Shown one piece after another: positions 1 through 64,000 of a stretch of 64,000 bases of DNA. Numbering within the stretch: the first letter of the stretch is position 1; each line of letters opens with the position of its first letter. The notes below the pieces were generated by a model. It had not been told where the DNA came from, searched no databases, and saw only the letters and a list, made by a program, of their open reading frames with translations. Made by a program: the position numbers and the translations under genes. Source of the stretch: Paenibacillus riograndensis SBR5 (GTDB lineage Bacteria > Bacillota > Bacilli > Paenibacillales > Paenibacillaceae); contig NZ_LN831776.1 in the NCBI RefSeq assembly GCF_000981585.1, positions 1,255,001 to 1,319,000 on the forward strand, read 5' to 3'.

Positions 1-698
1 ATCGGCGTTTCGCCTTTGTGATAGAGAAACGGATCACCCTGTCCCCCCGTTTTATACGTATCCAGCATGTTCTGGATATTCTCCGAACTGAAGCTTGCTT
101 CAACCACCAGATCGCTTCCGGTAAGCGTTCCCTGCGGGGCGATAGAATCGCTGTGGAACCAGTAAAAGGCCTTGGAGCTGCTGGAGGAACCCGTCCCGTC
201 GTCACTGTAAGTCCATTTGCCGCTCATATTTTGAATCAGGTAATTTTCATCATACCCGGTGGGTTTGTCGTAATTGGAAATGACATCCTTGTTCTGCTGG
301 GAATATACAGCGTACCTGGACGGCCAGACGTCGGTTAAGCCGGACTGGAGCATCATCTTCTCCTGAATGACAAAACGGGTCTGCATGCGGTCATACCGGT
401 CCTCCCAGATGCCCAGGCCGTTGAATTTCCGCACATTCGGATCCTTGGAGAACACCACGCTGAAATCCATCATCTGGTTGATCCGCGAATCAATCTGGCT
501 GGACAAAAAAGTGAGCTGTTTGGTGTTGGACTCCTGCAGTTCTTTGCTGACCACATCGAAGGTAACGTTGTTTGAATACGTATACACAATAATGATCGGC
601 ACAAACAGCACGATAATCAGGCTGTTCATTTTGGCGAATAAACTGAATCTGCTCCAGGATCTTTCTTTCACAAACATAAAAGCTTGGCTAAAACCCAT
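1..698 (-). CDS. sensor histidine kinase, YesM-like, N-terminal part only
   Basis: An uninterrupted reading frame runs from an ATG at 698 off the left window edge, so only about 232 N-terminal residues are seen and no kinase core is visible. The start has a G-rich ribosome site (GGGGGG) seven bases or so upstream. One membrane segment (LIIVLFVPIIIVYTY) lies near residues 27-41. A long extracytoplasmic region follows with the look of a Cache-type sensor: SSQIDSRINQMMDFS, then a WEDRYDRMQTRF segment. This layout, and its position divergent from LplB/YtcP-type permeases, is typical of YesM-family kinases that control sugar ABC transporters in Paenibacillus. The partner response regulator and the catalytic half should lie to the left of the window. 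Family assignment is inferred from layout and context. Confidence 0.75.
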   Translation of the reverse strand, partial: MGFSQAFMFVKERSWSRFSLFAKMNSLIIVLFVPIIIVYTYSNNVTFDVVSKELQESNTKQLTFLSSQIDSRINQMMDFSVVFSKDPNVRKFNGLGIWEDRYDRMQTRFVIQEKMMLQSGLTDVWPSRYAVYSQQNKDVISNYDKPTGYDENYLIQNMSGKWTYSDDGTGSSSSSKAFYWFHSDSIAPQGTLTGSDLVVEASFSSENIQNMLDTYKTGGQGDPFLYHKGETP

Positions 699-842
699 TT
701 TTGTCCCCCCAGACAATGCCCCTAATAAATCCCTATGTGAGCCTAACAAAGTAATATAGTCAAAGCTCAGAAATGCTTGCTACTATTTATATCAGAGATT
801 CATACAACACACAAAATAATTTTTTGAAAGCGGGAGAGAGCG

Positions 843-1793
843 ATGGAAGCTAACACTATACAGCAGGTGAATCCTGGAAAACCGCTGCGCCAATCGAGGA
901 AAAAGAAGGTTAAGCAGCCGTGGATGCTCCACCTTATGGTGCTGCCGGCGGCGGTTATGGTGTTTATATTTTCTTATATTCCCATGGGTGGAATTCTTAT
1001 GGCCTTTCAGGATTATAAGCCGAAGCCCGGATTATTTGGCTCTCCTTGGGTAGGACTGAAACATTTCGAATACATGTGGCAGAACGATTATTTCCTGCAG
1101 ATAACCTGGAATACACTGTTCTTCGCCGGCACTAAAATAATCATGAACCTGATTATCCCGTTCTTCTTCGCGCTGCTGCTCAATGAGGTCAGAAAAATGG
1201 CGCTCAAAAGAACCATCCAGACACTGGTCTATCTGCCGCACTTTCTATCCTGGGTTACCCTTTCGGGGATTCTGATTGATATGCTTGCCCAGACGGGGCT
1301 CATCAACCAGTTCATTTCCAGTGTTTTCGGCATTAAGCCGATTTTTTTCCTGGGTGACGGCAGCTGGTTCCGGTTCACAATCATTTTCAGTGATGTCTGG
1401 AAGGAATTCGGGTTCAACATGATTATCTTCCTGGCCGCATTGTCCGGGATCAGTCCCTCCTTGTACGAAGCTGCGGAAGTGGATGGGGCGGGGCGCTGGA
1501 AGCAGACGATCTATATTACCATTCCGGCGTTGATCCCGATTGCGATTGTTGTAGCCACCCTGGCACTGGGCAACGTGCTGAACGCGAACTTTGACCAGGT
1601 GTTCAACCTGTACAGTCCTTTGATCTATCAGCAAGGCGACATTATTGACACGTTTGTCTACAGAGAAGGTCTCCTCAGCGGACAGTTCAGCTTTGCTACA
1701 GCCGTGAATTTGTTCAAATCGGCGATAAGCTTAATTCTGATCGTGATCTCCTACCGGCTGGCGTACCGTTTTGCAGGCTACAGAATCTTCTAG
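843..1793 (+). CDS. carbohydrate ABC transporter permease, LplB/YteP type
   Basis: A 316-residue integral membrane protein with the layout of MalF/LplB-type sugar permeases. It has a basic cytoplasmic N-terminus (RQSRKKKVKQPW), a first membrane segment, PMGGILMAFQDYKP shortly after it, and the EAA loop EAAEVDGAGRWKQTIYITIPAL near residues 215-236 that docks on the ATPase. The ATG is preceded by GGGAGAG. It is transcribed divergently from the sensor kinase and is followed after 15 bases by the second permease, so the two form an operon. No ATPase is present; LplB-type importers usually share a multi-operon ATPase such as MsmX. The substrate cannot be read from sequence; oligo- or polysaccharide breakdown products are the family norm. 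Confidence 0.9.
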   Translation: MEANTIQQVNPGKPLRQSRKKKVKQPWMLHLMVLPAAVMVFIFSYIPMGGILMAFQDYKPKPGLFGSPWVGLKHFEYMWQNDYFLQITWNTLFFAGTKIIMNLIIPFFFALLLNEVRKMALKRTIQTLVYLPHFLSWVTLSGILIDMLAQTGLINQFISSVFGIKPIFFLGDGSWFRFTIIFSDVWKEFGFNMIIFLAALSGISPSLYEAAEVDGAGRWKQTIYITIPALIPIAIVVATLALGNVLNANFDQVFNLYSPLIYQQGDIIDTFVYREGLLSGQFSFATAVNLFKSAISLILIVISYRLAYRFAGYRIF

Positions 1794-1808
1794 AAAGGAG
1801 GACATTCC

Positions 1809-2681
1809 ATGTATCACAAAACAGTGTCCTACCGCGTATTCAGCGTATTCAATAATGTCTTCCTGACGCTTATTTCCGTGCTGTGCCTGCTTCCGCTCTT
1901 TCATCTGCTGATGGTGTCCCTCAGCTCAACGGCTCCGGCCAATGCCGGGCTGGTGACCTTTTGGCCGATCGGCTTCACCCTTGAAGCCTATGCAAAAACG
2001 TTCGACAACGCTAACTTTCTCTCTTCCCTGTGGGTGTCGGTACAACGGACCGTGCTGGGAACGGCACTGGCCTTGGTGGTGAACACCATCGCTGCCTATG
2101 CACTCTCCAAGGAAACGCATGTTTTCCGGGCACGCAATATTTATCTTTGGTATTTTGTCATCACGATGCTGTTCAGCGGCGGCCTGATTCCCGGCTACAT
2201 CCTGATTCTGAAGCTTGGGCTGATGGATTCCCTGCTGGCGCTGATCCTTCCCGGACTGGTGGGCGTCTTCAATATCATCCTGCTGCTGAATTTCTTCCGG
2301 ACGGTACCCAAGGATCTCGAAGAAGCCGCCTTTATTGACGGGGCAGGGCAGTTCCGGACCTTTTACAGCATATATCTGCCGGTCTCCATGCCCGTGCTGG
2401 CTACGGTCTCCTTATTCATTATGGTTGGACATTGGAATGCATATTTTGACGGGATTATCTATATCAAGGATGCTTCCAAGCTCCCGCTGGCAACCTTTAT
2501 GCAGACCATTATCGTGCAGGCCGACATGACGAAGCTTGATCCGGCTGCCGTAGCCAATCTGTCGCAGCGTACCATCCGGGCGTCGCAGATTTTTATCAGC
2601 GCTTTGCCGATCCTGCTGGTCTATCCTTTTTTACAGCGGTATTTCGTAACCGGGATTGTGGTCGGTGCTGTAAAAGAATAG
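1809..2681 (+). CDS. carbohydrate ABC transporter permease, YtcP/MalG type
   Basis: A 290-residue multi-pass membrane protein, partner of the preceding permease. It carries the MalG-type features FNNVFLTLISVLCLLPLFHLLMVS at the N-terminus and the EAA loop EEAAFIDGAGQFRTFYSIYLPVS near residues 173-195, and ends in VVGAVKE as YtcP-family members do. AAAGGAGGACATTCC gives a strong ribosome site. Only 15 bases separate it from the upstream stop codon. A terminator follows about 60 bases later, so the usual third gene of this operon type, an LplA-like substrate-binding lipoprotein, is absent here and must be supplied from elsewhere. Confidence 0.9.
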   Translation: MYHKTVSYRVFSVFNNVFLTLISVLCLLPLFHLLMVSLSSTAPANAGLVTFWPIGFTLEAYAKTFDNANFLSSLWVSVQRTVLGTALALVVNTIAAYALSKETHVFRARNIYLWYFVITMLFSGGLIPGYILILKLGLMDSLLALILPGLVGVFNIILLLNFFRTVPKDLEEAAFIDGAGQFRTFYSIYLPVSMPVLATVSLFIMVGHWNAYFDGIIYIKDASKLPLATFMQTIIVQADMTKLDPAAVANLSQRTIRASQIFISALPILLVYPFLQRYFVTGIVVGAVKE

Positions 2682-2738
2682 CGGACCTGCAAAAGGGTCT
2701 GCCTCTATAAGACACATACAAAAAGGCACATACAAAGA

Positions 2739-2777
2739 AGCCGATACTCCCTTCACAAGGAGCATCGGCTTTTTTGT
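2739..2777 (+). terminator. intrinsic terminator of the sugar permease operon
   Basis: GCCGAT..TCC pairs with GGA..ATCGGC around a CTTCACAA loop and is followed by six T residues. It sits about 58 bases after the second permease stop codon. Confidence 0.85.
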
Positions 2778-2878
2778 TATTTTTCAGGAAATTATGATTT
2801 CCTGTTCAGAACCTGCCTGACAATGAAGCGGAATATCCCTTCTCCAGCTAGTGTTTGCGAAGAAACAGGCGAGTAGTG

Positions 2879-3097
2879 CTATATAAGTTGAACTTTAGTT
2901 TTACATTGTGGGGTATAGACGTCACTGCGGGGAATGTTTGGACTTCCAGCCGCTGTTGTCGTAAGAATTTCTTGATTGGAACCGCCTTTTGCGGTTGAAA
3001 TCCGGTGACAAAGGCGGACGCTACCGCTCTTCCAGTTCCAAACTTCCCCTCCGCACTTTTACCCTTTTTATGAAGTTCTTAAGTTCACTCTATATAG
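2879..3097. repeat. MITE-like element with CTATATA terminal inverted repeats
   Basis: The left end reads CTATATAAGTTGAACTT. The right end, read in reverse complement, is CTATATAGAGTGAACTT, a near match over 17 bp. Inside is a second inverted pair: GGGGAATGTTTGGACTT near 2931 against TTCCAAACTTCCCC near 3042. No ORF is contained. Similar end pairs occur at 17129-17233 and 46886-46968. It is non-coding and looks like a small dispersed element; mobility is an inference. Confidence 0.55.
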
Positions 3098-3278
3098 TTG
3101 GAAAAAGGGAACTTATTTCCCCGGAAAATCAACAATTGTGAGATTTAAGTGGAAAAAGGGAGCTTAATTGGGCACTTTTTCCTCGTCAGGAGTGAAACGA
3201 GCTGAATTAGTTAACCTTTTTCCACTTAACCTGCGGAGAACAGGGTACCCGGGCAAATTAGTTATCCTTTTTCCACTT
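3098..3278. repeat. four-motif palindromic element, family alpha (51-64-51 spacing)
   Basis: Two copies of a motif with core GGAAAAAGG start at 3100 and 3151. Two copies of its reverse complement CCTTTTTCC start at 3215 and 3266. Centre distances are 51, 64 and 51 bp. The extended motif is about 23 bp (AAGTGG-AAAAAGG-rich, ending in TTAATT). The sequence between the motifs is not conserved. The element adjoins the MITE-like element on its left and lies 3' of the minus-strand gene ending at 3352. Confidence 0.7.
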
Positions 3279-3351
3279 AGACTCGGAGTACAAAAGCAGA
3301 AGGAAGACTTAAGTCTACTTTTTCATAGTGTTGAGAAATACTATATCCCCC

Positions 3352-5142
3352 TTATGGGTTAGGGATTGGATTCATACTCCCCAATGATTCTACTATAAAT
3401 ACAGGCACGTACTCCTCCCCGGCATCGGTCCCCGCATAATCATAGCCATATTGGAACTGGCCGGTAGCTAAGGCGGGCCCAGTAACGGTACCCACATTTC
3501 CCTGCAGCGCCAGATAGCGCCCGCCCGCGGCGGCCACAGGTCTGCCGGTGGAATCAATATAAATATCAACCTGCAGGTTTACGGTCTCCAGAGGATGAAG
3601 CTCCAGCTCGGAGGCGTCGATTAGCGGATACTCCTGATAGATTTCAGCAAATTGGTAGACCCCATTCGTCTGGCGGTATATGGCCGTCTGACCCTCTGAA
3701 CCATCTCTCAGATCCGCATTGGCGACACGGATGGAAGCATCATCCGGCTGCAGCTTGTAGCTGCTGCCAGCAAACGAGAAGAGCAGGGAGATTCCATCAG
3801 GCTTGATGGTGTAGGCCGCGAACGAAGTCCGCTGATCTTCGCGGCTGCCTTCAGCGACCACAACCGGGAATCCGGCAAGGGCGGAGAGCTGGTCGTCAAA
3901 AGCGAGGCGGATCAGCTTCTCAAAGCCCGGAATAATCTCTCCGGTCCTTGTAGTCACAGCCCCGTTTTCACCCATGTCCGCATAGTACAGCTGTCCGCTG
4001 CTGTCCGTTCCGGCGACAGCAAGTCTGGCCCCGTATTTCCCGCTGACAGAAGTGGTCAAGACATATTTGCCCGGCGTTTCCCCGCCGGGAAGAAGCCGCG
4101 CAGGCTCGGCGATATTCCAGGCGAGCTGTGCGGCGGCAATTTCTGCCGTTGTGTCCTGAAGCGGGGCCAGGTCGTTATAGCGCTGGATAGCTTCGGCGTA
4201 CCCGCCGCTGCGGACCAGCCTTGCGGCGCTGCGGAGCAGCTTCGCGGAGGTGCTGTCGATCAGGGACAGCACCTTGGAAGAAGCCAGGCCAGCCGAAGCG
4301 GCATATTTGCGGTACGCCGCAGCATGAGCGGAGAAGGCGGCAATCTGATCGCCGTCTATATCTTTGCTGAGGATAAGCTTGGCGCTCTTCTCGATCTGGC
4401 TGGCTATCCAGGGAGCCGTATAGCTGTGGCTGCTGTAGGCATCGGCAAGGGACAAGGCGTAATCCAGCATGGGGGAGAAGCTGCCCGCTGCTGCAAGCGC
4501 CTTAAGCCGCGCGGTGTCATAGGCCTTGAACTCCGAAGCCAGCAGCTTTTTCTTAGCATCCGTCCCCCCTAAATAGACATCGGGAATGCGCAGCAGGTTC
4601 CATTTGAAGCTGTCTCCGTCATTAACGGCGTTGCTGCTGCCGCTCCGCCCCGCCGCCAGCTCGGCCAGAAACTGCGCCTTGAATTGCTGGAAGCCCGTCC
4701 CGAGCTGGCCGGAAACGCCTGAATCCGCCGACAGCTGGCGATAATAGGATTCATAGGGACCGCCGGATTTCATATATTGGCTTTTCAGGCTCAACAGGGA
4801 GGCGTAGCTCTCCATGAAGCCGCTAAAATCTTTGGTGATCAGCTGGTCTTCAATTTTCAGCTTAAGCAGGCCCAGCCCGCTGCGGATGGCTGTGATCGGT
4901 GCCAGCTCCTGCAGCCTTGCGGCGATCTCCGCTTCCTTGTAATGAAAGGAAGCGTTCGCTTGCGCCAGCCGGTACTGATTTTCGGCAGCGACCAGATCAC
5001 CTGCGGCGTAGAGCCGTCCGGCTTCACGTACTGCCCCGATTTTGCTGTGGAGCCTGATGCCCTTCTGCCCCAGCAGGACCAGCATCAATATACACAAAAT
5101 GATCATAATATTCCGCAGGGATAAGGCTTGTTTGATCGTCAT
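3352..5142 (-). CDS. membrane-anchored repeat protein of the vWA/tubulin locus, unknown function
   Basis: A 596-residue protein not assigned to a named family. It has one N-terminal membrane anchor (IMIILCILMLVLLG) followed by an Ala-rich helical region. AGRLYAAGDLVAAENQYRLAQ looks like a TPR hairpin, so most of residues 35-340 is probably a helical repeat. The C-terminal 230 residues are beta-rich with repeated short strands (GTDSSGQLYYADMGENG, YTIKPDGISLLFSF) and could be a propeller-like or sandwich domain outside the cell. The ATG at 5142 was chosen because AAAGGGG precedes it at good spacing; an upstream ATG at 5175 lacks one. It is the last gene of a three-gene minus-strand unit divergent from the exported vWA gene, which suggests a shared function with that locus. 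Confidence 0.6.
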   Translation of the reverse strand: MTIKQALSLRNIMIILCILMLVLLGQKGIRLHSKIGAVREAGRLYAAGDLVAAENQYRLAQANASFHYKEAEIAARLQELAPITAIRSGLGLLKLKIEDQLITKDFSGFMESYASLLSLKSQYMKSGGPYESYYRQLSADSGVSGQLGTGFQQFKAQFLAELAAGRSGSSNAVNDGDSFKWNLLRIPDVYLGGTDAKKKLLASEFKAYDTARLKALAAAGSFSPMLDYALSLADAYSSHSYTAPWIASQIEKSAKLILSKDIDGDQIAAFSAHAAAYRKYAASAGLASSKVLSLIDSTSAKLLRSAARLVRSGGYAEAIQRYNDLAPLQDTTAEIAAAQLAWNIAEPARLLPGGETPGKYVLTTSVSGKYGARLAVAGTDSSGQLYYADMGENGAVTTRTGEIIPGFEKLIRLAFDDQLSALAGFPVVVAEGSREDQRTSFAAYTIKPDGISLLFSFAGSSYKLQPDDASIRVANADLRDGSEGQTAIYRQTNGVYQFAEIYQEYPLIDASELELHPLETVNLQVDIYIDSTGRPVAAAGGRYLALQGNVGTVTGPALATGQFQYGYDYAGTDAGEEYVPVFIVESLGSMNPIPNP

Positions 5143-5198
5143 ATTATAGTAGCCCCTTTGTAAATTACAGTACATGTGTCCGGCTTGCAGTACTCTAT

Positions 5199-6128
5199 TT
5201 AAAAATCGGGGTCCCAGCGGTATTTGGCTTCGCGGACTTCCGCCACTTTGAGATCCAGGCCATTCCAGGCCTCGTACGGACTGGCGTCTATCATTCTGGA
5301 CAACCGCAAAAAACGGTCCTTGGGCAGCTCGGCTACGTATCTTCCGATCATGCCGGAGTAGAGCAGCGCGTAACGCTTTAACCGCACAGCAGCTCCGGCT
5401 ACCGCAGTCAGAATCGCTGCCCCTTTGTCCATTTGAAGGATCTGAACCTCATAGGTTTTGACATAGCGTAATGTGCGGTCCTTGATAAGCTCGGGCCGCA
5501 CTTTGGCAATCTCGCCGATATATTCGGCCAGCAGCGGTTCGAAATCCTTGAGCAGCAGCTGCTCCAGCTCCAGCTGCATATCCTTGCGCAGCTGGAAGCC
5601 GTGGAGCAGCGCAATGCGCTGGCGGGAGACCCGGTCGCCGCGCAGCAGAATGGAGATTTCGCGCAGCTTCTCATAGGCCAGCACATCGTTCTCGCGCAGA
5701 ACGGATACCGCCTCCTGGCGGTTGATCTCCAGGCCGTCCCGGATGCTGTCGATGCTGCGGCCAAGCAGCGCATTCAGCGAATACAGATTTTCGTTCTGGC
5801 GCACTTTACGCTGCGTAAGGAAGAGCAGTCCGGCCAGCACGATTCCGCCGGCCCCGCACAGCGCCATCTGCTGCAGGCTTTGGCCGAAATAGACCGCCGC
5901 CAAAGTCAGCAGGAGGATGAACAGGAGCCGGGTATGCATTTTGCGTCCGGCAAGGGCAGCGGCGTGCTGCTCTACTGCCGTCAGGGCTGCACGGCCGCAT
6001 TGGCCGCACCTGTCTTCACTGAGTGCGGTATAACGGCCGCAGCGGCGGCAGATGCGCAGCTTGTCATAGGCATACCGCGGAGTCTTGAACGGCCGGAACG
6101 TCACGGGTTTCTTGTTATTGACGGGCAT
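5199..6128 (-). CDS. zinc-ribbon membrane protein of the vWA/tubulin locus
   Basis: A 309-residue protein with an N-terminal four-cysteine zinc ribbon (CRRCGRYTALSEDRCGQCG, residues 27-45). Two adjacent membrane segments follow (residues about 67-84 and 88-104, LLFILLLTLAAVYFG and AGGIVLAGLLFL). The rest, about 200 residues, is a charged helical cytoplasmic region (LEQLLLKDFEPLLAEYIGEIAK). The start overlaps the end of the small gene 6115-6267 by 14 bases, so translation is probably coupled. The neighbour downstream is the anchored repeat protein. The GTPase at 17453 also begins with a zinc ribbon, which hints at a common partner. No enzyme motif is seen and the function is unknown. Confidence 0.65.
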   Translation of the reverse strand: MPVNNKKPVTFRPFKTPRYAYDKLRICRRCGRYTALSEDRCGQCGRAALTAVEQHAAALAGRKMHTRLLFILLLTLAAVYFGQSLQQMALCGAGGIVLAGLLFLTQRKVRQNENLYSLNALLGRSIDSIRDGLEINRQEAVSVLRENDVLAYEKLREISILLRGDRVSRQRIALLHGFQLRKDMQLELEQLLLKDFEPLLAEYIGEIAKVRPELIKDRTLRYVKTYEVQILQMDKGAAILTAVAGAAVRLKRYALLYSGMIGRYVAELPKDRFLRLSRMIDASPYEAWNGLDLKVAEVREAKYRWDPDF

Positions 6129-6267
6129 GGTCGCCTCCGTTCAGCGCAGCCAGCAGGCGCTCATCAATGTCATCACGGGTCAGCGGCTTGCGCTGGCGTG
6201 AAGCATAAATGAGAATCTGAATGACAGCATAAAGAAACGAAATCCCGAGAATGGCGTATGAAATCAT
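6115..6267 (-). CDS. 50-residue single-pass membrane peptide
   Basis: A short reading frame beginning MISYAILGISFLYAVIQILIY has a strong ribosome site (AAAGGAAGAG, then TTCC and ATG). It ends with a TAA that overlaps the start of the zinc-ribbon gene. The first 21 residues form one hydrophobic helix; the remaining 29 are charged (RQRKPLTRDDIDERLLAALNGG). The overlap and ribosome site argue that it is a real first gene of the minus-strand unit. It may be a small anchor or regulator of the two membrane proteins after it; this is inference. Confidence 0.6.
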   Translation of the reverse strand: MISYAILGISFLYAVIQILIYASRQRKPLTRDDIDERLLAALNGGDHARQ

Positions 6268-6565
6268 GGAACTCTTCCTTTCTTCTTGGCAGCATGGCGG
6301 CCCGGGTTGCGGAGATTAGCCCTGGAATGGCAGGGCGGCAGCAATGCAAACAACGTTTTTATCAAATTTTCAGGAACGTAGTCTATACTTAAGCTGTTGA
6401 ATGCATTCCAGAATAACGGCGCTTGGAGCCAGCCCCGGTCCTGCGGTCCTAAAGTTGAAGTTTACAAGGTTTAATTATATCATAATGGCATGCTATTGAC
6501 AGAATTTAGCTATACTGACGACTCTGCCGTACCTGCCCTAATTTAACACAAGAGGAGCCCTATCT

Positions 6566-8389
6566 ATGCTTCGTACACTATTTAATCATTTTAAGACAGC
6601 CCAGAAGATAATGCGGCCTATAGTTCTGCTGCTGCTGGTATTGTGCATTTCGGCCGCGCCGTTTGCGGGCGGAACAGCAAGCGCAGCATCGCCCGCGCCC
6701 TCTCATATTGACGCTGTACTGCTGATTGATGTCAGCAACTCCATGAATAAGAGTGACAAGAACAATATCGCGGGTGAAGCGATGAAAATGTTCATAGATA
6801 TGCTGTCGGCGCAAGGGGATAAGGTCGGAATTGTGGCCTACACCGACAAGGTCCAGCGGGAGAAGGCGCTGCTGCAGATTGGCTCTGCCGCCGACAAGCA
6901 GGATTTGAAGGACTTCATTGACGGCCTGGACCGGGGAGCCTATACGGATATCGCCGTCGGGATGGAAGAGGCCGTGAAGGTGCTGGAGAACGGCAGCGAT
7001 CCGGGGCATGAGCCGATGATCGTGATGCTGGCGGACGGCAACAATGACCTTAATGAAGCAACCGGCCGTACACAGAGCCAGTCGGACCAGGAACTGGATG
7101 CAGCGGTCGAAACGGCCAAGCAGAAGGGGTATCCGGTCTACACGATCGGGCTGAACGCCGACGGCAAGCTGAACAAGGAAATTCTGGCCGGGCTGTCCAA
7201 TAAAACGTCCGGCAAGGCGTTTATCACCGATTCGGCGGATGATCTGCCGCAGATTCTCAGTGAAATTTTTGCCGACCATTTGAAGCTGAAGGTTGTTCCG
7301 GTGCAGTCTATTACTGCGAACGGCAGCTACCAGGAGGTCACCGTCAATGTACCCAACAGCAGTGTGCTGGAGGCCAATATATCCATTATGTCGGCGAAGC
7401 CTGTTACCGCCAAGCTGACAGACCCGTCGGGCAAGGAAGTGGCCATACCGTCTGATGACGTGCTGCTCTCCAAGTCCAGCACGTACAGTCTGATCAAGCT
7501 GCTGTCGCCGGAGCAGGGGGACTGGAAGCTTCAGGTGAAAGGCGTGCCGAAGGACAAAATTGATATCAATCTTGTGTTCAACTATGATCTGGAGCTGAAG
7601 CTGGACGCGCTCCAGTCCAAGACTTACAAAAAGGGCGATACCGTTGAAATTTCCTCCCACCTGTACAGCAACGGGGCTAAGGTAACGCTCAACAACTTAT
7701 ATCAGGATATGAAGGCGGTGCTCCTCGCGACAGATACCGATACAGGGAAGGTGCAGGAGCTTCCGATGGATAACACCGGTGCGGTGTTCAAGGGCTCCTT
7801 TGAGATTGCGGAGAGCCATAATTATGAGCTGAAGGTGCGGGCGGAGGAGAGCAGCTTCTACCGCGAAAGCGATGTGCTTACGATCAATGCCAAGACGGGA
7901 GCGGTGGCCACAAGCACCAGCAAGCCAGCTGGAGCAGGGGGCACTGAGCCGGCACAGGATAAGTCTTCATCCAAAACTCTCTATTATATAATTGGCGGCA
8001 TTGTGCTGGTATTGGCGGCGGCTGTGGTGTTGTGGCTGCTGCGCCAAAAATCAAACCGCGGCTTTGTCGGACAGATGGTAGTGGAAGTGCTGGACGGCAA
8101 CACTGGCGAGAAGACCTATCCGCAGTACAAGAAGCTGGCGGCCTTCCGCGGCAAATTCACACTCCACCAGCTGCTGCAGCTGGCGCCGGAGCTGAAAGAG
8201 AGCGAGAAGCTTGTGTTCACTCCGGGCAAAAATGACCGCCTGATGCTGCGCGGCAGCGAAGAAATATCTGTTGAACGGTCCGGACGTGTGGTCGATACGG
8301 CACGGGGACTGGAGCTGAAAAGCGGCGACCGTATATCCGTGGCGCTGCAGACAGTAGACAAGACCATTTTACTTGAGTATTTGATATAA
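6566..8389 (+). CDS. exported vWA-domain protein with one C-terminal membrane helix
   Basis: A 607-residue protein. Residues 1-40 are a signal peptide ending GGTASA. The vWA domain spans about 48-240 with the metal-site motif DVSNS (D55, S57, S59); the later ADGNND segment may supply the distal acidic ligand. Beta-rich domains span 245-445. After a Thr/Ser/Gly linker, one membrane helix (YYIIGGIVLVLAAAVVLWLL, about 472-493) leads to a cytoplasmic domain of about 110 residues. The vWA domain therefore faces outside and could bind a wall or protein ligand, with the inner domain reporting to cytoplasmic partners. AGAGGAG precedes the ATG. The tubulin-like gene starts 12 bases after its stop, so they are co-transcribed. 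Confidence 0.8.
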   Translation: MLRTLFNHFKTAQKIMRPIVLLLLVLCISAAPFAGGTASAASPAPSHIDAVLLIDVSNSMNKSDKNNIAGEAMKMFIDMLSAQGDKVGIVAYTDKVQREKALLQIGSAADKQDLKDFIDGLDRGAYTDIAVGMEEAVKVLENGSDPGHEPMIVMLADGNNDLNEATGRTQSQSDQELDAAVETAKQKGYPVYTIGLNADGKLNKEILAGLSNKTSGKAFITDSADDLPQILSEIFADHLKLKVVPVQSITANGSYQEVTVNVPNSSVLEANISIMSAKPVTAKLTDPSGKEVAIPSDDVLLSKSSTYSLIKLLSPEQGDWKLQVKGVPKDKIDINLVFNYDLELKLDALQSKTYKKGDTVEISSHLYSNGAKVTLNNLYQDMKAVLLATDTDTGKVQELPMDNTGAVFKGSFEIAESHNYELKVRAEESSFYRESDVLTINAKTGAVATSTSKPAGAGGTEPAQDKSSSKTLYYIIGGIVLVLAAAVVLWLLRQKSNRGFVGQMVVEVLDGNTGEKTYPQYKKLAAFRGKFTLHQLLQLAPELKESEKLVFTPGKNDRLMLRGSEEISVERSGRVVDTARGLELKSGDRISVALQTVDKTILLEYLI

Positions 8390-8401
8390 GGGGGAGCACT
8401 C

Positions 8402-11400
8402 ATGAAACCGGTAGTAAGAGAACATATTCAACAGCTCGACGTATCGCTGGGCGGAGGAATCGTCAGCGACAAAATCAGAGTAGACACCATTGACAACCCG
8501 ATCCTCATTATCGGCCTGGGCGGCACGGGCATCGATGCCCTGCTGCGGCTGAAATACCAGATTAACCGCCGCTTTAAGCTGCCTGAAGATCCGTTGTCCA
8601 AGAAGAAGCGGGATAAGCCGGACAACGTGGAGTTCCTGGCGTTTGAGACCAATGAGCAGGACCGCGGCAAAAAATACAAGGGCATCGGCCTCGACCCGCA
8701 GAATGAATTCGTGCTGCTGGCCAATGCCGAGATCGGCGGACTTCTGCAGAACCGCAGCATTCTTGAACCGTACATTACAGACTGGCTGTCGCCGGAGCTG
8801 AGCATAACCGATGGCATGAACGGGGCTGCCGGGGTGCGCCAGGCCGGACGGCTGCTGCTGTTCACGAAGATCAATCAGGTTGTGTCGGCGATCGACAAGA
8901 AGATTAAGACCCTTTCTGTAGGCACCAGCAAAAAGCTGATGGTATTCCTGCTTACCGGCTTGTCCGGGGGAACGGGCAGCGGTTCGTTTCTGGATATCGC
9001 TTATATCGTGCGCGGAATTATTGAACGCGACTACGGCTCTGCAGGCATCGACCGTGTGAATACGCTCGGCTATTTGTTCACGCCGGATGTGAACCTGTCG
9101 AACAAAAGCCTCAGCGAGCATACCCGTGAATATATCCGCAAGAACGGCTATGCAGCGCTCAAGGAACTGGATTACTGGATGAACGTCGACAGCCGGGGCG
9201 AGCGGTTCCGCCAGCAGTACGGCAATATTTTGACGGTGAATTCACCGCTGCCTCCGTTCAACCTGTGCCATCTGATCTCTGCGACCAATACCGAAGGCAA
9301 GCTGCTGGAGAACGCCTATGACTACTGCATGAATGTAACGGCGGAGAATATTACGAACTTCATGGCCAGCGAGGAAAAGCAGTCGGGCGAGGAATTCGCG
9401 ATCCACGACTATATCAGCAACATCCGTACGAACATTGCGCAGATGAACAAGACGTATCCTGCCAATTATGAATACAACATTATCGGGGCTTCTTCTGCGG
9501 TGCTGCCGATTGAGGAAATGACGACATATCTGGCATTCCGCCTGTTCGACAAGATGGACAAAATGTTCCAGCAGGCACCAGGGCAGGAGGATGTGGAAAA
9601 GCTCGCGCGCAAGCTGGGCATCGATCTCGACAGCATGATCAAAACCTTCGAGTCCCGTGTCCCGGAGCCGCTGCCCGGCTATGAGAACAGCGAGCGCCTG
9701 AACCACAGCAATGTCATCAAACACCAGGTGGTGGATATGGACACGGAGCTGGAGCAGAACTTTCTGGCCCGTGCCCGCGAGGAATATATCAAGTCCAAGA
9801 AGCAGCTCCCCGGAGAAATCACCGGACGTTTCGGAGAAGAACTGGAGCGTATCTTCCTGCATCCTGAGCAGGGTCCGTTCTATGTATCACGGCTGCTCTA
9901 TACCGAAAAAGGCTTCTGTATTCTGAAGCTGATCCAGTCCTATATCGAAGCGCTGCGCGAGAGCCTGCTGCGGCTGCCGCGTGATATCGAGACGGCGCAG
10001 GACAGTGCGCAGGAGAAGCTGGGCGATGCGCGGAGCGCTTTTGTCTCCAAGGAAAAGAAGAAAAACGCCTATATTGAAGCCAAAATCAATGAATACTGGC
10101 TGCACGCCGATGTGGAGCGCACCGAGCAGATGATTGAATTCTATGAAGATCTGTTTGAGCTGCTGAATGAAGAGAACAACCGGATTTATGGGGTGTTTAC
10201 CGAGATTCTCAGCGCGCTCAGCACGATCTTTGAGAAGAACGGCGATATCCTGATCAACGGTGAGGAGCAGGCCGACCACAAGGGCAACAAAACCTACTAT
10301 TGGAATATCGTCAATGTGCCGGACATTGCCTCAACCATCTCCAAGGTGATGGACCAGAAGGATGGCGACGATCTGATCCGCGACTTCACGCGGGAGATGC
10401 TGAAACATTCCGGGCGCTGGGTCAAGGAGCAGGAAATCGACATTGTGCGCTCCATCTCAGAATTCCTGAGCGATAAGTTCGGCGACCTGATTACCCGTTC
10501 CATGGAGGAATTCCTGGTAATGAAATACGGCCGCGAGGAGCCGCTGGATAAATTCGTGGAACGGATTATCGCCGGACGCCTGGATGAGGATGCCGTGCCG
10601 ATTTTTCACCTGAGCAACAGCTCCGGCAGTCTGCACTTCCCGTCCTGGGGGTTTGTCTCTGTGCCGGTCAAGGCGCCGGGCATCCTGAAGGGAATCCGCA
10701 ATTACCAGAACAACGCGCTGGGCAAATCGCAGTTTACCATCAAGGAGAGCCAGGTCAAAAACCGGATTTTCTGGCTGAATACGCGCAATGGGGTGCCGCT
10801 GTTCGTATATACGCCGCTGCGGGTGTACGAAGAGAATTATGAGCGGACCATCCTTGATAAGGAAGGAATCGGACGCCATCTGGTGATGACCGACAAGAAT
10901 AACTGGACGTATCTGCCTTCGCCGATTCCGGAAAAATCCTGGGGCGATACCTACGTCAACAACCGTGTCCGCGAGTACAATGCGAGAGTGCGGGCTGATT
11001 TTGCCAGAGCGCTGGAGAATGGGGTTATTGTCGAGAAAGGCCTCGACGAAAATACGAGCAGCCGTTTCTCGGTCATCCTCACCAAGCCGTTTGATGTGGA
11101 TAAAATGCTCAGCGGCTATGACCTGCAGCTTGGGAATTCGCGCCCAAATCTGGGTGAAGTGAAAAAAGCGGCTGACGAGCTGAAGTCGCTGCGCGCAAGC
11201 GGACTGGAACGTGAAGGGGCTAAGGACATTTTTGGCAGCATTAACAAAGAGATGGGGCAGGAAAATCTGATCCGTTCGCCGCAGCTGATCGCGCGGGTCC
11301 GCGAGGAATTGGCCAAATATGACGCCCTGGCAGCCAAAGCGGCTGAACTGGAAGGGCTGCTTCATCAATATCTTGACGAAGACAAGTGGATCGACCAGTT

Positions 11401-11791
11401 TATTGAGGCGCTGTACACCGATACCATCACCAAAAAAGGTGCGCTGTATGTCTATGACCGCGACGAGGACGAGGATGCTTGGGAGCCGTTCGCCAACTTA
11501 ATGAAGGAACGGAGCTATGTGGAGTACGCCGTCTACCGGCATTTCCGCGGGCTGGATGAGAAAAGCCGCAGTGTTCTGCTGCGCAAAGCAGCGCGCCGTG
11601 CCGGGGAAATGACAGCCGCCGAGGATGTCACCCCCCTGCTGTATAAGCTGGAAGGATTGTATGTCTCCTTCCTGGAAGCGCGCGACAGTCTGGAATACGA
11701 GCGGGTAGAACATGCGGACGGCGATGAAATGTACAGCTTCTATCAGAGCCTGACCGGCAAGCTTGGCAGCATCCGCAGAAAGCTGAAGTAA
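8402..11791 (+). CDS. tubulin-like GTPase-fold protein (Tubulin_2 type)
   Basis: An 1129-residue protein. The N-terminal half has the two hallmark loops of the tubulin/FtsZ nucleotide-binding fold: a glycine loop GLGGTG (residues 38-43) and the signature GGTGSG near residue 190 (LTGLSGGTGSGSFLDIAYIV). It matches the large bacterial 'tubulin-like' family rather than FtsZ, being about three times longer than FtsZ with a long charged helical C-terminal part. It presumably binds GTP and may assemble, but neither is shown. GGGGGAG precedes the ATG. It lies between the exported vWA gene (12-base gap) and the 811-residue gene (4-base gap), so the three are one operon. Confidence 0.8.
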   Translation: MKPVVREHIQQLDVSLGGGIVSDKIRVDTIDNPILIIGLGGTGIDALLRLKYQINRRFKLPEDPLSKKKRDKPDNVEFLAFETNEQDRGKKYKGIGLDPQNEFVLLANAEIGGLLQNRSILEPYITDWLSPELSITDGMNGAAGVRQAGRLLLFTKINQVVSAIDKKIKTLSVGTSKKLMVFLLTGLSGGTGSGSFLDIAYIVRGIIERDYGSAGIDRVNTLGYLFTPDVNLSNKSLSEHTREYIRKNGYAALKELDYWMNVDSRGERFRQQYGNILTVNSPLPPFNLCHLISATNTEGKLLENAYDYCMNVTAENITNFMASEEKQSGEEFAIHDYISNIRTNIAQMNKTYPANYEYNIIGASSAVLPIEEMTTYLAFRLFDKMDKMFQQAPGQEDVEKLARKLGIDLDSMIKTFESRVPEPLPGYENSERLNHSNVIKHQVVDMDTELEQNFLARAREEYIKSKKQLPGEITGRFGEELERIFLHPEQGPFYVSRLLYTEKGFCILKLIQSYIEALRESLLRLPRDIETAQDSAQEKLGDARSAFVSKEKKKNAYIEAKINEYWLHADVERTEQMIEFYEDLFELLNEENNRIYGVFTEILSALSTIFEKNGDILINGEEQADHKGNKTYYWNIVNVPDIASTISKVMDQKDGDDLIRDFTREMLKHSGRWVKEQEIDIVRSISEFLSDKFGDLITRSMEEFLVMKYGREEPLDKFVERIIAGRLDEDAVPIFHLSNSSGSLHFPSWGFVSVPVKAPGILKGIRNYQNNALGKSQFTIKESQVKNRIFWLNTRNGVPLFVYTPLRVYEENYERTILDKEGIGRHLVMTDKNNWTYLPSPIPEKSWGDTYVNNRVREYNARVRADFARALENGVIVEKGLDENTSSRFSVILTKPFDVDKMLSGYDLQLGNSRPNLGEVKKAADELKSLRASGLEREGAKDIFGSINKEMGQENLIRSPQLIARVREELAKYDALAAKAAELEGLLHQYLDEDKWIDQFIEALYTDTITKKGALYVYDRDEDEDAWEPFANLMKERSYVEYAVYRHFRGLDEKSRSVLLRKAARRAGEMTAAEDVTPLLYKLEGLYVSFLEARDSLEYERVEHADGDEMYSFYQSLTGKLGSIRRKLK

Positions 11792-11795
11792 GCCT

Positions 11796-14231
11796 ATGAT
11801 CAAAGCACAGGCATTAACCTATGCAGAACAATATGCGGCGCAGGAAGAAGCGCAGCGGAGCAAAGGGGACGGGCGCAGCAGCATCCATTATCCCGCTCTG
11901 TTCCTGTTCCTGGGCGACAAGGTGGCTTCGGCCATCGGTCCGGTGCTGGACGGCTGCGAGCGGAAATGGGACAATGCGGGCGGGATTATGGCGCTGCATG
12001 CCGCGTCCGCCGGATCAGAGCAGGCTGGCGATGGAAGCCAGCCACAGCCTGAGTACGCCGGCAGCAGGAACCGGGCGCAGGCCGAGGGCAGCAGAAGAGA
12101 GCGGGTCCTGGGGATGGCCTTGCCGGAAACGGCGGGCCGCGATCCCCGTACAGTCCGTCAGGACCTCTACCGCGAGTTCCACGAAGACAGCCGGTTTCTG
12201 TCCGGGATGAACCGCAGCCTGCGGCGTTTAAGCAACAGCATCGCGGATTATGGACGGCTGTACTCCTCTTTTGACGTTATCCATCTCTCCATCATTACGC
12301 GGGTCGATGACCCGCTTAATGTGCTGCTGCCGGAGGTTGCCCTGCTGGCCCGGGCCGTTCTCAGCCAGTCGTTCAAGTCGGTGCAGACCGACCTGTATGT
12401 GCTGATCAATGAGCGGGAGCAGGGGGACAACTTCGGTTACTCCAGCTCGGTTGGGCTGGCTTTTCTGCGTGAGCTGGACGGGATGCAGCAATCGGATTAC
12501 ACCCTCAGCGCTCCGCTGCTGGTCACGGAAGACGGGCTGTCCATCCCGGTGGCCCACGGGCCTTCTGCACTGTTTGATCTTGTCTATCTGCTCTCGGACA
12601 AAAACGAACGGGGCATGATGTCACCTCATGGCATGGACGACAACTATGAGATTATCGCCCACATCAGCCTGCTCAAGAACCGCGTCCGCCCGGCAACAGA
12701 TACGGCTACCGGACACGGCGGCTACAATAATATGACCTTCAAAAGCGGCATCCGGGGCAGCTCGGGCAGGCAGGGCTACGCATCCGCCGGCTTCTCGGCG
12801 GTGCGCCGGCCGAACCGGCAAATCGCCCTTGCGGTGCTGTATCATGCCTTTCATTATCTGGCTGCGAAGCTGCAGGAGGGCGGGGCGCTCAGCCTGCGCG
12901 AGCGGCAGGCGCTGCTTGGCCTGAGCACCGATTCCCTGCGTGAACGGGCCGCGGCGCTGCTGCCGGATGAAGCGGGGCTTGAAGAGATGACCGGGCTGAT
13001 GAGCCACGGCCGGCCCTCCTACAGCGAGCTGAAGCCGCTGTCGCTGCGCGAAGCCGAAACGCTGCTGTTCGGAGACGGCGGGCAGGCCTATTTCCGCAGC
13101 AATTTTGCGGAGGTGTCCGCCAGAAGGGTGGCGGACACCGACCCTGCCCGCGAGTGGGCCGCTGTGCTGGCGGCCCAGGAGAAGGCGGTTCCGCCGCTGA
13201 CGTTCTACCAGCTGGCGGAATGGACCGCCGAGCAGCCTGGCGGCGGCAGTGTGCTGCATGCGCTGCGCCAGCATATGGCCGGGCTGCGCGCGGCGATTGC
13301 CTCCGCGCAGGAGGAGCTGGAGCAGCTCTACGCGGAGAGCGTGGAGCGCCAGCCGTTCCAGCGCGTGCCGCTGCTGGACAAACGGACCGTGCGCAATTTC
13401 ATTCATTATTTATTTGCGCAGGTGTACAGCAGAAAATATGAGCTGCTGCGCATGGAGAGCGAGCTTGCGCTGTGTCTGCGCTACGACGCGGCGCTGGAGC
13501 AGCTGCACGCGGAGAGCAAAGCCAAGGTGCAGACCATGGAAGCGCTGGAGGAGGAACTGCACAGTCTGGCGCTTGCCAGCATCGGACGTACCAGCGAGAC
13601 GGTGGACCAGAACATTATGGAGTATTACCGGAACGTCGCGGAAGAGGTTATGCGTGATATTGAAGCGCGGCGCGGCCCGGGCATCTTCTTCAGCGACCGG
13701 TTCCTGGGGAGCGTCTCAGAGCTGCTCCGCCAGGGAGGCGCTGTGGTAGCTGAACGGCTGATTGAGCTGTGCCGCCGGGAGTTGCTGGCGGCCGAGGCGT
13801 TCGCGCTGCCTTTCGAGGAAGAGCTGCTGCGGCGCGCCAATGTTGCGGCCGCTTACGACAACCGCGAAATTGTCTCGCGGGAGGAGCTGTTCAAGCGGCT
13901 CTACCGCAGCCTGGAGGACGAAGCCTGCATCAACGTCCGCCTCTTCGAATACACGCAGGAGCACCGCCATGAGGAGAAATATTTCTTCGGCGACAGCAGC
14001 TCCGAATTCCTGCGTTATGCCTTTGGTGCCGATGAGACGACACGCATCTACCGCCTCGGCTTCGTACATGAGCAGCGCAGAAGCGGCATTGAGAAGCTGA
14101 ACCTGATGGGCGGCTTCCATCTGGAGGATCTGCTCTACTACCGCAACGGCAAGGTCTACTATGAGACCTACGCCACCAGCGGCTACCGGCTGCACGGCAT
14201 CGCCGAGGAACAGCTGCCGGAGCTGCGGTAG
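11796..14231 (+). CDS. 811-residue helical protein paired with the tubulin-like protein
   Basis: The family is not recognised by name. It follows the tubulin-like gene by 4 bases and has only a weak ribosome site, so translational coupling is likely. The first 300 residues contain alternating strands and helices (FDVIHLSIITRVDDPLNVLLPEVALLAR, LYVLINEREQGDNFGYSS). A helical, charged region follows with probable coiled coil around residues 490-640 (AIASAQEELEQLYAESVERQ, QLHAESKAKVQTMEALEEEL). No signal peptide or membrane segment is seen, so it is cytoplasmic. Residues 70-110 are a low-complexity insert rich in Gly, Ser and Arg. A role as adaptor or regulator of the tubulin-like protein is inferred from position only. 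Confidence 0.6.
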   Translation: MIKAQALTYAEQYAAQEEAQRSKGDGRSSIHYPALFLFLGDKVASAIGPVLDGCERKWDNAGGIMALHAASAGSEQAGDGSQPQPEYAGSRNRAQAEGSRRERVLGMALPETAGRDPRTVRQDLYREFHEDSRFLSGMNRSLRRLSNSIADYGRLYSSFDVIHLSIITRVDDPLNVLLPEVALLARAVLSQSFKSVQTDLYVLINEREQGDNFGYSSSVGLAFLRELDGMQQSDYTLSAPLLVTEDGLSIPVAHGPSALFDLVYLLSDKNERGMMSPHGMDDNYEIIAHISLLKNRVRPATDTATGHGGYNNMTFKSGIRGSSGRQGYASAGFSAVRRPNRQIALAVLYHAFHYLAAKLQEGGALSLRERQALLGLSTDSLRERAAALLPDEAGLEEMTGLMSHGRPSYSELKPLSLREAETLLFGDGGQAYFRSNFAEVSARRVADTDPAREWAAVLAAQEKAVPPLTFYQLAEWTAEQPGGGSVLHALRQHMAGLRAAIASAQEELEQLYAESVERQPFQRVPLLDKRTVRNFIHYLFAQVYSRKYELLRMESELALCLRYDAALEQLHAESKAKVQTMEALEEELHSLALASIGRTSETVDQNIMEYYRNVAEEVMRDIEARRGPGIFFSDRFLGSVSELLRQGGAVVAERLIELCRRELLAAEAFALPFEEELLRRANVAAAYDNREIVSREELFKRLYRSLEDEACINVRLFEYTQEHRHEEKYFFGDSSSEFLRYAFGADETTRIYRLGFVHEQRRSGIEKLNLMGGFHLEDLLYYRNGKVYYETYATSGYRLHGIAEEQLPELR

Positions 14232-14248
14232 AGGCGGCGGTATAAGGC

Positions 14249-14492
14249 ATTCTGCTGCAGAAAGTGCAGCAGAATGGCCGGAAATCCGCAGCCAGTGGGT
14301 ATTCTGTTGCAGAAAGTGCAGCAGAATGGCTGGAAATCCGCTGTGAGCGTGCATTCTGCTGCAGAAAGTGCAGCAGAATTCGAAGGATTCGCTTGAATGT
14401 GGCTTTTCTTGCATATTCTATTGCAGGAAATGCAATAGAATGGGAGTATAGCCTCTTTTGGAGCCATTCTGCTGCATTACATACACTAGAAT
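14249..14492. repeat. five hairpins with compensatory arm changes (family beta)
   Basis: Five 27-bp palindromes start at 14249, 14301, 14353, 14415 and 14466, giving centre distances of 52, 52, 62 and 51 bp. The common core is TGCAG-AAA-GTGCA with outer arms ATTCTGC / GCAGAAT. In the fourth copy both arms change together (ATTCTAT / ATAGAAT), keeping pairing. The array fills the gap between the 811-residue gene and the multi-pass vWA gene, within the plus-strand gene cluster. Confidence 0.75.
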
Positions 14493-14691
14493 GGCAGCTG
14501 CTTTTCTCCAAACTCTGCAGATTGCCTCATTTCGGACTTCTTCATTGTCAGCAGTGCAGCTGCCGGGAACCGAAAGACATATGGCATTAAGCAGACCGCT
14601 TTGTAACTGCGGTAAGGGAGTTCAAGCTGTCCTGCGCCATCGGAAATCATATGTGCTTAAATTTAGTTTTACCTCGAAAGGGTGGATAGCG

Positions 14692-15969
14692 ATGCAGCGT
14701 AAAATCAATCTGCTTTTGCTTCTCTTCAGCCTTCTCGGCGGCGGAGCGGCCTTTGTGCTAGGCGAGCTGCTGCTGGACCAAAGGCCGTACGATTTGCCGT
14801 CGATTGTGCTGGTCGGCATCTATTTTGCCATAGTGGCACTTGGGGTCGGCCTGGGCTGCCTGCTTGCGGAGATGATCTCGCCAAAACTGAATGGCTTGTC
14901 GTGGAAGCAGCGGTATCTGGGATTCTCGTGGAAGATGCTGCCTTTGACGCTGGTGCTGCTGTTCGCGGTTGGCTCCGTAATGGAGTTCGTGTATGAGCTG
15001 AACTTCGGCGGCGTGAAGCCGGTCAAAGATGTGGTCATGGTCATTGATGACTCCGGCAGCATGATGCAGAGCGATCCGGGCAACAGCCGCTATAAGGCAG
15101 CCGAATCACTGGTGCAGCGCATGGATGAAGACAACATGGTGGCTGTAGTTACGTTCAGTCAGGACGCCACGGTGGTTCAACCGCTGATCCCGCTGTCCAG
15201 CTCAGCCAACCGTGAGCAGGTGACGTCAGTTATTAACAGTCTGCAGACCACGGATGGCGGTACAAATATTAGCGGCGCGCTCACAGAAGCCATGGGCGTA
15301 ATTAACAGTGACAATCAGTCAGGGCGGGGAGCTATGGTAATCCTGCTGTCCGACGGCTTCAGCCAGTTTGACACCTCAAAAGAACTTACGGAGTACGTAA
15401 ACCGGGGGATTGCCGTAAATACGATTGGCCTGGCGCTGGATGATCCGTCGGGATCAGCGTTGCTTCAGGATATTGCCACCACAACCGGCGGGCAGTATTA
15501 TGATGTGACCAATGCAGATCTTCTCGGGGATGTGTTCCAGCAAATCTATGACCGGCTGGGCGACCGGACGCTGCTGACTGTGCGCAGTGATTACACGGCG
15601 GACAGCCCGTATTATGCCGGGGTACGGATTTTGGCGCTGCTGCTTGTGGGTACGGCTCTCGGGATCGGACTTGGCATTGTGTTTGACAACCGCCATTTGG
15701 CGCGGAGCTTTGGCGTCGGCGGTGCGGTTTCCGGTTTGTTCGCCGGACTGATTCTGGAGTTTGGCCTGGACGGCCATGCCTTCGGCGATGCTATGACCCG
15801 TTTGCTGGCTCTGCTTGTTCTGGCAGCAATCATTGCATTGTTCACGTTTGTGATCCCTTTTGGAGAAGGGCGGCTTTCCCGCAAAAGAGGACGAAGCGCC
15901 GATACGGCTGCTCCATCGTCGGCAGGCTTCCCGTCTCCGCGCAGAAACCGGGGCAGCAAAGGATTCTGA
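14692..15969 (+). CDS. multi-pass membrane vWA-domain protein
   Basis: A 425-residue protein with about three N-terminal membrane segments (LLLLLFSLLGGGAAFVLG; IVLVGIYFAIVALGVGLGCLL; PLTLVLLFAVGSVM). A vWA domain spans about 113-290 with a perfect metal-site motif DDSGS near residue 118 and VILLSDG later. Three more membrane segments end the protein before a basic tail (RLSRKRGRSAD). The ATG at 14692 has AAAGGGTGG upstream; the longer open frame begins inside the hairpin array and is rejected. It is the second vWA protein of the locus. With an even number of flanking segments and little signal-peptide character, sidedness cannot be decided firmly. Confidence 0.75.
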   Translation: MQRKINLLLLLFSLLGGGAAFVLGELLLDQRPYDLPSIVLVGIYFAIVALGVGLGCLLAEMISPKLNGLSWKQRYLGFSWKMLPLTLVLLFAVGSVMEFVYELNFGGVKPVKDVVMVIDDSGSMMQSDPGNSRYKAAESLVQRMDEDNMVAVVTFSQDATVVQPLIPLSSSANREQVTSVINSLQTTDGGTNISGALTEAMGVINSDNQSGRGAMVILLSDGFSQFDTSKELTEYVNRGIAVNTIGLALDDPSGSALLQDIATTTGGQYYDVTNADLLGDVFQQIYDRLGDRTLLTVRSDYTADSPYYAGVRILALLLVGTALGIGLGIVFDNRHLARSFGVGGAVSGLFAGLILEFGLDGHAFGDAMTRLLALLVLAAIIALFTFVIPFGEGRLSRKRGRSADTAAPSSAGFPSPRRNRGSKGF

Positions 15970-16049
15970 TATCGGATGGTCCAAAAAGAGAAAATGCCGA
16001 CCGGGCTCGAACACCCGCTTTGCTGCGCGATATGCGTACAGCGGTTCAT

Positions 16050-16112
16050 TAAATGAGATACTGTAAGAGATATTGAATGAGATGTTGAATGAGATGATGT
16101 AAGAGATAGAAA
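16050..16112 (+). repeat. short degenerate direct repeat of AATGAGAT units
   Basis: AATGAGATACTGTAAGAGAT is followed by repeats of TTGAATGAGATG and then by GATGTAAGAGATAG. The tract lies between the multi-pass vWA gene and the small beta-rich gene, about 35 bases before its ribosome site. It is probably replication slippage; no function is visible. Confidence 0.4.
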
Positions 16113-16144
16113 TGGTAAGACATATTTGAAGGGAGCCTACAGTC

Positions 16145-16780
16145 ATGAGGTACGCCGAGGTTGATTCCTCCACACCAGTCATTACGGAAGTGTCCTCCCG
16201 GGTGGAGGACAGGTTCTGTACGCTGCGGTGGCGCTGGCCGGACGGCGTGCAGGCGGTTTGCATTCATAAGGCACCTGCGGAGGCTGCGGACAGCGGAGAA
16301 CTGCCGCCCTCCGGTATGAAGCTCTACACCCGTGAGGAGTATAAGGCAAATAACGGATACCGTGACCGGTTGGATGACATCGGTCTGGTGGCGTACACCG
16401 TTTACGCCCGGCTTGCGGACGGTACAGACACTCTGCTGGTGCGCCAGCGGGACGGGGCGAACCGGACGCTGGTCAGCGCGGGCAAAGCGCGGATTTACTA
16501 TTCCATCCAGCAGAAAAAAAGCCTGTTCGGCAAGCAAAAAACAGTACATATGACGATTACGGCTGAAGTGCCGGTGTCGAAAGAGGTGCTGTGCTATGTC
16601 AAGAAACGGGGCGGCTTCCCTGCCTCCAAAGAAGACGGCGTACTGTTCCCGTTCGTCCAGGACTTTGCCGCCGGACGCAACATTCTGCCGCCGATAGAAA
16701 TCGGCAAGGAGGACGCTGTGCGCATCTTTTTTACGGATGGCCGCAAATATGGCATATTTTACGAGCTGGTGCCGGAGTGA
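16145..16780 (+). CDS. small beta-rich protein of the vWA/tubulin locus
   Basis: A 211-residue soluble protein of unknown function. Alternating strand patterns (DRFCTLRWRWPDGVQAVCIHK; IGLVAYTVYARLADGTDTLLV; RIYYSIQQKKSLFGKQKTVHMTITAEV) suggest two or more fibronectin-type-III-like or related beta-sandwich domains. No signal peptide or membrane segment is seen, so it is probably cytoplasmic despite the fold type. AAGGGAG lies about ten bases before the ATG. It sits between the multi-pass vWA gene and the GTPase. Its position suggests it is a component of the same system, perhaps an adaptor; that is inference. Confidence 0.55.
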   Translation: MRYAEVDSSTPVITEVSSRVEDRFCTLRWRWPDGVQAVCIHKAPAEAADSGELPPSGMKLYTREEYKANNGYRDRLDDIGLVAYTVYARLADGTDTLLVRQRDGANRTLVSAGKARIYYSIQQKKSLFGKQKTVHMTITAEVPVSKEVLCYVKKRGGFPASKEDGVLFPFVQDFAAGRNILPPIEIGKEDAVRIFFTDGRKYGIFYELVPE

Positions 16781-16840
16781 ACAGAGAACGCGGAAGCAAC
16801 GGTGACTGATGCATGTCTTTCAAGCAGGGGTCAACGGAGC

Positions 16841-17027
16841 TGTAACTGCATTTCGTACATGTAAAAGCTGCCTTTTCAGCGGAATCAAACGCTTAATTGT
16901 ACTTTGTACATCTATATTTTGGAAATCATCTCAATATGGCCTTTTTTCCTCTTTTTACCTGCATGAAATACAGTTAAACTAGCGGGGACAGGCAGGGGGG
17001 TTAATATAGCTGTACAAAGTGCAGTTA
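16841..17027. repeat. four-motif palindromic element, family beta
   Basis: Motifs TGCATTTCGTACA (centre about 16852), TGTACTTTGTACA (16904), TGCATGAAATACA (16966) and TGTACAAAGTGCA (17017). Spacing is about 52, 62 and 51 bp. The first two have a T-rich centre and the last two an A-rich centre, so the set is dyad-symmetric. It lies in the 670-base gap before the GTPase gene. Confidence 0.65.
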
Positions 17028-17128
17028 TAGCTAAGCAGCAGGCTGGATGCAGGAACTGAAGGTTTAACCGTCCGTTATGTGTTCAGCACAAATAGGAGTT
17101 AAAGGGAACCGGGGCAGTTGTGCTCACG

Positions 17129-17233
17129 CTATATAAGCTGAATTTGAGAATTGCAGCAGGCTGTACAGTGGATTTTCAGAAAACACAGAGTTTCCATCAG
17201 GCATCTAGCTAGATTCTTAAGTTCACTCTATAT
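17129..17233. repeat. short MITE-like element with CTATATA ends
   Basis: The left end CTATATAAGCTGAATTT faces the right end AAGTTCACTCTATAT, as in the 2879-3097 element but with only about 75 bp inside. No ORF. Confidence 0.4.
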
Positions 17234-17284
17234 CCGTGCGAGACAATGTTTCAAAAGCAGTTTTAACTGCAAAGATTCTCAAAA

Positions 17285-17437
17285 GAAGCGGAGGTTCCGC
17301 AAAACTTAAGCACATGCTTCCGAGGCGAGTTTTGTTCGAAGCGATTCTAGGGAGCAAGGCTCACAAAACTTAGCGTATGCTTCCGAAGCGAGTTTTGCTG
17401 CAAAGCCAGCCGGAGAAGCGGAGGTTCCGCAAAACTT
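17285..17437 (+). repeat. direct repeats running up to the GTPase ribosome site
   Basis: A 23-bp sequence beginning GAAGCGGAGGTTCCGC and ending AAAACTT occurs at 17285 and 17415. A second unit, GCTTCCGA(G/A)GCGAGTTTTG, occurs near 17316 and 17371. Parts are complementary (CAAAACT / AGTTTTG), so hairpins are possible. The last copy ends four bases before the AGGAGG of the GTPase gene. Confidence 0.6.
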
Positions 17438-17452
17438 TTAGGAGGACAAGAG

Positions 17453-18715
17453 ATGTCTTTTTTCAACCGGTTTAAGAAAAAGAATCAGCCGCAGGCGCGG
17501 CCGCTTTTTTATGATATTGTCTGTCCGTATTGCTTCACGCGGTTCGAACCGGAGGATGTGGTATTCCGGGCCATGCACAGCCGCGAGGATGATGAGAATT
17601 ATGCGCTGGGCGAAGACGATGCACTGAACAAATACCGCGAGCGCTTCGGCCTCGATACGGTTGATGATATGGAGGCTATACTGAATCCGGCGGATATTCC
17701 GGAAGAGTACCACCACTATACCGACAATGTGCTGACCGGTCTTACAGACCGCTATGGCGTGCTTACCCGCAGACGGCTCTGTCCGTCCTGCCATAATGAG
17801 CTGCCCGTGACTGCGGGCAAGGTGCCAAGCAATATTATCTCCATCATCGGCGCATCCCAGGTCGGGAAGTCGGTGTATATGACCTCGTTGATCCATACGC
17901 TGCAGCATACGACGGCGGGACATTTTGACGCGGCCTGCATGCCGCTGAATGCCGAGATCAGCCGCAAGTTCCGCACGCTGTACGAAGAACCGCTGTTCGA
18001 GCGGGGGGATTTGCTGGCTTCGACCCAGAAGGAAAAGATGCAGGAGCCGTTTATTTTCCAATTTGTGTTCAAGGATGAGTCCAAGCCCCCGCTGACGCTT
18101 GTATTCTTCGATGTCGCCGGTGAAGGGATGGTCGATCAGGATTATCTCGGGCTGCATGGCCAGCATATCAAGAACTCCGCCGGGATTCTGTTCATGGTTG
18201 ACCCGCTGCAGATCCGTTCCATCCGCGAGAAAATCCGGATCAATTTCGGGGACCGCCCCGGCGAATGGGTCTCCCAGTATGACGAGCCGCGGGATGTGGT
18301 GCTGACCATGTTCGGTGATTTCATCGCCTACCAGGAGAAGAGCAAAACCGATATCCCGACAGCGGTCGTACTCGCCAAAAGCGACATGCTGCATTCGCTC
18401 AAGGATGAGGACGGCGATTACATCAAGTCCAACAGCAATGTGTTCAACAACTATGTGCACCGCAAAACGCTGAATCTGGACGAGTTCCACAACATCGACG
18501 GCGAAATCCGCCGCTTCATAGAGAAGGTGGACCGCCCGTTCAAGGACACGATGGATGTGTATTTTGCGAACACGGGGTATTTTGCCGTATCGGCACTGGG
18601 CAGCAATCCGGTGAATCAGAAGGTGGAGGGTGTGGTCAGTCCAATCCGGGTGGACGAGCCTTTTATCTGGCTGCTGCACAAGCTGAATTACATTGAGGGG
18701 AGCGACGGGCCGTGA
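17453..18715 (+). CDS. zinc-ribbon P-loop GTPase of the vWA/tubulin locus
   Basis: A 420-residue soluble protein. Two cysteine pairs, CPYC (24-27) and CPSC (about 113-116), probably form a split zinc ribbon. A P-loop GASQVGKS follows near residues 133-140, then a Walker-B/switch segment FFDVAGEG near 220, and AKSD near 308 in the place of the GTPase NKxD motif. This order fits the TRAFAC-class 'double-GTPase' style families found beside GTPase-associated proteins. AGGAGG lies seven bases before the ATG. Its stop overlaps the GTG start of the next gene (GTGA), a strong sign that the two products act together. GTP preference is inferred from the AKSD motif. Confidence 0.8.
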   Translation: MSFFNRFKKKNQPQARPLFYDIVCPYCFTRFEPEDVVFRAMHSREDDENYALGEDDALNKYRERFGLDTVDDMEAILNPADIPEEYHHYTDNVLTGLTDRYGVLTRRRLCPSCHNELPVTAGKVPSNIISIIGASQVGKSVYMTSLIHTLQHTTAGHFDAACMPLNAEISRKFRTLYEEPLFERGDLLASTQKEKMQEPFIFQFVFKDESKPPLTLVFFDVAGEGMVDQDYLGLHGQHIKNSAGILFMVDPLQIRSIREKIRINFGDRPGEWVSQYDEPRDVVLTMFGDFIAYQEKSKTDIPTAVVLAKSDMLHSLKDEDGDYIKSNSNVFNNYVHRKTLNLDEFHNIDGEIRRFIEKVDRPFKDTMDVYFANTGYFAVSALGSNPVNQKVEGVVSPIRVDEPFIWLLHKLNYIEGSDGP

Positions 18716-21700
18716 ACAGATTTTCAGGGTCCATGATCGCCCAGCAGATGTATACCCGGGAACGGCGTGGTGTGTACCGGGCGACAGAAGGATTCGATAC
18801 GGTAGCGAAGTCGGAGAGCCTGGACAATAATTTTGTCAAAAAAATTCTGCATCCCTTCTGTCTTTACGATGCTCCGGCAGAGCTGGCGGCACGCGGCGAG
18901 AAGAATGAGGAACTGTACCCTGCTGCGCTGCATCTGTTCCATACGGAAACAAATGATACGGTAATCGGGCAGAGCCGGTATTTGGCGGCGGATTTCACGG
19001 GTCAGCGGAGCGCTTTTTTTGCCCATAATTTCGTGGTGCCGCCCATCCGTTCGGAGGAAATTCTGGAGGGTTACGGAGACTGGCTTCATGCGGATTTTGC
19101 CGGGAGCTATGCGGGAGAGCTGGGCGGAACGCTGCCGGAGCTTTCGGCTATCCCTGTGTCACAGCGGGAGCAGAAGCCCCATCCGTTAAGTATCCTGCGC
19201 GGGCTTGGCATCACGGAGGAATTGTTCAAGACGCTGCTGCAGGCGGTGATGATCTCCGTGGCCGGCAAAAAAAAGCTGTACATAGCCCTGGACGTTCCGA
19301 TCGGAGAGCTGTCGCGGCGCGCGGTAGAGCTGACGGAGGTTCTTTTCAGGGCGCTGCCTTATGATTTCCGCCGCAGGCTGGGTGTGATCACCTATGCCAA
19401 TGAGCCGAAAAGCCGCAAATATATTCATCTGACCTTCGTGGAAAAAGGCTCGCTCCGCCCGGGCGACCGCAGCATTGAGAAGGATTTTGTATTCGATCTG
19501 GCAGCGGGCCGGGTGCTGGGTGCCGACTTTGGCGATACGCAGCAGCCGTTTGCAGAGCTGGCCTGGAAAACACTGCAAGAGCCGGAACGCGGGCTGGAGG
19601 ATTTTGCGCGTTTTGCTGACTCGCTGCTGCCCGGGGAGAGTGTGGAGCGCAAGCTGTCGCTCGCGCTGTACAATGAGCTGGCGGTATTTTATGAAATTGA
19701 GCAGGGCAATGAGAGTCTGTACACCGGGAATAAGCAGGCTGTGCTGGGCGGATTGCTGGCCTACCTGAAGCCGGAGGGTGCGCTTGAAGCACGGGTGCGG
19801 CTGAACGATATGTTCCTGGAGCGGTTTGACCGCGAATATGACCTGATCCGCCAAAAAGGCGTGCCAGTGCCGGAGATTATGGAGCGGTTTGTGGAGTATT
19901 TTGCGCTGAAGGGCCATAACTACCGGGTCAAAATCGTGGATTATTTCATTAACGGCATGCTCAATGCCCAGTCTGCGGGCCGTGAAGATGCGCTGGCAGC
20001 GGCTTACGGCATTATTGAGAGCAATGACGAGCTTAGTGCGTCTTTTTTCAAAAGAGTGCTGGCCCAGCCTGTATTCCGCCGGGCACTGCTGGAGCCTTAC
20101 ATGGAATCCCGGCTGTCTGCGGCGGCAAGCCCGGCGGATATTTTGCGTTTTGTGACACATTGGGGCCGGTTCCTGCCTGAAGCACTGCAGCAGTCTTTTG
20201 TCCGGGACACAGTGAAGGAGTATCTGCTGGAGAAGCTCCAGCAAAGTCCCAATCCGGTGGGAGAGGTAGCGGCGATCCATGATTCGGTGGATAAAGCGGA
20301 AAAGGAACGCCGCAGAGGCAGCGGTATGTATCCCGAAGTCCTGCTGCTGCTGGAGGAGCTGATGACGGCTTCGGACCGTTTCCTGCTGAACCGGGTGTCG
20401 CTGGAGGAACTGACGCAGGAGCAGCTGCTGGATATTTCTTTTTTGCGCTACCGCGATGCTGCCGACTGGCAGCCGCCGCTGGATTCCATTACCCGGCGGA
20501 AGGCGAACGCCCTCCGGGCTGCTTACCGGTGGTTCGGGGAGGAGAAGCCGACGGAGGAGATTTTTGCCGGGCTCTCGCCGAGAGAGCTCGATGATGTGCA
20601 GCTGCTCGGACGGCGCTGGCTGAAGGAATCCCGCAGTATTGAACCGTTCGAACGGCTGCCGCTGGCCTTTTATCACAGCAGTGAGCGCCAGGACGGGCCT
20701 CTGGATTATGAGACGCTTATGGAGCTGGTGAAACGCAAGGCGGGGGATAACAAGGAGACGGTCTACCGTTTCCTGGCTTGGTCGCAGGGGAATCCGCTAT
20801 TTTCCATTTCGAATAAAAAGCTGTGGCCGGGTTACCGCCGGGCCATCTTGAAGTACTTCCAGAGCAGTGACCGCGAGGCGTTCAAGAGCCGCGATTTCCG
20901 CAAAAGCTATGCCGCCGCCGCAGGTCCGGCACTGCAAAATGTCTACAACGAAGCGCGCTCCCAGCTGGCTTCGCCGCTGGCGCGGTGGGTCAGCCGCAGC
21001 CGATTTCAAATCCTGATCTCCGGCTGCATCCTGGGCATTGTGCTGATTGGCGCGATTATTGCCATCAGCCTGCTCCGGCCGGACCCTGCGGACACGGCCA
21101 AGCCGGCGGGCAGTGCACTGCCCAGCGCCACGGGCGGGGCCGGCGCGCTGGCTCCTGCCGCCGTCCGGCTGGGCGGCGGGGACACGGGCAGCGGCCTGGT
21201 GTTCACCTTTGCCGCTGCGGCTGACTGCTCCGCCTTCAAGCCGGCGGAGATCAGCGTAGTGTCCTCCGGCGATGTCACGGAGGACTACCAGGTCACGGGT
21301 ACGACCAGCAATTGCCTGGTCGCATCGGGTGAAGCGGCTGCGGGTACGGCAGCCGCTGGCCCGGACACCGGCGCGGACGCGAGTGCGCCGGTCGGGTCTG
21401 ACAGCGGCGCGGATGCCGCCGCTGGGGCAAAGGGCGCGAAGGCAAGCGCGCCCGCAGGGACTGACGGCGCCGCCGCAGGGGCGGGCGACGGAAGTGAGGA
21501 CGGCGCAGACGCAGGCGCCGTCACCCAAGGGCCCGTCGGCGGGAATGCCGGCGGGGCCACGCCTTCACCGGCAGCGGGCGGCACCGCGCCGGAAGCCCCC
21601 GGAGCCTCGGGAGCGGTGCCGGAGGCACCCGCGTACGAGGTGACCGTGCAGCTGGAGGCCGGCGCGAAGCTGGTCGCAGGCGACATGGTCATCGCCGGGG

Positions 21701-21825
21701 AGTACAAGCTGACCCTGCAGCCGGCCTCAGGCGCGGCAGCAAGCAACCCTCCGGGCGCCGGAGTGGATGCCTCTCCAAGCCCTGAGCCATCCCCCACAGC
21801 AACGGGGGATACAACAACCGAATGA
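18712..21825 (+). CDS. GTPase-associated protein 1-like membrane protein (GAP1-N2 type)
   Basis: A 1037-residue protein. The N-terminal 270 residues (QQMYTRERRGVYRATEGFDTVAKS, DNNFVKKILHPFCLYDAP) match the pattern I know for 'GTPase-associated protein 1, N-terminal domain type 2'. The middle is long and helical. One membrane helix lies near 765-788 (ILISGCILGIVLIGAIIAISLL). It is followed by an outside region of about 250 residues, mostly Ala/Gly/Asp low complexity with small beta segments (YEVTVQLEAGAKLVAGDMVIAGEYKLTL). The GTG start overlaps the GTPase stop by four bases. Whether it regulates the GTPase, despite the family name, is not proven. It is the last gene of the locus; a strong terminator follows. 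Confidence 0.75.
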   Translation: MNRFSGSMIAQQMYTRERRGVYRATEGFDTVAKSESLDNNFVKKILHPFCLYDAPAELAARGEKNEELYPAALHLFHTETNDTVIGQSRYLAADFTGQRSAFFAHNFVVPPIRSEEILEGYGDWLHADFAGSYAGELGGTLPELSAIPVSQREQKPHPLSILRGLGITEELFKTLLQAVMISVAGKKKLYIALDVPIGELSRRAVELTEVLFRALPYDFRRRLGVITYANEPKSRKYIHLTFVEKGSLRPGDRSIEKDFVFDLAAGRVLGADFGDTQQPFAELAWKTLQEPERGLEDFARFADSLLPGESVERKLSLALYNELAVFYEIEQGNESLYTGNKQAVLGGLLAYLKPEGALEARVRLNDMFLERFDREYDLIRQKGVPVPEIMERFVEYFALKGHNYRVKIVDYFINGMLNAQSAGREDALAAAYGIIESNDELSASFFKRVLAQPVFRRALLEPYMESRLSAAASPADILRFVTHWGRFLPEALQQSFVRDTVKEYLLEKLQQSPNPVGEVAAIHDSVDKAEKERRRGSGMYPEVLLLLEELMTASDRFLLNRVSLEELTQEQLLDISFLRYRDAADWQPPLDSITRRKANALRAAYRWFGEEKPTEEIFAGLSPRELDDVQLLGRRWLKESRSIEPFERLPLAFYHSSERQDGPLDYETLMELVKRKAGDNKETVYRFLAWSQGNPLFSISNKKLWPGYRRAILKYFQSSDREAFKSRDFRKSYAAAAGPALQNVYNEARSQLASPLARWVSRSRFQILISGCILGIVLIGAIIAISLLRPDPADTAKPAGSALPSATGGAGALAPAAVRLGGGDTGSGLVFTFAAAADCSAFKPAEISVVSSGDVTEDYQVTGTTSNCLVASGEAAAGTAAAGPDTGADASAPVGSDSGADAAAGAKGAKASAPAGTDGAAAGAGDGSEDGADAGAVTQGPVGGNAGGATPSPAAGGTAPEAPGASGAVPEAPAYEVTVQLEAGAKLVAGDMVIAGEYKLTLQPASGAAASNPPGAGVDASPSPEPSPTATGDTTTE

Positions 21826-21857
21826 GACGACGCTTCTCGAAGCAGCTTTGACACATT

Positions 21858-21916
21858 AACCTGAAGAGCATGATATGCCGAAAAAGTGAGGCTTATCATG
21901 CTCTTCAGGTTTTTAT
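21858..21916 (+). terminator. long-stem terminator after the vWA/tubulin/GTPase locus
   Basis: An 18-bp perfect stem (AACCTGAAGAGCATGATA against its complement) with an 18-base loop is followed by TTTATT. It lies 33 bases past the last stop codon of the locus. Confidence 0.85.
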
Positions 21917-21952
21917 TGATTTCTCCGAAAGCAGGCTCCAGCGTTGAATAAG

Positions 21953-22027
21953 AGGTAAAAGTACCTTTGATTTCTCCAAAAGTGGACTCCAGCGTGGAAT
22001 GAGAGGTAAAAGTACCTTTGATTTCTT
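21953..22027 (+). repeat. two-copy 51-bp repeat with a GGTAAAAGTACC core
   Basis: GAGGTAAAAGTACCTTTGAT occurs at 21953 and 22004, exactly 51 bp apart. The intervening bases (TTCTCC, CCAGCGT) also resemble those before the first copy. The core matches the hairpin core of the six-copy array at 59752-60031. Confidence 0.65.
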
Positions 22028-22160
22028 CGCAGAGTGCTATAGCCTCGTTTGAGTTTGTTTTGGATTGGGGAAGTATAGCCTCTACTTTATTGTGCTTCAG
22101 AATCATACAGAGTCGGGAAGTAGCTTAGTGCTAATCGTTTGAAGGACAAACTTGTCTAGA

Positions 22161-22643
22161 AACAACGGCAGAAATGCCGTTGTTAGGCGCACCGAGTCTA
22201 GAAATGTTAGAAACAACGGCAGAAATGCCGTTGTTAGGCGCACCGAGTCTAGAAATGTTAGAAACAACAGCAGAAATGCCGTTGTTAGGCGCACCGAGTC
22301 TAGAAATGTTGGAAACAACGGCAGAAATGCCGTTGTTGTGCACGCCGAGTCTGGAAATGTTGGAAACAACGGCAGAAATGCCGTTGTTAGGCGCACCGAG
22401 TCTAGAAATGTTAGAAACAACGGCAGAAAAGCCGTTGTTAGGCGCACTGAGTCTGGAACTGTTGGAAACAACGGCAGAAATGCCGTTGTTAGGCGCACCG
22501 AGTCTAGAAATGTTAGAAACAACGGTAGAAATGCCGTTGTTGTGCACGCCGAGTCTAGAAATGTTAGAAACAACGGCAGAAATGCCGTTGTTGTGCGCAC
22601 CGAGGCCGAAACTGGTGGATACAACGGCAGAAATACCGTTGTT
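22161..22643. repeat. ten-copy 51-bp tandem array of hairpins
   Basis: Hairpins with arms AACAACGGCA / TGCCGTTGTT and a GAAA loop begin at 22161 and recur every 51 bp through 22620. The 27-bp spacers are near identical (GGCGCACCGAGTCTAGAAAT). Single-base changes occur in several copies. Because 51 is a multiple of three and stop codons are lacking, long artificial ORFs of 17-residue repeats appear on both strands. This is not CRISPR, since the spacers do not vary. Confidence 0.9.
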
Positions 22644-22766
22644 ACCGCCGCTGCTATAAGGTTGCTGTTAACAGGAATTTCTAAGTTGAAAGTTACCTAA
22701 TTACTGCACGCCCTCAACGATTGCCGCATAGACACATTATCTGGATAGCCGCCTAACACTTGTTGT

Positions 22767-23030
22767 ATAAGTCCCAACTACCAATATACCAGCCAACGGT
22801 TTCTGTATAGTCCCAACTGCCCTGACAACGATCCAACAGTTGCCGGCCCGACACTCGATTAAGTCCCAACTACCAGTATACCAGCCAACGGTTTCTGTAT
22901 AGTCCCAACTGCCCTGACAACGATCCAATATTCGCTGCCCCATCGTTCGTTAAGTCCCAACTATCCTTATACTAGCCAACAGTTGCTGTATATTCTCAAC
23001 AGTCCGTACAAATGATCCGACGGCTGCTGA
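22767..23030 (+). repeat. imperfect 90-bp tandem repeat
   Basis: GTCCCAACT recurs at 22771, 22810, 22863, 22902 and 22953, alternating 39 and about 52 bp. A second motif, CCAACGGTT or CCAACAGTT, is interleaved with the same rhythm. The longest identical block is about 60 bp, covering ACCAGCCAACGGTTTCTGTA and flanks. From 23031 to 23383 I see only AT- and GC-mixed non-coding sequence leading to the riboswitch. Confidence 0.7.
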
Positions 23031-23383
23031 ACTGCTAGTCACAAGGTGCTTGTTACAAGCTGCTCCTCACAAGGTGCTGCTCTGCATTGACGGTTATGGC
23101 TGGGAGTCGTTGGATTTTTTCACTATTACTGTGGATGGACATTCATGCCGCCCATTGGCGGCACTTCAGACGATGCAATCCCGGAGAAGGCCCCCAATTT
23201 GGCTTCGCCAAATTCGAGGCTTCCATAACCATGTTGTATGAATCGGACATCGTTATTTCAGGATGGAATAATAGCTGGAGAGGGTGGAGTACTTTTTGCA
23301 CCCGCTAAGAAACAGCTTCTCTATAGACATACAAGGGAATACTAGATATGATTATGGATATTAAAATTTAATAGTTAAGAGAG

Positions 23384-23555
23384 AGGTGCCGGTTCGATGC
23401 GTAGCATCAGAAATCGGCTTAAAAGGGAAGCACGGTGCAAATCCGGCGCGGTCCCGCCACTGTAAATGCGGAGCGGCTCTTAGAGCGGCCACTGTCCGGC
23501 TGTAAGGATGGGAAGGCCAAGAGCAGCGATGAGGCATAAGCCAGGAGACCTGCCT
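23384..23555 (+). promoter_or_regulatory. cobalamin riboswitch
   Basis: The conserved elements occur in order: GGTGCC near 23385, AAAAGGGAAGC, GGTGCAAATCCG, GCGGTCCCGCCACTGTAA, and AAGCCAGGAGACCTGCC at the 3' end. This is the AdoCbl-type aptamer. It is followed about 110 bases later by a terminator and then by the SLH/DUF4430 surface protein, so cobalamin should switch that gene off. Confidence 0.95.
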
Positions 23556-23661
23556 TTTTCGTGAACGTTTCTATTCTTCGTGGGGTAAGAATGCGGAACA
23601 TATGCAAATGGATGAAGTCTGGAGCTTCGAGCACCGCAGCCTTCCAATTTGTATTCTTCCC

Positions 23662-23692
23662 GGCCGCCCTGAACAAGGGCGGTCTTTATGTT
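23662..23692 (+). terminator. expression-platform terminator of the cobalamin riboswitch
   Basis: CCGCCCT pairs with AGGGCGG around GAACA, then TCTTTATGTT. It lies between the aptamer and the ribosome site of the surface protein, the usual place for transcriptional control. Confidence 0.75.
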
Positions 23693-23755
23693 GTCCCGGC
23701 TGTCCTCTGCAAAGCAGTACAAGCATTTATTTTATGACAAGGAAAGAGGTTGACG

Positions 23756-26700
23756 ATGAAGACATTTTATTCTGCCAAGTCTTTTGTGCTTGGTCTGGTC
23801 TTATTGCTGGTAATTTCGGTTACGGGTACCGCGGTGGTTCCGGCGGGACAGGCTTTTGCCGCAGCGGAAGCCACTGTTAACACAGGCACGGACAGTGTCA
23901 CGGACGCAGTATATGCTGCGGATACTTTTGCGGAAGGAAAAGCTGGCGCTTCCTTGGCTGCAGCGGATAACGGGGGACAGGTAACTGTCTCGCAGGCAAC
24001 GTATTCGGCTGCAGAATATATACTCAGCGGCGGCGTAACATCGGAGTGGCAGGCGATCGGGCTGGCCCAGGCGGGCTACCGGGTACCGGACAGCTACGTC
24101 CAGTCATTAGCGAAAAAAGTACAGACAGCGGGAGGCAGCTTCCCGAATGTGACGGATTATGCGCGGATTGTGCTGGCTGTGCGGGCGGTCGGCGGCGATC
24201 CGGCGAATTTTGCCGGCAGCGGTTCTGAAGCGGGCTTCAATCTGCTGGAGCGCATCTATAACAGCGACAATATCAGCGGCCAGCCGCTGAATGCGCCAGT
24301 CTACGCGCTGCTCGCGCTGGACTCCGGCAGCTACACGATTCCCGGTGACGCCAAATGGAACCAGACGTCGCTGCTGAGCGAAATTCTGTCCAAGCAAAAT
24401 AGCGATGGCGGGTTTGCTTTGTTCACGGGGGCGAGCGATCCGGATATGACGGCCATAGTCCTGACCGCACTCGCTGCCCACAAGAATGACCCTGCTGTGG
24501 CAACAGCGGGACAAAAAGCAGTAGCCTGGCTGGCAGCCAAGCAGGACAGCAGCGGCGGCTACGGAGACAGCAGTGAAAGTGCGGCCCAGGCCATAATCGG
24601 TCTGTCCTCCTTTGGTGTAGACCCAGCCAGCGGCGAGTTTACTAAAAATGAAACAGGCTTGCTGAATCGGCTGCTGAGCTTCAGACTGGCCAGTGGAGCT
24701 TTTGCTCATAACCAGGGCGGCAGCGCCAATGCGCTGGCTACCGAGCAAGGCCTGCAGGCCCTGGTGGCCTACAATCTGTTCAGCGGTGGTACGAACGGCA
24801 AGCTGTATGACTTTTCGAAGCCGGTAGCGCAGAACCCTCTCGTCTATGTGCCGCTCACGATTGAAGGGCCTGAGCAGACGCTGGGCCAAGGCAGCGCCTA
24901 CGCTGGGAACGTACTCGAAGCACTGGAAAAAGTAGCCGCAGCGAACAGTCTGCCGATTACGAATCCTTCCGGCGCTTATGTTACTGGCATTGGCAGCATT
25001 TATGCCGGAGCTACCGGCGGCTATGACGGCTGGATGTACGCCGTGTCTCGCGGCGGGGAATGGGCCAGCGTTGATGTAGGTATGAAAGACTTCAAGCTGA
25101 AGGAGTCTGACCGGGTACTGGTTTATTATGCGGGCAGCGCTACGCAGCTTGTCGATAAAGTGGCCCTTTCCAACGCACAGCCAAGAGAGGGTGAAGCTTT
25201 TACCGTCACAGTCACCCAAAAAACATGGGTATGGGATGGCTCCGCTTCCAACCCGGTAACTTCAAGAGCCGCCGGTGTGCAGGTGACGATTGGTGGCAAG
25301 ACGGCAACAACAGATAAAGACGGTAAAGCCGAGTTTCCAGAGGGCTTCGCTGCAGAAGACTACACACTTGCTGTTACAGGATACGTTGCAGAGAAGGCGC
25401 CCAAGATTGCAAAATATACACAGACGCTTAAGGTAGCCCCTCTCAATGTAAAAGCCACAGTATCGGTCGAAGGTCCGCAAGGCCCTATCGCCGAAGGCAC
25501 ACTGGAAGCGTCTGACGCGCTGGACGCCCTCAAGAAGCTGGCGGCATCCGGCAATATTCCGCTGGACATCACAGAGTCTTCTTTTGGCAGCTATGTCTCG
25601 GGCATCAATGGAATCCAGAGCGGAACATATGACGGGTATTGGAGCTTTGTGGTTTCCCGCGGCGGGGAGTGGATTTATCCGTCTGTAGGGATGGGAGCCT
25701 TCGTCCTTCAGCCTTCCGATCATGTGCTGGTCTATTACGGCGGGGGAGCTACCCAGGTTGTCAACTCCGTAACGCTCTCCGCTGCCCAGCCTAAACCGGG
25801 CGAAGCGTTCACAGTAAACGTTGCCCAGAAGCAGTGGGTATGGAACGATAAGACATATACCTCTGATCCGGTGGTTACACCAGCAGCAGGCGTACAAGTG
25901 ACCATTGGCAGCACAACCGTAACAACGGATCAAAAGGGCGCAGCTACCATCGATAACGGCTTGCCTGCGGGTGCGTATAAGATTGCCGTGACGGGATATG
26001 TTGCGGACAGCACGCCGAAGATCGTCCGCTACACGCAGCCGCTGACTATTTCTGATCCGGTAGTGGTGCCTCAGCCGGCATCGGCAACGATTTCGGTTAT
26101 CGGCGACAGTGCTAAAGGGACTATTCTGTCCAGCACCACAGTAGCTCTAAATGCCGGAGAAACAGCGTATAGTCTGCTGATCCGCCAGCTGGGAAGCCGG
26201 GTGACTGCGACAACCTCCGGTGGAAGCATGTATGTCGTTGCTATCGATGGCCTGAAAGAGTTTGACCGGGGGCCAAAAAGCGGCTGGAAGTATTCCGTCA
26301 ATGGCAGCGATCCTGGATTCAGTGCCGGGGATTACAAATTGAACAATGGGGATGTGCTTGTCTGGTACTATACGACAGATTATGATATTCCTTCGGCAGG
26401 TACAGGCGGTCTCTCCGGAAACACAGGAAGCACGGGAGGTGCGGGAAGCGTCGGCATCGCAGTTGACAACACCCTCCCGCTGAACCAGGTGGGACAGACG
26501 ACAGCTGTTACGAATTCAGGTGCACCCATGACAGCGTCTGAGGCGGCAGCTTTGGGTCAAAAATTAACGGCCAACACGGCAGCCTTCGAACAGGAAGTTA
26601 CTTCAGGTGCGGGAGCGGCTTTGAAGGACAGCGGCGGCGAGGTGCAGCTGCTGATTCCGGCCGGGGCAGTCTCCGGAACAGTGAAGATCAGCATGAAGGA

Positions 26701-28372
26701 GAGCAGCTCCAGCCGTGGCGAACTGGTGTCGGGTCTATATACGTTCGGGCCGGACGGGACAAAATTTGTGAAGCCGGTTGATCTTTCCATCACAGTTCCG
26801 GTAAAATCCGGAAATCCGGCCAACCTGGCCTTGGCTTGGCTTGATCCGGCTACAGGCCGCTGGATTCCGGTTCCTTCCGTTCTGGATGCCAAAACGGGTA
26901 TCATTACCGGCAAAATCAGCCATTTTACTGATTACGCAGTAGTCGACCGCAGCAAATGGGAGCCGCAGCCGGAGAAATTGAAGAGCGATATTGCTGCTAC
27001 CGCGAAAGGGATAACGGCAGCAGAAGAGCTAAGTGATTGGCAGGCTGTCGGGCTGGCCCGCTCGGGTCATGCAGTGCCGGCTGCTTACCTGGAAGGGGTG
27101 AAGGAGCAGCTGTCAGCCAGCAAGGGCCAGCTCCGCAAGGTTACGGACTATGAGCGTCTGGTCCTGGGTGTGGCTGCTGCAGGTGCAGATCCGCAGAACT
27201 TTGGCGGCTATAACCTGATTGAAAAAATCTATAACAATGACAACATGACCAGCCAAGGCAGCAACGGTCTGATTTTTGCCCTGATCGCCCTGGACAGCGG
27301 CTCCTATACGGTGCCTTCGGGTGCCAAGTGGACCAAAGAACGTCTGGTTCAGGCCCTGCTGGAGGTTCAAAGCAAGGACGGCGGCTTCCCGCTGACCTCA
27401 GGCGGAGCAGCTGATCCCGATATCACTGCTATGGCGGTTACCGCGCTTTCAGCTCACGCCAGTCAGACAACGGTTGCAGCAGCTGTTGACAAAGCCATTG
27501 CCTGGCTGTCGCAGCAGCAGCAGGAAGACGGCGGCTTCAAGCAGGCGAATGTAGAAAACAGTGAGAGCACAGCGCAGGTCATCATTGCCCTGGCTGCAGC
27601 GGGAATCGGTCCGAATGACTCACGGTTTGTCAAAACCAAAGGCGGGTTGCTCAGCCACCTGGCTTCCTTCCGTCAAGCGGACGGCGGCTATGCCCATACA
27701 CAGGGACAGCCGGCTAACAGCGTAGCCACCGAGCAGGCGCTGCTGGCCCTGACCGCTTATAACCGTTACTTGACGGGCGAAGCGAATCTTTTCAGCATTT
27801 CGCCTACCGGTGTAAATGGTGGAGTCGTGTTCACCGATGAGAATCTGATTTCGCCCTGGGCGCTGGAAGCCGTGCATCAGGCATACGGCAAGAAGCTGAT
27901 GGAGGGCATCAGCGGGAACAGTCTGGTTTTTGCACCGAAGCAGAAGATTACCCGGGCGGAATTTGCCGCCCTGCTGCTGAGGCTGACCCATAACGAGCCG
28001 TCTGTGGCTAACAGTGCTCCGGTATTCAGCGACGTCAAGACCGGCACATGGTATTATGGAGTAGTGCGGAAAGCGAAAGAGCTCGGCATTGCCGATGGAA
28101 TTACGGACACAACCTTTAATCCGAACGGAGTCATTTCCCGCCAGGATATGGCTGTCATGATTTCAAGAGCACTAAAGCTGGAAAATACAGCTTCTGCGGC
28201 AGCTCCGCAAGCTGCGAAGTTTACTGACGAAGGACGGATCAGCAGCTATGCCGTATCCGCTGTCCGTACAGTTACGGAGCTCGGTTACATGACCGGATTC
28301 GGCGGAACCTTTGACCCGTCGTCCGCTGTGACCAGGGAAATGGCCGCAGTGGTGGCGGTAAGACTGCCATAA
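23756..28372 (+). CDS. SLH-anchored surface protein with intrinsic-factor-like barrels and DUF4430 domains
   Basis: A 1538-residue exported protein. Signal peptide 1-35. A helical barrel of the terpenoid-cyclase/prenyltransferase type spans about 80-345 (SDGGFALFTGASDPDMTAI, SGGYGDSSESAAQAI). DUF4430 domains lie near 362-463, 565-663 and 777-880, the first two followed by Ig-like segments (GVQVTIGGKTATTDKDGKAE). A ZU5-like domain spans 960-1060 and a second barrel 1077-1345. Three SLH repeats (1358-1538, e.g. ITRAEFAALLLRL) tether it to the wall. Barrel plus DUF4430 is the make-up of animal intrinsic factor and transcobalamin. With the cobalamin riboswitch upstream, it is probably a B12- or corrinoid-binding surface receptor. 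ATG 23756 follows AAAGAGG; the TTG six bases earlier is less well placed. Confidence 0.85.
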   Translation: MKTFYSAKSFVLGLVLLLVISVTGTAVVPAGQAFAAAEATVNTGTDSVTDAVYAADTFAEGKAGASLAAADNGGQVTVSQATYSAAEYILSGGVTSEWQAIGLAQAGYRVPDSYVQSLAKKVQTAGGSFPNVTDYARIVLAVRAVGGDPANFAGSGSEAGFNLLERIYNSDNISGQPLNAPVYALLALDSGSYTIPGDAKWNQTSLLSEILSKQNSDGGFALFTGASDPDMTAIVLTALAAHKNDPAVATAGQKAVAWLAAKQDSSGGYGDSSESAAQAIIGLSSFGVDPASGEFTKNETGLLNRLLSFRLASGAFAHNQGGSANALATEQGLQALVAYNLFSGGTNGKLYDFSKPVAQNPLVYVPLTIEGPEQTLGQGSAYAGNVLEALEKVAAANSLPITNPSGAYVTGIGSIYAGATGGYDGWMYAVSRGGEWASVDVGMKDFKLKESDRVLVYYAGSATQLVDKVALSNAQPREGEAFTVTVTQKTWVWDGSASNPVTSRAAGVQVTIGGKTATTDKDGKAEFPEGFAAEDYTLAVTGYVAEKAPKIAKYTQTLKVAPLNVKATVSVEGPQGPIAEGTLEASDALDALKKLAASGNIPLDITESSFGSYVSGINGIQSGTYDGYWSFVVSRGGEWIYPSVGMGAFVLQPSDHVLVYYGGGATQVVNSVTLSAAQPKPGEAFTVNVAQKQWVWNDKTYTSDPVVTPAAGVQVTIGSTTVTTDQKGAATIDNGLPAGAYKIAVTGYVADSTPKIVRYTQPLTISDPVVVPQPASATISVIGDSAKGTILSSTTVALNAGETAYSLLIRQLGSRVTATTSGGSMYVVAIDGLKEFDRGPKSGWKYSVNGSDPGFSAGDYKLNNGDVLVWYYTTDYDIPSAGTGGLSGNTGSTGGAGSVGIAVDNTLPLNQVGQTTAVTNSGAPMTASEAAALGQKLTANTAAFEQEVTSGAGAALKDSGGEVQLLIPAGAVSGTVKISMKESSSSRGELVSGLYTFGPDGTKFVKPVDLSITVPVKSGNPANLALAWLDPATGRWIPVPSVLDAKTGIITGKISHFTDYAVVDRSKWEPQPEKLKSDIAATAKGITAAEELSDWQAVGLARSGHAVPAAYLEGVKEQLSASKGQLRKVTDYERLVLGVAAAGADPQNFGGYNLIEKIYNNDNMTSQGSNGLIFALIALDSGSYTVPSGAKWTKERLVQALLEVQSKDGGFPLTSGGAADPDITAMAVTALSAHASQTTVAAAVDKAIAWLSQQQQEDGGFKQANVENSESTAQVIIALAAAGIGPNDSRFVKTKGGLLSHLASFRQADGGYAHTQGQPANSVATEQALLALTAYNRYLTGEANLFSISPTGVNGGVVFTDENLISPWALEAVHQAYGKKLMEGISGNSLVFAPKQKITRAEFAALLLRLTHNEPSVANSAPVFSDVKTGTWYYGVVRKAKELGIADGITDTTFNPNGVISRQDMAVMISRALKLENTASAAAPQAAKFTDEGRISSYAVSAVRTVTELGYMTGFGGTFDPSSAVTREMAAVVAVRLP

Positions 28373-28503
28373 TCATGCGGTTGTGGCAGTAAGACACATA
28401 AACATCCTGGTGTGGCGGTAGGAAAACATGAACCGTACTCTGGTGGCAGTAAGACACCATAAGCATGCTGATGTGGCAGTAAGACTAACATAATCATGCG
28501 GTT
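28352..28503 (+). repeat. 30-bp tandem repeats grown from the 3' end of the surface-protein gene
   Basis: GTGGCGGTAAGACTGCCATA at the last codons of the surface gene (28352) is repeated as GTGG(C)(A/G)GTA-type units at 28383, 28412, 28443 and 28473. The period is 29-31 bp, with CATAATCATGCGG at both ends. The gene's stop codon lies in the first unit. Confidence 0.7.
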
Positions 28504-28827
28504 TTGAACCGCTGTTTGATTCAAGGCTGGCCCTTCAAAGGGCCTAAGTGCCTGGTCCGGCCGGACTTGCCTTCTATTTTTAAGAGGGTCTGTAGTCTTG
28601 ACTGTATTGGGTGCGACTAAAGCGGCCACTTTATGCGTTGAACTCATTTGGCTGCACATTGTATATTTAGGTAAACTTACATGTAGTAATAGAGGCGATT
28701 CTGCTATTTGTAACTGTTGAAGATACAACTATATAAGTTAAGTTAGTAAAATGAAGAAGGGATGCGGATTTATCCGAAAGCTTTCCCTTTTCATTGAAAC
28801 TGTATGAAGCTCAAATTAGGCTAGCAG

Positions 28828-29016
28828 GCAATCAATTGCACTTTATACAGTAGATGATCTCCAAATCAGCGGAAAAATGGAATCTATTGCACTCTGTACA
28901 GCAGATTCAGGCGAAAAAGGCGCTTTTGACTCCAAATCAAGAAATCTCTGCACGAAATGCAGCAGAATGCGATTTACCGCAGACTGCTCAGTTTTCTATT
29001 GTTGTACAAAGTGCAA
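28828..29016. repeat. four-motif palindromic element, family beta
   Basis: Motif centres: TGCACTTTATACA (28843), TGCACTCTGTACA (28894), TGCACGAAATGCA (28955), TGTACAAAGTGCA (29009). Spacing is 51, 61 and 54 bp. It lies in the 1.27-kb gap between the surface-protein and lipoprotein genes. A half copy of the CTATATAAGTT terminal sequence is at 28725. No gene is seen from 28504 to 29640. Confidence 0.65.
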
Positions 29017-29094
29017 TCAAGCAAAAAGTGTATGAGTTGAACTGGAGAACTTGAAAGCTTGGGAAGCAATGAAGCTCATAAGGAACTGAAGCGA

Positions 29095-29277
29095 AGTGGA
29101 AAAAGTAAAACTAAATTGCTGAAATCCAGGCTACAGAAGGTTTTAGTGGGATTTTGTACACCTAATTCATGCCTATTCATCTCATATGGCCGCTTTCAGC
29201 CGGATTAATGGTACTTTTTCCAAGATAGGCTGTGCCATAAGGCCGAATGAGCCCGATTAGTGATCCTTTTTCCACTA
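29095..29277. repeat. four-motif palindromic element, family alpha, one motif decayed
   Basis: GGAAAAAGT at 29098, a decayed GGATTTTGT at 29149, CTTTTTCC near 29214 and CCTTTTTCC at 29265. Centre spacing is 51, 64 and 52 bp. It follows the family-beta element directly, with about 80 bp between them. Confidence 0.55.
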
Positions 29278-29289
29278 ACGGTGACTGCC

Positions 29290-29540
29290 CTCTTCATCGG
29301 GTTTACAAGTGCTGGCAGTAGCGGGAGTGCGTTTGGATTATCCTGTGGCTGACAACTCTGCCTTCGTCATGCCTGAGTATGGGCTGGGAGCGTGTGGGTT
29401 TGCAGTACCCGTCCATTTCAGTTGCGGCTTCTCTGTCCACAGGTTAGGCGGGCGGAGACTGTGCCGTTTCACCACTAATCATATTGCCAAAAGAACGGAA
29501 CGGGGGAGCAGGTGCAGCCCCGTTCCTTTCCCTTTTTTGT
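29290..29540 (+). promoter_or_regulatory. possible structured leader with terminator before the DUF4430 lipoprotein
   Basis: GGAACGGGG (29497) pairs with CCCCGTTCC (29518) and is followed by a TTTCCCTTTTTT tract, about 100 bases before the lipoprotein start. The 200 bases before it are GC-richer than the surroundings and non-coding. A terminator placed between intergenic DNA and a gene suggests attenuation. It could instead simply end upstream transcription. The cobalamin aptamer consensus is absent. Confidence 0.4.
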
Positions 29541-29640
29541 CAGATCAGAAAGATAATTTGAGGTTCCTGCAAAGTAGCAGTATCAGCTTCCATGCAAAAG
29601 CCTCACTTTGAGGGGTTATTTATCGGAGGTGTCCTTGTTT

Positions 29641-30579
29641 ATGTCCAAGTCTATCCAGCAATGGCTGTTCACTCCGCTGCTGCTTCTGTCCGCAGCGGTG
29701 CTGCTCGCCGGCTGCGCAGCCGGCGCAGACACGGCCGGCGGGGCGCAGAGCCCCGCCGCGGGCACGGCTGCGGTGCAGAGCCCGCAGCCCAAGACCCCGG
29801 CGTCCCCTCTCCCCGGGGACGCCGCAACCCCCGTGCCTTCCGCCGCTGCGGACGGCACGGCCCCGCCGTCCGGCGCGGAACCCGCTGCCGGGACGCAAAA
29901 GGGGGCGGCTGTGTCTGCGCCGCCCGCCTCATCCGGCGCGGCTGCAAAGCCCGCGCCTTCCGCCGCTGCCGTAACGGAGCCAGCTTCCGTTACGGCCAGC
30001 GCAGCCCCGGCCACGGCGAAGGCCTCGGCCGGGCCAGCCAAGCCTGCTGCCGGCGCGAAGCCGACCGCCAGCACGAAGCCTGCAGCCGGCGCGAAGCCGA
30101 CCGCCAGCACGAAGCCGACAGCCGGTGCGCAGCCGGCAGCCGGCACCAAACCGGCGGCGACAGCGAAGCCGGCCGCCACGGCGCAAGCCCCGGCAGCCGC
30201 TTCAGCCGCCCCGGCGAAGCCTGCCGGGGCCGTAAATACCGTCACGCTCTCCATTGTCGGAGACAAGGAGCACGGGACGATTTTTGCGGCGGCGGCCGTT
30301 GACATCAAGAGCGGCGAGAGTGCGCTGGAGCTGCTGAAGCGCATTACCCGCAGCAATAAAATTCAAATGGAATACCAGGGAGCCAAAAGCTTCGCTTATG
30401 TAGAAGGAATCGATAATCTGTATGAATTTGACCAAGGCCCGGAGAGCGGCTGGATCTACAAGGTCAACGGTGAAGTTCCCGGCAAAGGGGCAGGCAGCTA
30501 CATACTGCAGCCGGGCGATACCGTGGAGTGGCTGTATACGCTGGATATGGGCAAGGATGTAGGGGCGGAAGTGCAATGA
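29641..30579 (+). CDS. DUF4430 lipoprotein, probable B12-binding component
   Basis: A 312-residue lipoprotein. The signal peptide ends in the lipobox LLAGC with Cys25. Residues 26-197 are an Ala/Pro/Thr/Lys-rich linker with short repeats (KPTASTKPAAGA) that would span the wall. Residues 198-312 are one DUF4430 domain (VTLSIVGDKEHGTIFAAAAV, YEFDQGPESGWIYKVNGE) close in sequence to the third such domain of the surface protein. CGGAGGTG lies about ten bases before ATG 29641. The stop overlaps the EcfT start (ATGA), so it is co-translated with the transporter. It probably hands ligand from the surface protein to the membrane S component; that step is inference. Confidence 0.8.
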   Translation: MSKSIQQWLFTPLLLLSAAVLLAGCAAGADTAGGAQSPAAGTAAVQSPQPKTPASPLPGDAATPVPSAAADGTAPPSGAEPAAGTQKGAAVSAPPASSGAAAKPAPSAAAVTEPASVTASAAPATAKASAGPAKPAAGAKPTASTKPAAGAKPTASTKPTAGAQPAAGTKPAATAKPAATAQAPAAASAAPAKPAGAVNTVTLSIVGDKEHGTIFAAAAVDIKSGESALELLKRITRSNKIQMEYQGAKSFAYVEGIDNLYEFDQGPESGWIYKVNGEVPGKGAGSYILQPGDTVEWLYTLDMGKDVGAEVQ

Positions 30580-31520
30580 GCAGCGGCTTCCGTGCAATGC
30601 ATCCCTCGGCGGCGCTGCTCTACTATGCCGGGCTGCTGTTGTTCGCCACCCTGCTGTTTCATCCCCTGTTCCTGGCTACAGAGCTTGCCGGACTGATCCT
30701 TCTGCTGGTGCTGCAGGGACAGGGGCGGCAGCTGCTGCGCGGGCTCCCTTTTTTTCTGCTGATGGCCGTTTCGGTAGCCGTGCTGAATCCCTTGTTTTCA
30801 CACAGGGGTGCGCATATTCTGTTTTATTTTATGGACCAGCCGGTTACACTGGAAGCCGTTTTGTACGGGCTGATGATGATGGCGGTCCTGTTGACTGTTT
30901 GTATTCTGTTCATTTCTTACAGCTACACGGTCACCACGGATAAATTCATGTATCTGTTCGCTGCGGCTGCGCCCCGGGCCACCCTGCTGACGCTGATGGC
31001 GCTGCGCTTTGTGCCTTTGTTCCAGCGGCGTCTGCGCCAGATCACCATGATCCAGCGGATTCGGGGAGTGGATGCAGGCAAGGGCAGCGTGCGCTCCAGA
31101 ATGAGGGACGGGATGACGCTGGTGAAGGTGCTGCTGACCTGGTCGCTGGAGGAAGCGCTGCAGACGGCAGACTCGATGAAAGCACGGGGCTACGGCATCC
31201 GCAAACGGAGTGTATACGGGATTTACAGGCTGGACCTGCAGGATAAGGCCATTTTGCTGCTGCTCGCGGCTAGCGGGCTGGTCCCGCTGTTTTTTTGGAT
31301 GAAAGGGTACGGGGTGCTGGAGATTTATCCGCGGATGAAGCCGATGCACTTCGGCTGGGCCGATGCCGCGATGTATGCAAGCTTCTGCTTGTTCGTGCTG
31401 ACGCCGCCGGCCCTCGAAGGAAAGGAGAAATGGTTATGGAGATCCTCGCGGCGGAGCGTCTATCCTTCAGCTATCCCGAGGAAGACAGGGACTCGCTTCA
31501 TGAGCTCTCATTTACGGTAG
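30576..31520 (+). CDS. ecfT: ECF transporter T component
   Basis: A 314-residue membrane protein with five or so hydrophobic segments and the EcfT/CbiQ coupling motifs: RIRGVDAGKG near residue 170 and SMKARGYG near 203, which dock on the two ATPase domains. Its start overlaps the lipoprotein stop by four bases. The last 28 codons overlap the start of the ATPase gene in another frame by 85 bases, an unusually long overlap; the tail WRSSRRSVYPSAIPRKTG looks like out-of-frame ATPase sequence. The protein may have acquired this tail by loss of an earlier stop. Confidence 0.85.
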   Translation: MSSGFRAMHPSAALLYYAGLLLFATLLFHPLFLATELAGLILLLVLQGQGRQLLRGLPFFLLMAVSVAVLNPLFSHRGAHILFYFMDQPVTLEAVLYGLMMMAVLLTVCILFISYSYTVTTDKFMYLFAAAAPRATLLTLMALRFVPLFQRRLRQITMIQRIRGVDAGKGSVRSRMRDGMTLVKVLLTWSLEEALQTADSMKARGYGIRKRSVYGIYRLDLQDKAILLLLAASGLVPLFFWMKGYGVLEIYPRMKPMHFGWADAAMYASFCLFVLTPPALEGKEKWLWRSSRRSVYPSAIPRKTGTRFMSSHLR

Positions 31521-33118
31521 AGGAAGGTGAGTTTGTCGTGCTTCTCGGCCCTTCAGGCGGCGGCAAAACCACGCTCCTGCGCCATCTGAAGCGCGAGCTT
31601 GCGCCCGTGGGCAAGGCTGGCGGGAAGATTGCTTACAAGGGACAGCCGCTATCCGGTCTGCCTGCCGAGCTTGCTGCCGCAGAAATCGGGATGGTGTTCC
31701 AGAACCCCGATGCACAGATCGTGATGGATACCGTGTGGCATGAGCTGGCCTTTTCAATGGAAAATATGGGCTATCCGCCAGCGGTTATGCGCAGCAGGCT
31801 GGCGGAGATCGCCGGCTTGTTCGGACTGGAGCCGCTGCTGTACAAGTCGGTGCACGAGCTCTCCGGCGGGCAAAAGCAGCTGCTGAACCTGGCCTCGGTG
31901 CTGATGCTGCAACCTAAGCTCCTGCTGCTGGACGAGCCGACCTCGCAGCTTGATCCGGTCGCCGCGCGGGAGTTCCTCCAGACGTTGCACCGGCTGAATG
32001 AAGAGATGTCCGTGACGGTCATCATCAGCGAGCACCGCCTGGAGGAGGTACTGCCGCTGGCTGACCGGGTGCTGCTGCTGGAAGAGGGAGAGCTGCGGTT
32101 CCAGGGGACGCCCCGTGACTTTGTACGCGGGGCGGGGCTTGCGCTTCACGCTCCGCATATGGCGTATTTGCCCACTGCTGCGCGGTTGTTCCTTGCCCTT
32201 GAGCCGGATGCGGTTCAAGCGCCCCGCGAGGCCATCCCGCTGACCGTGCGGGAAGGCAAGCGCTGGCTGCATTCCTTGGCTGAAAGAGGGCCAGGCATGG
32301 GGGAGGCGGCAGCTGACACAGGCGCTTCCCGCCTCTCCGCTCCTGTCACTTCATCCGACCTGCTGCTCAGCTGCCGGGAAGTGACCTTCCGCTACAGCAA
32401 GGACGGGGCAGAGGTGCTTAAGAAGCTGTCGCTGTCCCTGTACCGGGGAGAGCTGCTGGCCGTGATGGGCGGGAATGGAGCCGGAAAATCAACGCTGCTG
32501 CATATCCTGAACGGCCTGCTTAAGCCCCAGCGCGGCAAGGTAACCCTTGCTAAGGGGGAGACAAGCGGCTTCCTGGCCCAGAATCCGCTGCTCTACTTCA
32601 GCTATGACACGGTTCAGGAGGAGCTGCAGCAGATGGCGGAGTATGCCGGATTGTCCAAGGAAGAGGCGGACCGGGAAATTGCCCGGCTCCTGGCAATCTT
32701 CCAGCTCGAAGACCTTCTGCTTAGCCATCCGCATGATATCAGCGGCGGGCAGCAGCAGAAGCTGGCGCTCGCCATGGTGATGCTGCTGGGTCCCGGTATT
32801 TTGCTGCTGGACGAGCCGACCAAGGGACTTGATCCGGGGGCCAAAGAACGGCTCGCAGCGTTGCTCGGAGATTTGCGGAGGCAGGGAGTCAGTATCCTGC
32901 TTGTGACGCATGATGTCGAGTTTGCCGCGAGGTATGCCTCGCGCTGCGCGATGCTGTTTGACGGCGGCATCACGTCGGAAGGGACGCCGGCGGAATTTTT
33001 CAGCAGCAACTATTTCTATACAACGGCAGTCAACCGCATGGCCAGAGAGCTGCTGCCGCAAGCCTTAACGATAGAGGATGTGATGAACGCGTGGTCCGCT
33101 TTCGCTTCCCGCTCCTGA
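31436..33118 (+). CDS. fused two-domain ECF transporter ATPase
   Basis: A 560-residue fusion of two ABC ATPase domains, corresponding to EcfA1 and EcfA2. Domain 1 has Walker A GPSGGGKTT, signature LSGGQKQ and Walker B LLLLDEPTSQLDP. Domain 2 has GGNGAGKST, ISGGQQQK and ILLLDEPTKGLDP. A linker near residues 275-300 joins them. ATG 31436 is preferred over ATG 31430 because GGAG sits eight bases before it. The 3' end overlaps the S-component start. The fused form with a dedicated T and S indicates a group-I-like ECF importer rather than the shared group-II set. Confidence 0.9.
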   Translation: MEILAAERLSFSYPEEDRDSLHELSFTVEEGEFVVLLGPSGGGKTTLLRHLKRELAPVGKAGGKIAYKGQPLSGLPAELAAAEIGMVFQNPDAQIVMDTVWHELAFSMENMGYPPAVMRSRLAEIAGLFGLEPLLYKSVHELSGGQKQLLNLASVLMLQPKLLLLDEPTSQLDPVAAREFLQTLHRLNEEMSVTVIISEHRLEEVLPLADRVLLLEEGELRFQGTPRDFVRGAGLALHAPHMAYLPTAARLFLALEPDAVQAPREAIPLTVREGKRWLHSLAERGPGMGEAAADTGASRLSAPVTSSDLLLSCREVTFRYSKDGAEVLKKLSLSLYRGELLAVMGGNGAGKSTLLHILNGLLKPQRGKVTLAKGETSGFLAQNPLLYFSYDTVQEELQQMAEYAGLSKEEADREIARLLAIFQLEDLLLSHPHDISGGQQQKLALAMVMLLGPGILLLDEPTKGLDPGAKERLAALLGDLRRQGVSILLVTHDVEFAARYASRCAMLFDGGITSEGTPAEFFSSNYFYTTAVNRMARELLPQALTIEDVMNAWSAFASRS

Positions 33119-33777
33119 TTGCCCTCGGGCTGTTTGTGGCCGGCCTTGCGCTGACCTCAGCGCTGAAGGACCGCCATTATATGCTGCTCAGCCTTGTGCT
33201 GCTGGCGGTAGCCCTGCTGCCGCTGTTCATCCGTCTGGAACGGCGTCCGCTTGAATCCAGAGAACTGGTGCTGCTGGCGGTGTTGTCCGCTGTCGCTGCG
33301 GTCAGCCGGATTCCTTTTGCCGCCTTGCCCAGTGTAAAGCCGGTATCGGCCATTGTTATTCTTTCGGCTTATGTTTTTGGGGCGGAAGCCGGGTTCATCA
33401 TCGGCGCGGTGGCCGCGCTGGTGTCCAATATTTACTTTGGGCAGGGACCCTGGACGCCTTGGCAAATGTTCGCCTGGGGCATGGTCGGTCTGACCGCTGG
33501 CTGGCTGCGGAATACCTGGTGGATGAAAAAAAAGGGCGGAATGCTTGCATTCGGCTTTGTCTGGGGATTTTTATTCGGCTGGATTATGAATATCTGGTAT
33601 CTGATCAGCCTGCCGGATGCGTTCAGCTGGGGGCTCGTGGCTGCCGCGTATGCGTCAAGCTTTTATCTCGATCTCGCCCATGCCTTGTCCAATGTCTTTT
33701 TCCTGGCTGTTCTGGCCGGAGGCTGGACCAAAGTGCTGAAGCGATTCCGCAAAAAATACGGCTTGCTGCAGGAGTGA
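33091..33777 (+). CDS. ECF transporter S component, probable cobalamin specificity
   Basis: A 228-residue hydrophobic protein with about six membrane segments. It has the ECF S-component layout and the local pattern SRIPFAALPSVKPVSAIVILSAYVFGAEAGFIIGAVAALVSN, which resembles CbrT-like and related S components. The start is GTG at 33091, inside the ATPase gene (28-base overlap), with GAGG upstream at rather long spacing. Translation is probably coupled. Substrate is inferred: DUF4430 proteins in the same operon and a cobalamin riboswitch upstream of the associated surface gene point to vitamin B12 or a corrinoid precursor. Confidence 0.8.
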   Translation: MVRFRFPLLIALGLFVAGLALTSALKDRHYMLLSLVLLAVALLPLFIRLERRPLESRELVLLAVLSAVAAVSRIPFAALPSVKPVSAIVILSAYVFGAEAGFIIGAVAALVSNIYFGQGPWTPWQMFAWGMVGLTAGWLRNTWWMKKKGGMLAFGFVWGFLFGWIMNIWYLISLPDAFSWGLVAAAYASSFYLDLAHALSNVFFLAVLAGGWTKVLKRFRKKYGLLQE

Positions 33778-33835
33778 AGCAGGGGAGGGTTCTTAGGGGC
33801 ATGTTTACGTCAGATAACAATAAAGGATTTGTTAT

Positions 33836-34023
33836 AGACTGTACTTTCTGCAATAGAATTACCCGGAGTTCTGCGATGAATCACATTCTACTGTATTTCA
33901 TGCAACCGATATCCCGATTTTGGGTAAAAAGTACCTTTTCCAAGGGATTCTACTATATATAATGCAATAGAATCTCTTTTCAGGCTGAGTTTATCGTTGA
34001 TCTGCTGCAAAAAGTGCATTAGA
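33836..34023. repeat. four-motif palindromic element, family beta
   Basis: Motif centres near 33846 (TGTACTTTCTGCA), 33897 (TGTATTTCATGCA), 33960 (ATTC..TATAATGCA..GAAT) and 34012 (TGCAAAAAGTGCA). Spacing is 51, 63 and 52 bp. Between motifs two and three lies GGTAAAAAGTACC, the core of the 51-bp repeats at 21953 and 59752. The remaining 160 bases to the chemoreceptor are AT-rich and hold its promoter, not clearly recognised. Confidence 0.65.
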
Positions 34024-34187
34024 ACGGCGTTCCTTCCCTCACATCCCCCCATTCTTCATTTTTGAAAACTAATCTATTAGTCATATAGTCACAAAAAAAC
34101 AATATTTTCTTCGTTTTTTCGACATATTTTTCAGCGAAAACATCATACTTTCGACCTTTATCTCCGATAAATTAGATACAGCAGGAG

Positions 34188-35723
34188 ATGAAGAGGACGG
34201 GAACAGAACAGATGAGACATCTTAAGGTAAGACATAAAATGCTATTGCTGGTAACGGTCTTTATAATTATGCTTATTGGGACCGGAGCTGTCGGCATCAT
34301 CACCACCAAGCAAATGGCAACAGGGTCCGGTAAGTCCTACAGCCAAAATTTGCAGCCGATGTATCTGATAACAGAAATACGCGGAAACAACCGGGCAATT
34401 GAGTCTTTGCTCCTGGAAAGTCTGATTACCAAAAACGATGGCAAAAGCCAAGAGCATACGGCAGCTATCGGAGAGTATATCAACATCAACAATGAGCTGA
34501 TCACTCAGCTAAAGGCCATATCCTTCAGCAACAAAGACGTATCGAATAAAATAAATGAGTATCTGTCCCTGCTTCCGGATTACCGGGCACAGCGTGACAG
34601 CATTGTCCAGCTGGCCGGCAAGAAGCTCAAAAATGAAGGTTATCAGATCTTCTCGGGGAGCGTGTTCAGTAAATCGCGGGAGATCATGGTGAGTCTGCTT
34701 GAGGATACAGCCAAGCTGCTGGTTCAAGATGCCCGCAACAATAACGAAACTAACCAGCAAGATGCCCAAAGATCGTTGACCTTGATCATTTTGCTGATTA
34801 TTGCCGCTTTGGTGCTCAGTATAGGTATCAGCATCCTCATTTCGAGGATGATTACGAAACCGCTTAAGGAGCTGCAGGTGCTGATGAAGGATGCAGAGTC
34901 AGGGAATCTCACCGCTTCCGCTGCCTATTCGTCGAGGGACGAGACTGGTCAGCTCCACCGCTCGTTCAATGCAATGATTCAGAGCCTGAAGACTATGATG
35001 CAAGGAGTGTCGGAGAGCACCGGATTGCTGTCTGCCTCTTCACAGGAGATGAGCGCCAGTGCGGAGCAGGCTGCACAAGCTTCGCAATTCATTGCCGAAT
35101 CCTCCAGTGCAATTGCCGCCGGTATCGGGGTGCAGGTGGAGACGGTTGACCGGGCGGCACATTCCGTGCAGGCGATGGCGGAGGAGATTGCCGCCGCCCG
35201 GCAGAGCACTCATGAAATATCCGGACTGATGGCGGCTGCTGCTGCTTCGGCTGATCATGGAGCTGCTGCAGTGGAGGTTATCCTTGCACAGCTGAAGGAG
35301 ATTGCAGAAGCAACGGGGAAAAGCTCGCTGCAGATCACAGACCTTCTAACGCAGATCCAGAGCCAGACCGAAGAGGCCGTGCAATCCATAATACGGGATT
35401 CACAGCTGGTTTCGCAGGGGCTGTCACAGAGCGGGGCCGTACCGCGGGTGTTCGCGGAGATTCAGGAATCCATTCGGACCGCTGCACGGCAGACGGCGGA
35501 GCTCCGCGAGGCTATCGGGCATGTGTCCGGCCAAGCACTTACAGTGTCGCAGGCAATGGGGCAGGCAAGTGAAGCGTCCCGTAAAAGTGCGGAAGATGTG
35601 CAGAACTTAAGTAGAGCCAGCGAAGAGCAAGTGACCGCAATGGGCGAAATGCTGATGTCGTCCAGGTACCTGGCGGCACTAGCCGAGAATTTGCACATGA
35701 ATTTGGCTCGCTTCAAACTCTAG
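34188..35723 (+). CDS. chemoreceptor-like protein lacking the signalling tip
   Basis: A 511-residue protein with two membrane segments (LLLVTVFIIMLIGTGAVGII and LTLIILLIIAALVLSIGISIL) around an outside four-helix-type sensor of about 150 residues. A HAMP domain (KPLKELQVLMKDAESGNLTA) and a helical cytoplasmic region follow. That region has the adaptation-helix pattern at both ends, but the highly conserved tip that binds CheA and CheW (the E-A-A-I-E-A-A-R-A-G stretch) is absent. VILAQLKEIAEATGKSSLQI passes straight from the descending to the ascending helix, about 70 residues short. It probably cannot control CheA in the usual way. Start choice between 34188 and ATG 34212 is uncertain, as both have poor ribosome spacing. 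Confidence 0.8.
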   Translation: MKRTGTEQMRHLKVRHKMLLLVTVFIIMLIGTGAVGIITTKQMATGSGKSYSQNLQPMYLITEIRGNNRAIESLLLESLITKNDGKSQEHTAAIGEYININNELITQLKAISFSNKDVSNKINEYLSLLPDYRAQRDSIVQLAGKKLKNEGYQIFSGSVFSKSREIMVSLLEDTAKLLVQDARNNNETNQQDAQRSLTLIILLIIAALVLSIGISILISRMITKPLKELQVLMKDAESGNLTASAAYSSRDETGQLHRSFNAMIQSLKTMMQGVSESTGLLSASSQEMSASAEQAAQASQFIAESSSAIAAGIGVQVETVDRAAHSVQAMAEEIAAARQSTHEISGLMAAAAASADHGAAAVEVILAQLKEIAEATGKSSLQITDLLTQIQSQTEEAVQSIIRDSQLVSQGLSQSGAVPRVFAEIQESIRTAARQTAELREAIGHVSGQALTVSQAMGQASEASRKSAEDVQNLSRASEEQVTAMGEMLMSSRYLAALAENLHMNLARFKL

Positions 35724-35819
35724 CACGGCAACGGAAATGGGGACCAACATTTTTCCGCGATGGTTCGATGCCCATACAGAGTATGAATCAGTACAGTAAT
35801 GCTGGGTCTGACTCTCAGG

Positions 35820-35851
35820 CAGCTTTGGCGGGCAAAAGCCGCCTAAGCTGC
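35820..35851 (+). other. stable hairpin after the chemoreceptor gene
   Basis: CAGCTTTGGCGG pairs with CCGCCTAAGCTG around GCAAAAG. No T tract follows, so it may be a rho-type or processing stem rather than an intrinsic terminator. The rest of the 379-base gap holds the PadR promoter region. Confidence 0.45.
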
Positions 35852-36004
35852 TGGGAATTACTTATGTAGGAAGATTCAGTTGAGACACTTACTTTCTCGT
35901 ATTCAGTTTGCCTGATCGGCGTTCAGACTTGGCTTCCTGCCGGTATTGTCCGCGATTCCAACGCGTTTTTCTTCATGGTGGGGAAAAGGAATATATTGCA
36001 TTAT

Positions 36005-36083
36005 GGAATAGTGAATGCTATATTACAGCAAGTAGTTCTTTTTTTTTGGCCAGCTATTATACAATGTTGAATAGTGAACATTA
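36005..36083 (+). promoter_or_regulatory. paired GAATAGTGAA sites before padR, possible operator
   Basis: GGAATAGTGAATGCTATA (36005) and TTGAATAGTGAACATTA (36067) share GAATAGTGAA, 62 bp apart. The first contains the inverted pair ATAG / CTAT. Both precede the PadR-type gene, and TATTATACAAT between them could be a -10 region. Autoregulation is an inference. Confidence 0.4.
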
Positions 36084-36102
36084 CTGCATAGGAGAGAAAT
36101 AA

Positions 36103-36423
36103 ATGAATATACAATTCAAAAAAGGTGTCCTTGATCTGTGCGTGCTGGCCTTAACCGCACGGGAAGACCGCTACGGCTACGAACTTGCCGTGGCGATTTC
36201 CTCGAAGTTTGAGGTGGCGGTCGGCAGTGTGTATCCGCTGCTGAACAGGCTGACGCTGGAGGGATATTTCTCCACGTATCTGCGGGAGTCGCGCGAAGGT
36301 CCGCCCCGCAAATATTACAAGCTTACAGCGCTCGGACAAAACCATCTTGAGGAGCTGATCCTTGAGTGGCGGTCATTCACTGTATCCGTAGATCAATTGA
36401 TAAAGGAAGGTGTCGAGGGATGA
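36103..36423 (+). CDS. PadR-family transcriptional regulator
   Basis: A 106-residue winged-helix protein with the PadR pattern: LDLCVLALTAREDRYGYELAVAIS, SVYPLLNRLTLEGYFSTYL and GPPRKYYKLTALGQ. GGAGAG precedes the ATG. The stop overlaps the start of the HAAS gene (ATGA). PadR, HAAS and DUF4097 genes commonly form one unit in Firmicutes, controlling envelope-stress or exporter genes. Here it probably represses its own operon, including the ABC exporter downstream. Confidence 0.9.
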   Translation: MNIQFKKGVLDLCVLALTAREDRYGYELAVAISSKFEVAVGSVYPLLNRLTLEGYFSTYLRESREGPPRKYYKLTALGQNHLEELILEWRSFTVSVDQLIKEGVEG

Positions 36424-36977
36424 CACAGGAGCAATTTCTGACGCAGCTTCGGGAGCTGATGAATCCAATTCCCGAGCCGCTGCGCAGCGAATGGATATTC
36501 GATTACGAGGAGCACTTTCGTCAGGCGGTTGAAGAGGGGCTTAGAGAGGAGCAGATCACAGAGGAGCTTGGCGACCCGCGCCAGCTCGCCAAAGAAATGG
36601 TGCTGGCCTATCGGGTGAATCAGGCGGAGAGCAGCAATGGGCGCCTTGCACCGGTTTCCAGGGTGGTGTTTGCAATGGTAGGTTTGGGACTTTTTAATCT
36701 TGTGTTTGTGCTGGCGCCCTATATCATGCTTTTGGCTGTACTTCTTGTATGCTGGACTTCGGCTGCCGCAAGTGGTCTGGTCGCACTTACCGCCATTTAC
36801 GAAGGGGTAATCGGAGATGCCTTTACCCCGGTCCAGGGGGTTTTTGTGGCTGTGATGCTGTTGGGAGCGGGAATGCTGCTCGGGGCGTTCTCGCGCTGGC
36901 TGACCATGGCTGTTTCAAGAATGACACTGCGATACTTGAAGTTTAATTCCAAGGTGATGAGGGTGAAGGGATCATGA
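36420..36977 (+). CDS. HAAS/DUF1700-family membrane protein
   Basis: A 185-residue protein. The N-terminal 70 residues form the HAAS helical domain (FLTQLRELMNPIPEPLRSEWIFDYEEHFRQAVEEGL, EEQITEELGDPRQLAKEM), followed by three or so membrane segments. It overlaps padR by four bases at its start and the DUF4097 gene by four at its end. The family is thought to act as a membrane-associated partner of PadR-type regulators; a direct role here is inferred. Confidence 0.85.
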   Translation: MTQEQFLTQLRELMNPIPEPLRSEWIFDYEEHFRQAVEEGLREEQITEELGDPRQLAKEMVLAYRVNQAESSNGRLAPVSRVVFAMVGLGLFNLVFVLAPYIMLLAVLLVCWTSAAASGLVALTAIYEGVIGDAFTPVQGVFVAVMLLGAGMLLGAFSRWLTMAVSRMTLRYLKFNSKVMRVKGS

Positions 36978-37918
36978 AAAAATGGATAATTACCGCTGTT
37001 GTTCTGTTTGTGGTTGGATTGATCGGTGTAACCGCGACGATGTGGAACGAGGGCGGCTTCAGTCTTGGCAGCGTAGAGGTCAACCAGGAACAAGCAGTGG
37101 CCGCTGATGGGGTGAAGGATGTCGTTCTTTCACTAAACAGTATAAATGTAACAATGGTAAAAGGAACGGCGAACGAAATCAAAGCTTCACTTGCGGGCAG
37201 GGTGAGCAAAAAAATGGTGGAGTCAACAAAACTGAACCTCATTCGGGAAGGCGACACGGTTAAGATTGGCGTTGACTCTAACAGATGGACGGTCGGCTTC
37301 AGTGTATTTGATGTACAGGTCAGAGTGGAGCTGCCTCAGCAGCAGTATGAATCCTTTGTGTTCAATTCCGGGACCGGTGACATGAATATAGCAGGTGTTT
37401 CTGCCCGGTCCGTCCGTGTTGAGGCGGATTCAGGCACAGTCAAGCTTGAAGGGATGAAAGCAGGTAAGATTTCGCTTGAACTCGGCAGTGGTGATATTGA
37501 AGTCAACAATGTTGCGGCTGACACATTGGAGTTGAATGGAGACTCTACGGATGTGTTCCTCGGAAAGCTGGCAGCACAGAAAGTGAAGTTGAAGACAGGT
37601 GGAGGCAATATCCGTATGAAGGATGTGGAAGCTGAGCTTGAACTGGAGGCGGATACGGGAGAAGTTGAGGCGGAGATGACAGACATAACGCATCCAATCA
37701 ATATCACAACCGGCAGTGGTGAGGTCATTCTTAACACGGCGGAACGTCCTTCTTCGGCGGCAATAAGATTCAGTCACGGTTCGGGCGAGCTTCATAACCA
37801 ATGGGAGGGGACAGCTCAGACTACCGCTCATGAGGGGGACGATATCGTATTTGGCGATGGAAGCGTTGCGGTAAATGTTAAAACTGGTTCAGGAGATTTA
37901 ACGCTTGGAAAGCGGTAA
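36974..37918 (+). CDS. DUF4097-family beta-helix protein with membrane anchor
   Basis: A 314-residue protein with one N-terminal membrane helix (WIITAVVLFVVGLIGVTATMW). A long region of repeating beta strands follows, typical of the DUF4097/adhesin-like right-handed helix: GDMNIAGVSARSVRVEADSGTVKLEGMKAG, GDIEVNNVAADTLELNGDST. It probably sits on the outer face of the membrane. Its start overlaps the HAAS gene. The ABC exporter follows after 72 bases. Confidence 0.85.
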   Translation: MKKWIITAVVLFVVGLIGVTATMWNEGGFSLGSVEVNQEQAVAADGVKDVVLSLNSINVTMVKGTANEIKASLAGRVSKKMVESTKLNLIREGDTVKIGVDSNRWTVGFSVFDVQVRVELPQQQYESFVFNSGTGDMNIAGVSARSVRVEADSGTVKLEGMKAGKISLELGSGDIEVNNVAADTLELNGDSTDVFLGKLAAQKVKLKTGGGNIRMKDVEAELELEADTGEVEAEMTDITHPINITTGSGEVILNTAERPSSAAIRFSHGSGELHNQWEGTAQTTAHEGDDIVFGDGSVAVNVKTGSGDLTLGKR

Positions 37919-37990
37919 GTGTCATACATCAGATGCCTAAGGAAGGATTGCGCCGTTTGAAACGGTTAGTCTGGAAGGAGAGGGAGTATT

Positions 37991-38866
37991 GTGCTCGTAA
38001 TTGAAAAAGTAGGGAAAAGATACAATAAAAATTTCTGGGGAATCAAGGATATTAATCTGGAGCTGAAGGAAGGGATTATCGGGCTGCTGGGGCCGAATGG
38101 GGCAGGCAAATCGACACTGATGCGCATATTGGCAACCATTTCACAGCCGACCCAAGGGCGTGTGACATGGAATGGCCGCGATCTGGCGGCGCATCCCGAT
38201 GAGCTGCGCCGCGTTCTGGGCTATTTGCCGCAGGATTTCGGCGTGTACCCCAATCTAACAGCTGTCGAGTTCCTGCAATATATGGCAGCGGTCAAGGGGC
38301 TTGACGGTAGCCGGGCCAACCGGAGAATTGACGAATTGCTGGAATTGCTCAACCTGAATGGCGCCCGCAAACGCAAGATCGGCGGGTATTCAGGCGGCAT
38401 GAAGCAGCGGATCGGCATCGCACAGGCACTGCTGAACGACCCCAAAGTGTTAATTGTGGATGAGCCGACAGTAGGGCTTGATCCCGAGGAACGCATGAGG
38501 TTCCGCAATCTGCTTGCGGATTTGTCCCAAGGGCGAATCATTCTTTTTTCGACACACATTGTTTCCGATATCGAAGCCACTGCAGACCGGATTGTCATTC
38601 TGGCGAAATCCCGTCTGTTGGCCGACGCCCCTCCGTCTCAACTGCTGAAGTTAGCTGAAGGGAAAGTCTGGTCGACGGTTATACCGGAAAATCAGCTGCA
38701 GGAGGCCCGCTCGAAATGGCTGATCAGCGGATCGGTCCGGATTGGGGAGGGAGTGCGTGTCCGTATGGTGGCAGGTGAGGCACCTGCCCCTGATGCGGTT
38801 CAGGTGGCTCCCGATCTTGAAGATGCCTATCTGTTTCTTCGTTCAGGTCTGGGGGACAGCCAATGA
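37991..38866 (+). CDS. ABC transporter ATPase (exporter type)
   Basis: A 291-residue single-domain ABC ATPase: Walker A GPNGAGKST near residue 39, signature YSGGMKQR and Walker B VLIVDEPTVGLDP, with switch histidine in FSTHIVSDIE. The GTG start is preceded by GGAAGGAGAGG. The stop overlaps the permease start (ATGA). It resembles ATPases of ABC-2-type export or lantibiotic-immunity-like systems. The PadR unit upstream suggests co-regulation. Confidence 0.9.
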   Translation: MLVIEKVGKRYNKNFWGIKDINLELKEGIIGLLGPNGAGKSTLMRILATISQPTQGRVTWNGRDLAAHPDELRRVLGYLPQDFGVYPNLTAVEFLQYMAAVKGLDGSRANRRIDELLELLNLNGARKRKIGGYSGGMKQRIGIAQALLNDPKVLIVDEPTVGLDPEERMRFRNLLADLSQGRIILFSTHIVSDIEATADRIVILAKSRLLADAPPSQLLKLAEGKVWSTVIPENQLQEARSKWLISGSVRIGEGVRVRMVAGEAPAPDAVQVAPDLEDAYLFLRSGLGDSQ

Positions 38867-40497
38867 GCAAAGTACATACAATCTATCATCTTGCCCGTGC
38901 CGATTTCCTGGAACGCACGAGACGGTATTCATTTTTTGTAACGGCAGTGCTGGCGGTGTTCGCAGCGTATTTGTTCGTCCCGCCTGCGGATTCGAATTAC
39001 GTGACCTTTTATCTGGGCAATTACAGGGGAGTGTATAATTCCGCATGGGTTGGAGGAACGGTAGCCGTGTCAACGACCATGTTTTTGACGCTGGTTGGAT
39101 TCTTTTTGGTTAAGAACAGCATTGACAGGGATTTGCGCACAAGGGTCGGCTTCATCATTTCAGGGACTCCGCTGAAAAAGCGGCATTACCTGTTAGGCAA
39201 GGCGCTCAGTAATTTTGCTGTCCTGTCGGTGATTGCATTCCTGATGATGGTTGTCGCCTTGCTTATGCAGCTCATTCGCGGCGAGGATATGACCATTCAT
39301 ATCTTGGACATTGTCCTGCCGTTCCTGATTGTTGTCTTTCCTCAATTGGCTGTTGTGGCTGCGCTGGCGGTTGTTTTCGAAAGCCGGACCCTCTTGCGTG
39401 GAGCCGCCGGGAATCTGATCTATCTGGCGCTGTTTATTGCGACAGTTACGATTTCAATTAACAACGGCAATCTTTCAACGGGGATCATCTCCGGGCAAAT
39501 GCAGAATGATCTTAAGCAGATCAACCCTGCGTATGATGGAGAATTTGGGCAAGGCATCATGTTCCTCGACAAACCCTTAAGCCTGTTCCAGTGGCACGGT
39601 ATGCACTGGAGCGGCAGCATAGTGGGCATGCAGCTGCTGCTGTTCGCTGCCGCGCTGGCCTTATGTCTGCTGGCGGCTCTTCTGTTTAAAGGTTTCGCGG
39701 AGCTGCCGGCAAGCCGGCAGGGGCAAGCATACAGCAGACGTTCCCGGAGAGCTGGACCCGAAAAGAAAGCCGTTTCACCGCTGTCCGGGGAAAGCGAACA
39801 GTCTCAGCAGGCAGCAGCCAACGCCCCAGGGCTCCCGGCGGCAGCATTAACGCCGGTTGTTTACCGTTTTCGGTTCATGGCACTTGTCAAAGCAGAATTG
39901 GGCCTCATGCTTAAGGGGAGTTCATGGTTATGGTTTGCCGTTGGAGCCGCTCTGAATATCCTTTGTCTTCTTTTACCGCTGGATAATTCATTTTCTTTCT
40001 TCTGGCCGCTGGCGTGGATTTGGCCGCTGACTCTCTGGTCCGCTATGGGCTGCCGTGAAGTGATGCATGGCACACATCTGTTCCTTGCCGCCAGTCCCAA
40101 GCTGATCGCCAGACAACTGCCGGCTATTTGGGCAGCGGGATATATCGTTACAGCTGCAGCGGGCGGCGGCATTCTGGTTCGTCTGCTTATAGAAGGCGAT
40201 ATGGTTCACGCCTTGTACTGGCTGCTCGGCAGCCTGTTCATTCCGACGCTGGCCCTCGTGTCGGGCGTCATTACACATTCCAAAAAACTGTTTGAAGTTC
40301 TCTATATGCTGTTGTGGTATATCGGTCCGTTCAACCAGGCTCCGGGGGTTAACTTTCTGGGAACGGACTTGCCAGCCCGCTCGCTGGGCCAGGCTGGCTT
40401 TTCTGCCTGGCTGCCGCTGGCCGTCTGCTTCGCTCTAACCGTTGTCCTGTTGATCTCAGCTTTCGTGGGCCGCCGCCGGCTTGCAGCTGTACACTAA
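38863..40497 (+). CDS. ABC-2-type exporter permease
   Basis: A 544-residue membrane protein with two sets of membrane segments (about residues 25-280 and 340-540), separated by a basic, Ala/Gln-rich cytoplasmic linker (RQGQAYSRRSRRAGPEKKAV). It looks like a duplicated or fused ABC-2 permease. Its start overlaps the ATPase stop by four bases, and a strong terminator ends the operon. The exported substrate is unknown. Confidence 0.8.
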   Translation: MSKVHTIYHLARADFLERTRRYSFFVTAVLAVFAAYLFVPPADSNYVTFYLGNYRGVYNSAWVGGTVAVSTTMFLTLVGFFLVKNSIDRDLRTRVGFIISGTPLKKRHYLLGKALSNFAVLSVIAFLMMVVALLMQLIRGEDMTIHILDIVLPFLIVVFPQLAVVAALAVVFESRTLLRGAAGNLIYLALFIATVTISINNGNLSTGIISGQMQNDLKQINPAYDGEFGQGIMFLDKPLSLFQWHGMHWSGSIVGMQLLLFAAALALCLLAALLFKGFAELPASRQGQAYSRRSRRAGPEKKAVSPLSGESEQSQQAAANAPGLPAAALTPVVYRFRFMALVKAELGLMLKGSSWLWFAVGAALNILCLLLPLDNSFSFFWPLAWIWPLTLWSAMGCREVMHGTHLFLAASPKLIARQLPAIWAAGYIVTAAAGGGILVRLLIEGDMVHALYWLLGSLFIPTLALVSGVITHSKKLFEVLYMLLWYIGPFNQAPGVNFLGTDLPARSLGQAGFSAWLPLAVCFALTVVLLISAFVGRRRLAAVH

Positions 40498-40584
40498 AGC
40501 TGCATCCGGTGTACCGCTGTCCAATGAAGGCGCTCAGGTAGGAATCGGCGTTAGAGTTTAAGAGAATAGCTGCGTAAGTCAAAA

Positions 40585-40624
40585 CGGTCCGCCCGGATGC
40601 ATATACCGGGCGGACCGTTTTTTA
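40585..40624 (+). terminator. terminator of the PadR/ABC exporter operon
   Basis: CGGTCCGCCCGG pairs perfectly with CCGGGCGGACCG around ATGCATATA, then TTTTTTAT. Confidence 0.95.
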
Positions 40625-40724
40625 TAAAGATATAAGAATTTATATGCTTCACACTATAAATTATCCTTCTATTTCTCGCTGAAACGGGTACCGTCCTATT
40701 AAGGACGGCGTAGGGCTCCATTAG

Positions 40725-40925
40725 CGGACTGAAGCGGACAGAGGAGCCCTTATTTTGCCAAAAGCCTTACTTATTCAGCAGTTACGGACTAGGGGAGCCG
40801 TTATATCCTTCGATGGAGCCTGGAATAAAGGGGAAAGGGACAAATAAATGCATCTGAGTCCGTTGTCTTGCGGAATAGACGAATCTTCCTTCAATAACGG
40901 CTCTCCTGTCCGTAACGGCTGCGGA
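40725..40925. repeat. four-motif palindromic element, family gamma
   Basis: GGACAGAGGAGCC (40736) and GGACTAGGGGAGCC (40786) face a degenerate ATCTGAGTCC near 40856 and GGCTCTCCTGTCC (40899). Centre spacing is about 50, 64 and 49 bp. The second and fourth motifs are extended inverted repeats (GTTACGGAC..AGCCGTTAT). It stands about 80 bp before the family-alpha element at 40981. Confidence 0.6.
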
Positions 40926-40980
40926 TCGATCGCGAAGGAATAGGACGATCCGTCTTTACCGGCTTCTTCGCAGGTGCTAG

Positions 40981-41160
40981 TTGGAAAAAGGGAACTTATT
41001 TTTCCGGAAATTAAGAAATCCTGAGAGTGAAGTGGAAAAAGTAAACTTAATTGGGCCACATTTCTGGTCCAATGGCGAAATGAGCTGAATTAGTGTCCCT
41101 TTTTCCACTTCATCTGCCCGAGGGTAGGTACTTCGACAAATTAGTGTCCCTTTTTCCACT
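40981..41160. repeat. four-motif palindromic element, family alpha, best preserved
   Basis: GGAAAAAGG at 40983, GGAAAAAGT at 41034, CCTTTTTCC at 41098 and 41149. Centre spacing is exactly 51, 64 and 51 bp, identical to the 3098-3278 element. The reverse motifs share AATTAGTGTCCC before the core. The spacer sequences are unrelated to those at 3098. Confidence 0.75.
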
Positions 41161-41217
41161 TAAAAAGTTGCCGTAGGATTAATGGGGTGTCGTTCTCCAA
41201 GTAACGCTAGAATCAAG

Positions 41218-41257
41218 ACGGCTGTGCTGTCCCGTGGAGGACGGCACAGCCGTTTTT
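41218..41257. terminator. palindromic terminator 3' of qoxD
   Basis: ACGGCTGTGC..GTCC pairs with GGAC..GCACAGCCGT. A T5 tract lies on the plus side and a weaker one on the qox side, so it may act in both directions. It is 24 bases past the qoxD stop codon. Confidence 0.7.
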
Positions 41258-41280
41258 GAAGCCTTCAATTGATTCTGGCC

Positions 41281-41574
41281 TTAAGCGTACCAGCCCCATA
41301 CGAAGATGTACAAGGTACCGAAAATGGTGACCAGACCGACAAACAACGCATAAGCGATATTAATGTACAGCTCTTTCTTGGTATCTGCCGCTTCCCCGAT
41401 GTGCATGAACACGAACAGCTGCAGGGAAGCTTGAATAATAGCTGTGACCAGCAGTACGGCCATATTGGCCCCCTTGGACAGATCACCGTAAATAACGATC
41501 AACGCTGCGGCAGAAAGGACCAGAGAGGCCAGATAACCCATCACATGGCGAATTGGAAACAGTTGCTTCATCAT
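41281..41574 (-). CDS. qoxD: cytochrome aa3-type quinol oxidase subunit IV
   Basis: A 97-residue protein with three membrane segments and the subunit IV pattern HVMGYLASLVLSAAALIVIY and QASLQLFVFMHIGE. It is the last gene of qoxABCD, starting one base after the qoxC stop codon. It stabilises the oxidase complex in the cytoplasmic membrane and has no redox centres. Confidence 0.92.
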   Translation of the reverse strand: MMKQLFPIRHVMGYLASLVLSAAALIVIYGDLSKGANMAVLLVTAIIQASLQLFVFMHIGEAADTKKELYINIAYALFVGLVTIFGTLYIFVWGWYA

Positions 41575-41575
41575 G

Positions 41576-42172
41576 TCACATCAGTCCTTTCAGGTAGACG
41601 AAGCTGAAGATAAAGATCCAGACAACGTCCAGGAAGTGCCAGAACAGTGAGAAGATAAATGCTTTGTTGGCTGTAGCCGGGTTGATGCCCTGACGCCACA
41701 CCTGAATCATAATTGCCGTTCCCCACAGGAAGCCGAAGCTGACGTGCGCTCCGTGCGTTCCCAGCAGGACGAACAGACTGGAAAGGAAGCCGCTGGTCTG
41801 CAGCGTGGCGCCTTCATGGACGTAGGTGAAGAACTCGTCAATTTCAATGCCGATAAAGCCGAGACCCATCAGCAGTGTGATGGCCATAAGGACCATCATC
41901 GCTTTTTTGTAGCCGAGACGCATGGCGTGAACCGCCAGACCGATTGTGAACGAACTGGTCAGGAGCAGGAAGGTTTCAATCAGCACCGGGCCGATTTCGA
42001 ACAATTCACTTCCGCTCGGTCCGCTGGCAAAACGGTCCACCATGACAAAATATACCGTGAACAAGGTAGCGAACAACGGAATTTCAGCTCCGAGAAAAAC
42101 CCAAAAGCCGAAGATTTTATTGCTGTTCTCTTCTGTAGAGTATTCCAGCGGCTTGGACGCATCTATTTTCAT
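41576..42172 (-). CDS. qoxC: cytochrome aa3-type quinol oxidase subunit III
   Basis: A 198-residue protein with five membrane segments, as usual for quinol oxidase subunit III (FGFWVFLGAEIPLFATLFTVYFV, LGTHGAHVSFGFLWG, WHFLDVVWIFIFSFVYL). The start overlaps the qoxB stop by four bases. It supports proton uptake and stability of subunit I. Confidence 0.93.
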   Translation of the reverse strand: MKIDASKPLEYSTEENSNKIFGFWVFLGAEIPLFATLFTVYFVMVDRFASGPSGSELFEIGPVLIETFLLLTSSFTIGLAVHAMRLGYKKAMMVLMAITLLMGLGFIGIEIDEFFTYVHEGATLQTSGFLSSLFVLLGTHGAHVSFGFLWGTAIMIQVWRQGINPATANKAFIFSLFWHFLDVVWIFIFSFVYLKGLM

Positions 42173-44115
42173 ACAGTCTCACCCCGCATCAATTTCTTTT
42201 CTGTAGCCATAACTTCATCCACTGAGATGTAGTAGCCGTGATCCCGGTCAAAGGACATGGCTGCCAGCATGATCAGCACACCGACTCCGGCAACAATCGC
42301 AGGAATCCACATGCTGAAGACCAGGAAGAATCCGAGGAAGAAGAAGATCACACCCAGGATAAACGGCTTGCCGGTATTGCTCGGCATGTGAATCTTGGTG
42401 ATTTTGTCCTCGAACAGCGGCATGTTATCCTGCTTGGCGGACCAGAAGGCGTCACGGGTCTGCACTTTTGGTACAACCGCAAAGTTGTAGACCGGCATTG
42501 GGCTATGTGTAGCCCATTCCAGGGTGCGTCCATCCCAAGGATCGCTTGTGGTGTCTCTCGGCATGTAGCGTGTACTCCAGTAGATGTTGTAAACCAGAAG
42601 CACGAAGCCGATTGCCAGACCCACCGCGCCCACGAAGGACAGCATATTGAGCGGACCGAAGCCCGATTCCTCGGAATAGGTGTACATCCGCCGCGTCATC
42701 CCCATCAGTCCCAGGAAGAACAGCGGGAAGAATGTGACGTTGAAGGAAATCACGATCCACCAGAAGGAATGCTTGCCCAGGCGTTCATTAAGACGGAAGC
42801 CGAACACTTTTGGGAACCAGTAGTGGAACCCGGCAATAACCGCGAACACGGCCCCCGGAATCAGCACGTAGTGGAAATGCGCGACCAGGAACATGGTGTT
42901 GTGGTACTGGTAGTCGGCGCTGGCCATCGCCAGCATGACACCGGTCACCCCGCCGATCGTGAAGATTGGAATAAATGCCAGTGTGTACAGCATCGGTGTT
43001 GTAAAGGTGATCCGCCCTTTTCGGAGCGTAAACAGCCAGTTGAATATTTTTACCCCGGTCGGCACTGCAATCGCCATGGTCGTAATTGAGAAGAAGCTGT
43101 TGACCATTGCGCCTTGCCCCATGGTGTAGAAATGGTGGGCCCAGACCAGGAAGGACAGGAGCGAGATAATCAGCATACTGAACACCATGGAGGTGTAGCC
43201 GTACAGGTTCTTTTTAGAGAAGGTGGCAATAATTTCACTATAAATACCGAACGCCGGAAGAATAACGATATATACCTCCGGATGGCCCCAAACCCAGAAC
43301 AGGTTGGCCCAGAGCATATCCATCCCGCCGTTGGCCATCGTGAAGAACTGGGAGCCGAAGAGGCGGTCGAACATCATCAGCGCGAGCGCCACGGTCAGTA
43401 CCGGGAAGGCGAAGACGATAATGACGTTTGTAATCAGCACGGACCAGGTGAACATCGGCATTTTCATCAGCTTCATGCCTGGAGCGCGCATTTTAAGGAT
43501 GGTGACGATAAAGTTAACGCCTGTGATCAGAGTCCCGATACCGGAAATCTGCAGCGCCAGGGAGTAGTAGTTGTTCCCGACCGTCGGGCTGAACTCCAAA
43601 CTCGCCAGCGGGAAGTAGGCTGACCATCCGGCATCCGGCGAGCCGCCGATGACGAAGGAAATGTTAAGCAGCATAGCCCCGAAGAAGAAGAGCCAGAAAC
43701 TGACGGCGTTGAGGCGCGGGAAGGCCACGTCGCGGGCGCCGATTTGCAGCGGTACAATAACATTCATCAGACCGATGATAAACGGCATGGCCATGAAGAG
43801 GATCATGATCAGACCGTGGGTGGTAAAGACCTCGTTATAATGCTGCGCGTCGAGGAATTTCATTTCCGGTGCTGCCGTTTGCAGACGCATCATTATGGCG
43901 TCCACGCCGCCGCGGAACAGCATGAGCAGGGCGGCGAGGATATACATGACGCCGATTTTCTTATGGTCAACCGTGGTCAGCCATTCGCGCCAGAGGTAGC
44001 CCCATTTTTTAAAATAGGTAAGCCCGACGAGAATCCCGATGGTAGCAAGTGCGATACTGACCATGGCTCCGTATATCAAGGGTTCGCCGTGAACCTTAAA
44101 TTTGTCTAAATCCAT
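42169..44115 (-). CDS. qoxB: cytochrome aa3-type quinol oxidase subunit I
   Basis: A 648-residue haem-copper oxidase catalytic subunit. WGHPEVYIVILPAFG holds the Cu-B histidine and the cross-linked tyrosine. VWAHHFYTMG gives the next Cu-B ligands and LVAHFHYVL the axial haem histidines. The start MDLDKFKVHGEPLIYG and C-terminal length fit QoxB. AAAGGAGCC precedes the ATG. It reduces oxygen to water and pumps protons using quinol delivered through subunit II. Confidence 0.95.
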   Translation of the reverse strand: MDLDKFKVHGEPLIYGAMVSIALATIGILVGLTYFKKWGYLWREWLTTVDHKKIGVMYILAALLMLFRGGVDAIMMRLQTAAPEMKFLDAQHYNEVFTTHGLIMILFMAMPFIIGLMNVIVPLQIGARDVAFPRLNAVSFWLFFFGAMLLNISFVIGGSPDAGWSAYFPLASLEFSPTVGNNYYSLALQISGIGTLITGVNFIVTILKMRAPGMKLMKMPMFTWSVLITNVIIVFAFPVLTVALALMMFDRLFGSQFFTMANGGMDMLWANLFWVWGHPEVYIVILPAFGIYSEIIATFSKKNLYGYTSMVFSMLIISLLSFLVWAHHFYTMGQGAMVNSFFSITTMAIAVPTGVKIFNWLFTLRKGRITFTTPMLYTLAFIPIFTIGGVTGVMLAMASADYQYHNTMFLVAHFHYVLIPGAVFAVIAGFHYWFPKVFGFRLNERLGKHSFWWIVISFNVTFFPLFFLGLMGMTRRMYTYSEESGFGPLNMLSFVGAVGLAIGFVLLVYNIYWSTRYMPRDTTSDPWDGRTLEWATHSPMPVYNFAVVPKVQTRDAFWSAKQDNMPLFEDKITKIHMPSNTGKPFILGVIFFFLGFFLVFSMWIPAIVAGVGVLIMLAAMSFDRDHGYYISVDEVMATEKKLMRGETV

Positions 44116-44154
44116 TAGGGTGGCTCCTTTCAGGTTGTTTCATCAGGCATGTCA

Positions 44155-45174
44155 TTAAGAATTGCTGTCGTGTGTATGTTCATCCACCGGTGAGCTTGGC
44201 AGGGGCTGTTCGACCTCGGGATTCGGTTTACTGTCGAACTCGGTCTCGCTGGAAGGCTCCGGTGAAGGATGGATTTCCTTATTGTCCTGATGCTCCATGC
44301 TTCCGTTATCCATATCCATTTCTTTGCCGCCGCCGCTCATATGCTCGCTGTGTTCTCCCGGAGGAGGGCTGAACTCAAGATGGGTGGACGAATAGGTTTT
44401 GCGTCCAAGATAATCGGTAGCGAGCAGGCCTTTGAATTCCTTTTCCGTAAGCTTGGGAGCGGTTTCCTTGACCTCTTTCACCCAGTCGTCGTAATCCTTG
44501 CTGCTCATAACCAGTGCTTCAAACTCCATGTGGGCGAAGCCTTTACCGCTAAAGTTGGCGTTTCTGCCCATATAAGAGCCTTCGGTATCTGCGGAAAGGT
44601 GAAGCGTGGTAAGCATGTCGCTCATAGCGTACTTTTGTCCGGCAAGCTGCGGAATCCACAGACTGGTAATGGAACCGAAAGAGTACATTCTGAACTCTAC
44701 CGCCCGGTGAACCGGCATGTTCACGTAGTTAACCGTTTCAATGCCTTCCTCCGGATAGCTGAAATGCCATTTCCAGTTGGAGGAGGCGGCGTAAATGACC
44801 AGCGGAGTCTGGTCTTTGTACTCTACGGCCTGATTCTCGACAGCGTTGGTCGTTTTGACCGTCACGACGGACAGGAAGGCCACGATAATGATCGGGATGA
44901 CGATCCAGATCGTCTCGAGGACCTTATTGCCCTCCTCATGCTCTGGAATGTATCCTTCATTGCTTTTCTTGGCCCGGTACTTCACCAGTACAAAGATATA
45001 TAAGATGTAGACAACCGCCAGAACACCAAGCATAACCAGAATGGAAAGGATGATGGTGTCAGATAAAGTTCGGGCAGACGGCCCCTTCGGGTTCAGAACG
45101 GTGAGTGAACTGCATCCCGGCAGGAGGAGGATGAGGCTGAGAAACAAAGCGTATAACGGTCCCTTTTTTTTCAT
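44155..45174 (-). CDS. qoxA: cytochrome aa3-type quinol oxidase subunit II, with long charged tail
   Basis: A 339-residue lipoprotein (LLPGC lipobox) with two membrane segments and the outside cupredoxin-like domain. The position that would carry the Cu-A cysteine pair in cytochrome c oxidases instead has plain residues, so quinol is the donor (SSNWKWHFSYPEEG, IPQLAGQKYAM). The last 70 residues form an added tail rich in His, Met, Asp, Glu and Pro (HMSGGGKEMDMDNGSMEHQ), longer than usual. It is the first gene of the operon. Confidence 0.92.
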   Translation of the reverse strand: MKKKGPLYALFLSLILLLPGCSSLTVLNPKGPSARTLSDTIILSILVMLGVLAVVYILYIFVLVKYRAKKSNEGYIPEHEEGNKVLETIWIVIPIIIVAFLSVVTVKTTNAVENQAVEYKDQTPLVIYAASSNWKWHFSYPEEGIETVNYVNMPVHRAVEFRMYSFGSITSLWIPQLAGQKYAMSDMLTTLHLSADTEGSYMGRNANFSGKGFAHMEFEALVMSSKDYDDWVKEVKETAPKLTEKEFKGLLATDYLGRKTYSSTHLEFSPPPGEHSEHMSGGGKEMDMDNGSMEHQDNKEIHPSPEPSSETEFDSKPNPEVEQPLPSSPVDEHTHDSNS

Positions 45175-45419
45175 ATAGAACTCCTTCCTTCAATAGTTCT
45201 TTTCATGCGCCGATCGTTGCGGGCAAACATTAACCTGTATCTATAGTAAGAACTACTTACCCATAATGCAAAATACATATTTTGTAATAAAATACACAAT
45301 AGTCCTTAAAAATGTACATTCGGTTAAATATATGTGATCAAATTGTTACGAGATTCTAAATGTATGATAAAGATCACAGTAACGGTGCGCCTTTAGGTTA
45401 TTTTAAGAAAGTTCAAATT

Positions 45420-45437
45420 TTGTTCATGATTTCACAA
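45420..45437. promoter_or_regulatory. possible Rex-type site between qoxA and the deacetylase gene
   Basis: TTGTTCATGATTTCACAA resembles the Rex redox-sensor palindrome, with one half perfect (TTTCACAA) and the other mismatched. It lies 245 bases upstream of qoxA and 238 before the deacetylase gene. The 500-base gap is AT-rich and holds both promoters, but I cannot place them with confidence. Confidence 0.3.
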
Positions 45438-45674
45438 ATGTTACTATTTTCGTCACAATTATTTAAGCTGAAAACGTCCTGATTTTGCGGGTTTTGCTTG
45501 CTGCGACAGCGCTCGACAAGGTTTGGTTATTTTCTGAAAAAAATGACGATATGTCATTTCTCACAGCGAAACAGTTACAACTTTTTGTGCTCCTGGTTAC
45601 AATCTCTCAAATTACGGTATATCTATTTATGCTAAAGTAGTAGGTAAATATACATAGATTGGAGATTGTTTCAC

Positions 45675-46811
45675 GTGCCTATCAAAAAAGTAGTGCTCTT
45701 ATTCTTGTCTTTTTTTCTTTGCTTCGGAATCCTGCAAACTACAGCAGATGCAGCGGGAGCAAACAAATCTTTGAAGCTCGGAGTGAACGATTCATTAACC
45801 AAAATCACAGCCGTTTCGGAAAAAAACACCTATTATGTCCCTCTCCGCGCTTTGGCGGCAGAGCTGAAGTGGACCCTCACCGGTCTGCCGGATGGCATTC
45901 AGGTGGACGGCGGGGGGCGCACACTCCGTCTGCTGGGGAATAATGGGGGAGCCCGGCTTCAGGATGGAACGGTTGCCCAGGCAGACACGTTTCAACGGGA
46001 TGGATCATTAATGGTCCCGCTGAAGATCAGCGCCTACCTAGGATATAGAATATCCTTTGAACCGGATAAATATTTACTGCGGGTCCAGGATGGTTCGGCG
46101 GCACTTGATGACACCGCGTTCGTAAGCAAGTACAAAAACGAACTGGCGCCGCCTGCGCCTGCGGAGCCTGCACAGAATCCGCCGGCGGCCAAGCCGGGAA
46201 AAACCCTGTATCTGACTTTTGATGACGGCCCGTCAGCTACAACGCCTGAGCTGCTGGACATTCTGAACAAGTATGGGGTCAAAGCTACATTTTTCATGCT
46301 TGGACCGAACATGAACCGCTATCCTTCCCAGGTTAAGCGGATCGCGGAAGAGGGGAACGGGCTGGGACTGCACGGCATGACGCACCGCAAAGAGAAATTC
46401 TATGCTTCTGCTTCTGCCGCGCTTGCTGAAATGAACGGGGACAACGATGTGCTGCGGAAGATCACCGGCACCGGCACAACCCTGATCCGTCCCCCATATG
46501 GCAGTAAGCCATATTTCACTAAGGCCTTCAGAGACAAAGTGCTGGGTCAAGGCTATCACCTGTGGGACTGGAACGTGGATTCCGATGACTGGAAATATAA
46601 AGAGGACAGTGTTACCATCTACAACACCGTAATGGGCCAGGTGCATAAGCTGCAGAAGTCCAAAACCAATCCCGTTATTCTGATGCATGACCAGAAAGCA
46701 ACACTTAAGGTACTGCCGCGCCTGCTGGAATCGCTGAAGAAGGAAGGCTATACCTTCGGGATTATCACGAAGGATATGGAGCCGGTGAATTTCTGGAAGG
46801 ACAAACGTTAA
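45675..46811 (+). CDS. polysaccharide deacetylase with N-terminal stalk domain
   Basis: A 378-residue exported enzyme. The signal peptide ends near ADA. A copper-amine-oxidase-N1-like stalk domain (TYYVPLRALAAELKW, MVPLKISAYLGY) spans about 28-140. A Pro/Ala linker leads to a NodB-type domain with metal and catalytic motifs TFDDGPS, HGMTHRKEKF (H-x3-H), RPPYGS, DWNVDSDDW and LMHD. It should remove N-acetyl groups from peptidoglycan or chitin-like glycans at the wall. GTG 45675 is chosen because GGAG sits about ten bases upstream; a TTG at 45666 is too close. Confidence 0.9.
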   Translation: MPIKKVVLLFLSFFLCFGILQTTADAAGANKSLKLGVNDSLTKITAVSEKNTYYVPLRALAAELKWTLTGLPDGIQVDGGGRTLRLLGNNGGARLQDGTVAQADTFQRDGSLMVPLKISAYLGYRISFEPDKYLLRVQDGSAALDDTAFVSKYKNELAPPAPAEPAQNPPAAKPGKTLYLTFDDGPSATTPELLDILNKYGVKATFFMLGPNMNRYPSQVKRIAEEGNGLGLHGMTHRKEKFYASASAALAEMNGDNDVLRKITGTGTTLIRPPYGSKPYFTKAFRDKVLGQGYHLWDWNVDSDDWKYKEDSVTIYNTVMGQVHKLQKSKTNPVILMHDQKATLKVLPRLLESLKKEGYTFGIITKDMEPVNFWKDKR

Positions 46812-46828
46812 CGGTTGTCAGGATACCA

Positions 46829-46877
46829 AAAGAGCAAGCTGCGAGGTGAAAAACCCTCGCTGCTTGCTCTTTTTGCT
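46829..46877 (+). terminator. terminator of the deacetylase gene
   Basis: AAAGAGCAAGC..GCGAGG pairs with CCTCGC..GCTTGCTCTTT around TGAAAAAC, followed by a T tract. Confidence 0.9.
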
Positions 46878-46885
46878 GTTTAAAA

Positions 46886-46968
46886 TTATATAAAGCGAAC
46901 TTGAAAAACGAACAAAAGGGAAAAGGGATGGAGGGGGAGTGTAAATATCTTAAGTTCACTCTATATAG
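46886..46968. repeat. short MITE-like element with CTATATA ends
   Basis: TTATATAAAGCGAACTT on the left faces AAGTTCACTCTATATAG on the right, with about 50 bp inside. It adjoins the four-motif element on its right, as at 2879-3278. Confidence 0.4.
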
Positions 46969-46980
46969 TTGATTTATGAG

Positions 46981-47170
46981 GTGATTGCACTTCATACAAT
47001 AGAATGTTTATTTTTACGCGTTGAATCGCACTCTGCTGTATTTCATGCAACTGATTTCCGGTTCTGGAGCCAAAAACAGCATCTTCAGGGAATTCAAGTG
47101 TACAGAGTGCAATAGATTGAGCTTTTCGGCCGATATAGGAGAACTTCTGCTGCAGAAAGTGCAACAGAAT
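46981..47170. repeat. four-motif palindromic element, family beta
   Basis: Motif centres near 46992 (TGCACTTCATACA), 47042 (TGTATTTCATGCA), 47105 (TGTACAGAGTGCA) and 47157 (TGCAGAAAGTGCA). Spacing is 50, 63 and 52 bp. It lies just 3' of the TetR gene's stop codon. Confidence 0.7.
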
Positions 47171-47186
47171 ATGCGCCTGAGCAAAG

Positions 47187-47804
47187 TCATTTGTACAAAT
47201 AACTTACGATCATATGTACCAGCTCGGATTTCAGCCGTTCAGTTGCGATACGCTGCTGGGAGAACGAGATAACGTCAACGATGGCGCTTACCGTTTCGAA
47301 CACGATCACGGAAGCGGCCTCCATGTCTTCTGTTTTTAGCTCATCCTGTCCCATCTGCAGATATTCGAGTGTTCTGATGCGGCCTGCTTCATACTGTGCA
47401 TCCATTAACTGCTTAATCTCCTCATCGCTATGGTACATGATCGTCAGCTCCCGATGGTAGCCTATAAAGGCCTCATGGGAGATCAGGAGGGTGTCGACCA
47501 GATGCATGATCAGCTCGGAACGGTCGATGGTTAAGAAGTTGATCTCTGACATCGAAGCATCGATCCGGGCCAGAAGATCTGTACCATAGTTCTTGAGCAC
47601 TTCGATGAAAACCGCTCTTTTATCCACAAAATAGGAATAGAAGCTGCCAGTTGATACTCCAGCCGCCGCTGCGATTTGCTTGGTATTGGTCTGATGGAAG
47701 CCCTTGTCCGAAAACTGCTTCATGGCAGCTTGGACAATAGCCTCCCTGGTCCGGATGCTGCGTTCCTGCCGTGGTGTTCTGATCTTGTCTTCCATATCAC
47801 TCAT
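47187..47804 (-). CDS. TetR-family repressor of the adjacent MFS pump
   Basis: A 205-residue regulator with a TetR helix-turn-helix near residues 20-65 (REAIVQAAMKQFSDKGFHQTNTKQIAAAAGVSTGSFYSYF) and a helical ligand domain. The ATG at 47804 follows GGGGGAG at eight bases; the frame is open further upstream but without a site. It is divergent from the MFS gene with two inverted-repeat operators between, so it very likely represses that pump until a drug-like ligand binds. Confidence 0.9.
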   Translation of the reverse strand: MSDMEDKIRTPRQERSIRTREAIVQAAMKQFSDKGFHQTNTKQIAAAAGVSTGSFYSYFVDKRAVFIEVLKNYGTDLLARIDASMSEINFLTIDRSELIMHLVDTLLISHEAFIGYHRELTIMYHSDEEIKQLMDAQYEAGRIRTLEYLQMGQDELKTEDMEAASVIVFETVSAIVDVISFSQQRIATERLKSELVHMIVSYLYK

Positions 47805-47891
47805 GTCAGATTGCTCCCCCTTGTAGTACTGATTGTAGAGGAGGGAATTCAGGCTGTCAATAAAAGTTGAACTTGATTTCATATTTAATCA

Positions 47892-47943
47892 TTGACAAAT
47901 GTGAACTATGGTTCATATAATCAAAAACATGAACTGTAGTTCA
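47892..47943 (+). promoter_or_regulatory. MFS promoter with two TetR operators
   Basis: TTGACA (47892) and TATAAT (47916) are 18 bp apart. TGAACTATGGTTCA (47902-47915) fills the spacer and TGAACTGTAGTTCA (47930-47943) follows the -10. Both are palindromes with the same arms, centred 28 bp apart. Binding would block polymerase. Confidence 0.85.
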
Positions 47944-47975
47944 CATTTTGGATAGTCTTTTGGAGGATGATGGAG

Positions 47976-49673
47976 ATGAGTGTAAGAATGCGCAGAGCTT
48001 TATCTTTTACAGCAATCGTACTTGGTTTTTTTATGGCGCTGCTGGATACGACGATTATTAATATCGCCCTGCCGGAGATGACGCGGCATTTCGGCGGGAG
48101 TGTGTCGCGGATTTCCTGGGTGATGAACGGGTATAACCTGGCTTTTGCCGTGTTCATCCTGACTGCTTCCCGGCTGGCAGATCAATTTGGCCGAAAGAAA
48201 GTGTTTATTTGCGGAGTTGCTCTATTTACACTGACTTCCCTGCTTGCCGGGTTCGCAACATCCCTGGGAATGCTGATTCTGCTGCGGGTCATTCAAGGCT
48301 TGGCCGGGGCCATTATTGTTCCGGTCACCATCCCCTTGACTACGACCACTTTTCCAAAAGAGATGCATGGCCTGATCATTGGCATATGGGGAGCCGTTTC
48401 GGGGGTGGCTGCAGCGAGCGGTCCGGCGCTTGGCGGGATTCTGACGCAAAACCTGAGCTGGGAGTGGATCTTTTTTGTTAACGTGCCGCTGGGTGTGCTG
48501 AGTATTGTGCTGACGGCTGTCTTCATTCAGGAATCGCGGGATGATACGGCAGGCCGTTCGATTGATTATGGCGGAACCCTTGGAATTACCGGAGCCATGT
48601 TCTTCATTACGTATGCACTGATCAAGGTGCAGGATTATGGCTGGAGTTCAGGAAAGACCCTTGCGCTGCTGGGTGCGGGAGTTGTGTTTCTGCTGCTGTT
48701 CATCCTTACACAGTGGAAAGGGAAGGAGCCTATGCTGCCATTGTCACTGATGCGGATACGTACCTTCAACAGTGCTTCCCTGACCCTGCTGATTGTCGGT
48801 GCGGCACTGATGAATCTTTCCCTGCTGACCTCCTTCTTCCTGACGCGGATGATGGGGATGACCGAGCTGAAGGCCGGGCTTGTGCTGTCCATGGTCGCTG
48901 TAGGCTCCATCGTCAGTTCGGCGGTTTCCGGGCCGCTCTCCGCGAAATACGGCAGCCATCTGTTCGCTGCAGCCGGTATTGTAGTCACGGGCGGTGCGAT
49001 GTATTCCATGAGCGGGCTTCACGCTGACTCGGCGGTGGCGGAGGTAGTGGTGCGCCTGCTGGTGGCAGGTGTCGGCATAGGCCTTACAATGGCGCCGGTG
49101 ATGTCTTCCGCTGTCCGCAACGTTCCGGAGGACAAGGTGGGCATTTCTTCGGGAGTCACCAATATGGCGAAGTCGCTGGGCAGCGTCATTGGAGTAGCTA
49201 TTATAGTGACTGTGCTGCAGCACAACATGGACAGCGAACTGGGAAAAGCGGGGAATCACCTGTCTGAGGCAATCCAGGCAGATGTTAAGCTGCAGCCCAT
49301 TGTCAAAACTGTTCTAGCGGAAACAGCAGCTTCCATCAGTAAGGAGGGGGCTGCGCCGATGGGAGGAACCAGCGGCAAAGCTGATCCTGCGGCAGCCGTG
49401 GCACATGCGGTGGAGCTTGCTGCGGCAAAGCTTCCGCCTGCGGAACAAAAGGCTTTTGCAGCGGACAGCGCCAATCAATTGCGGGAAGCCAAGCTGCTCT
49501 TGTCTCAAGCGGGGAACGGGATGCAGCAGGCAGCTGTTGAGGGATTCCGCCGGACCTTTGTTTTTGCCGGCCTGCTGATGATTCCGGGGATACTGTTCGC
49601 TCTCCTGAGCGACAAGCGGCGCAAGCCCGAGGAGCCGGTGGCAGTAGCCGAACCGGCGGTGCTCGAGCGGTAG
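47976..49673 (+). CDS. MFS multidrug efflux pump, DHA2 (EmrB/QacA) type
   Basis: A 565-residue transporter with 14 expected membrane segments. It shows the DHA2 motifs LDTTIINIALPEM in the first segment and SRLADQFGRKKVF (motif A) after the second. A long loop of about 130 residues, rich in Ala and charged residues, lies before the final segment, as in some Paenibacillus and Bacillus members. ATG 47976 is nine bases from GGAGG and fits best of three clustered ATGs. It probably exports cationic or amphiphilic drugs. Confidence 0.9.
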   Translation: MSVRMRRALSFTAIVLGFFMALLDTTIINIALPEMTRHFGGSVSRISWVMNGYNLAFAVFILTASRLADQFGRKKVFICGVALFTLTSLLAGFATSLGMLILLRVIQGLAGAIIVPVTIPLTTTTFPKEMHGLIIGIWGAVSGVAAASGPALGGILTQNLSWEWIFFVNVPLGVLSIVLTAVFIQESRDDTAGRSIDYGGTLGITGAMFFITYALIKVQDYGWSSGKTLALLGAGVVFLLLFILTQWKGKEPMLPLSLMRIRTFNSASLTLLIVGAALMNLSLLTSFFLTRMMGMTELKAGLVLSMVAVGSIVSSAVSGPLSAKYGSHLFAAAGIVVTGGAMYSMSGLHADSAVAEVVVRLLVAGVGIGLTMAPVMSSAVRNVPEDKVGISSGVTNMAKSLGSVIGVAIIVTVLQHNMDSELGKAGNHLSEAIQADVKLQPIVKTVLAETAASISKEGAAPMGGTSGKADPAAAVAHAVELAAAKLPPAEQKAFAADSANQLREAKLLLSQAGNGMQQAAVEGFRRTFVFAGLLMIPGILFALLSDKRRKPEEPVAVAEPAVLER

Positions 49674-49692
49674 CTCCAGCTCAGAAAAGATC

Positions 49693-49725
49693 AAGCGGCT
49701 CTTTTGCAGAGCCGCTTCTTTTTAT
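49693..49725 (+). terminator. terminator after the MFS gene
   Basis: AAGCGGCTC pairs with GAGCCGCTT around TTTTGCA, then TCTTTTTA. Confidence 0.9.
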
Positions 49726-49726
49726 G

Positions 49727-49774
49727 TTGACAGCAGCATTATACTGTATTAATAATAGTAGTACAGTTAATACA
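49727..49774 (+). promoter_or_regulatory. promoter and inverted repeat before the GntR gene
   Basis: TTGACA at 49727 is followed by AT-rich -10 candidates near 49750. TGTATTAA (49745) and TTAATACA (49767) form a perfect 8-bp inverted repeat with a 14-bp spacer, enclosing ACTGT / ACAGT. This suits a GntR/YtrA dimer and suggests autoregulation. Confidence 0.6.
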
Positions 49775-49816
49775 CTAGAATGTTTGCCGGATACAGCACA
49801 CGAAAGGAGGACTGTT

Positions 49817-50197
49817 ATGTTCGAATTGGACGTCCGCAGCCGCAAGCCGATCTACGAGCAGTTGAATGATAAAGTCAAGGAGCTGATCATGCACGGGATT
49901 TTACGCGCGGATGAGCAGCTTCCATCGGTAAGAACCTTGTCCTCACAGCTTACAGTGAATCCCAATACCATTCAGAAAGCCTACCGCGAACTGGAGCGGG
50001 AAGGCTATATCTATTCTTTGCAGGGCAAAGGGAGCTTTGTGGCTCCGCTGCAGCAGGGGCAGAACGAGAGCAAAAAAGCAGAACTCCGGGAGGAGCTGCT
50101 GCGCCTGATGGCAGAAGCGGTCTACCTCGGATTTACCGAAAATGAAATTGGGGCATTGTACCGTCAGGTGCTGGAGCAGAGAGAGAAGGGAGAATAG
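49817..50197 (+). CDS. GntR-family regulator, YtrA type
   Basis: A 126-residue protein with the winged-helix pattern of the short YtrA branch: SRKPIYEQLNDKVKELIMHGILRADEQLPSVRTLSSQLTVNPNTIQKAYRELEREGYIYSLQGKGSFV. Only a brief helical tail follows, with no ligand-binding domain. AAAGGAGG lies nine bases before the ATG. It is followed after two bases by an ABC ATPase gene, the classic YtrA operon order, so it probably represses its own ABC operon and may answer to wall-active agents. Confidence 0.92.
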   Translation: MFELDVRSRKPIYEQLNDKVKELIMHGILRADEQLPSVRTLSSQLTVNPNTIQKAYRELEREGYIYSLQGKGSFVAPLQQGQNESKKAELREELLRLMAEAVYLGFTENEIGALYRQVLEQREKGE

Positions 50198-50199
50198 CC

Positions 50200-51102
50200 A
50201 TGATTGAAATACGCGGAGTCAGTAAAAGCTTTCAGGGCGAAAAGGCTGTTGACAGCCTGTCGCTGACGGTACATAAAGGTGCCATTTATGGCCTGCTTGG
50301 TTCTAACGGGGCAGGGAAAACCACACTGCTGAAAACACTCGCCGGCATCTACCGGTCTGAGGAAGGAACCGTCAAGATCGGCGGCCAGCCGGTGTTTGAG
50401 AACCCGCAGGTAAAGCAGAGCCTCATTTTTATGCCGGACAGCCCTTACTTCTTTCCGCAAGCCTCGCTCAAGACGATGGCCGCCTTCTACCGTTCGGTTT
50501 ATCCGGGCTTCAGCGACAAACGTTTTGAGGAACTGGGCACAGTGTTCCGGCTCGATATGGGACGCAAGCTAAGCCGCTTCTCCAAAGGCATGCAGCGCCA
50601 GGCGGCCTTTTGGCTCGCGCTTAGCTGCAGACCGGATGTGCTGATTATGGATGAGCCGATTGACGGCCTGGACCCGGTAATGCGCCGCCAGATTAAGAAT
50701 CTTTTGTTCCAGGAGGTTGCCGAGCGGGAGCTGACCGTGCTGATCTCTTCGCATAATCTGCGGGAGATCGAGGATCTGTGTGACCATGTCGGCATTATGC
50801 ATCACGGCCGGATGCTGGTCGAGAAGGATCTGGATGATCTTAAGGCGGATACACATAAGGTTCAGGTAGCTTTTCGCGATGAGCGCCATGCGGATGCACT
50901 GGCGGCCAAGCTGCAAATTCTCCATCAGGAGCGGCGGGGCAGTGTGGATCTGTATATCGTAAAAGGCGATCGGGAGCGGATTTCGAAAGTGATCCATGTC
51001 TATGAGCCGTATGTGTTCGATCTGCTTCCCTTGACGCTGGAGGAAATCTTTATTTATGAAATGGGGGATGCCGGGTATGACGCGCAGCCAATACTTCTTT
51101 AA
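50200..51102 (+). CDS. ABC transporter ATPase of the YtrA-type operon
   Basis: A 300-residue ABC ATPase: Walker A GSNGAGKTT, a variant signature FSKGMQRQ and Walker B VLIMDEPIDGLDP, with ISSHNLREIE. The SKGMQ form is common in YtrB/BcrA-like exporters. It overlaps the following membrane gene by 26 bases. Confidence 0.9.
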   Translation: MIEIRGVSKSFQGEKAVDSLSLTVHKGAIYGLLGSNGAGKTTLLKTLAGIYRSEEGTVKIGGQPVFENPQVKQSLIFMPDSPYFFPQASLKTMAAFYRSVYPGFSDKRFEELGTVFRLDMGRKLSRFSKGMQRQAAFWLALSCRPDVLIMDEPIDGLDPVMRRQIKNLLFQEVAERELTVLISSHNLREIEDLCDHVGIMHHGRMLVEKDLDDLKADTHKVQVAFRDERHADALAAKLQILHQERRGSVDLYIVKGDRERISKVIHVYEPYVFDLLPLTLEEIFIYEMGDAGYDAQPILL

Positions 51103-53128
51103 TAGCAGTGTTATCCGCCAATGTTTGCGCCAGCACGGCTGGATTGGCATCATCTATACCTTGGGCTTGCTGTTCTCGCTTCCGCTGCAGCTCTTCATGA
51201 GTAGGTATCCGGGTGCGGAACCGCAGAAGATAGATACCCTGTTCCGTGTGGGCGGGAATATACAAATGCTGTTTATCATCTCGCTGCCGGTCGCTGCCGG
51301 GCTGTTCCTGTTCCGCTATCTGCAGTCCAGAATGGCTTCCGATCTGTGGCACAGCCTTCCGCTGCGGCGGGAGCATTTGCTTACGGCGCATCTGGCCAGC
51401 GGACTAGGTCTGCTGCTGCTGCCGGTATGGCTAACCGCTGCGGTCACGGCAATGGTTACCCCTATGAACGGAAATATGTACATTTATCAGGGATCGGATA
51501 TCTGGAGCTGGTGCCTGACGGTCAGCATTCTTACGCTGTTTCTCTTTGTGTTCAGCATCTTCGTCGGCATATGCACGGGACAAACCGTACTCCAGGGAAT
51601 CATTATTTATATTCTGCTGCTCCTTCCGGCGGTGCTGATGGAGCTAGTCAATCTCCATCTCAACAGGTATCTCTACGGTTACCCGGAATGGTTTGGCCTC
51701 AATAATGACAGATTGGTCTGGTCGCCATTATTGCATCTTATTGTTCTGGCGGAAGAGCCCTACAGTACGGGGGAATTATGGGCCTACAGCGGTTTGTCGC
51801 TTGTGTTCATCGTCTTTTCTTATATCTTGTACCGCAAGCGCAGCGCGGAAAAGTCCGGGCAGGCAATTGCATTCACCTACTTCAACCCGCTGTTCAAAGC
51901 CGGGGTTATGCTGTGTGCCATGCTTCTGGCGGGAACGTATTTTGCTGCCGTTAAGCCGCATCAGGTGGGCTGGATTCTGTGCAGCCATTTTGCCGGGGCG
52001 CTGCTTGGTTATATCGCGGCAGAAATGATTATCCGTAAAACCTGGCATATCCTGTCCCGCAGAGTGCCGCTGGAATTCGCGGTCTATGGGGTACTGCTGG
52101 GTTTGCTGATCTACATTCCGGTGTCCGGATTAACCGGATATGAGAGCCGGGTACCGGCTGCGGAACATATCACTGGAGTGTATGCGGGAAGTAATTACAG
52201 GATGTACAACGATGATTCATATAACAGATATGCCTCCGGTGAGGTTGCAAAGGTTTCATCCGGCAGCAGGGTGCCTTTTTCCGGCGGTCAGCAATATGTT
52301 GAAGCTGTCCGCAACCTTCACCAGACGCTCGTTACGATGCGTCCCGACAAGAACGCCTTCCCGCTTGAGGGATACACCCGTGGCAGCAGGATGTTCACCT
52401 TGGCTTATCAATTGGATAACGGACGTAAGATGGTGCGTGAGTACCGGATTCCGGCCCAGGGCTTTGAACCGGAAATGAAAGCGGTCATGGGAAATGAAGA
52501 TTTCAAGCGTGCGGAATATGATATTCAGGCGCTTAATACGGAAATTGAAAGCTTCAGGCTGTCCAGCCGGAACCGGGTGGTTAGAATTACCGAGCCGGAG
52601 GACGTTCAGGAGTTCAAGGATATTCTGATCAGAGAAAAGCTGAATATGTCCTACGAGGACCAGAATGAGGGGCAATTGCCGATTGCGTATATCCAGCCTA
52701 TCAACAAGCCTGCAGACGAAGAAGAAGGCAGCGGAAGGGCAATGGTAACTGTTACTCGCAATTACGAATGGCTGCCCTCCTACAAGGAATTGGGCAACTG
52801 GATGGAGCAGAAGGGGTATGCGGACAAAATCCGCACCACCGCGCAAGACGTAAAATCGGCTGAAATTATTAAAGATGATTATAAGGGCAAGCTTTCCCCG
52901 GAGAAAATCTACAATGTTGAACTGCATATGGCTCTGGCCCGCCAGCAGAAGCTTTCAGTTGTTACCCGGGATAAGAAGCTGATTGAAGGCATCCTGGAAA
53001 ATCAACGCGAGTATGCGGGCAAAAACGGGATGTATGCAGCTAAGCTGGAATATACAGACGGAGACACCCAATATGTATCCCTTGACGGGAAGGGGCTGGA
53101 GCCTGCCCTGAAGCAGCTGCTCCCGTAG
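51077..53128 (+). CDS. ABC exporter membrane protein with large C-terminal domain
   Basis: A 683-residue protein with about ten membrane segments in the first 360 residues. A further 320-residue soluble region follows, probably outside the cell (VFDSG-free, mixed alpha/beta, e.g. GNEDFKRAEYDIQALNTEIESFRLSS, RAMVTVTRNYEWLPSYKELGNWMEQKGY). ATG 51077 follows GGGGG at nine bases and lies inside the ATPase gene. It is the partner permease of that ATPase. The substrate is unknown; antibiotic or envelope-stress response is the family norm. Confidence 0.8.
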   Translation: MTRSQYFFNSSVIRQCLRQHGWIGIIYTLGLLFSLPLQLFMSRYPGAEPQKIDTLFRVGGNIQMLFIISLPVAAGLFLFRYLQSRMASDLWHSLPLRREHLLTAHLASGLGLLLLPVWLTAAVTAMVTPMNGNMYIYQGSDIWSWCLTVSILTLFLFVFSIFVGICTGQTVLQGIIIYILLLLPAVLMELVNLHLNRYLYGYPEWFGLNNDRLVWSPLLHLIVLAEEPYSTGELWAYSGLSLVFIVFSYILYRKRSAEKSGQAIAFTYFNPLFKAGVMLCAMLLAGTYFAAVKPHQVGWILCSHFAGALLGYIAAEMIIRKTWHILSRRVPLEFAVYGVLLGLLIYIPVSGLTGYESRVPAAEHITGVYAGSNYRMYNDDSYNRYASGEVAKVSSGSRVPFSGGQQYVEAVRNLHQTLVTMRPDKNAFPLEGYTRGSRMFTLAYQLDNGRKMVREYRIPAQGFEPEMKAVMGNEDFKRAEYDIQALNTEIESFRLSSRNRVVRITEPEDVQEFKDILIREKLNMSYEDQNEGQLPIAYIQPINKPADEEEGSGRAMVTVTRNYEWLPSYKELGNWMEQKGYADKIRTTAQDVKSAEIIKDDYKGKLSPEKIYNVELHMALARQQKLSVVTRDKKLIEGILENQREYAGKNGMYAAKLEYTDGDTQYVSLDGKGLEPALKQLLP

Positions 53129-53167
53129 CTCCCCGAAAGAAGGTGTATCTTTGACTGACCACTATAC

Positions 53168-53209
53168 TGCCCCCCTTGTCCGGTGATTGCTCCGGCGGGG
53201 GCATTTTTT
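53168..53209 (+). terminator. terminator of the GntR/ABC operon
   Basis: TGCCCCC..CCGG pairs with CCGG..GGGGGCA, then TTTTTTG. Confidence 0.9.
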
Positions 53210-53244
53210 GCTTCGGGGGAGGGTTGTGCTGACATCGATTCAGG

Positions 53245-53274
53245 TTGACAAAACCTGGAACCTTGAATTATGCT
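53245..53274 (+). promoter_or_regulatory. promoter of the RNA-repair operon leader
   Basis: TTGACA (53245) and TATGCT (53269) are 18 bp apart. The -35 lies inside a small hairpin CAGGTT / AACCTG. It is about 80 bases before the 45-codon ORF. Confidence 0.6.
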
Positions 53275-53351
53275 TTTGGAATATTATACAGGCAGCTTGA
53301 TGTCACTTCATGAAGCAAATGCTCATCACACTTTAAGGAGGCCAGGACCAA

Positions 53352-53489
53352 ATGAATGAACAAGGAAAACATTCGAACCCTCATCATCCCAATATGTTTC
53401 CTGTTCATCGGTCCGCCTCGTTCAGAAGGTCAGCCTTTGCAGCGGTATCTGTATTTCCGGCAGCAGCGTATACAGTTGTTTTCCGGTAA
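53352..53489 (+). CDS. 45-residue peptide, possible leader of the RNA-repair operon
   Basis: ATG 53352 has a perfect AAGGAGG about ten bases upstream. The peptide (MNEQGKHSNPHHPNMF, then RSASFRRSAFAAVSVFPAA) is basic with an Ala/Val-rich end and is not a recognised family. The terminator starts 33 bases past its stop, so ribosome position on this ORF could decide whether the RNA-repair genes are transcribed. It may instead be a free-standing small protein. Confidence 0.5.
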   Translation: MNEQGKHSNPHHPNMFPVHRSASFRRSAFAAVSVFPAAAYTVVFR

Positions 53490-53521
53490 TCATATGCCTG
53501 TATTTGCATAGCGGCAGCCCG

Positions 53522-53551
53522 GCCATGGACGATGGAGTCCGTGGCTTTTTT
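53522..53551 (+). terminator. terminator inside the RNA-repair operon leader (possible attenuator)
   Basis: GCCATGGAC pairs with GTCCGTGGC (one wobble) around GATGGA, followed by six T residues. It stands between the 45-codon ORF and the nucleotidyltransferase gene 38 bases later. No second promoter is clear between it and that gene. Confidence 0.75.
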
Positions 53552-53588
53552 GTATTTTCTTGTGGTCAAGAAAAAGGAGAGATGCACA

Positions 53589-54383
53589 ATGTCAGATATT
53601 CATACATCCATTATCCGCGAGCTTCGCGCCATCGAAGCGGAGGAGAATGTCCGTATCCTGTATGCTTGTGAATCCGGGAGCAGGGCCTGGGGGTTCCCTT
53701 CCAAAGACAGTGACTATGATGTGCGGTTTCTCTATTTGCGCCGGCCTGAGGCTTATCTGTCCATCTTTGAGCAGAGAGATGTCATTGAGCGCCCGATCAG
53801 CGATTTGCTGGATATCAACGGATGGGACCTGAAAAAGGGGCTTACCCTTTTCCGCAAATCCAACCCGCCGCTGCTGGAGTGGCTGCAGTCTCCGGTCCGT
53901 TATGAAGAAAACTACACCGTGGCGGAGAGCATCCGCAGCTTGTCGCCGCTTGGATTTTCGCCCAAATCCTGTGTGTATCATTATCTTCACATGGCCCGGG
54001 GGAATTACCGGACTTACCTTCAGGGCAGCGAGGTCAAGATCAAGAAATACTTCTATGTTCTCCGTCCGCTTCTGGCCTGCGCCTGGATTGAGAAATACCA
54101 GGAGGTGCCGCCCCTCGACTTCACCACACTGGTAAAGGATCTGATTCCTGAAGGCAGCGAACTGAGGGAAGCGGTCGATAGGCTGCTGGTCCGCAAGAAG
54201 TCCGGTGATGAATTGAATCTGGAGCCGCGGATTGAGGGTATTAACAAGTACCTGGAGCAGCAGATCAGCCATTTTGAAGAGAGTGCGGCCCGGTTTGGAT
54301 CAGGGAACGGGGTAGAAGACAACGTGCTGGATGAACTGTTCCGTTCCGCACTGCTTGAGGTATGGGGCGGTGAGAGCCGCTGA
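53589..54383 (+). CDS. DNA polymerase beta-type nucleotidyltransferase (COG3541 type)
   Basis: A 264-residue protein with the nucleotidyltransferase core motif GSRAWGFPSKDSDYDVRF: GS at 30-31 and the metal-binding D42/D44. The rest is helical. It belongs to the COG3541/YcgL-like group, whose substrate is unknown. AAGGAGAG precedes the ATG. It is the first structural gene of the RNA-repair unit, 46 bases before hen1, so it may add or remove nucleotides or NMP groups at RNA ends; this is inference from context. Confidence 0.8.
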   Translation: MSDIHTSIIRELRAIEAEENVRILYACESGSRAWGFPSKDSDYDVRFLYLRRPEAYLSIFEQRDVIERPISDLLDINGWDLKKGLTLFRKSNPPLLEWLQSPVRYEENYTVAESIRSLSPLGFSPKSCVYHYLHMARGNYRTYLQGSEVKIKKYFYVLRPLLACAWIEKYQEVPPLDFTTLVKDLIPEGSELREAVDRLLVRKKSGDELNLEPRIEGINKYLEQQISHFEESAARFGSGNGVEDNVLDELFRSALLEVWGGESR

Positions 54384-54429
54384 ACCCCCTAGAGAGAAAA
54401 TCAAGTGACGTTAAGGAGAGATGGACTCT

Positions 54430-55887
54430 ATGCATTTAATCATTAGAGCGGTTGGCGCGGGTGCGGGCATGCTGCCCCACCTGCTGGCCAAAAATCCCAA
54501 TAACCTGTACGACCGGATGGAAAAGGATGCCCGGGTGCGCATCGTCTTCACCGCCTCTTCGGAGGAAGAAACGGAAGCGGTCATTTTTGTTACGCCAGAC
54601 CCGGTTGAGCTGGTAAAAGGCGCTTCTTCGGCGCACAATGATATTACGCAGTATATCAATGACCGTGAATTTGTGGTGAGCAGCCTGTTCTGCACCTACA
54701 TCCGTTCCGCACTCGGCACGGCGCTGAACGGCAAAACGAAGGAAGCTTTCCGGCCGTGGGCCGGGCGGCAGCTGGTCCTGGAGCTGACCTTTGGGCCTGT
54801 TGCATCCAATTTGCCGGATGTGGCATTGGAGGGGCTGTTCACTGCCCTTGGCTATGAGGTATTGCTGGAGCGGGGGCATGCCGGATATCCCTTTGATCTG
54901 AAGAGCCGCAGCTCTGTCCGGTACATCAGGCTTAAGGGGATGCAGACGCTGCAGACGGCGCTCCGTCAGCTGTTCGTGCTGATTCCTGCACTGGATGACT
55001 ACAAGCATTACTACATCAGCGATGATGAGGTGGACAAAATCAGACGCTACGGTGAAGGCTGGCTGGAGGATCATCCCCAGCGCGGACTGATTCTAAAACG
55101 CACACTGCGTTTCGCCGGGGCAATCCGGCAATATGAGAGTCTGATGTCCAGTGGCGGGCATCTGGAAGGGACTCAGGCGCCGGATGAGGTCTCAAGAGAG
55201 GTGGCTGGAGAGGAAGCTCTGTCCCTGCCGGGGACAACAGCTGCGGCCGAGGCTGATGCAGACGCAGCGCCTAAGGTCAGGCTGAATGATCTGCGTTATG
55301 CCGCAATCGCGGACGTGGTGGAGAATCTCCCCCTGAGGCGCAGTATCGTGGACTTCGGCTCCGGGGAAGGGAAACTCTCCGCGCGGCTCAGCAGTGTGCC
55401 GGGGGTGCGTGAGATCAAGGCGGTGGAGCCTTCCGCTGCGGCGCAGCTGCGGGCGATGGACCGTTTCGCCAAGCTGGAAGGAAAGGCTGGTATTCAAGTA
55501 CCGGAGCCGGTGACGGGATCGCTGTTCTATTACGATGAATCGCTGCGGAACAAGGATGTGATGATTCTCTGCGAGGTTATCGAGCATATTGATGAATACC
55601 GGCTTGGCCGGGTGATGGATACGATTTTTCACGAATATACACCCGGGACGCTGATTATTACTACGCCTAACAAGGAATACAACGAAGTATATGAGATGGA
55701 TCAGGAGGAAATGCGCCATGGCGACCACCGTTTTGAGTGGAGCCGGGAAGCTTTTGCCGCATGGTGTTCCCGCTGGACTGAGGCTTATAACTATTCCGTC
55801 CGGCTGAGCGGGATCGGCGGGTTCGCGCAGGATTATGGATACCCGACGCAGATGGCCATATTTACGAAGGAGGATACGTTGTTATGA
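54430..55887 (+). CDS. hen1: 3'-terminal RNA ribose 2'-O-methyltransferase
   Basis: A 485-residue bacterial Hen1. The N-terminal half (MHLIIRAVGAGAGMLPHLLAKNP, DREFVVSSLFCTYIRSALGTALNG) is the bacterial-specific domain that binds and activates Pnkp ligase. After a linker, the methyltransferase has the SAM motif DFGSGEG near 308 and the metal-site pattern EVIEH near 380 with a further His in MRHGDHRF. It methylates the 2'-OH of the 3'-terminal ribose before ligation, so the repaired site resists recutting. ATG 54430 matches the usual family N-terminus better than ATG 54421. It overlaps pnkp by four bases. Confidence 0.95.
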   Translation: MHLIIRAVGAGAGMLPHLLAKNPNNLYDRMEKDARVRIVFTASSEEETEAVIFVTPDPVELVKGASSAHNDITQYINDREFVVSSLFCTYIRSALGTALNGKTKEAFRPWAGRQLVLELTFGPVASNLPDVALEGLFTALGYEVLLERGHAGYPFDLKSRSSVRYIRLKGMQTLQTALRQLFVLIPALDDYKHYYISDDEVDKIRRYGEGWLEDHPQRGLILKRTLRFAGAIRQYESLMSSGGHLEGTQAPDEVSREVAGEEALSLPGTTAAAEADADAAPKVRLNDLRYAAIADVVENLPLRRSIVDFGSGEGKLSARLSSVPGVREIKAVEPSAAAQLRAMDRFAKLEGKAGIQVPEPVTGSLFYYDESLRNKDVMILCEVIEHIDEYRLGRVMDTIFHEYTPGTLIITTPNKEYNEVYEMDQEEMRHGDHRFEWSREAFAAWCSRWTEAYNYSVRLSGIGGFAQDYGYPTQMAIFTKEDTLL

Positions 55888-58499
55888 CTGACAGACATGA
55901 AGGGCAGCGGGTGATTCCTTTTCCGCACGGAGGCATTGTTGTGCTCGTCGGGCCTTCAAACAGCGGCAAAACCACCCTGCTCCGCAGACTGGTGCAAGAA
56001 GGTGTACTGCTGCAGACGGAGATTGTCTCTTCAGATGATTACCGGACACTGGTGGGGGATGTTGAATACATCGACTGGAAAGGCCGCCCCCGGGAGGAAG
56101 CGGACATTCTGTACAGCGATTATCAACTGCTGTCGAATCTGGCTTTTGAGGCGATGAATACCGTGGTGTCGATGCGCTGCCGGCTGGGCAAGCTGACGGT
56201 GGTGGATGCCACACATCTGCAGCCGGAATACCGCAGGAAGTATATCGATCTAGCAGCCGGACATGATCTCCCCTGCGCCGCCTGGATTCTGGATCTGCCG
56301 GAGCAGACCCTGTTAGAGCGGGATACAAGCCGGGACCAGCCGCGCGGAAGACAGCGTGTGAAACAGCAGTTTGTCCAGTTCAAACGTTCGCTGCGCGGAC
56401 TGCGGGATGAAGGCTTTGACTTCACTTATATGCTCAAGGAAACCGAATCCGTCCAGTTTATCCGCAAAAAGAACCCGCTGCTCGCTGAAATTGGCGCCGG
56501 GGTGGATGTGATCGGCGATATTCACGGCTGCTATGACGAAATGCTGGAGCTCCTGGGACAGCTGGGGTACGCACCGGATGATGCAGGACTCTACCGGCAT
56601 CCCGGCGGCAGAACGCTGGTTTCCGTTGGAGATGTGATGAGCCGTGGACCGAAATCGCTGGATACCCTGAGATTCTGGAAAAAGCACTGCGATGCCGGAA
56701 CCGCCCGCATGATCGACAGCAATCATGGCTGGAAGATTGCCCGCTACCTCAGCGGCCGTCAGGTAACCCTGAGCCACGGCGATGAGCATATCGCTGCGGA
56801 GCTTGCGCAGCTTGCCCTTGAAGCAGGCGAGGAGGAAGCGGATGCCCTAAAAGAGGAATTGAAGCAGTTTCTGCTCTCCGCCCCCAGCCATCTGGTGCTG
56901 TGCCGTGAGGGGGTCCGGCGTGTAGTGGTAGCCCATGCCGGAATCCGGGATGAATATATCGGTAAGCAATCCAAGCGGATACAGGACTTCTGCCGCTACG
57001 GCGATACGGATGGCATGGACGCCACAGGTGCACCTGTACGGAAGGAGTGGTATGTAGAACATGAATCCGGGGAGCTTATCGTCTGGGGACATGATCCAAG
57101 GCCTTTCCCGACAGTGGTGAAAAATACGGTTAATATTGACCAGGGGGCGGTTTTTGGGGGTTCTTTGACCGCTTACCGCTATCCTGAACAGAAGTTTGTC
57201 AGCGTCAAGGCTTACCAGGATTATGCCCGGGACCCGGACAGCCCGCTGATCCGCTGGGAACGGGGGAGATTCTCTCCGCCTAACCTGCGCAAGCTTGTCG
57301 AAGGGTACTCCGTCATGACAGACACCTACGGCGAAATCTCTGTGCGCGGCGAATTTGTAAAAGCGGCGATAGACGCGGTATCCCATTTCACCATCCCTAT
57401 GGAGGAACTCGTCTACATTCCCCCTACGATGAGTCCGGCACCGAGGGTATCCGCCGATGAAACCTGCCTGGAACATCCCCGTGAAGCGATTGCTTACTAT
57501 CGTTCCCAGGGCGTTAAGACTATGGTGGCGGAGAAAAAACACATGGGCAGCCGCGCCGTTCTGCTGCTGTTCCGCGATGAAGCTGCCGCTGTGCCTTATG
57601 TGGGCCGTCCCACACTCGGCACGATTTACACGCGTACCGGCCGGGCCTTTTTTAACAAGGAGGCGGGGCCTGACGTGCTGTCCCGGCTGAATTCGGATTT
57701 GCACAAAGCCGGTTATTGGGCCCGCCATGATACGGATTTGCTGCTGCTTGACGCCGAAATTATCCCGTGGAACCTGAAGGCGCGCGAGCTGATCGCAACC
57801 CAGTACGCACATGTCGCCGAAGCTGCGGCAATGGACCGCGAGCAGCTTCTGGGAAAGCTGCGCGAAGCGGAAAATGCCGGACGCGATGTGTCCGGCTGGG
57901 TACAGGAGATGGAGGGCAAGCTGAAGAACGCCCGTGTATTCCGTGAAGCTTTTCAGCAGTACTGCTGGGATACAAGCGGCCTTGACGGTATCCGGATCGC
58001 TCCGTTCCATACGCTGGCGCACAGCGGGCAGACCTTTTTTGACCGGAGCCATCTTTGGCATATGGAGCATGGCCGTGAGCTGGCCGGGGTGTCGCCGCTC
58101 TTTATGGAGACGGAATACCGGACGATCACCAGTGAAGCTGATGAAGCCGATGTGATCCGCTGGTGGGAGGAGCTGACAGAGGACGGGCATGAGGGCATTG
58201 TGATCAAGCCGGAAACCTTCATTGTCCGCAGCGGTAAAAGCTTAATCCAGCCTGCCATCAAGATCAGGGGCCGCAAGTACCTGCACATTATTTATGGGAT
58301 CGACTATCTGCAGCCGGACAATCTGGCCCGGCTCAAGCTGCGCAAAACCGGCAAAAAAGAGCGCCATGCCCTGATGGAATGCGCCCTAAGCGTAGAGTCG
58401 GTGGAACGTTTTATCCGCAAAGAGCCGCTGGAACGGATGCATGAATGCGTGCTTGCCGCCCTGTCGCTCGAATCCGATCCGGTCGATCCGCGGTTGTAG
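55884..58499 (+). CDS. pnkp: polynucleotide kinase-phosphatase-ligase
   Basis: An 871-residue three-domain RNA-repair enzyme. The 5'-kinase has P-loop GPSNSGKT (23-30) and RDTSRDQPRGRQR. The metallophosphatase has GDIHG (about 210), GDVMSRGP (about 250, keeping the Asp and Arg), NHGWK and HAGI. The ligase adenylyltransferase has KHMGSR with the nucleotidyl lysine near 552. It heals 5'-OH and 2',3'-cyclic phosphate ends and, activated by Hen1, seals them. The ATGA overlap with hen1 indicates coupled production. Its length is typical of the family. Confidence 0.96.
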   Translation: MTDRHEGQRVIPFPHGGIVVLVGPSNSGKTTLLRRLVQEGVLLQTEIVSSDDYRTLVGDVEYIDWKGRPREEADILYSDYQLLSNLAFEAMNTVVSMRCRLGKLTVVDATHLQPEYRRKYIDLAAGHDLPCAAWILDLPEQTLLERDTSRDQPRGRQRVKQQFVQFKRSLRGLRDEGFDFTYMLKETESVQFIRKKNPLLAEIGAGVDVIGDIHGCYDEMLELLGQLGYAPDDAGLYRHPGGRTLVSVGDVMSRGPKSLDTLRFWKKHCDAGTARMIDSNHGWKIARYLSGRQVTLSHGDEHIAAELAQLALEAGEEEADALKEELKQFLLSAPSHLVLCREGVRRVVVAHAGIRDEYIGKQSKRIQDFCRYGDTDGMDATGAPVRKEWYVEHESGELIVWGHDPRPFPTVVKNTVNIDQGAVFGGSLTAYRYPEQKFVSVKAYQDYARDPDSPLIRWERGRFSPPNLRKLVEGYSVMTDTYGEISVRGEFVKAAIDAVSHFTIPMEELVYIPPTMSPAPRVSADETCLEHPREAIAYYRSQGVKTMVAEKKHMGSRAVLLLFRDEAAAVPYVGRPTLGTIYTRTGRAFFNKEAGPDVLSRLNSDLHKAGYWARHDTDLLLLDAEIIPWNLKARELIATQYAHVAEAAAMDREQLLGKLREAENAGRDVSGWVQEMEGKLKNARVFREAFQQYCWDTSGLDGIRIAPFHTLAHSGQTFFDRSHLWHMEHGRELAGVSPLFMETEYRTITSEADEADVIRWWEELTEDGHEGIVIKPETFIVRSGKSLIQPAIKIRGRKYLHIIYGIDYLQPDNLARLKLRKTGKKERHALMECALSVESVERFIRKEPLERMHECVLAALSLESDPVDPRL

Positions 58500-58566
58500 G
58501 CGGGGAGCATAATCAGTGAAGAGGACAGTCCGTTAGTGGGAAAAAGGTAAGGAACGAGGTGCAACA

Positions 58567-59124
58567 ATGTTAAATCATGCCGCTGAGGTTTCGCTCAGCA
58601 AATTTATGACCAAGCTGCTCCGGCATACACCGGCAGAGTATGGATTGCTCCTTGATCCTGAGGACGGCTCCTGTCTGCTGGAGGATCTGGAGCGTGTCAT
58701 CCATACTGCCCCAAAATGGGCAGGGATCACCGAAGAGGACATTCGCCAGGTCGTCCGGAACAGTGAGAAGCAGCGTTTTGCCATAGAGGGAGACCGTATT
58801 AAAGCGCGGTATGGCCATAGTCATGCCAGGCTTACATATGAGCCGGGAATACCGCCGAAGGTTCTGTATCATGGAACGCATCAGGCCGCGCTGCCTGCGA
58901 TTCTGAAGGAGGGGCTGCTGCCGATGGGGCGGCAGTATATACATTTGTCCGAAGGGCTTCATTTTGCCAGCCTGGCCGGGAGCCGCAGGGGCAAGCTGAT
59001 TCTGCTGACCGTGGATACGGTTAAGGCAGTACATTTGGGAGTAACCTTCTATTATGCAGGCAATGAAGTGTGGTTGTCAGAGCCGATTCCACCTGCTTGT
59101 ATAGCTATGCGGGAAGAGTTGTAG
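58567..59124 (+). CDS. kptA: RNA 2'-phosphotransferase (KptA/Tpt1)
   Basis: A 185-residue protein with the Tpt1 pattern: SKFMTKLLRHTPAEYGL with R19 and H20, KARYGHS with R81, LYHGT near 101, and Arg residues near 140. These supply the Arg-His-Arg-Arg set. It transfers an internal or terminal RNA 2'-phosphate to NAD+. Such 2'-phosphates are made by other RNA ligases or by cyclic-phosphate opening, so placement right after Pnkp/Hen1 suggests it cleans RNA ends or junctions. A ribosome site (GAACGAGG) precedes ATG. A single family-alpha core (GGGAAAAAGG, near 58538) lies just upstream. Confidence 0.9.
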   Translation: MLNHAAEVSLSKFMTKLLRHTPAEYGLLLDPEDGSCLLEDLERVIHTAPKWAGITEEDIRQVVRNSEKQRFAIEGDRIKARYGHSHARLTYEPGIPPKVLYHGTHQAALPAILKEGLLPMGRQYIHLSEGLHFASLAGSRRGKLILLTVDTVKAVHLGVTFYYAGNEVWLSEPIPPACIAMREEL

Positions 59125-59211
59125 GCTGTTCATGCTGCCAAGCCCGAACAGGGAAACGGTTTTGCTCGACAGCATTGCACGGCCAGCTTCTACATAAGGG
59201 AGGGATGTACC

Positions 59212-59730
59212 ATGGATGAAGTGCCGGATCACTTGGACCACGGCTTACAGATTGTTTTTATCGGGTTCAATCCCAGCCTCCGTTCGGGGGAAGTGGGGCA
59301 TCATTACGCCAATCCGCGCAATAATTTCTGGCGCATTCTGGAACGCTCCGGCCTGACGCCCCGCCTCTATGATGCCTCGGAAGATGGGGAACTGCTCCGG
59401 CTAGGCTTGGGATTCACCAACATCGTCGCCCGCCCGACGCGGGGTGCGGAGGATATTACCCGGGAGGAGTATGCCGAGGGCCGGCAGATTCTCCGGGAGA
59501 AGCTTGCCCGCCACCGGCCGGAGATCGCCTGCTTTGTCGGCAAAGGCGTCTATACGGAATTCAGCCGCCGCCCGAAGGCGGACTGGGGCTTTCAGGATGG
59601 CCAGCCGCCGGTTGTGGACGGTGTGCGGGAGTTTGTCGCCCCCTCGTCCAGCGGCCTGGTCCGTATGCCCCTGCCGGAGATCGTGGCCATTTACCGGAGG
59701 CTGTATGAGTATATTCAGGAGGGTCCCTGA
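59212..59730 (+). CDS. mug: mismatch-specific uracil/thymine DNA glycosylase, Mug type
   Basis: A 172-residue protein of the Mug/TDG fold. The first catalytic motif is GFNPSLRSGEVGHHYANPRNNFW (Asn in the Mug position) and the second APSSSGL near 144. It removes uracil or ethenocytosine opposite G from DNA. GGAGGG precedes ATG. It ends the RNA-repair cluster, 87 bases after kptA, and could be independent of it. The hairpin array begins 22 bases past its stop. Confidence 0.88.
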   Translation: MDEVPDHLDHGLQIVFIGFNPSLRSGEVGHHYANPRNNFWRILERSGLTPRLYDASEDGELLRLGLGFTNIVARPTRGAEDITREEYAEGRQILREKLARHRPEIACFVGKGVYTEFSRRPKADWGFQDGQPPVVDGVREFVAPSSSGLVRMPLPEIVAIYRRLYEYIQEGP

Positions 59731-59751
59731 ATTCAATGAGGGAAACGGGGG

Positions 59752-60031
59752 AATCAAGGGTAAAAGTACCTTTGATATCCCCCGTCTTACCGGGAACGGG
59801 CGAATCAAGGGTAAAAATACCTCTGATTCCCCCCGGCTGACCGGAGACGGGCGAATCAAGGGTAAAAATACCTTTGATTCCCACCGTCTTACCGGGAACG
59901 GGCGAATCAAAGGTAAAAATACCTTTGATTCCTCCCGTCTGACCGGGAACGGGTAAATCAAGGGTAAAAATACCTCTGATTCCCCCCGTCTGACCGGAGA
60001 CGGGCGAATCAAAGGTAAAAGTACCTTTGAT
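59752..60031. repeat. six-copy 51-bp hairpin array
   Basis: Hairpins of the form AATCAAAGG-TAAAAA-TACCTTTGATT start at 59752, 59803, 59854, 59905, 59956 and 60007, exactly 51 bp apart. The spacer (CCCCGTCTGACCGGGAACGG-like) is itself weakly palindromic. The core matches the two copies at 21953. It lies between the convergent mug and TagO-like genes. Confidence 0.85.
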
Positions 60032-60064
60032 AAAAAAACACCCTTGATTTCAAGGGTGTTTTTA
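60032..60064. terminator. bidirectional terminator between mug and the TagO-like gene
   Basis: AAAAACACCCTTG pairs with CAAGGGTGTTTTT around ATTT, with A and T tracts on both sides. From 60065 to 60270 I see only GC-rich non-coding sequence. Confidence 0.85.
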
Positions 60065-60270
60065 GCCGCGTCACCGTTATTAGCCTCAGCTTGCGCACGT
60101 CACCGACCTGCCAGCCACTGCCCACCACGGCCCTACCGGCCCGCGCCCGCCCGGGTCTTGCCGCCTCAGTGCGCCCGCCTCGGCCTGACTCAGCCTCAGC
60201 CGGTACCAGTTCCGGCCGATTGCCCGCCCCAGCCTGCGTCAATCCCAATCTGCTTCCGTCCCAGCCGGGA

Positions 60271-61245
60271 TCAGATCTGAATCAGCAGCAGAATAATGGA
60301 AGACAGCGACAGGCAGACGCTGGCCAGGTACAGCACGGCAACGACCTGCTTTTGGTTCAGGCCGGCCTTGAGCAGGCGGTAATGGACCTGGGTCGCATCA
60401 GCCTGATAAATGGATTTGCCTTGCACAAACCGTTTGATGACGACAAACAAATTGTCGAAGATCGGCACGCCGAGCGCGAGAATCGGGATGAACAGGGACA
60501 GCACCGTCGCCTGCTTGAACGCCCCGTCCAGCGCGATTACGGCCAGAATGTAGCCTAGAAAGGTGGCGCCTGCGTCACCCATGAAGATTTTGGCCGGAGC
60601 TTTGTTGTAGCGCAGGTAAGCAATAGTGACGCCCACCAGAGTGATCGCCATCATGGCCGAGGCAGATTGTCCCTTCGCCAAAGCTACCACGAACAGCGTC
60701 ATGGCGGAGATAGCCGTCAGGCCGCCAGCCAGACCATCCATGCCGTCCGAGAAATTAATTACGGTAGTCACACCGAAAATCCATAGAATAGTCAGCACAA
60801 ATTGCAGGATCACCGGCAGCGAGATATAATCGCCGGAGAAGGGGTTGAAGAATCCGGTGAAGGCATTCCCCGACAGAAAGACCAGAATCGCCGCCGCGAT
60901 CTGAACGATAAATTTTGGCAGTGCCGGGAAGTCCTTGCCTTTGGTTTTGTACCAGTCATCGATCGTGCCTATGGTCAGCAGGAGCACACCGCCAATGAAC
61001 AAGGCGAGAGTACCCAGTGAGAAATCGCGGGTGAACAGCAGGTATGTAATAAAAAATCCGATAAATATAGCATAGCTGGCTGTCAGCGGAATGGGCTCCC
61101 TATGTATTTTGCGCTCCACATCCTTCCGGGGCTTGTCCACAAAATCAAGCCGGAATGCGAGCCTGCCAAGCGGGGGAATCAGCAAATAGACAATGCAAAA
61201 GGACACCAGAAACGCCAGAACATAAAAAATGACAATCACCGCCAT
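60271..61245 (-). CDS. MraY/WecA/TagO-family glycosyl-phosphate transferase, divergent
   Basis: A 324-residue protein with about ten membrane segments. It carries DKPRKDVERKIHREPIP, the DD pair in GTIDDWYKTKG, NFSDGMDGLAGG, and NKAPAKIFMGDAGATFLG: the family's catalytic and metal-binding loops. It would move a sugar-1-phosphate (GlcNAc in TagO/WecA) from UDP onto undecaprenyl phosphate. The C-terminal loop that usually reads H-x-H-H-R-L is QVHYRLLKAG here, so two of three histidines are replaced. It may use another sugar or be a paralogue. The ribosome site before ATG 61245 is weak. Confidence 0.8.
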   Translation of the reverse strand: MAVIVIFYVLAFLVSFCIVYLLIPPLGRLAFRLDFVDKPRKDVERKIHREPIPLTASYAIFIGFFITYLLFTRDFSLGTLALFIGGVLLLTIGTIDDWYKTKGKDFPALPKFIVQIAAAILVFLSGNAFTGFFNPFSGDYISLPVILQFVLTILWIFGVTTVINFSDGMDGLAGGLTAISAMTLFVVALAKGQSASAMMAITLVGVTIAYLRYNKAPAKIFMGDAGATFLGYILAVIALDGAFKQATVLSLFIPILALGVPIFDNLFVVIKRFVQGKSIYQADATQVHYRLLKAGLNQKQVVAVLYLASVCLSLSSIILLLIQI

Positions 61246-61331
61246 TACTTTTTTTGAAAAGGCCTGTCTGAATTATATCGCAAATGGCTGCTGCTTGTCG
61301 ACGAAACGCGAAATTGGAGGGAAATAGAAAG

Positions 61332-62015
61332 ATGAAATATGAGGTCATTTTATTTGATGCCGATGATACCTTGTTTGACTACAGGATGGCTGAGAGCAGG
61401 GCGCTGTACAATGCTTTTGCCCATTTTGGCCTGCCGACGGGTGCTGAGGATTATGCTGCGAGCTATAAAGAAATCAACGCGGCGCTATGGAAGGATCTGG
61501 AACAGGGGCGGACCACCTCTGCCGTGCTGCGGGTCGAGCGGTTCAACCGGCTGTTTGCCGCGCACAAGCTGGACCTGAGCCCTGAGGCATTCAGTGAAGC
61601 ATATCTGAAGTTTCTGGGGGAAGGGACGTTCCTTATTCAGGGAGCGGTAGAGCTGTGCCGGGAGCTGGCCGGGTGCAGGCTTGCGATTATTACCAATGGA
61701 ATCAAGGATGTGCAGCTGTCCAGAATCCAGGGCTCTCCGCTGAGCAGCACCTTTGAGCAGATCATTATTTCCGAAGAGGCCGGGTGTCAGAAGCCGGAGC
61801 GGGGGATTTTTGATTATGCTTTTGCCAAGCTGGGAATCTCTGACCGGAGCAAAGTGCTGATCGTCGGTGATTCGCTGACCTCTGATATCCAGGGGGGAAT
61901 CAATTACGGAATTGATACGTGCTGGTTCAACCCGCTGGGCAAGGAAGGCGCTCCGGGCATTCATCCGACCTATGAGATAAGGGAGCTGTCCGAGCTTCTG
62001 GAAATTACCCGCTGA
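61332..62015 (+). CDS. HAD-family phosphatase, YjjG-like nucleotidase
   Basis: A 227-residue HAD hydrolase: motif I DADDT (Asp nucleophile), motif II IITNG, Lys in QKPERGIFDYAF and motif IV GDSLTSDI. A helical C1 cap lies between. The sequence resembles YjjG/YfnB-type pyrimidine nucleotidases, which clear non-canonical nucleotides. GGAGGG lies about ten bases before ATG. Confidence 0.88.
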   Translation: MKYEVILFDADDTLFDYRMAESRALYNAFAHFGLPTGAEDYAASYKEINAALWKDLEQGRTTSAVLRVERFNRLFAAHKLDLSPEAFSEAYLKFLGEGTFLIQGAVELCRELAGCRLAIITNGIKDVQLSRIQGSPLSSTFEQIIISEEAGCQKPERGIFDYAFAKLGISDRSKVLIVGDSLTSDIQGGINYGIDTCWFNPLGKEGAPGIHPTYEIRELSELLEITR

Positions 62016-62122
62016 TGCACTGACTTAACACCCCCGGCGGGTTGAAAACTTTCTCTCGTGTTAAATATATTAAGATGACTTCTCATTCTCCATCATCAAA
62101 TATAGACAGGGAGAGGATTCTA

Positions 62123-62791
62123 TTGAAGAAAAAATGGCTGATTGCCGCCGTTGCCGCGGGCATGACGATAACCGGCTCGGCAGGTGTATATGCGGGAGCG
62201 AAGCTGGAGCAGATCAAAGCCTATCTGAACCACAGCATCGGTGTGGTCGTGGATGGCACCCCTTATTGGCTGAAGGATGGCAACGGTAAAACATTAACGC
62301 CTATCACCTACGAAGGCATCACCTATCTGCCGGTCCGTTCGGTCGCCGGTGCCCTGAAGGTGCCGATTACTTACGATGCCGCGAACTATAAAGTGAGAAT
62401 TGGCAAAGGTTCGGAAACCGGCGGAACCCCGGGAACGGGTGCCGGGACTGCTGCCCCTCCGGTGGAGAGCACCGAACGGCCGGTTAATCTGCCGAAGGAT
62501 TTTCCGATTCCGGCGGATGCCATCATTGCAACTACACTGGATACGGATGCAGATGGAGTGAAGAAGGCGGCCTTTACCTACTCCACACAGGAAGCTCTGG
62601 AAACCATGGGGTTTGTGTACAGTGAATATGTGCGGATTAAGAGGCTGGACAATGCTTCTCAGACAGTGAGTGCCAGCACGGTCAAAATCTCCGGCCGGCT
62701 GGGCGGGACAAGCCCGCTGTCCATCACCGGCAAGGCCTCAACCGCCCGTCCGGGCTTCAATATCTTCACCATAACGTTCTCGGAGAGCTGA
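62123..62791 (+). CDS. exported stalk-domain protein
   Basis: A 222-residue exported protein. TTG 62123 is taken as start since GGGAGAGG precedes it and the signal peptide KKKWLIAAVAAGMTITGSAGVYAGA follows directly; an ATG at 62042 gives an unlikely extension. A copper-amine-oxidase-N-like stalk domain (GITYLPVRSVAGALKVPITYDAANYKVRIG) spans about 40-110. A Gly/Thr linker and a mixed 100-residue C-terminal region follow. Function unknown, at the cell surface. Confidence 0.75.
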   Translation: MKKKWLIAAVAAGMTITGSAGVYAGAKLEQIKAYLNHSIGVVVDGTPYWLKDGNGKTLTPITYEGITYLPVRSVAGALKVPITYDAANYKVRIGKGSETGGTPGTGAGTAAPPVESTERPVNLPKDFPIPADAIIATTLDTDADGVKKAAFTYSTQEALETMGFVYSEYVRIKRLDNASQTVSASTVKISGRLGGTSPLSITGKASTARPGFNIFTITFSES

Positions 62792-62812
62792 TTCATCTAT
62801 TTTTGGCAAAAA

Positions 62813-62852
62813 AACAGCTGCGCCTTCTGAAGGCTGCAGCTGTCTTAAATTT
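62813..62852 (+). terminator. terminator of the stalk-domain gene
   Basis: ACAGCTGC..GCCTTC pairs with GAAGGC..GCAGCTGT, then a T-rich tail. An A tract on the left may allow weak action in reverse. Confidence 0.75.
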
Positions 62853-62968
62853 TCACTGTTTTTACTGAGCGCAGTAACAGAAACTGCCTCTTGCTGAGGA
62901 CAGCGAAGCCGATTTCGCTTGCACCAGGGTCATTGCTAGCCCCCGGCAAAGGATAGAGACAGAAGCTG

Positions 62969-63952
62969 TTATCCCTGCTGCCGGGTATCCAACGGCTTCA
63001 GGTGCGCCTCGATCTGCGGACGTTTATCCTCGAGGAAGGGCGGCAGGGCCAGGGATTCGCCCAGATGCTCAATATCCTCATCGGTGGCGAAGCCCGGACC
63101 GTCCGTAGCCAGCTCGAACAGGATTCCGCTTGGCTCGCGGAAGTATAGAGACCGGAAATAGAAACGGTCCACAAATCCCGAGTTCGGCAGTGAATAGCTG
63201 CTGATTCGCCCGATCCACTGCTTCAGCTCTTCTTCGTTGTCTACGCGGAAGGCGACATGATGCACACCGCCGCGTCCAAGCCGTTCCTGCGGCAGATCTG
63301 TGCGTTCTTCCAGATGGAGCTCCGCGCCGGAGCCGCCTTCGCCGGTTTCGAACACGATGACATCCGGCTGGCCTGCTACAAGGGAAGGATAGGTGCTTTT
63401 GCGGCGGAAGCCAAGCAGCTCCACAAGCACCTTGGCAGAAGACTCGGCAGCCGGAACGGTCAAATGGACCGGACCCAGTCCGAGGATGCCGTATGCCGCC
63501 GGAACCGGGCTTTTGTCCCAGGGCTTGCCGCCTGCGACACCCTGGTTGTGCTCATCCGATACAAGAATCAGGCGCTGTCCCTCATGATCCCGGAAAGCCA
63601 GCGTCTTGCGGCCGCCGCGGTCCTGAATCTCATCATGCTCCACCTGGAATTCCGCCAGCCGCTGTGTCCAGTACTCCAGCGCCTTGTCGTCAGGCACACG
63701 GAGCGACAGCGCGGAAATGCTGTTATTGCCGTCACGGTTGCGGCCTGCGTTCGGAATCTCGAAGAAGGTGACCTCAGTCCCGGGATTGCCTGCCTCGTCC
63801 CCATAGAACAGATGGTAGACGGAGACATCGTCCTGGTTCACTGTTTTTTTGATCAGCCGCAGTCCGAGCACCTCGGTGTAGAACTTGAAGTTCTCCGGGG
63901 CTCTGGCTGTAAGAGCCGATACATGGTGTAGTCCTTTTAATGTTAAACTCAT
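62969..63952 (-). CDS. ring-cleaving dioxygenase, MhqO/MhqA type
   Basis: A 327-residue protein with two vicinal-oxygen-chelate (glyoxalase-like) halves: LKGLHHVSALTARAPENFKFYTEVLGLRLIKKTVNQDD (His ligand) and RGGVHHVAFRVDNEEELKQW. A Glu ligand is expected in EPSGILFELATDGPGF. It matches the Firmicute family induced by quinones (MhqA/MhqO). AAGGAGG lies seven bases before ATG 63952. It likely opens hydroquinone-type rings for detoxification. Confidence 0.9.
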   Translation of the reverse strand: MSLTLKGLHHVSALTARAPENFKFYTEVLGLRLIKKTVNQDDVSVYHLFYGDEAGNPGTEVTFFEIPNAGRNRDGNNSISALSLRVPDDKALEYWTQRLAEFQVEHDEIQDRGGRKTLAFRDHEGQRLILVSDEHNQGVAGGKPWDKSPVPAAYGILGLGPVHLTVPAAESSAKVLVELLGFRRKSTYPSLVAGQPDVIVFETGEGGSGAELHLEERTDLPQERLGRGGVHHVAFRVDNEEELKQWIGRISSYSLPNSGFVDRFYFRSLYFREPSGILFELATDGPGFATDEDIEHLGESLALPPFLEDKRPQIEAHLKPLDTRQQG

Positions 63953-64000
63953 AATAGTTCCTCCTTGAAGTTTGCTGTACACTGCTTCAGTAAGACTGCA

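Follow-up and report, generated by a model that had tools for sequence, protein, structure and literature searches.

A cobalamin-riboswitch-linked gene set in Paenibacillus riograndensis SBR5 predicted to acquire corrinoids through intrinsic-factor-like surface domains and an ECF importer

Gene content and the riboswitch leader

The window examined here is a 64,000-nucleotide stretch of the Paenibacillus riograndensis SBR5 genome. Positions 23367-33777 on its forward strand hold a cobalamin riboswitch followed in order by genes for a surface protein, a DUF4430 lipoprotein, EcfT, EcfAA and an S component. The cmscan match to the cobalamin riboswitch aptamer RF00174 (23367-23571; 119.7 bits, cut-off 31.5, E 1.9e-29) covers the full length of the model (positions 1-189 of 189), and the complete aptamer perceived in an earlier sequence-only reading is thus real, save that it begins at 23367 rather than at 23384. 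Downstream of it, a putative terminator hairpin of the expression platform (23662-23684) has a 9-pair stem with 7 G-C pairs, followed by TTTATGTTGT. The tail 3' of this stem is T-poor, and since the leader folds no more strongly than its shuffles (z -0.95) the terminator part of the riboswitch is a plausible but weak candidate.

The first gene encodes a cell-wall surface protein of 1538 residues (23756-28372, from the ATG at 23756), with an N-terminus that by eye resembles a signal peptide. A spacer of 1268 bases (28373-29640), consisting in part of dispersed repeats, separates it from the lipoprotein gene, so a single transcript from the riboswitch to the S-component gene is not assured in SBR5. 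The same spacer in the loci of 23 relatives spans -1 to 172 bases in 21 of them and 329 and 468 bases in the other two, as measured to the longest reading frame, by which the SBR5 value is 1235. The lipoprotein (312 residues, 29641-30579) has its sole cysteine at position 25, in the lipobox LLAGC, and combines an Ala/Pro-rich tether of about 175 residues with a DUF4430 domain (E 4.7e-19). Its gene overlaps that of the transmembrane coupling protein EcfT (314 residues, 30576-31520; PF02361, E 1.2e-9) by the 4 bases ATGA, an arrangement that the sequence-only reading had recognized correctly, as it had the fused ATPase. The latter, EcfAA (31430-33118), unites two ABC ATPase domains in a single reading frame, in which the Walker A, SGGQ and Walker B motifs each occur twice, and scores above the cut-off of TIGR04520. 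The S component expected beside it is encoded at 33091-33777 (228 residues; PF07155/PF12822). Given that EcfT, two intact ABC ATPase domains and an S component occur in one cluster, the importer belongs to ECF group I.

Architecture of the surface protein

Pfam matches and structure models give the surface protein the helical barrels, DUF4430 and SLH elements that had been read from the sequence, in the form of two barrels, three DUF4430 domains and three SLH repeats; the Pfam matches comprise three stretches of DUF4430 (E 2.3e-26), toroid and squalene-cyclase families and three stretches of SLH. For DUF4430 (PF14478) the surface protein scores 92.5 bits and the lipoprotein 69 bits, both above the gathering score of 23.8. 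Barrel 1, an α/α toroid (23978-24790), is directly followed by DUF4430 domain 1 (24836-25135; PF14478 match at 24911-25132, 28.7 bits), which is the domain order of intrinsic factor. DUF4430 domain 2 (approximately 25448-25740, with limits drawn from sequence) is one of the three PF14478 stretches and is absent from the genome-wide PF14478 matches listed, two of which fall in the surface-protein gene and one in the lipoprotein gene. Domain 3 (26189-26374; 62 bits) is separated from barrel 2 (26969-27775; PF00432, E 3.9e-13; helices 294-562 of the second AF2 model) by a ZU5-like β domain (26609-26791), which matches PF00791 below the cut-off (E 0.0063) and ankyrin ZU5 in Foldseek. The SLH repeats, a predicted cell-wall anchor, occupy approximately 27842-28369 (PF00395, E 2e-28), and residues 1368-1534 match the S-layer protein Sap.

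An AF2 model of barrel 1 with DUF4430 domain 1 (pLDDT 89.5, pTM 0.86) displays a barrel followed by a β domain, with folds as in transcobalamin and intrinsic factor, and all of its Foldseek matches at ranks 1-15 are transcobalamin, haptocorrin or intrinsic factor (E 2.1e-9 to 2.1e-6). Thus, the structural comparison with intrinsic factor proposed in the sequence-only reading came out in its favour. The mutual orientation of the two domains in this ligand-free prediction differs from that of the animal proteins (two-domain rmsd about 19 Å), and the unit has no sequence-level match to those proteins in the PDB. Like transcobalamin, haptocorrin and intrinsic factor, the bacterial protein places a DUF4430-type β-grasp domain after a helical barrel; unlike them, it is wall-anchored and multidomain, has several copies of DUF4430 and contains no cysteine. 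Members of the transcobalamin/intrinsic factor family possess disulfide-bonded cysteines, and none are possible in a surface protein with 0 Cys. The second model, covering DUF4430 domain 3, the β domains and barrel 2 (pLDDT 86.8, pTM 0.75), finds terpene cyclases, ankyrin ZU5 and prenyltransferases as its best Foldseek matches and transcobalamin only from rank 27. A second intrinsic-factor-like unit was therefore rejected, and the claim is restricted to the one formed by barrel 1 and DUF4430 domain 1.

Taken alone, the barrel is closest in both sequence and fold to terpene cyclases, with intrinsic factor and transcobalamin present among its fold matches but ranked below them. Its sequence profile reaches class II terpene cyclases at E values down to 3.8e-15, and the 23 PDB sequences that it finds at E<=1 include no B12 binder. 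It could be argued from these matches that the barrels are extracellular enzymes akin to terpene cyclases; however, a class II cyclase requires a terpene substrate, toroid repeat motifs are common to many non-enzymes, and the protein is exported and anchored in the wall beside DUF4430 and a corrinoid importer. On this context we set cyclase activity aside as scarcely credible.

The S component and its cargo

A profile search of the PDB places the S component nearest to CbrT (6fnp; E 1.9e-34 over profile positions 54-229, 30% identity; phmmer E 1.6e-13), the next solved S components being RibU (E 6.2e-5) and 4hzu (E 8.6e-4), beyond which no sequence is found at E<=10. An N-terminal extension of about 50 residues falls outside the CbrT match. 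Six residues (G97, G101, N113, G119, Q125 and H197) are identical in 32 of 32 aligned sequences, including CbrT. It is hence of CbrT type, a predicted B12 S component by sequence proximity, and the clade check finds it next to the proven B12 protein rather than to the solved S component of another vitamin.

The EcfT of this operon is of CbiQ type (PF02361), and it is on this account that a cobalt importer under cobalamin control has to be weighed. Cobalt importers may follow cobalamin riboswitches, as does the host's own cbiM locus. Nevertheless, no CbiM or CbiN match occurs among the operon proteins, the S component is of CbrT type, and cbiM, cbiN, cbiQ and an ABC ATPase gene sit together elsewhere in the genome. 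Cobalt import is accordingly very improbable for this operon and was set aside. A further alternative, to which we likewise give little credence, is that B12 itself is not the main cargo and that the importer chiefly carries a precursor of corrinoids, for instance cobinamide, or corrinoids other than cobalamin. The cobalamin riboswitch senses the finished cofactor and not the cargo, and the data do not separate corrinoid forms. The presence of corrin-ring synthesis genes in the host would accord with precursor import, as would the report that CbrT carries both cobalamin and cobinamide (PMC5997447).

CbrT was predicted by Rodionov et al. 2009, as cited in PMC5997447, and the latter describes it as an experimentally proven S component for B12 and cobinamide. 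The S component here belongs to the same family as that of ECF-CbrT from Lactobacillus delbrueckii (Santos et al. 2018, PMC5997447), with which it shares the invariant residues. The L. delbrueckii system is of group II, with an ECF module common to other S components (PMC5997447), whereas EcfT, EcfAA and the S component are clustered here as a group I importer; the N-terminal extension and the accompanying extracellular DUF4430 proteins further set the present system apart.

Genomic linkage and a proposed capture relay

Comparative genomics ties DUF4430, the CbrT-type S component and the cobalamin riboswitch together. Even draws yielded 99 genomes from the order and 299 from the phylum. The S component is encoded in 26 of the 99 order genomes, and every one of the 26 also encodes DUF4430 (E 1.8e-13 or better); DUF4430 without it is seen in just two of the 99, both marginal at 23.4 and 22.9 bits (Fisher p 7e-22 for co-occurrence, relatedness ignored). 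The scan for upstream riboswitches covered 28 genomes of this set and recovered a same-strand RF00174 4.7-11 kb upstream of the S component in 24 of the 26, against about 0.3% expected at a random place, with binomial figures that ignore relatedness. A riboswitch search of L075 gave no match at E<=1.

Across the phylum, DUF4430 occurs in 95 of 299 genomes. Outside the order, one DUF4430 genome was taken per family; five of the 45 families (genomes G112, G217, G341, G362 and G371) were left out, and the resulting 40 loci, having been chosen for DUF4430, say nothing about S components without it. These loci contain an S component in 34 cases, EcfT in 31, EcfA in 30 and a barrel in 29, the last count being read with the fact that L109, L110, L112 and L134 were in the alignment behind the barrel HMM. 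Three of the six loci lacking an S component (L110, L116 and L133) end at contig ends. An alignment of the lipoprotein ends, in which two rows (L102 and L109) were trimmed beyond the domain, enters into none of the results. RF00174 lies upstream in 29 of the 40; among the other 11, five (G123, G168, G210, G222 and G285) have less than 5 kb of contig upstream, and in six (G318, G360, G146, G155, G159 and G250) it was not found at the sensitivity used. A set of 80 named loci, the best of 598 stretches matching the S component, has DUF4430 in 74 and a barrel in 67, figures that are neither unbiased nor independent since the loci were picked by S-component similarity and some come from species also present in the order set. 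The six without DUF4430 are four short or cut contigs (L140, L194, L208 and L209) and two lactobacilli with less than 14 kb of sequence (L210 and L211). An Rfam scan of seven hand-picked named loci located a same-strand upstream cobalamin riboswitch in four (L153, L168, L197 and L207) and none at L204, where the sequence starts 500 bases before the first gene, or at the lactobacilli L186 and L211.

In light of these contextual connections, the gene set of this soil-type bacterium is probably a corrinoid-controlled system for corrinoid acquisition. We propose that low cellular cobalamin would cause the riboswitch to permit production of the surface protein; in most relatives this control would probably extend to the whole operon. 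The SLH repeats would fix the surface protein in the wall, where it may hold a corrinoid between helical barrel and DUF4430 in the sandwich mode of transcobalamin and intrinsic factor. The DUF4430 domain on the long lipid-anchored tether could then take the ligand near the membrane and hand it on to the CbrT-type S component. Turnover of this component by its dedicated EcfT-EcfAA motor would release the corrinoid inside. In such a wall-to-membrane relay, with hand-over in this order, corrinoid would be the ligand of each surface domain, DUF4430 and barrel alike.

The core of this idea was published in 2007. Burroughs, Balaji, Iyer and Aravind (PMC1796856) predicted B12 scavenging for toroid+SLBB proteins encoded beside CbiO/CbiQ genes and proposed that the animal B12 binders descend from such Gram-positive proteins; the DUF4430 proteins described here (PF14478) fall in their transcobalamin-like SLBB clade, whose Gram-positive operons are among the closest known systems. 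The bacterial parallel to intrinsic factor drawn by the sequence-only reading is supported, but the word "parallel" needs qualifying, both because it had been published and because the animal proteins were proposed as descendants. A word search of the main text of PMC1796856 returned no riboswitch, ECF, BioY, S-layer or Paenibacillus; what is new here is the riboswitch linkage with its counts, the CbrT assignment, the fusions of barrel and S component and the modelled architecture. Among the matches listed from open-licence PubMed Central, where six papers name DUF4430, there was no experimental work on a bacterial DUF4430 protein and B12.

The literature found says little about how Gram-positive bacteria capture corrinoids, which are both large and scarce, on the outside of their thick wall. 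BtuG has its setting in the Gram-negative outer membrane. By their description, these surface lipoproteins of Bacteroides likewise capture B12 at the surface ahead of a membrane importer (PMC6143338). A 2019 gut-genome survey described it as an open problem, for many of the genomes, to identify the transporters that carry B12 and its precursors (PMC6593275), and the name DUF4430 still marks the domain as one of unknown function. Given how common DUF4430 is in the phylum, testing one system would explain many. Such a test would also bear on a possible bacterial source of animal intrinsic factor and on whether external binding proteins can serve ECF importers, transporters in which the role of substrate-binding protein is ascribed to the membrane S component (PMC5997447). 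We consider it an even matter whether the system is an ECF importer relying on corrinoid-binding proteins of intrinsic-factor type that are anchored in the wall or by lipid and in some species fused to the S component, as a multi-stage relay through the thick Gram-positive wall, widespread in the phylum and near the ancestor of animal intrinsic factor.

The importer might instead carry B12 while the DUF4430 and barrel proteins bind another ligand or scaffold the wall, being linked to the riboswitch through the operon only. Toroid and β-grasp folds serve many ligands, a diversity raised by a reviewer of the 2007 paper (PMC1796856), and the proximity of the barrel to terpene cyclases is of the same tenor. 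We regard this as unlikely in view of three kinds of locus that speak against it. Firstly, in five genomes (G048, G077, G010, G023 and G013) a separate cobalamin riboswitch precedes a second DUF4430+barrel protein that has no importer genes alongside, and a sixth (G089) has such a protein, again with no adjoining importer genes, behind a weak aptamer of 38.8 bits. Secondly, barrel and S component share one reading frame in two of 60 S-bearing loci (L090, 596 residues, and L126, 737 residues). Thirdly, four loci (L099, L100, L101 and L118) retain just the DUF4430 lipoprotein and the S component, without EcfT, fused ATPase or barrel, and in L100 a riboswitch precedes the DUF4430 match by 449 bases.

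The gene cluster and its genomic setting

Examination of the window, which covers bases 1255001-1319000 of a genome assembled as one contig of 7.92 Mb, recovers all the parts named in the sequence-only reading (cobalamin aptamer, surface protein, DUF4430 lipoprotein, ecfT, fused ATPase and S component); the terminator it reported was also found, but is the weakest of these elements. A full-length cobalamin riboswitch (23367-23571, forward strand; 119.7 bits) is followed on the same strand by genes for an SLH surface protein of 1538 residues (23756-28372), the DUF4430 lipoprotein (29641-30579), EcfT (30576-31520), a two-domain EcfAA (31430-33118) and the S component (33091-33777). None of the five reading frames is interrupted. 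The Walker A, SGGQ and Walker B motifs are retained in both halves of EcfAA, EcfT carries two xRG motifs, and the lipoprotein combines a lipobox with a 175-residue stretch that is 38% alanine and 17% proline. The closest named counterpart of the surface protein, from Paenibacillus riograndensis, is 98% identical across residues 60-470, the region that was aligned. Tandem repeats with periods of 51, 92 and 31 occur ahead of the riboswitch and where the surface protein gene ends (22157-22644, 22768-23000 and 28352-28503). The surface protein also contains an SHFT motif (26918-26929; residue 1055) that is kept in the consensus of its relatives and lies at the end of a ZU5-like region. ZU5 and GAIN domains can cut themselves at SHFT-like sites; were the surface protein cut there, its DUF4430 arms and barrel-SLH part would be separate chains.

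The surface protein gene is separated from the importer genes by a spacer of 1268 bases, partly filled by dispersed repeats, and the corresponding gap is at most 172 bases in 21 of 23 relatives; the repeat-bearing spacer parts two genes that are closely adjacent in relatives. Given this intervening spacer, riboswitch control of the importer is not assured in this genome. Two stretches of about 240 bases (28793-29278) match around 50 genomic places, the longer matches at 70-87% identity, as dispersed repeats.

Behind another cobalamin riboswitch the host encodes cbiM, cbiN, cbiQ and an ABC ATPase, together with the corrin-synthesis proteins CbiX, CbiJ, CbiC, CbiD, CbiG, a CbiA-type protein and tetrapyrrole methylases. 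Its gene content suggests that the host is likely a corrinoid producer, and since it carries these synthesis genes, the window system would represent salvage in a likely producer. A third cobalamin riboswitch (locus L003; genome positions 668180-668408, reverse strand) precedes genes for a thiamine-binding protein (PF01910) and a xylose-isomerase-like protein (PF01261).

The S component and a proposed capture-and-import scheme

The sequence-only reading had asked whether the S component falls in a clade with that of another proven vitamin; the nearest solved S component is CbrT, an assignment that rests on comparison with solved structures rather than on a tree covering every S component. Searched with the single sequence, the PDB gave CbrT (6fnp) at 1.6e-13, with the next-best S component following at 0.003, and a profile of 31 S components from the loci compared here recovered CbrT (1.9e-34), RibU (6.2e-5) and 4hzu (8.6e-4), with no further PDB match at E<=10. 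Six residues (G97, G101, N113, G119, Q125 and H197, window numbering) are invariant across an alignment of 32 sequences, CbrT among them. Transport of cobalamin and cobinamide by CbrT was shown by experiment (PMC5997447). Unlike CbrT, the window S component has its own motor genes adjoining and about 50 additional N-terminal residues with two hydrophobic stretches.

We consider a four-step scheme of corrinoid capture and import most likely: low corrinoid would open the riboswitch, the wall protein would catch corrinoids, the tethered DUF4430 head would carry them to the S component, and the ECF motor would complete import. Riboswitch opening and ECF-motor import are predicted from evidence on their families; capture by the wall protein and shuttling by the DUF4430 head are steps that we infer.

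Burroughs et al. 2007 (PMC1796856) predict operons in which CbiO/CbiQ genes accompany exported toroid+SLBB proteins and a further SLBB protein, propose B12 scavenging for them, and suggest Gram-positive bacteria as the source of the transcobalamin-type proteins of animals; a word search of the paper's main text returned no riboswitch, ECF, S-layer or Paenibacillus. Among the matches listed from the open-licence literature, no experimental follow-up was found. Given that proposal and this search, the window system is of a kind already described, as a prediction, in 2007. If proven, the novelty would be that binding proteins outside the cell supply an ECF importer.

Linkage in Paenibacillales and across Bacillota

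Of 99 Paenibacillales genomes, 28 have DUF4430 and 26 the S component; every S-bearing genome also has DUF4430, the remaining two DUF4430 matches being marginal. A same-strand cobalamin riboswitch lies 4.7-11 kb upstream of the S gene in 24 of the 26, against a chance of about 0.3% at a random place. In one of the other two genomes (G056) the locus is split over contigs and the riboswitch precedes its surface protein; in the other (G057) no cobalamin riboswitch was detectable. The order surface protein, lipoprotein, EcfT, EcfAA, S component is retained in nearly all of these loci, the exceptions being the split G056 and a reduced locus, L090.

Among 299 Bacillota genomes, three of them from the window's genus, 95 have DUF4430. 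In 40 loci from 40 families beyond the order, selected for DUF4430 and scanned with HMMs built from the order, S was found in 34, EcfT in 31 and EcfAA in 30; RF00174 lies upstream in 29, and the barrel HMM was positive in 29, four of which were in its own alignment. Of 80 named loci selected conversely, through S-component similarity among the matches listed, 74 have DUF4430 and 67 the barrel. L099, L100 and L101 (window's class) and the more distant L118 combine a DUF4430 lipoprotein with a short S component and lack EcfT, the fused ATPase and the barrel. In many loci outside the order (L117, L123, L124, L127, L128, L134, L138 and others) the operon has a stand-alone barrel gene next to those for DUF4430 proteins, so that the two domains often reside on different chains. 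A tandem pair of cobalamin riboswitches precedes a DUF4430 gene in L197, L168, G180, G187, G350, G128, G325 and G274; in L089, L125, L132 and L137 EcfAA is fused to the S component, giving chains of 831-886 residues. Metagenome bins labelled Deltaproteobacteria, Armatimonadetes and Thermoplasmatota (L194, L200, L217) likewise contain the S component, which may reflect transfer or mis-binning.

Surface domains apart from the importer

The surface domains are singled out by two kinds of arrangement: riboswitch-led DUF4430+barrel proteins lacking neighbouring importer genes, in six genomes, and S-barrel fusions, at two loci. In the former (L091-L096), an additional such protein follows its own cobalamin riboswitch, with no adjoining importer genes; the L096 aptamer is weak (38.8 bits). 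On either side of the window operon lie a GAP1-domain gene (18712-21825) and a 4HB_MCP/HAMP sensory gene (34188-35723), a pair of flanks that L065-L068 and L070-L072 have as well. In L091-L093 the same types of flank, GAP1 before and sensory HAMP after, enclose a surface protein gene without importer genes; therefore, riboswitch and surface protein stand at that site without importer genes. In two of the 60 S-bearing loci (L090 and L126) S component and barrel form a single reading frame, of 596 and 737 residues. Between the two parts the sequence shows a hydrophobic, signal-like segment that would place the barrel outside, and the chain may be cleaved there. A Foldseek search with the predicted structure of barrel 1 and DUF4430-1 gave, at rank 49, a 96-residue match (E 8.8e-3) to PDB 3u7z from Ruminococcus gnavus, titled 'putative metal binding protein', which may represent a DUF4430-type domain of bacterial origin with a solved structure.
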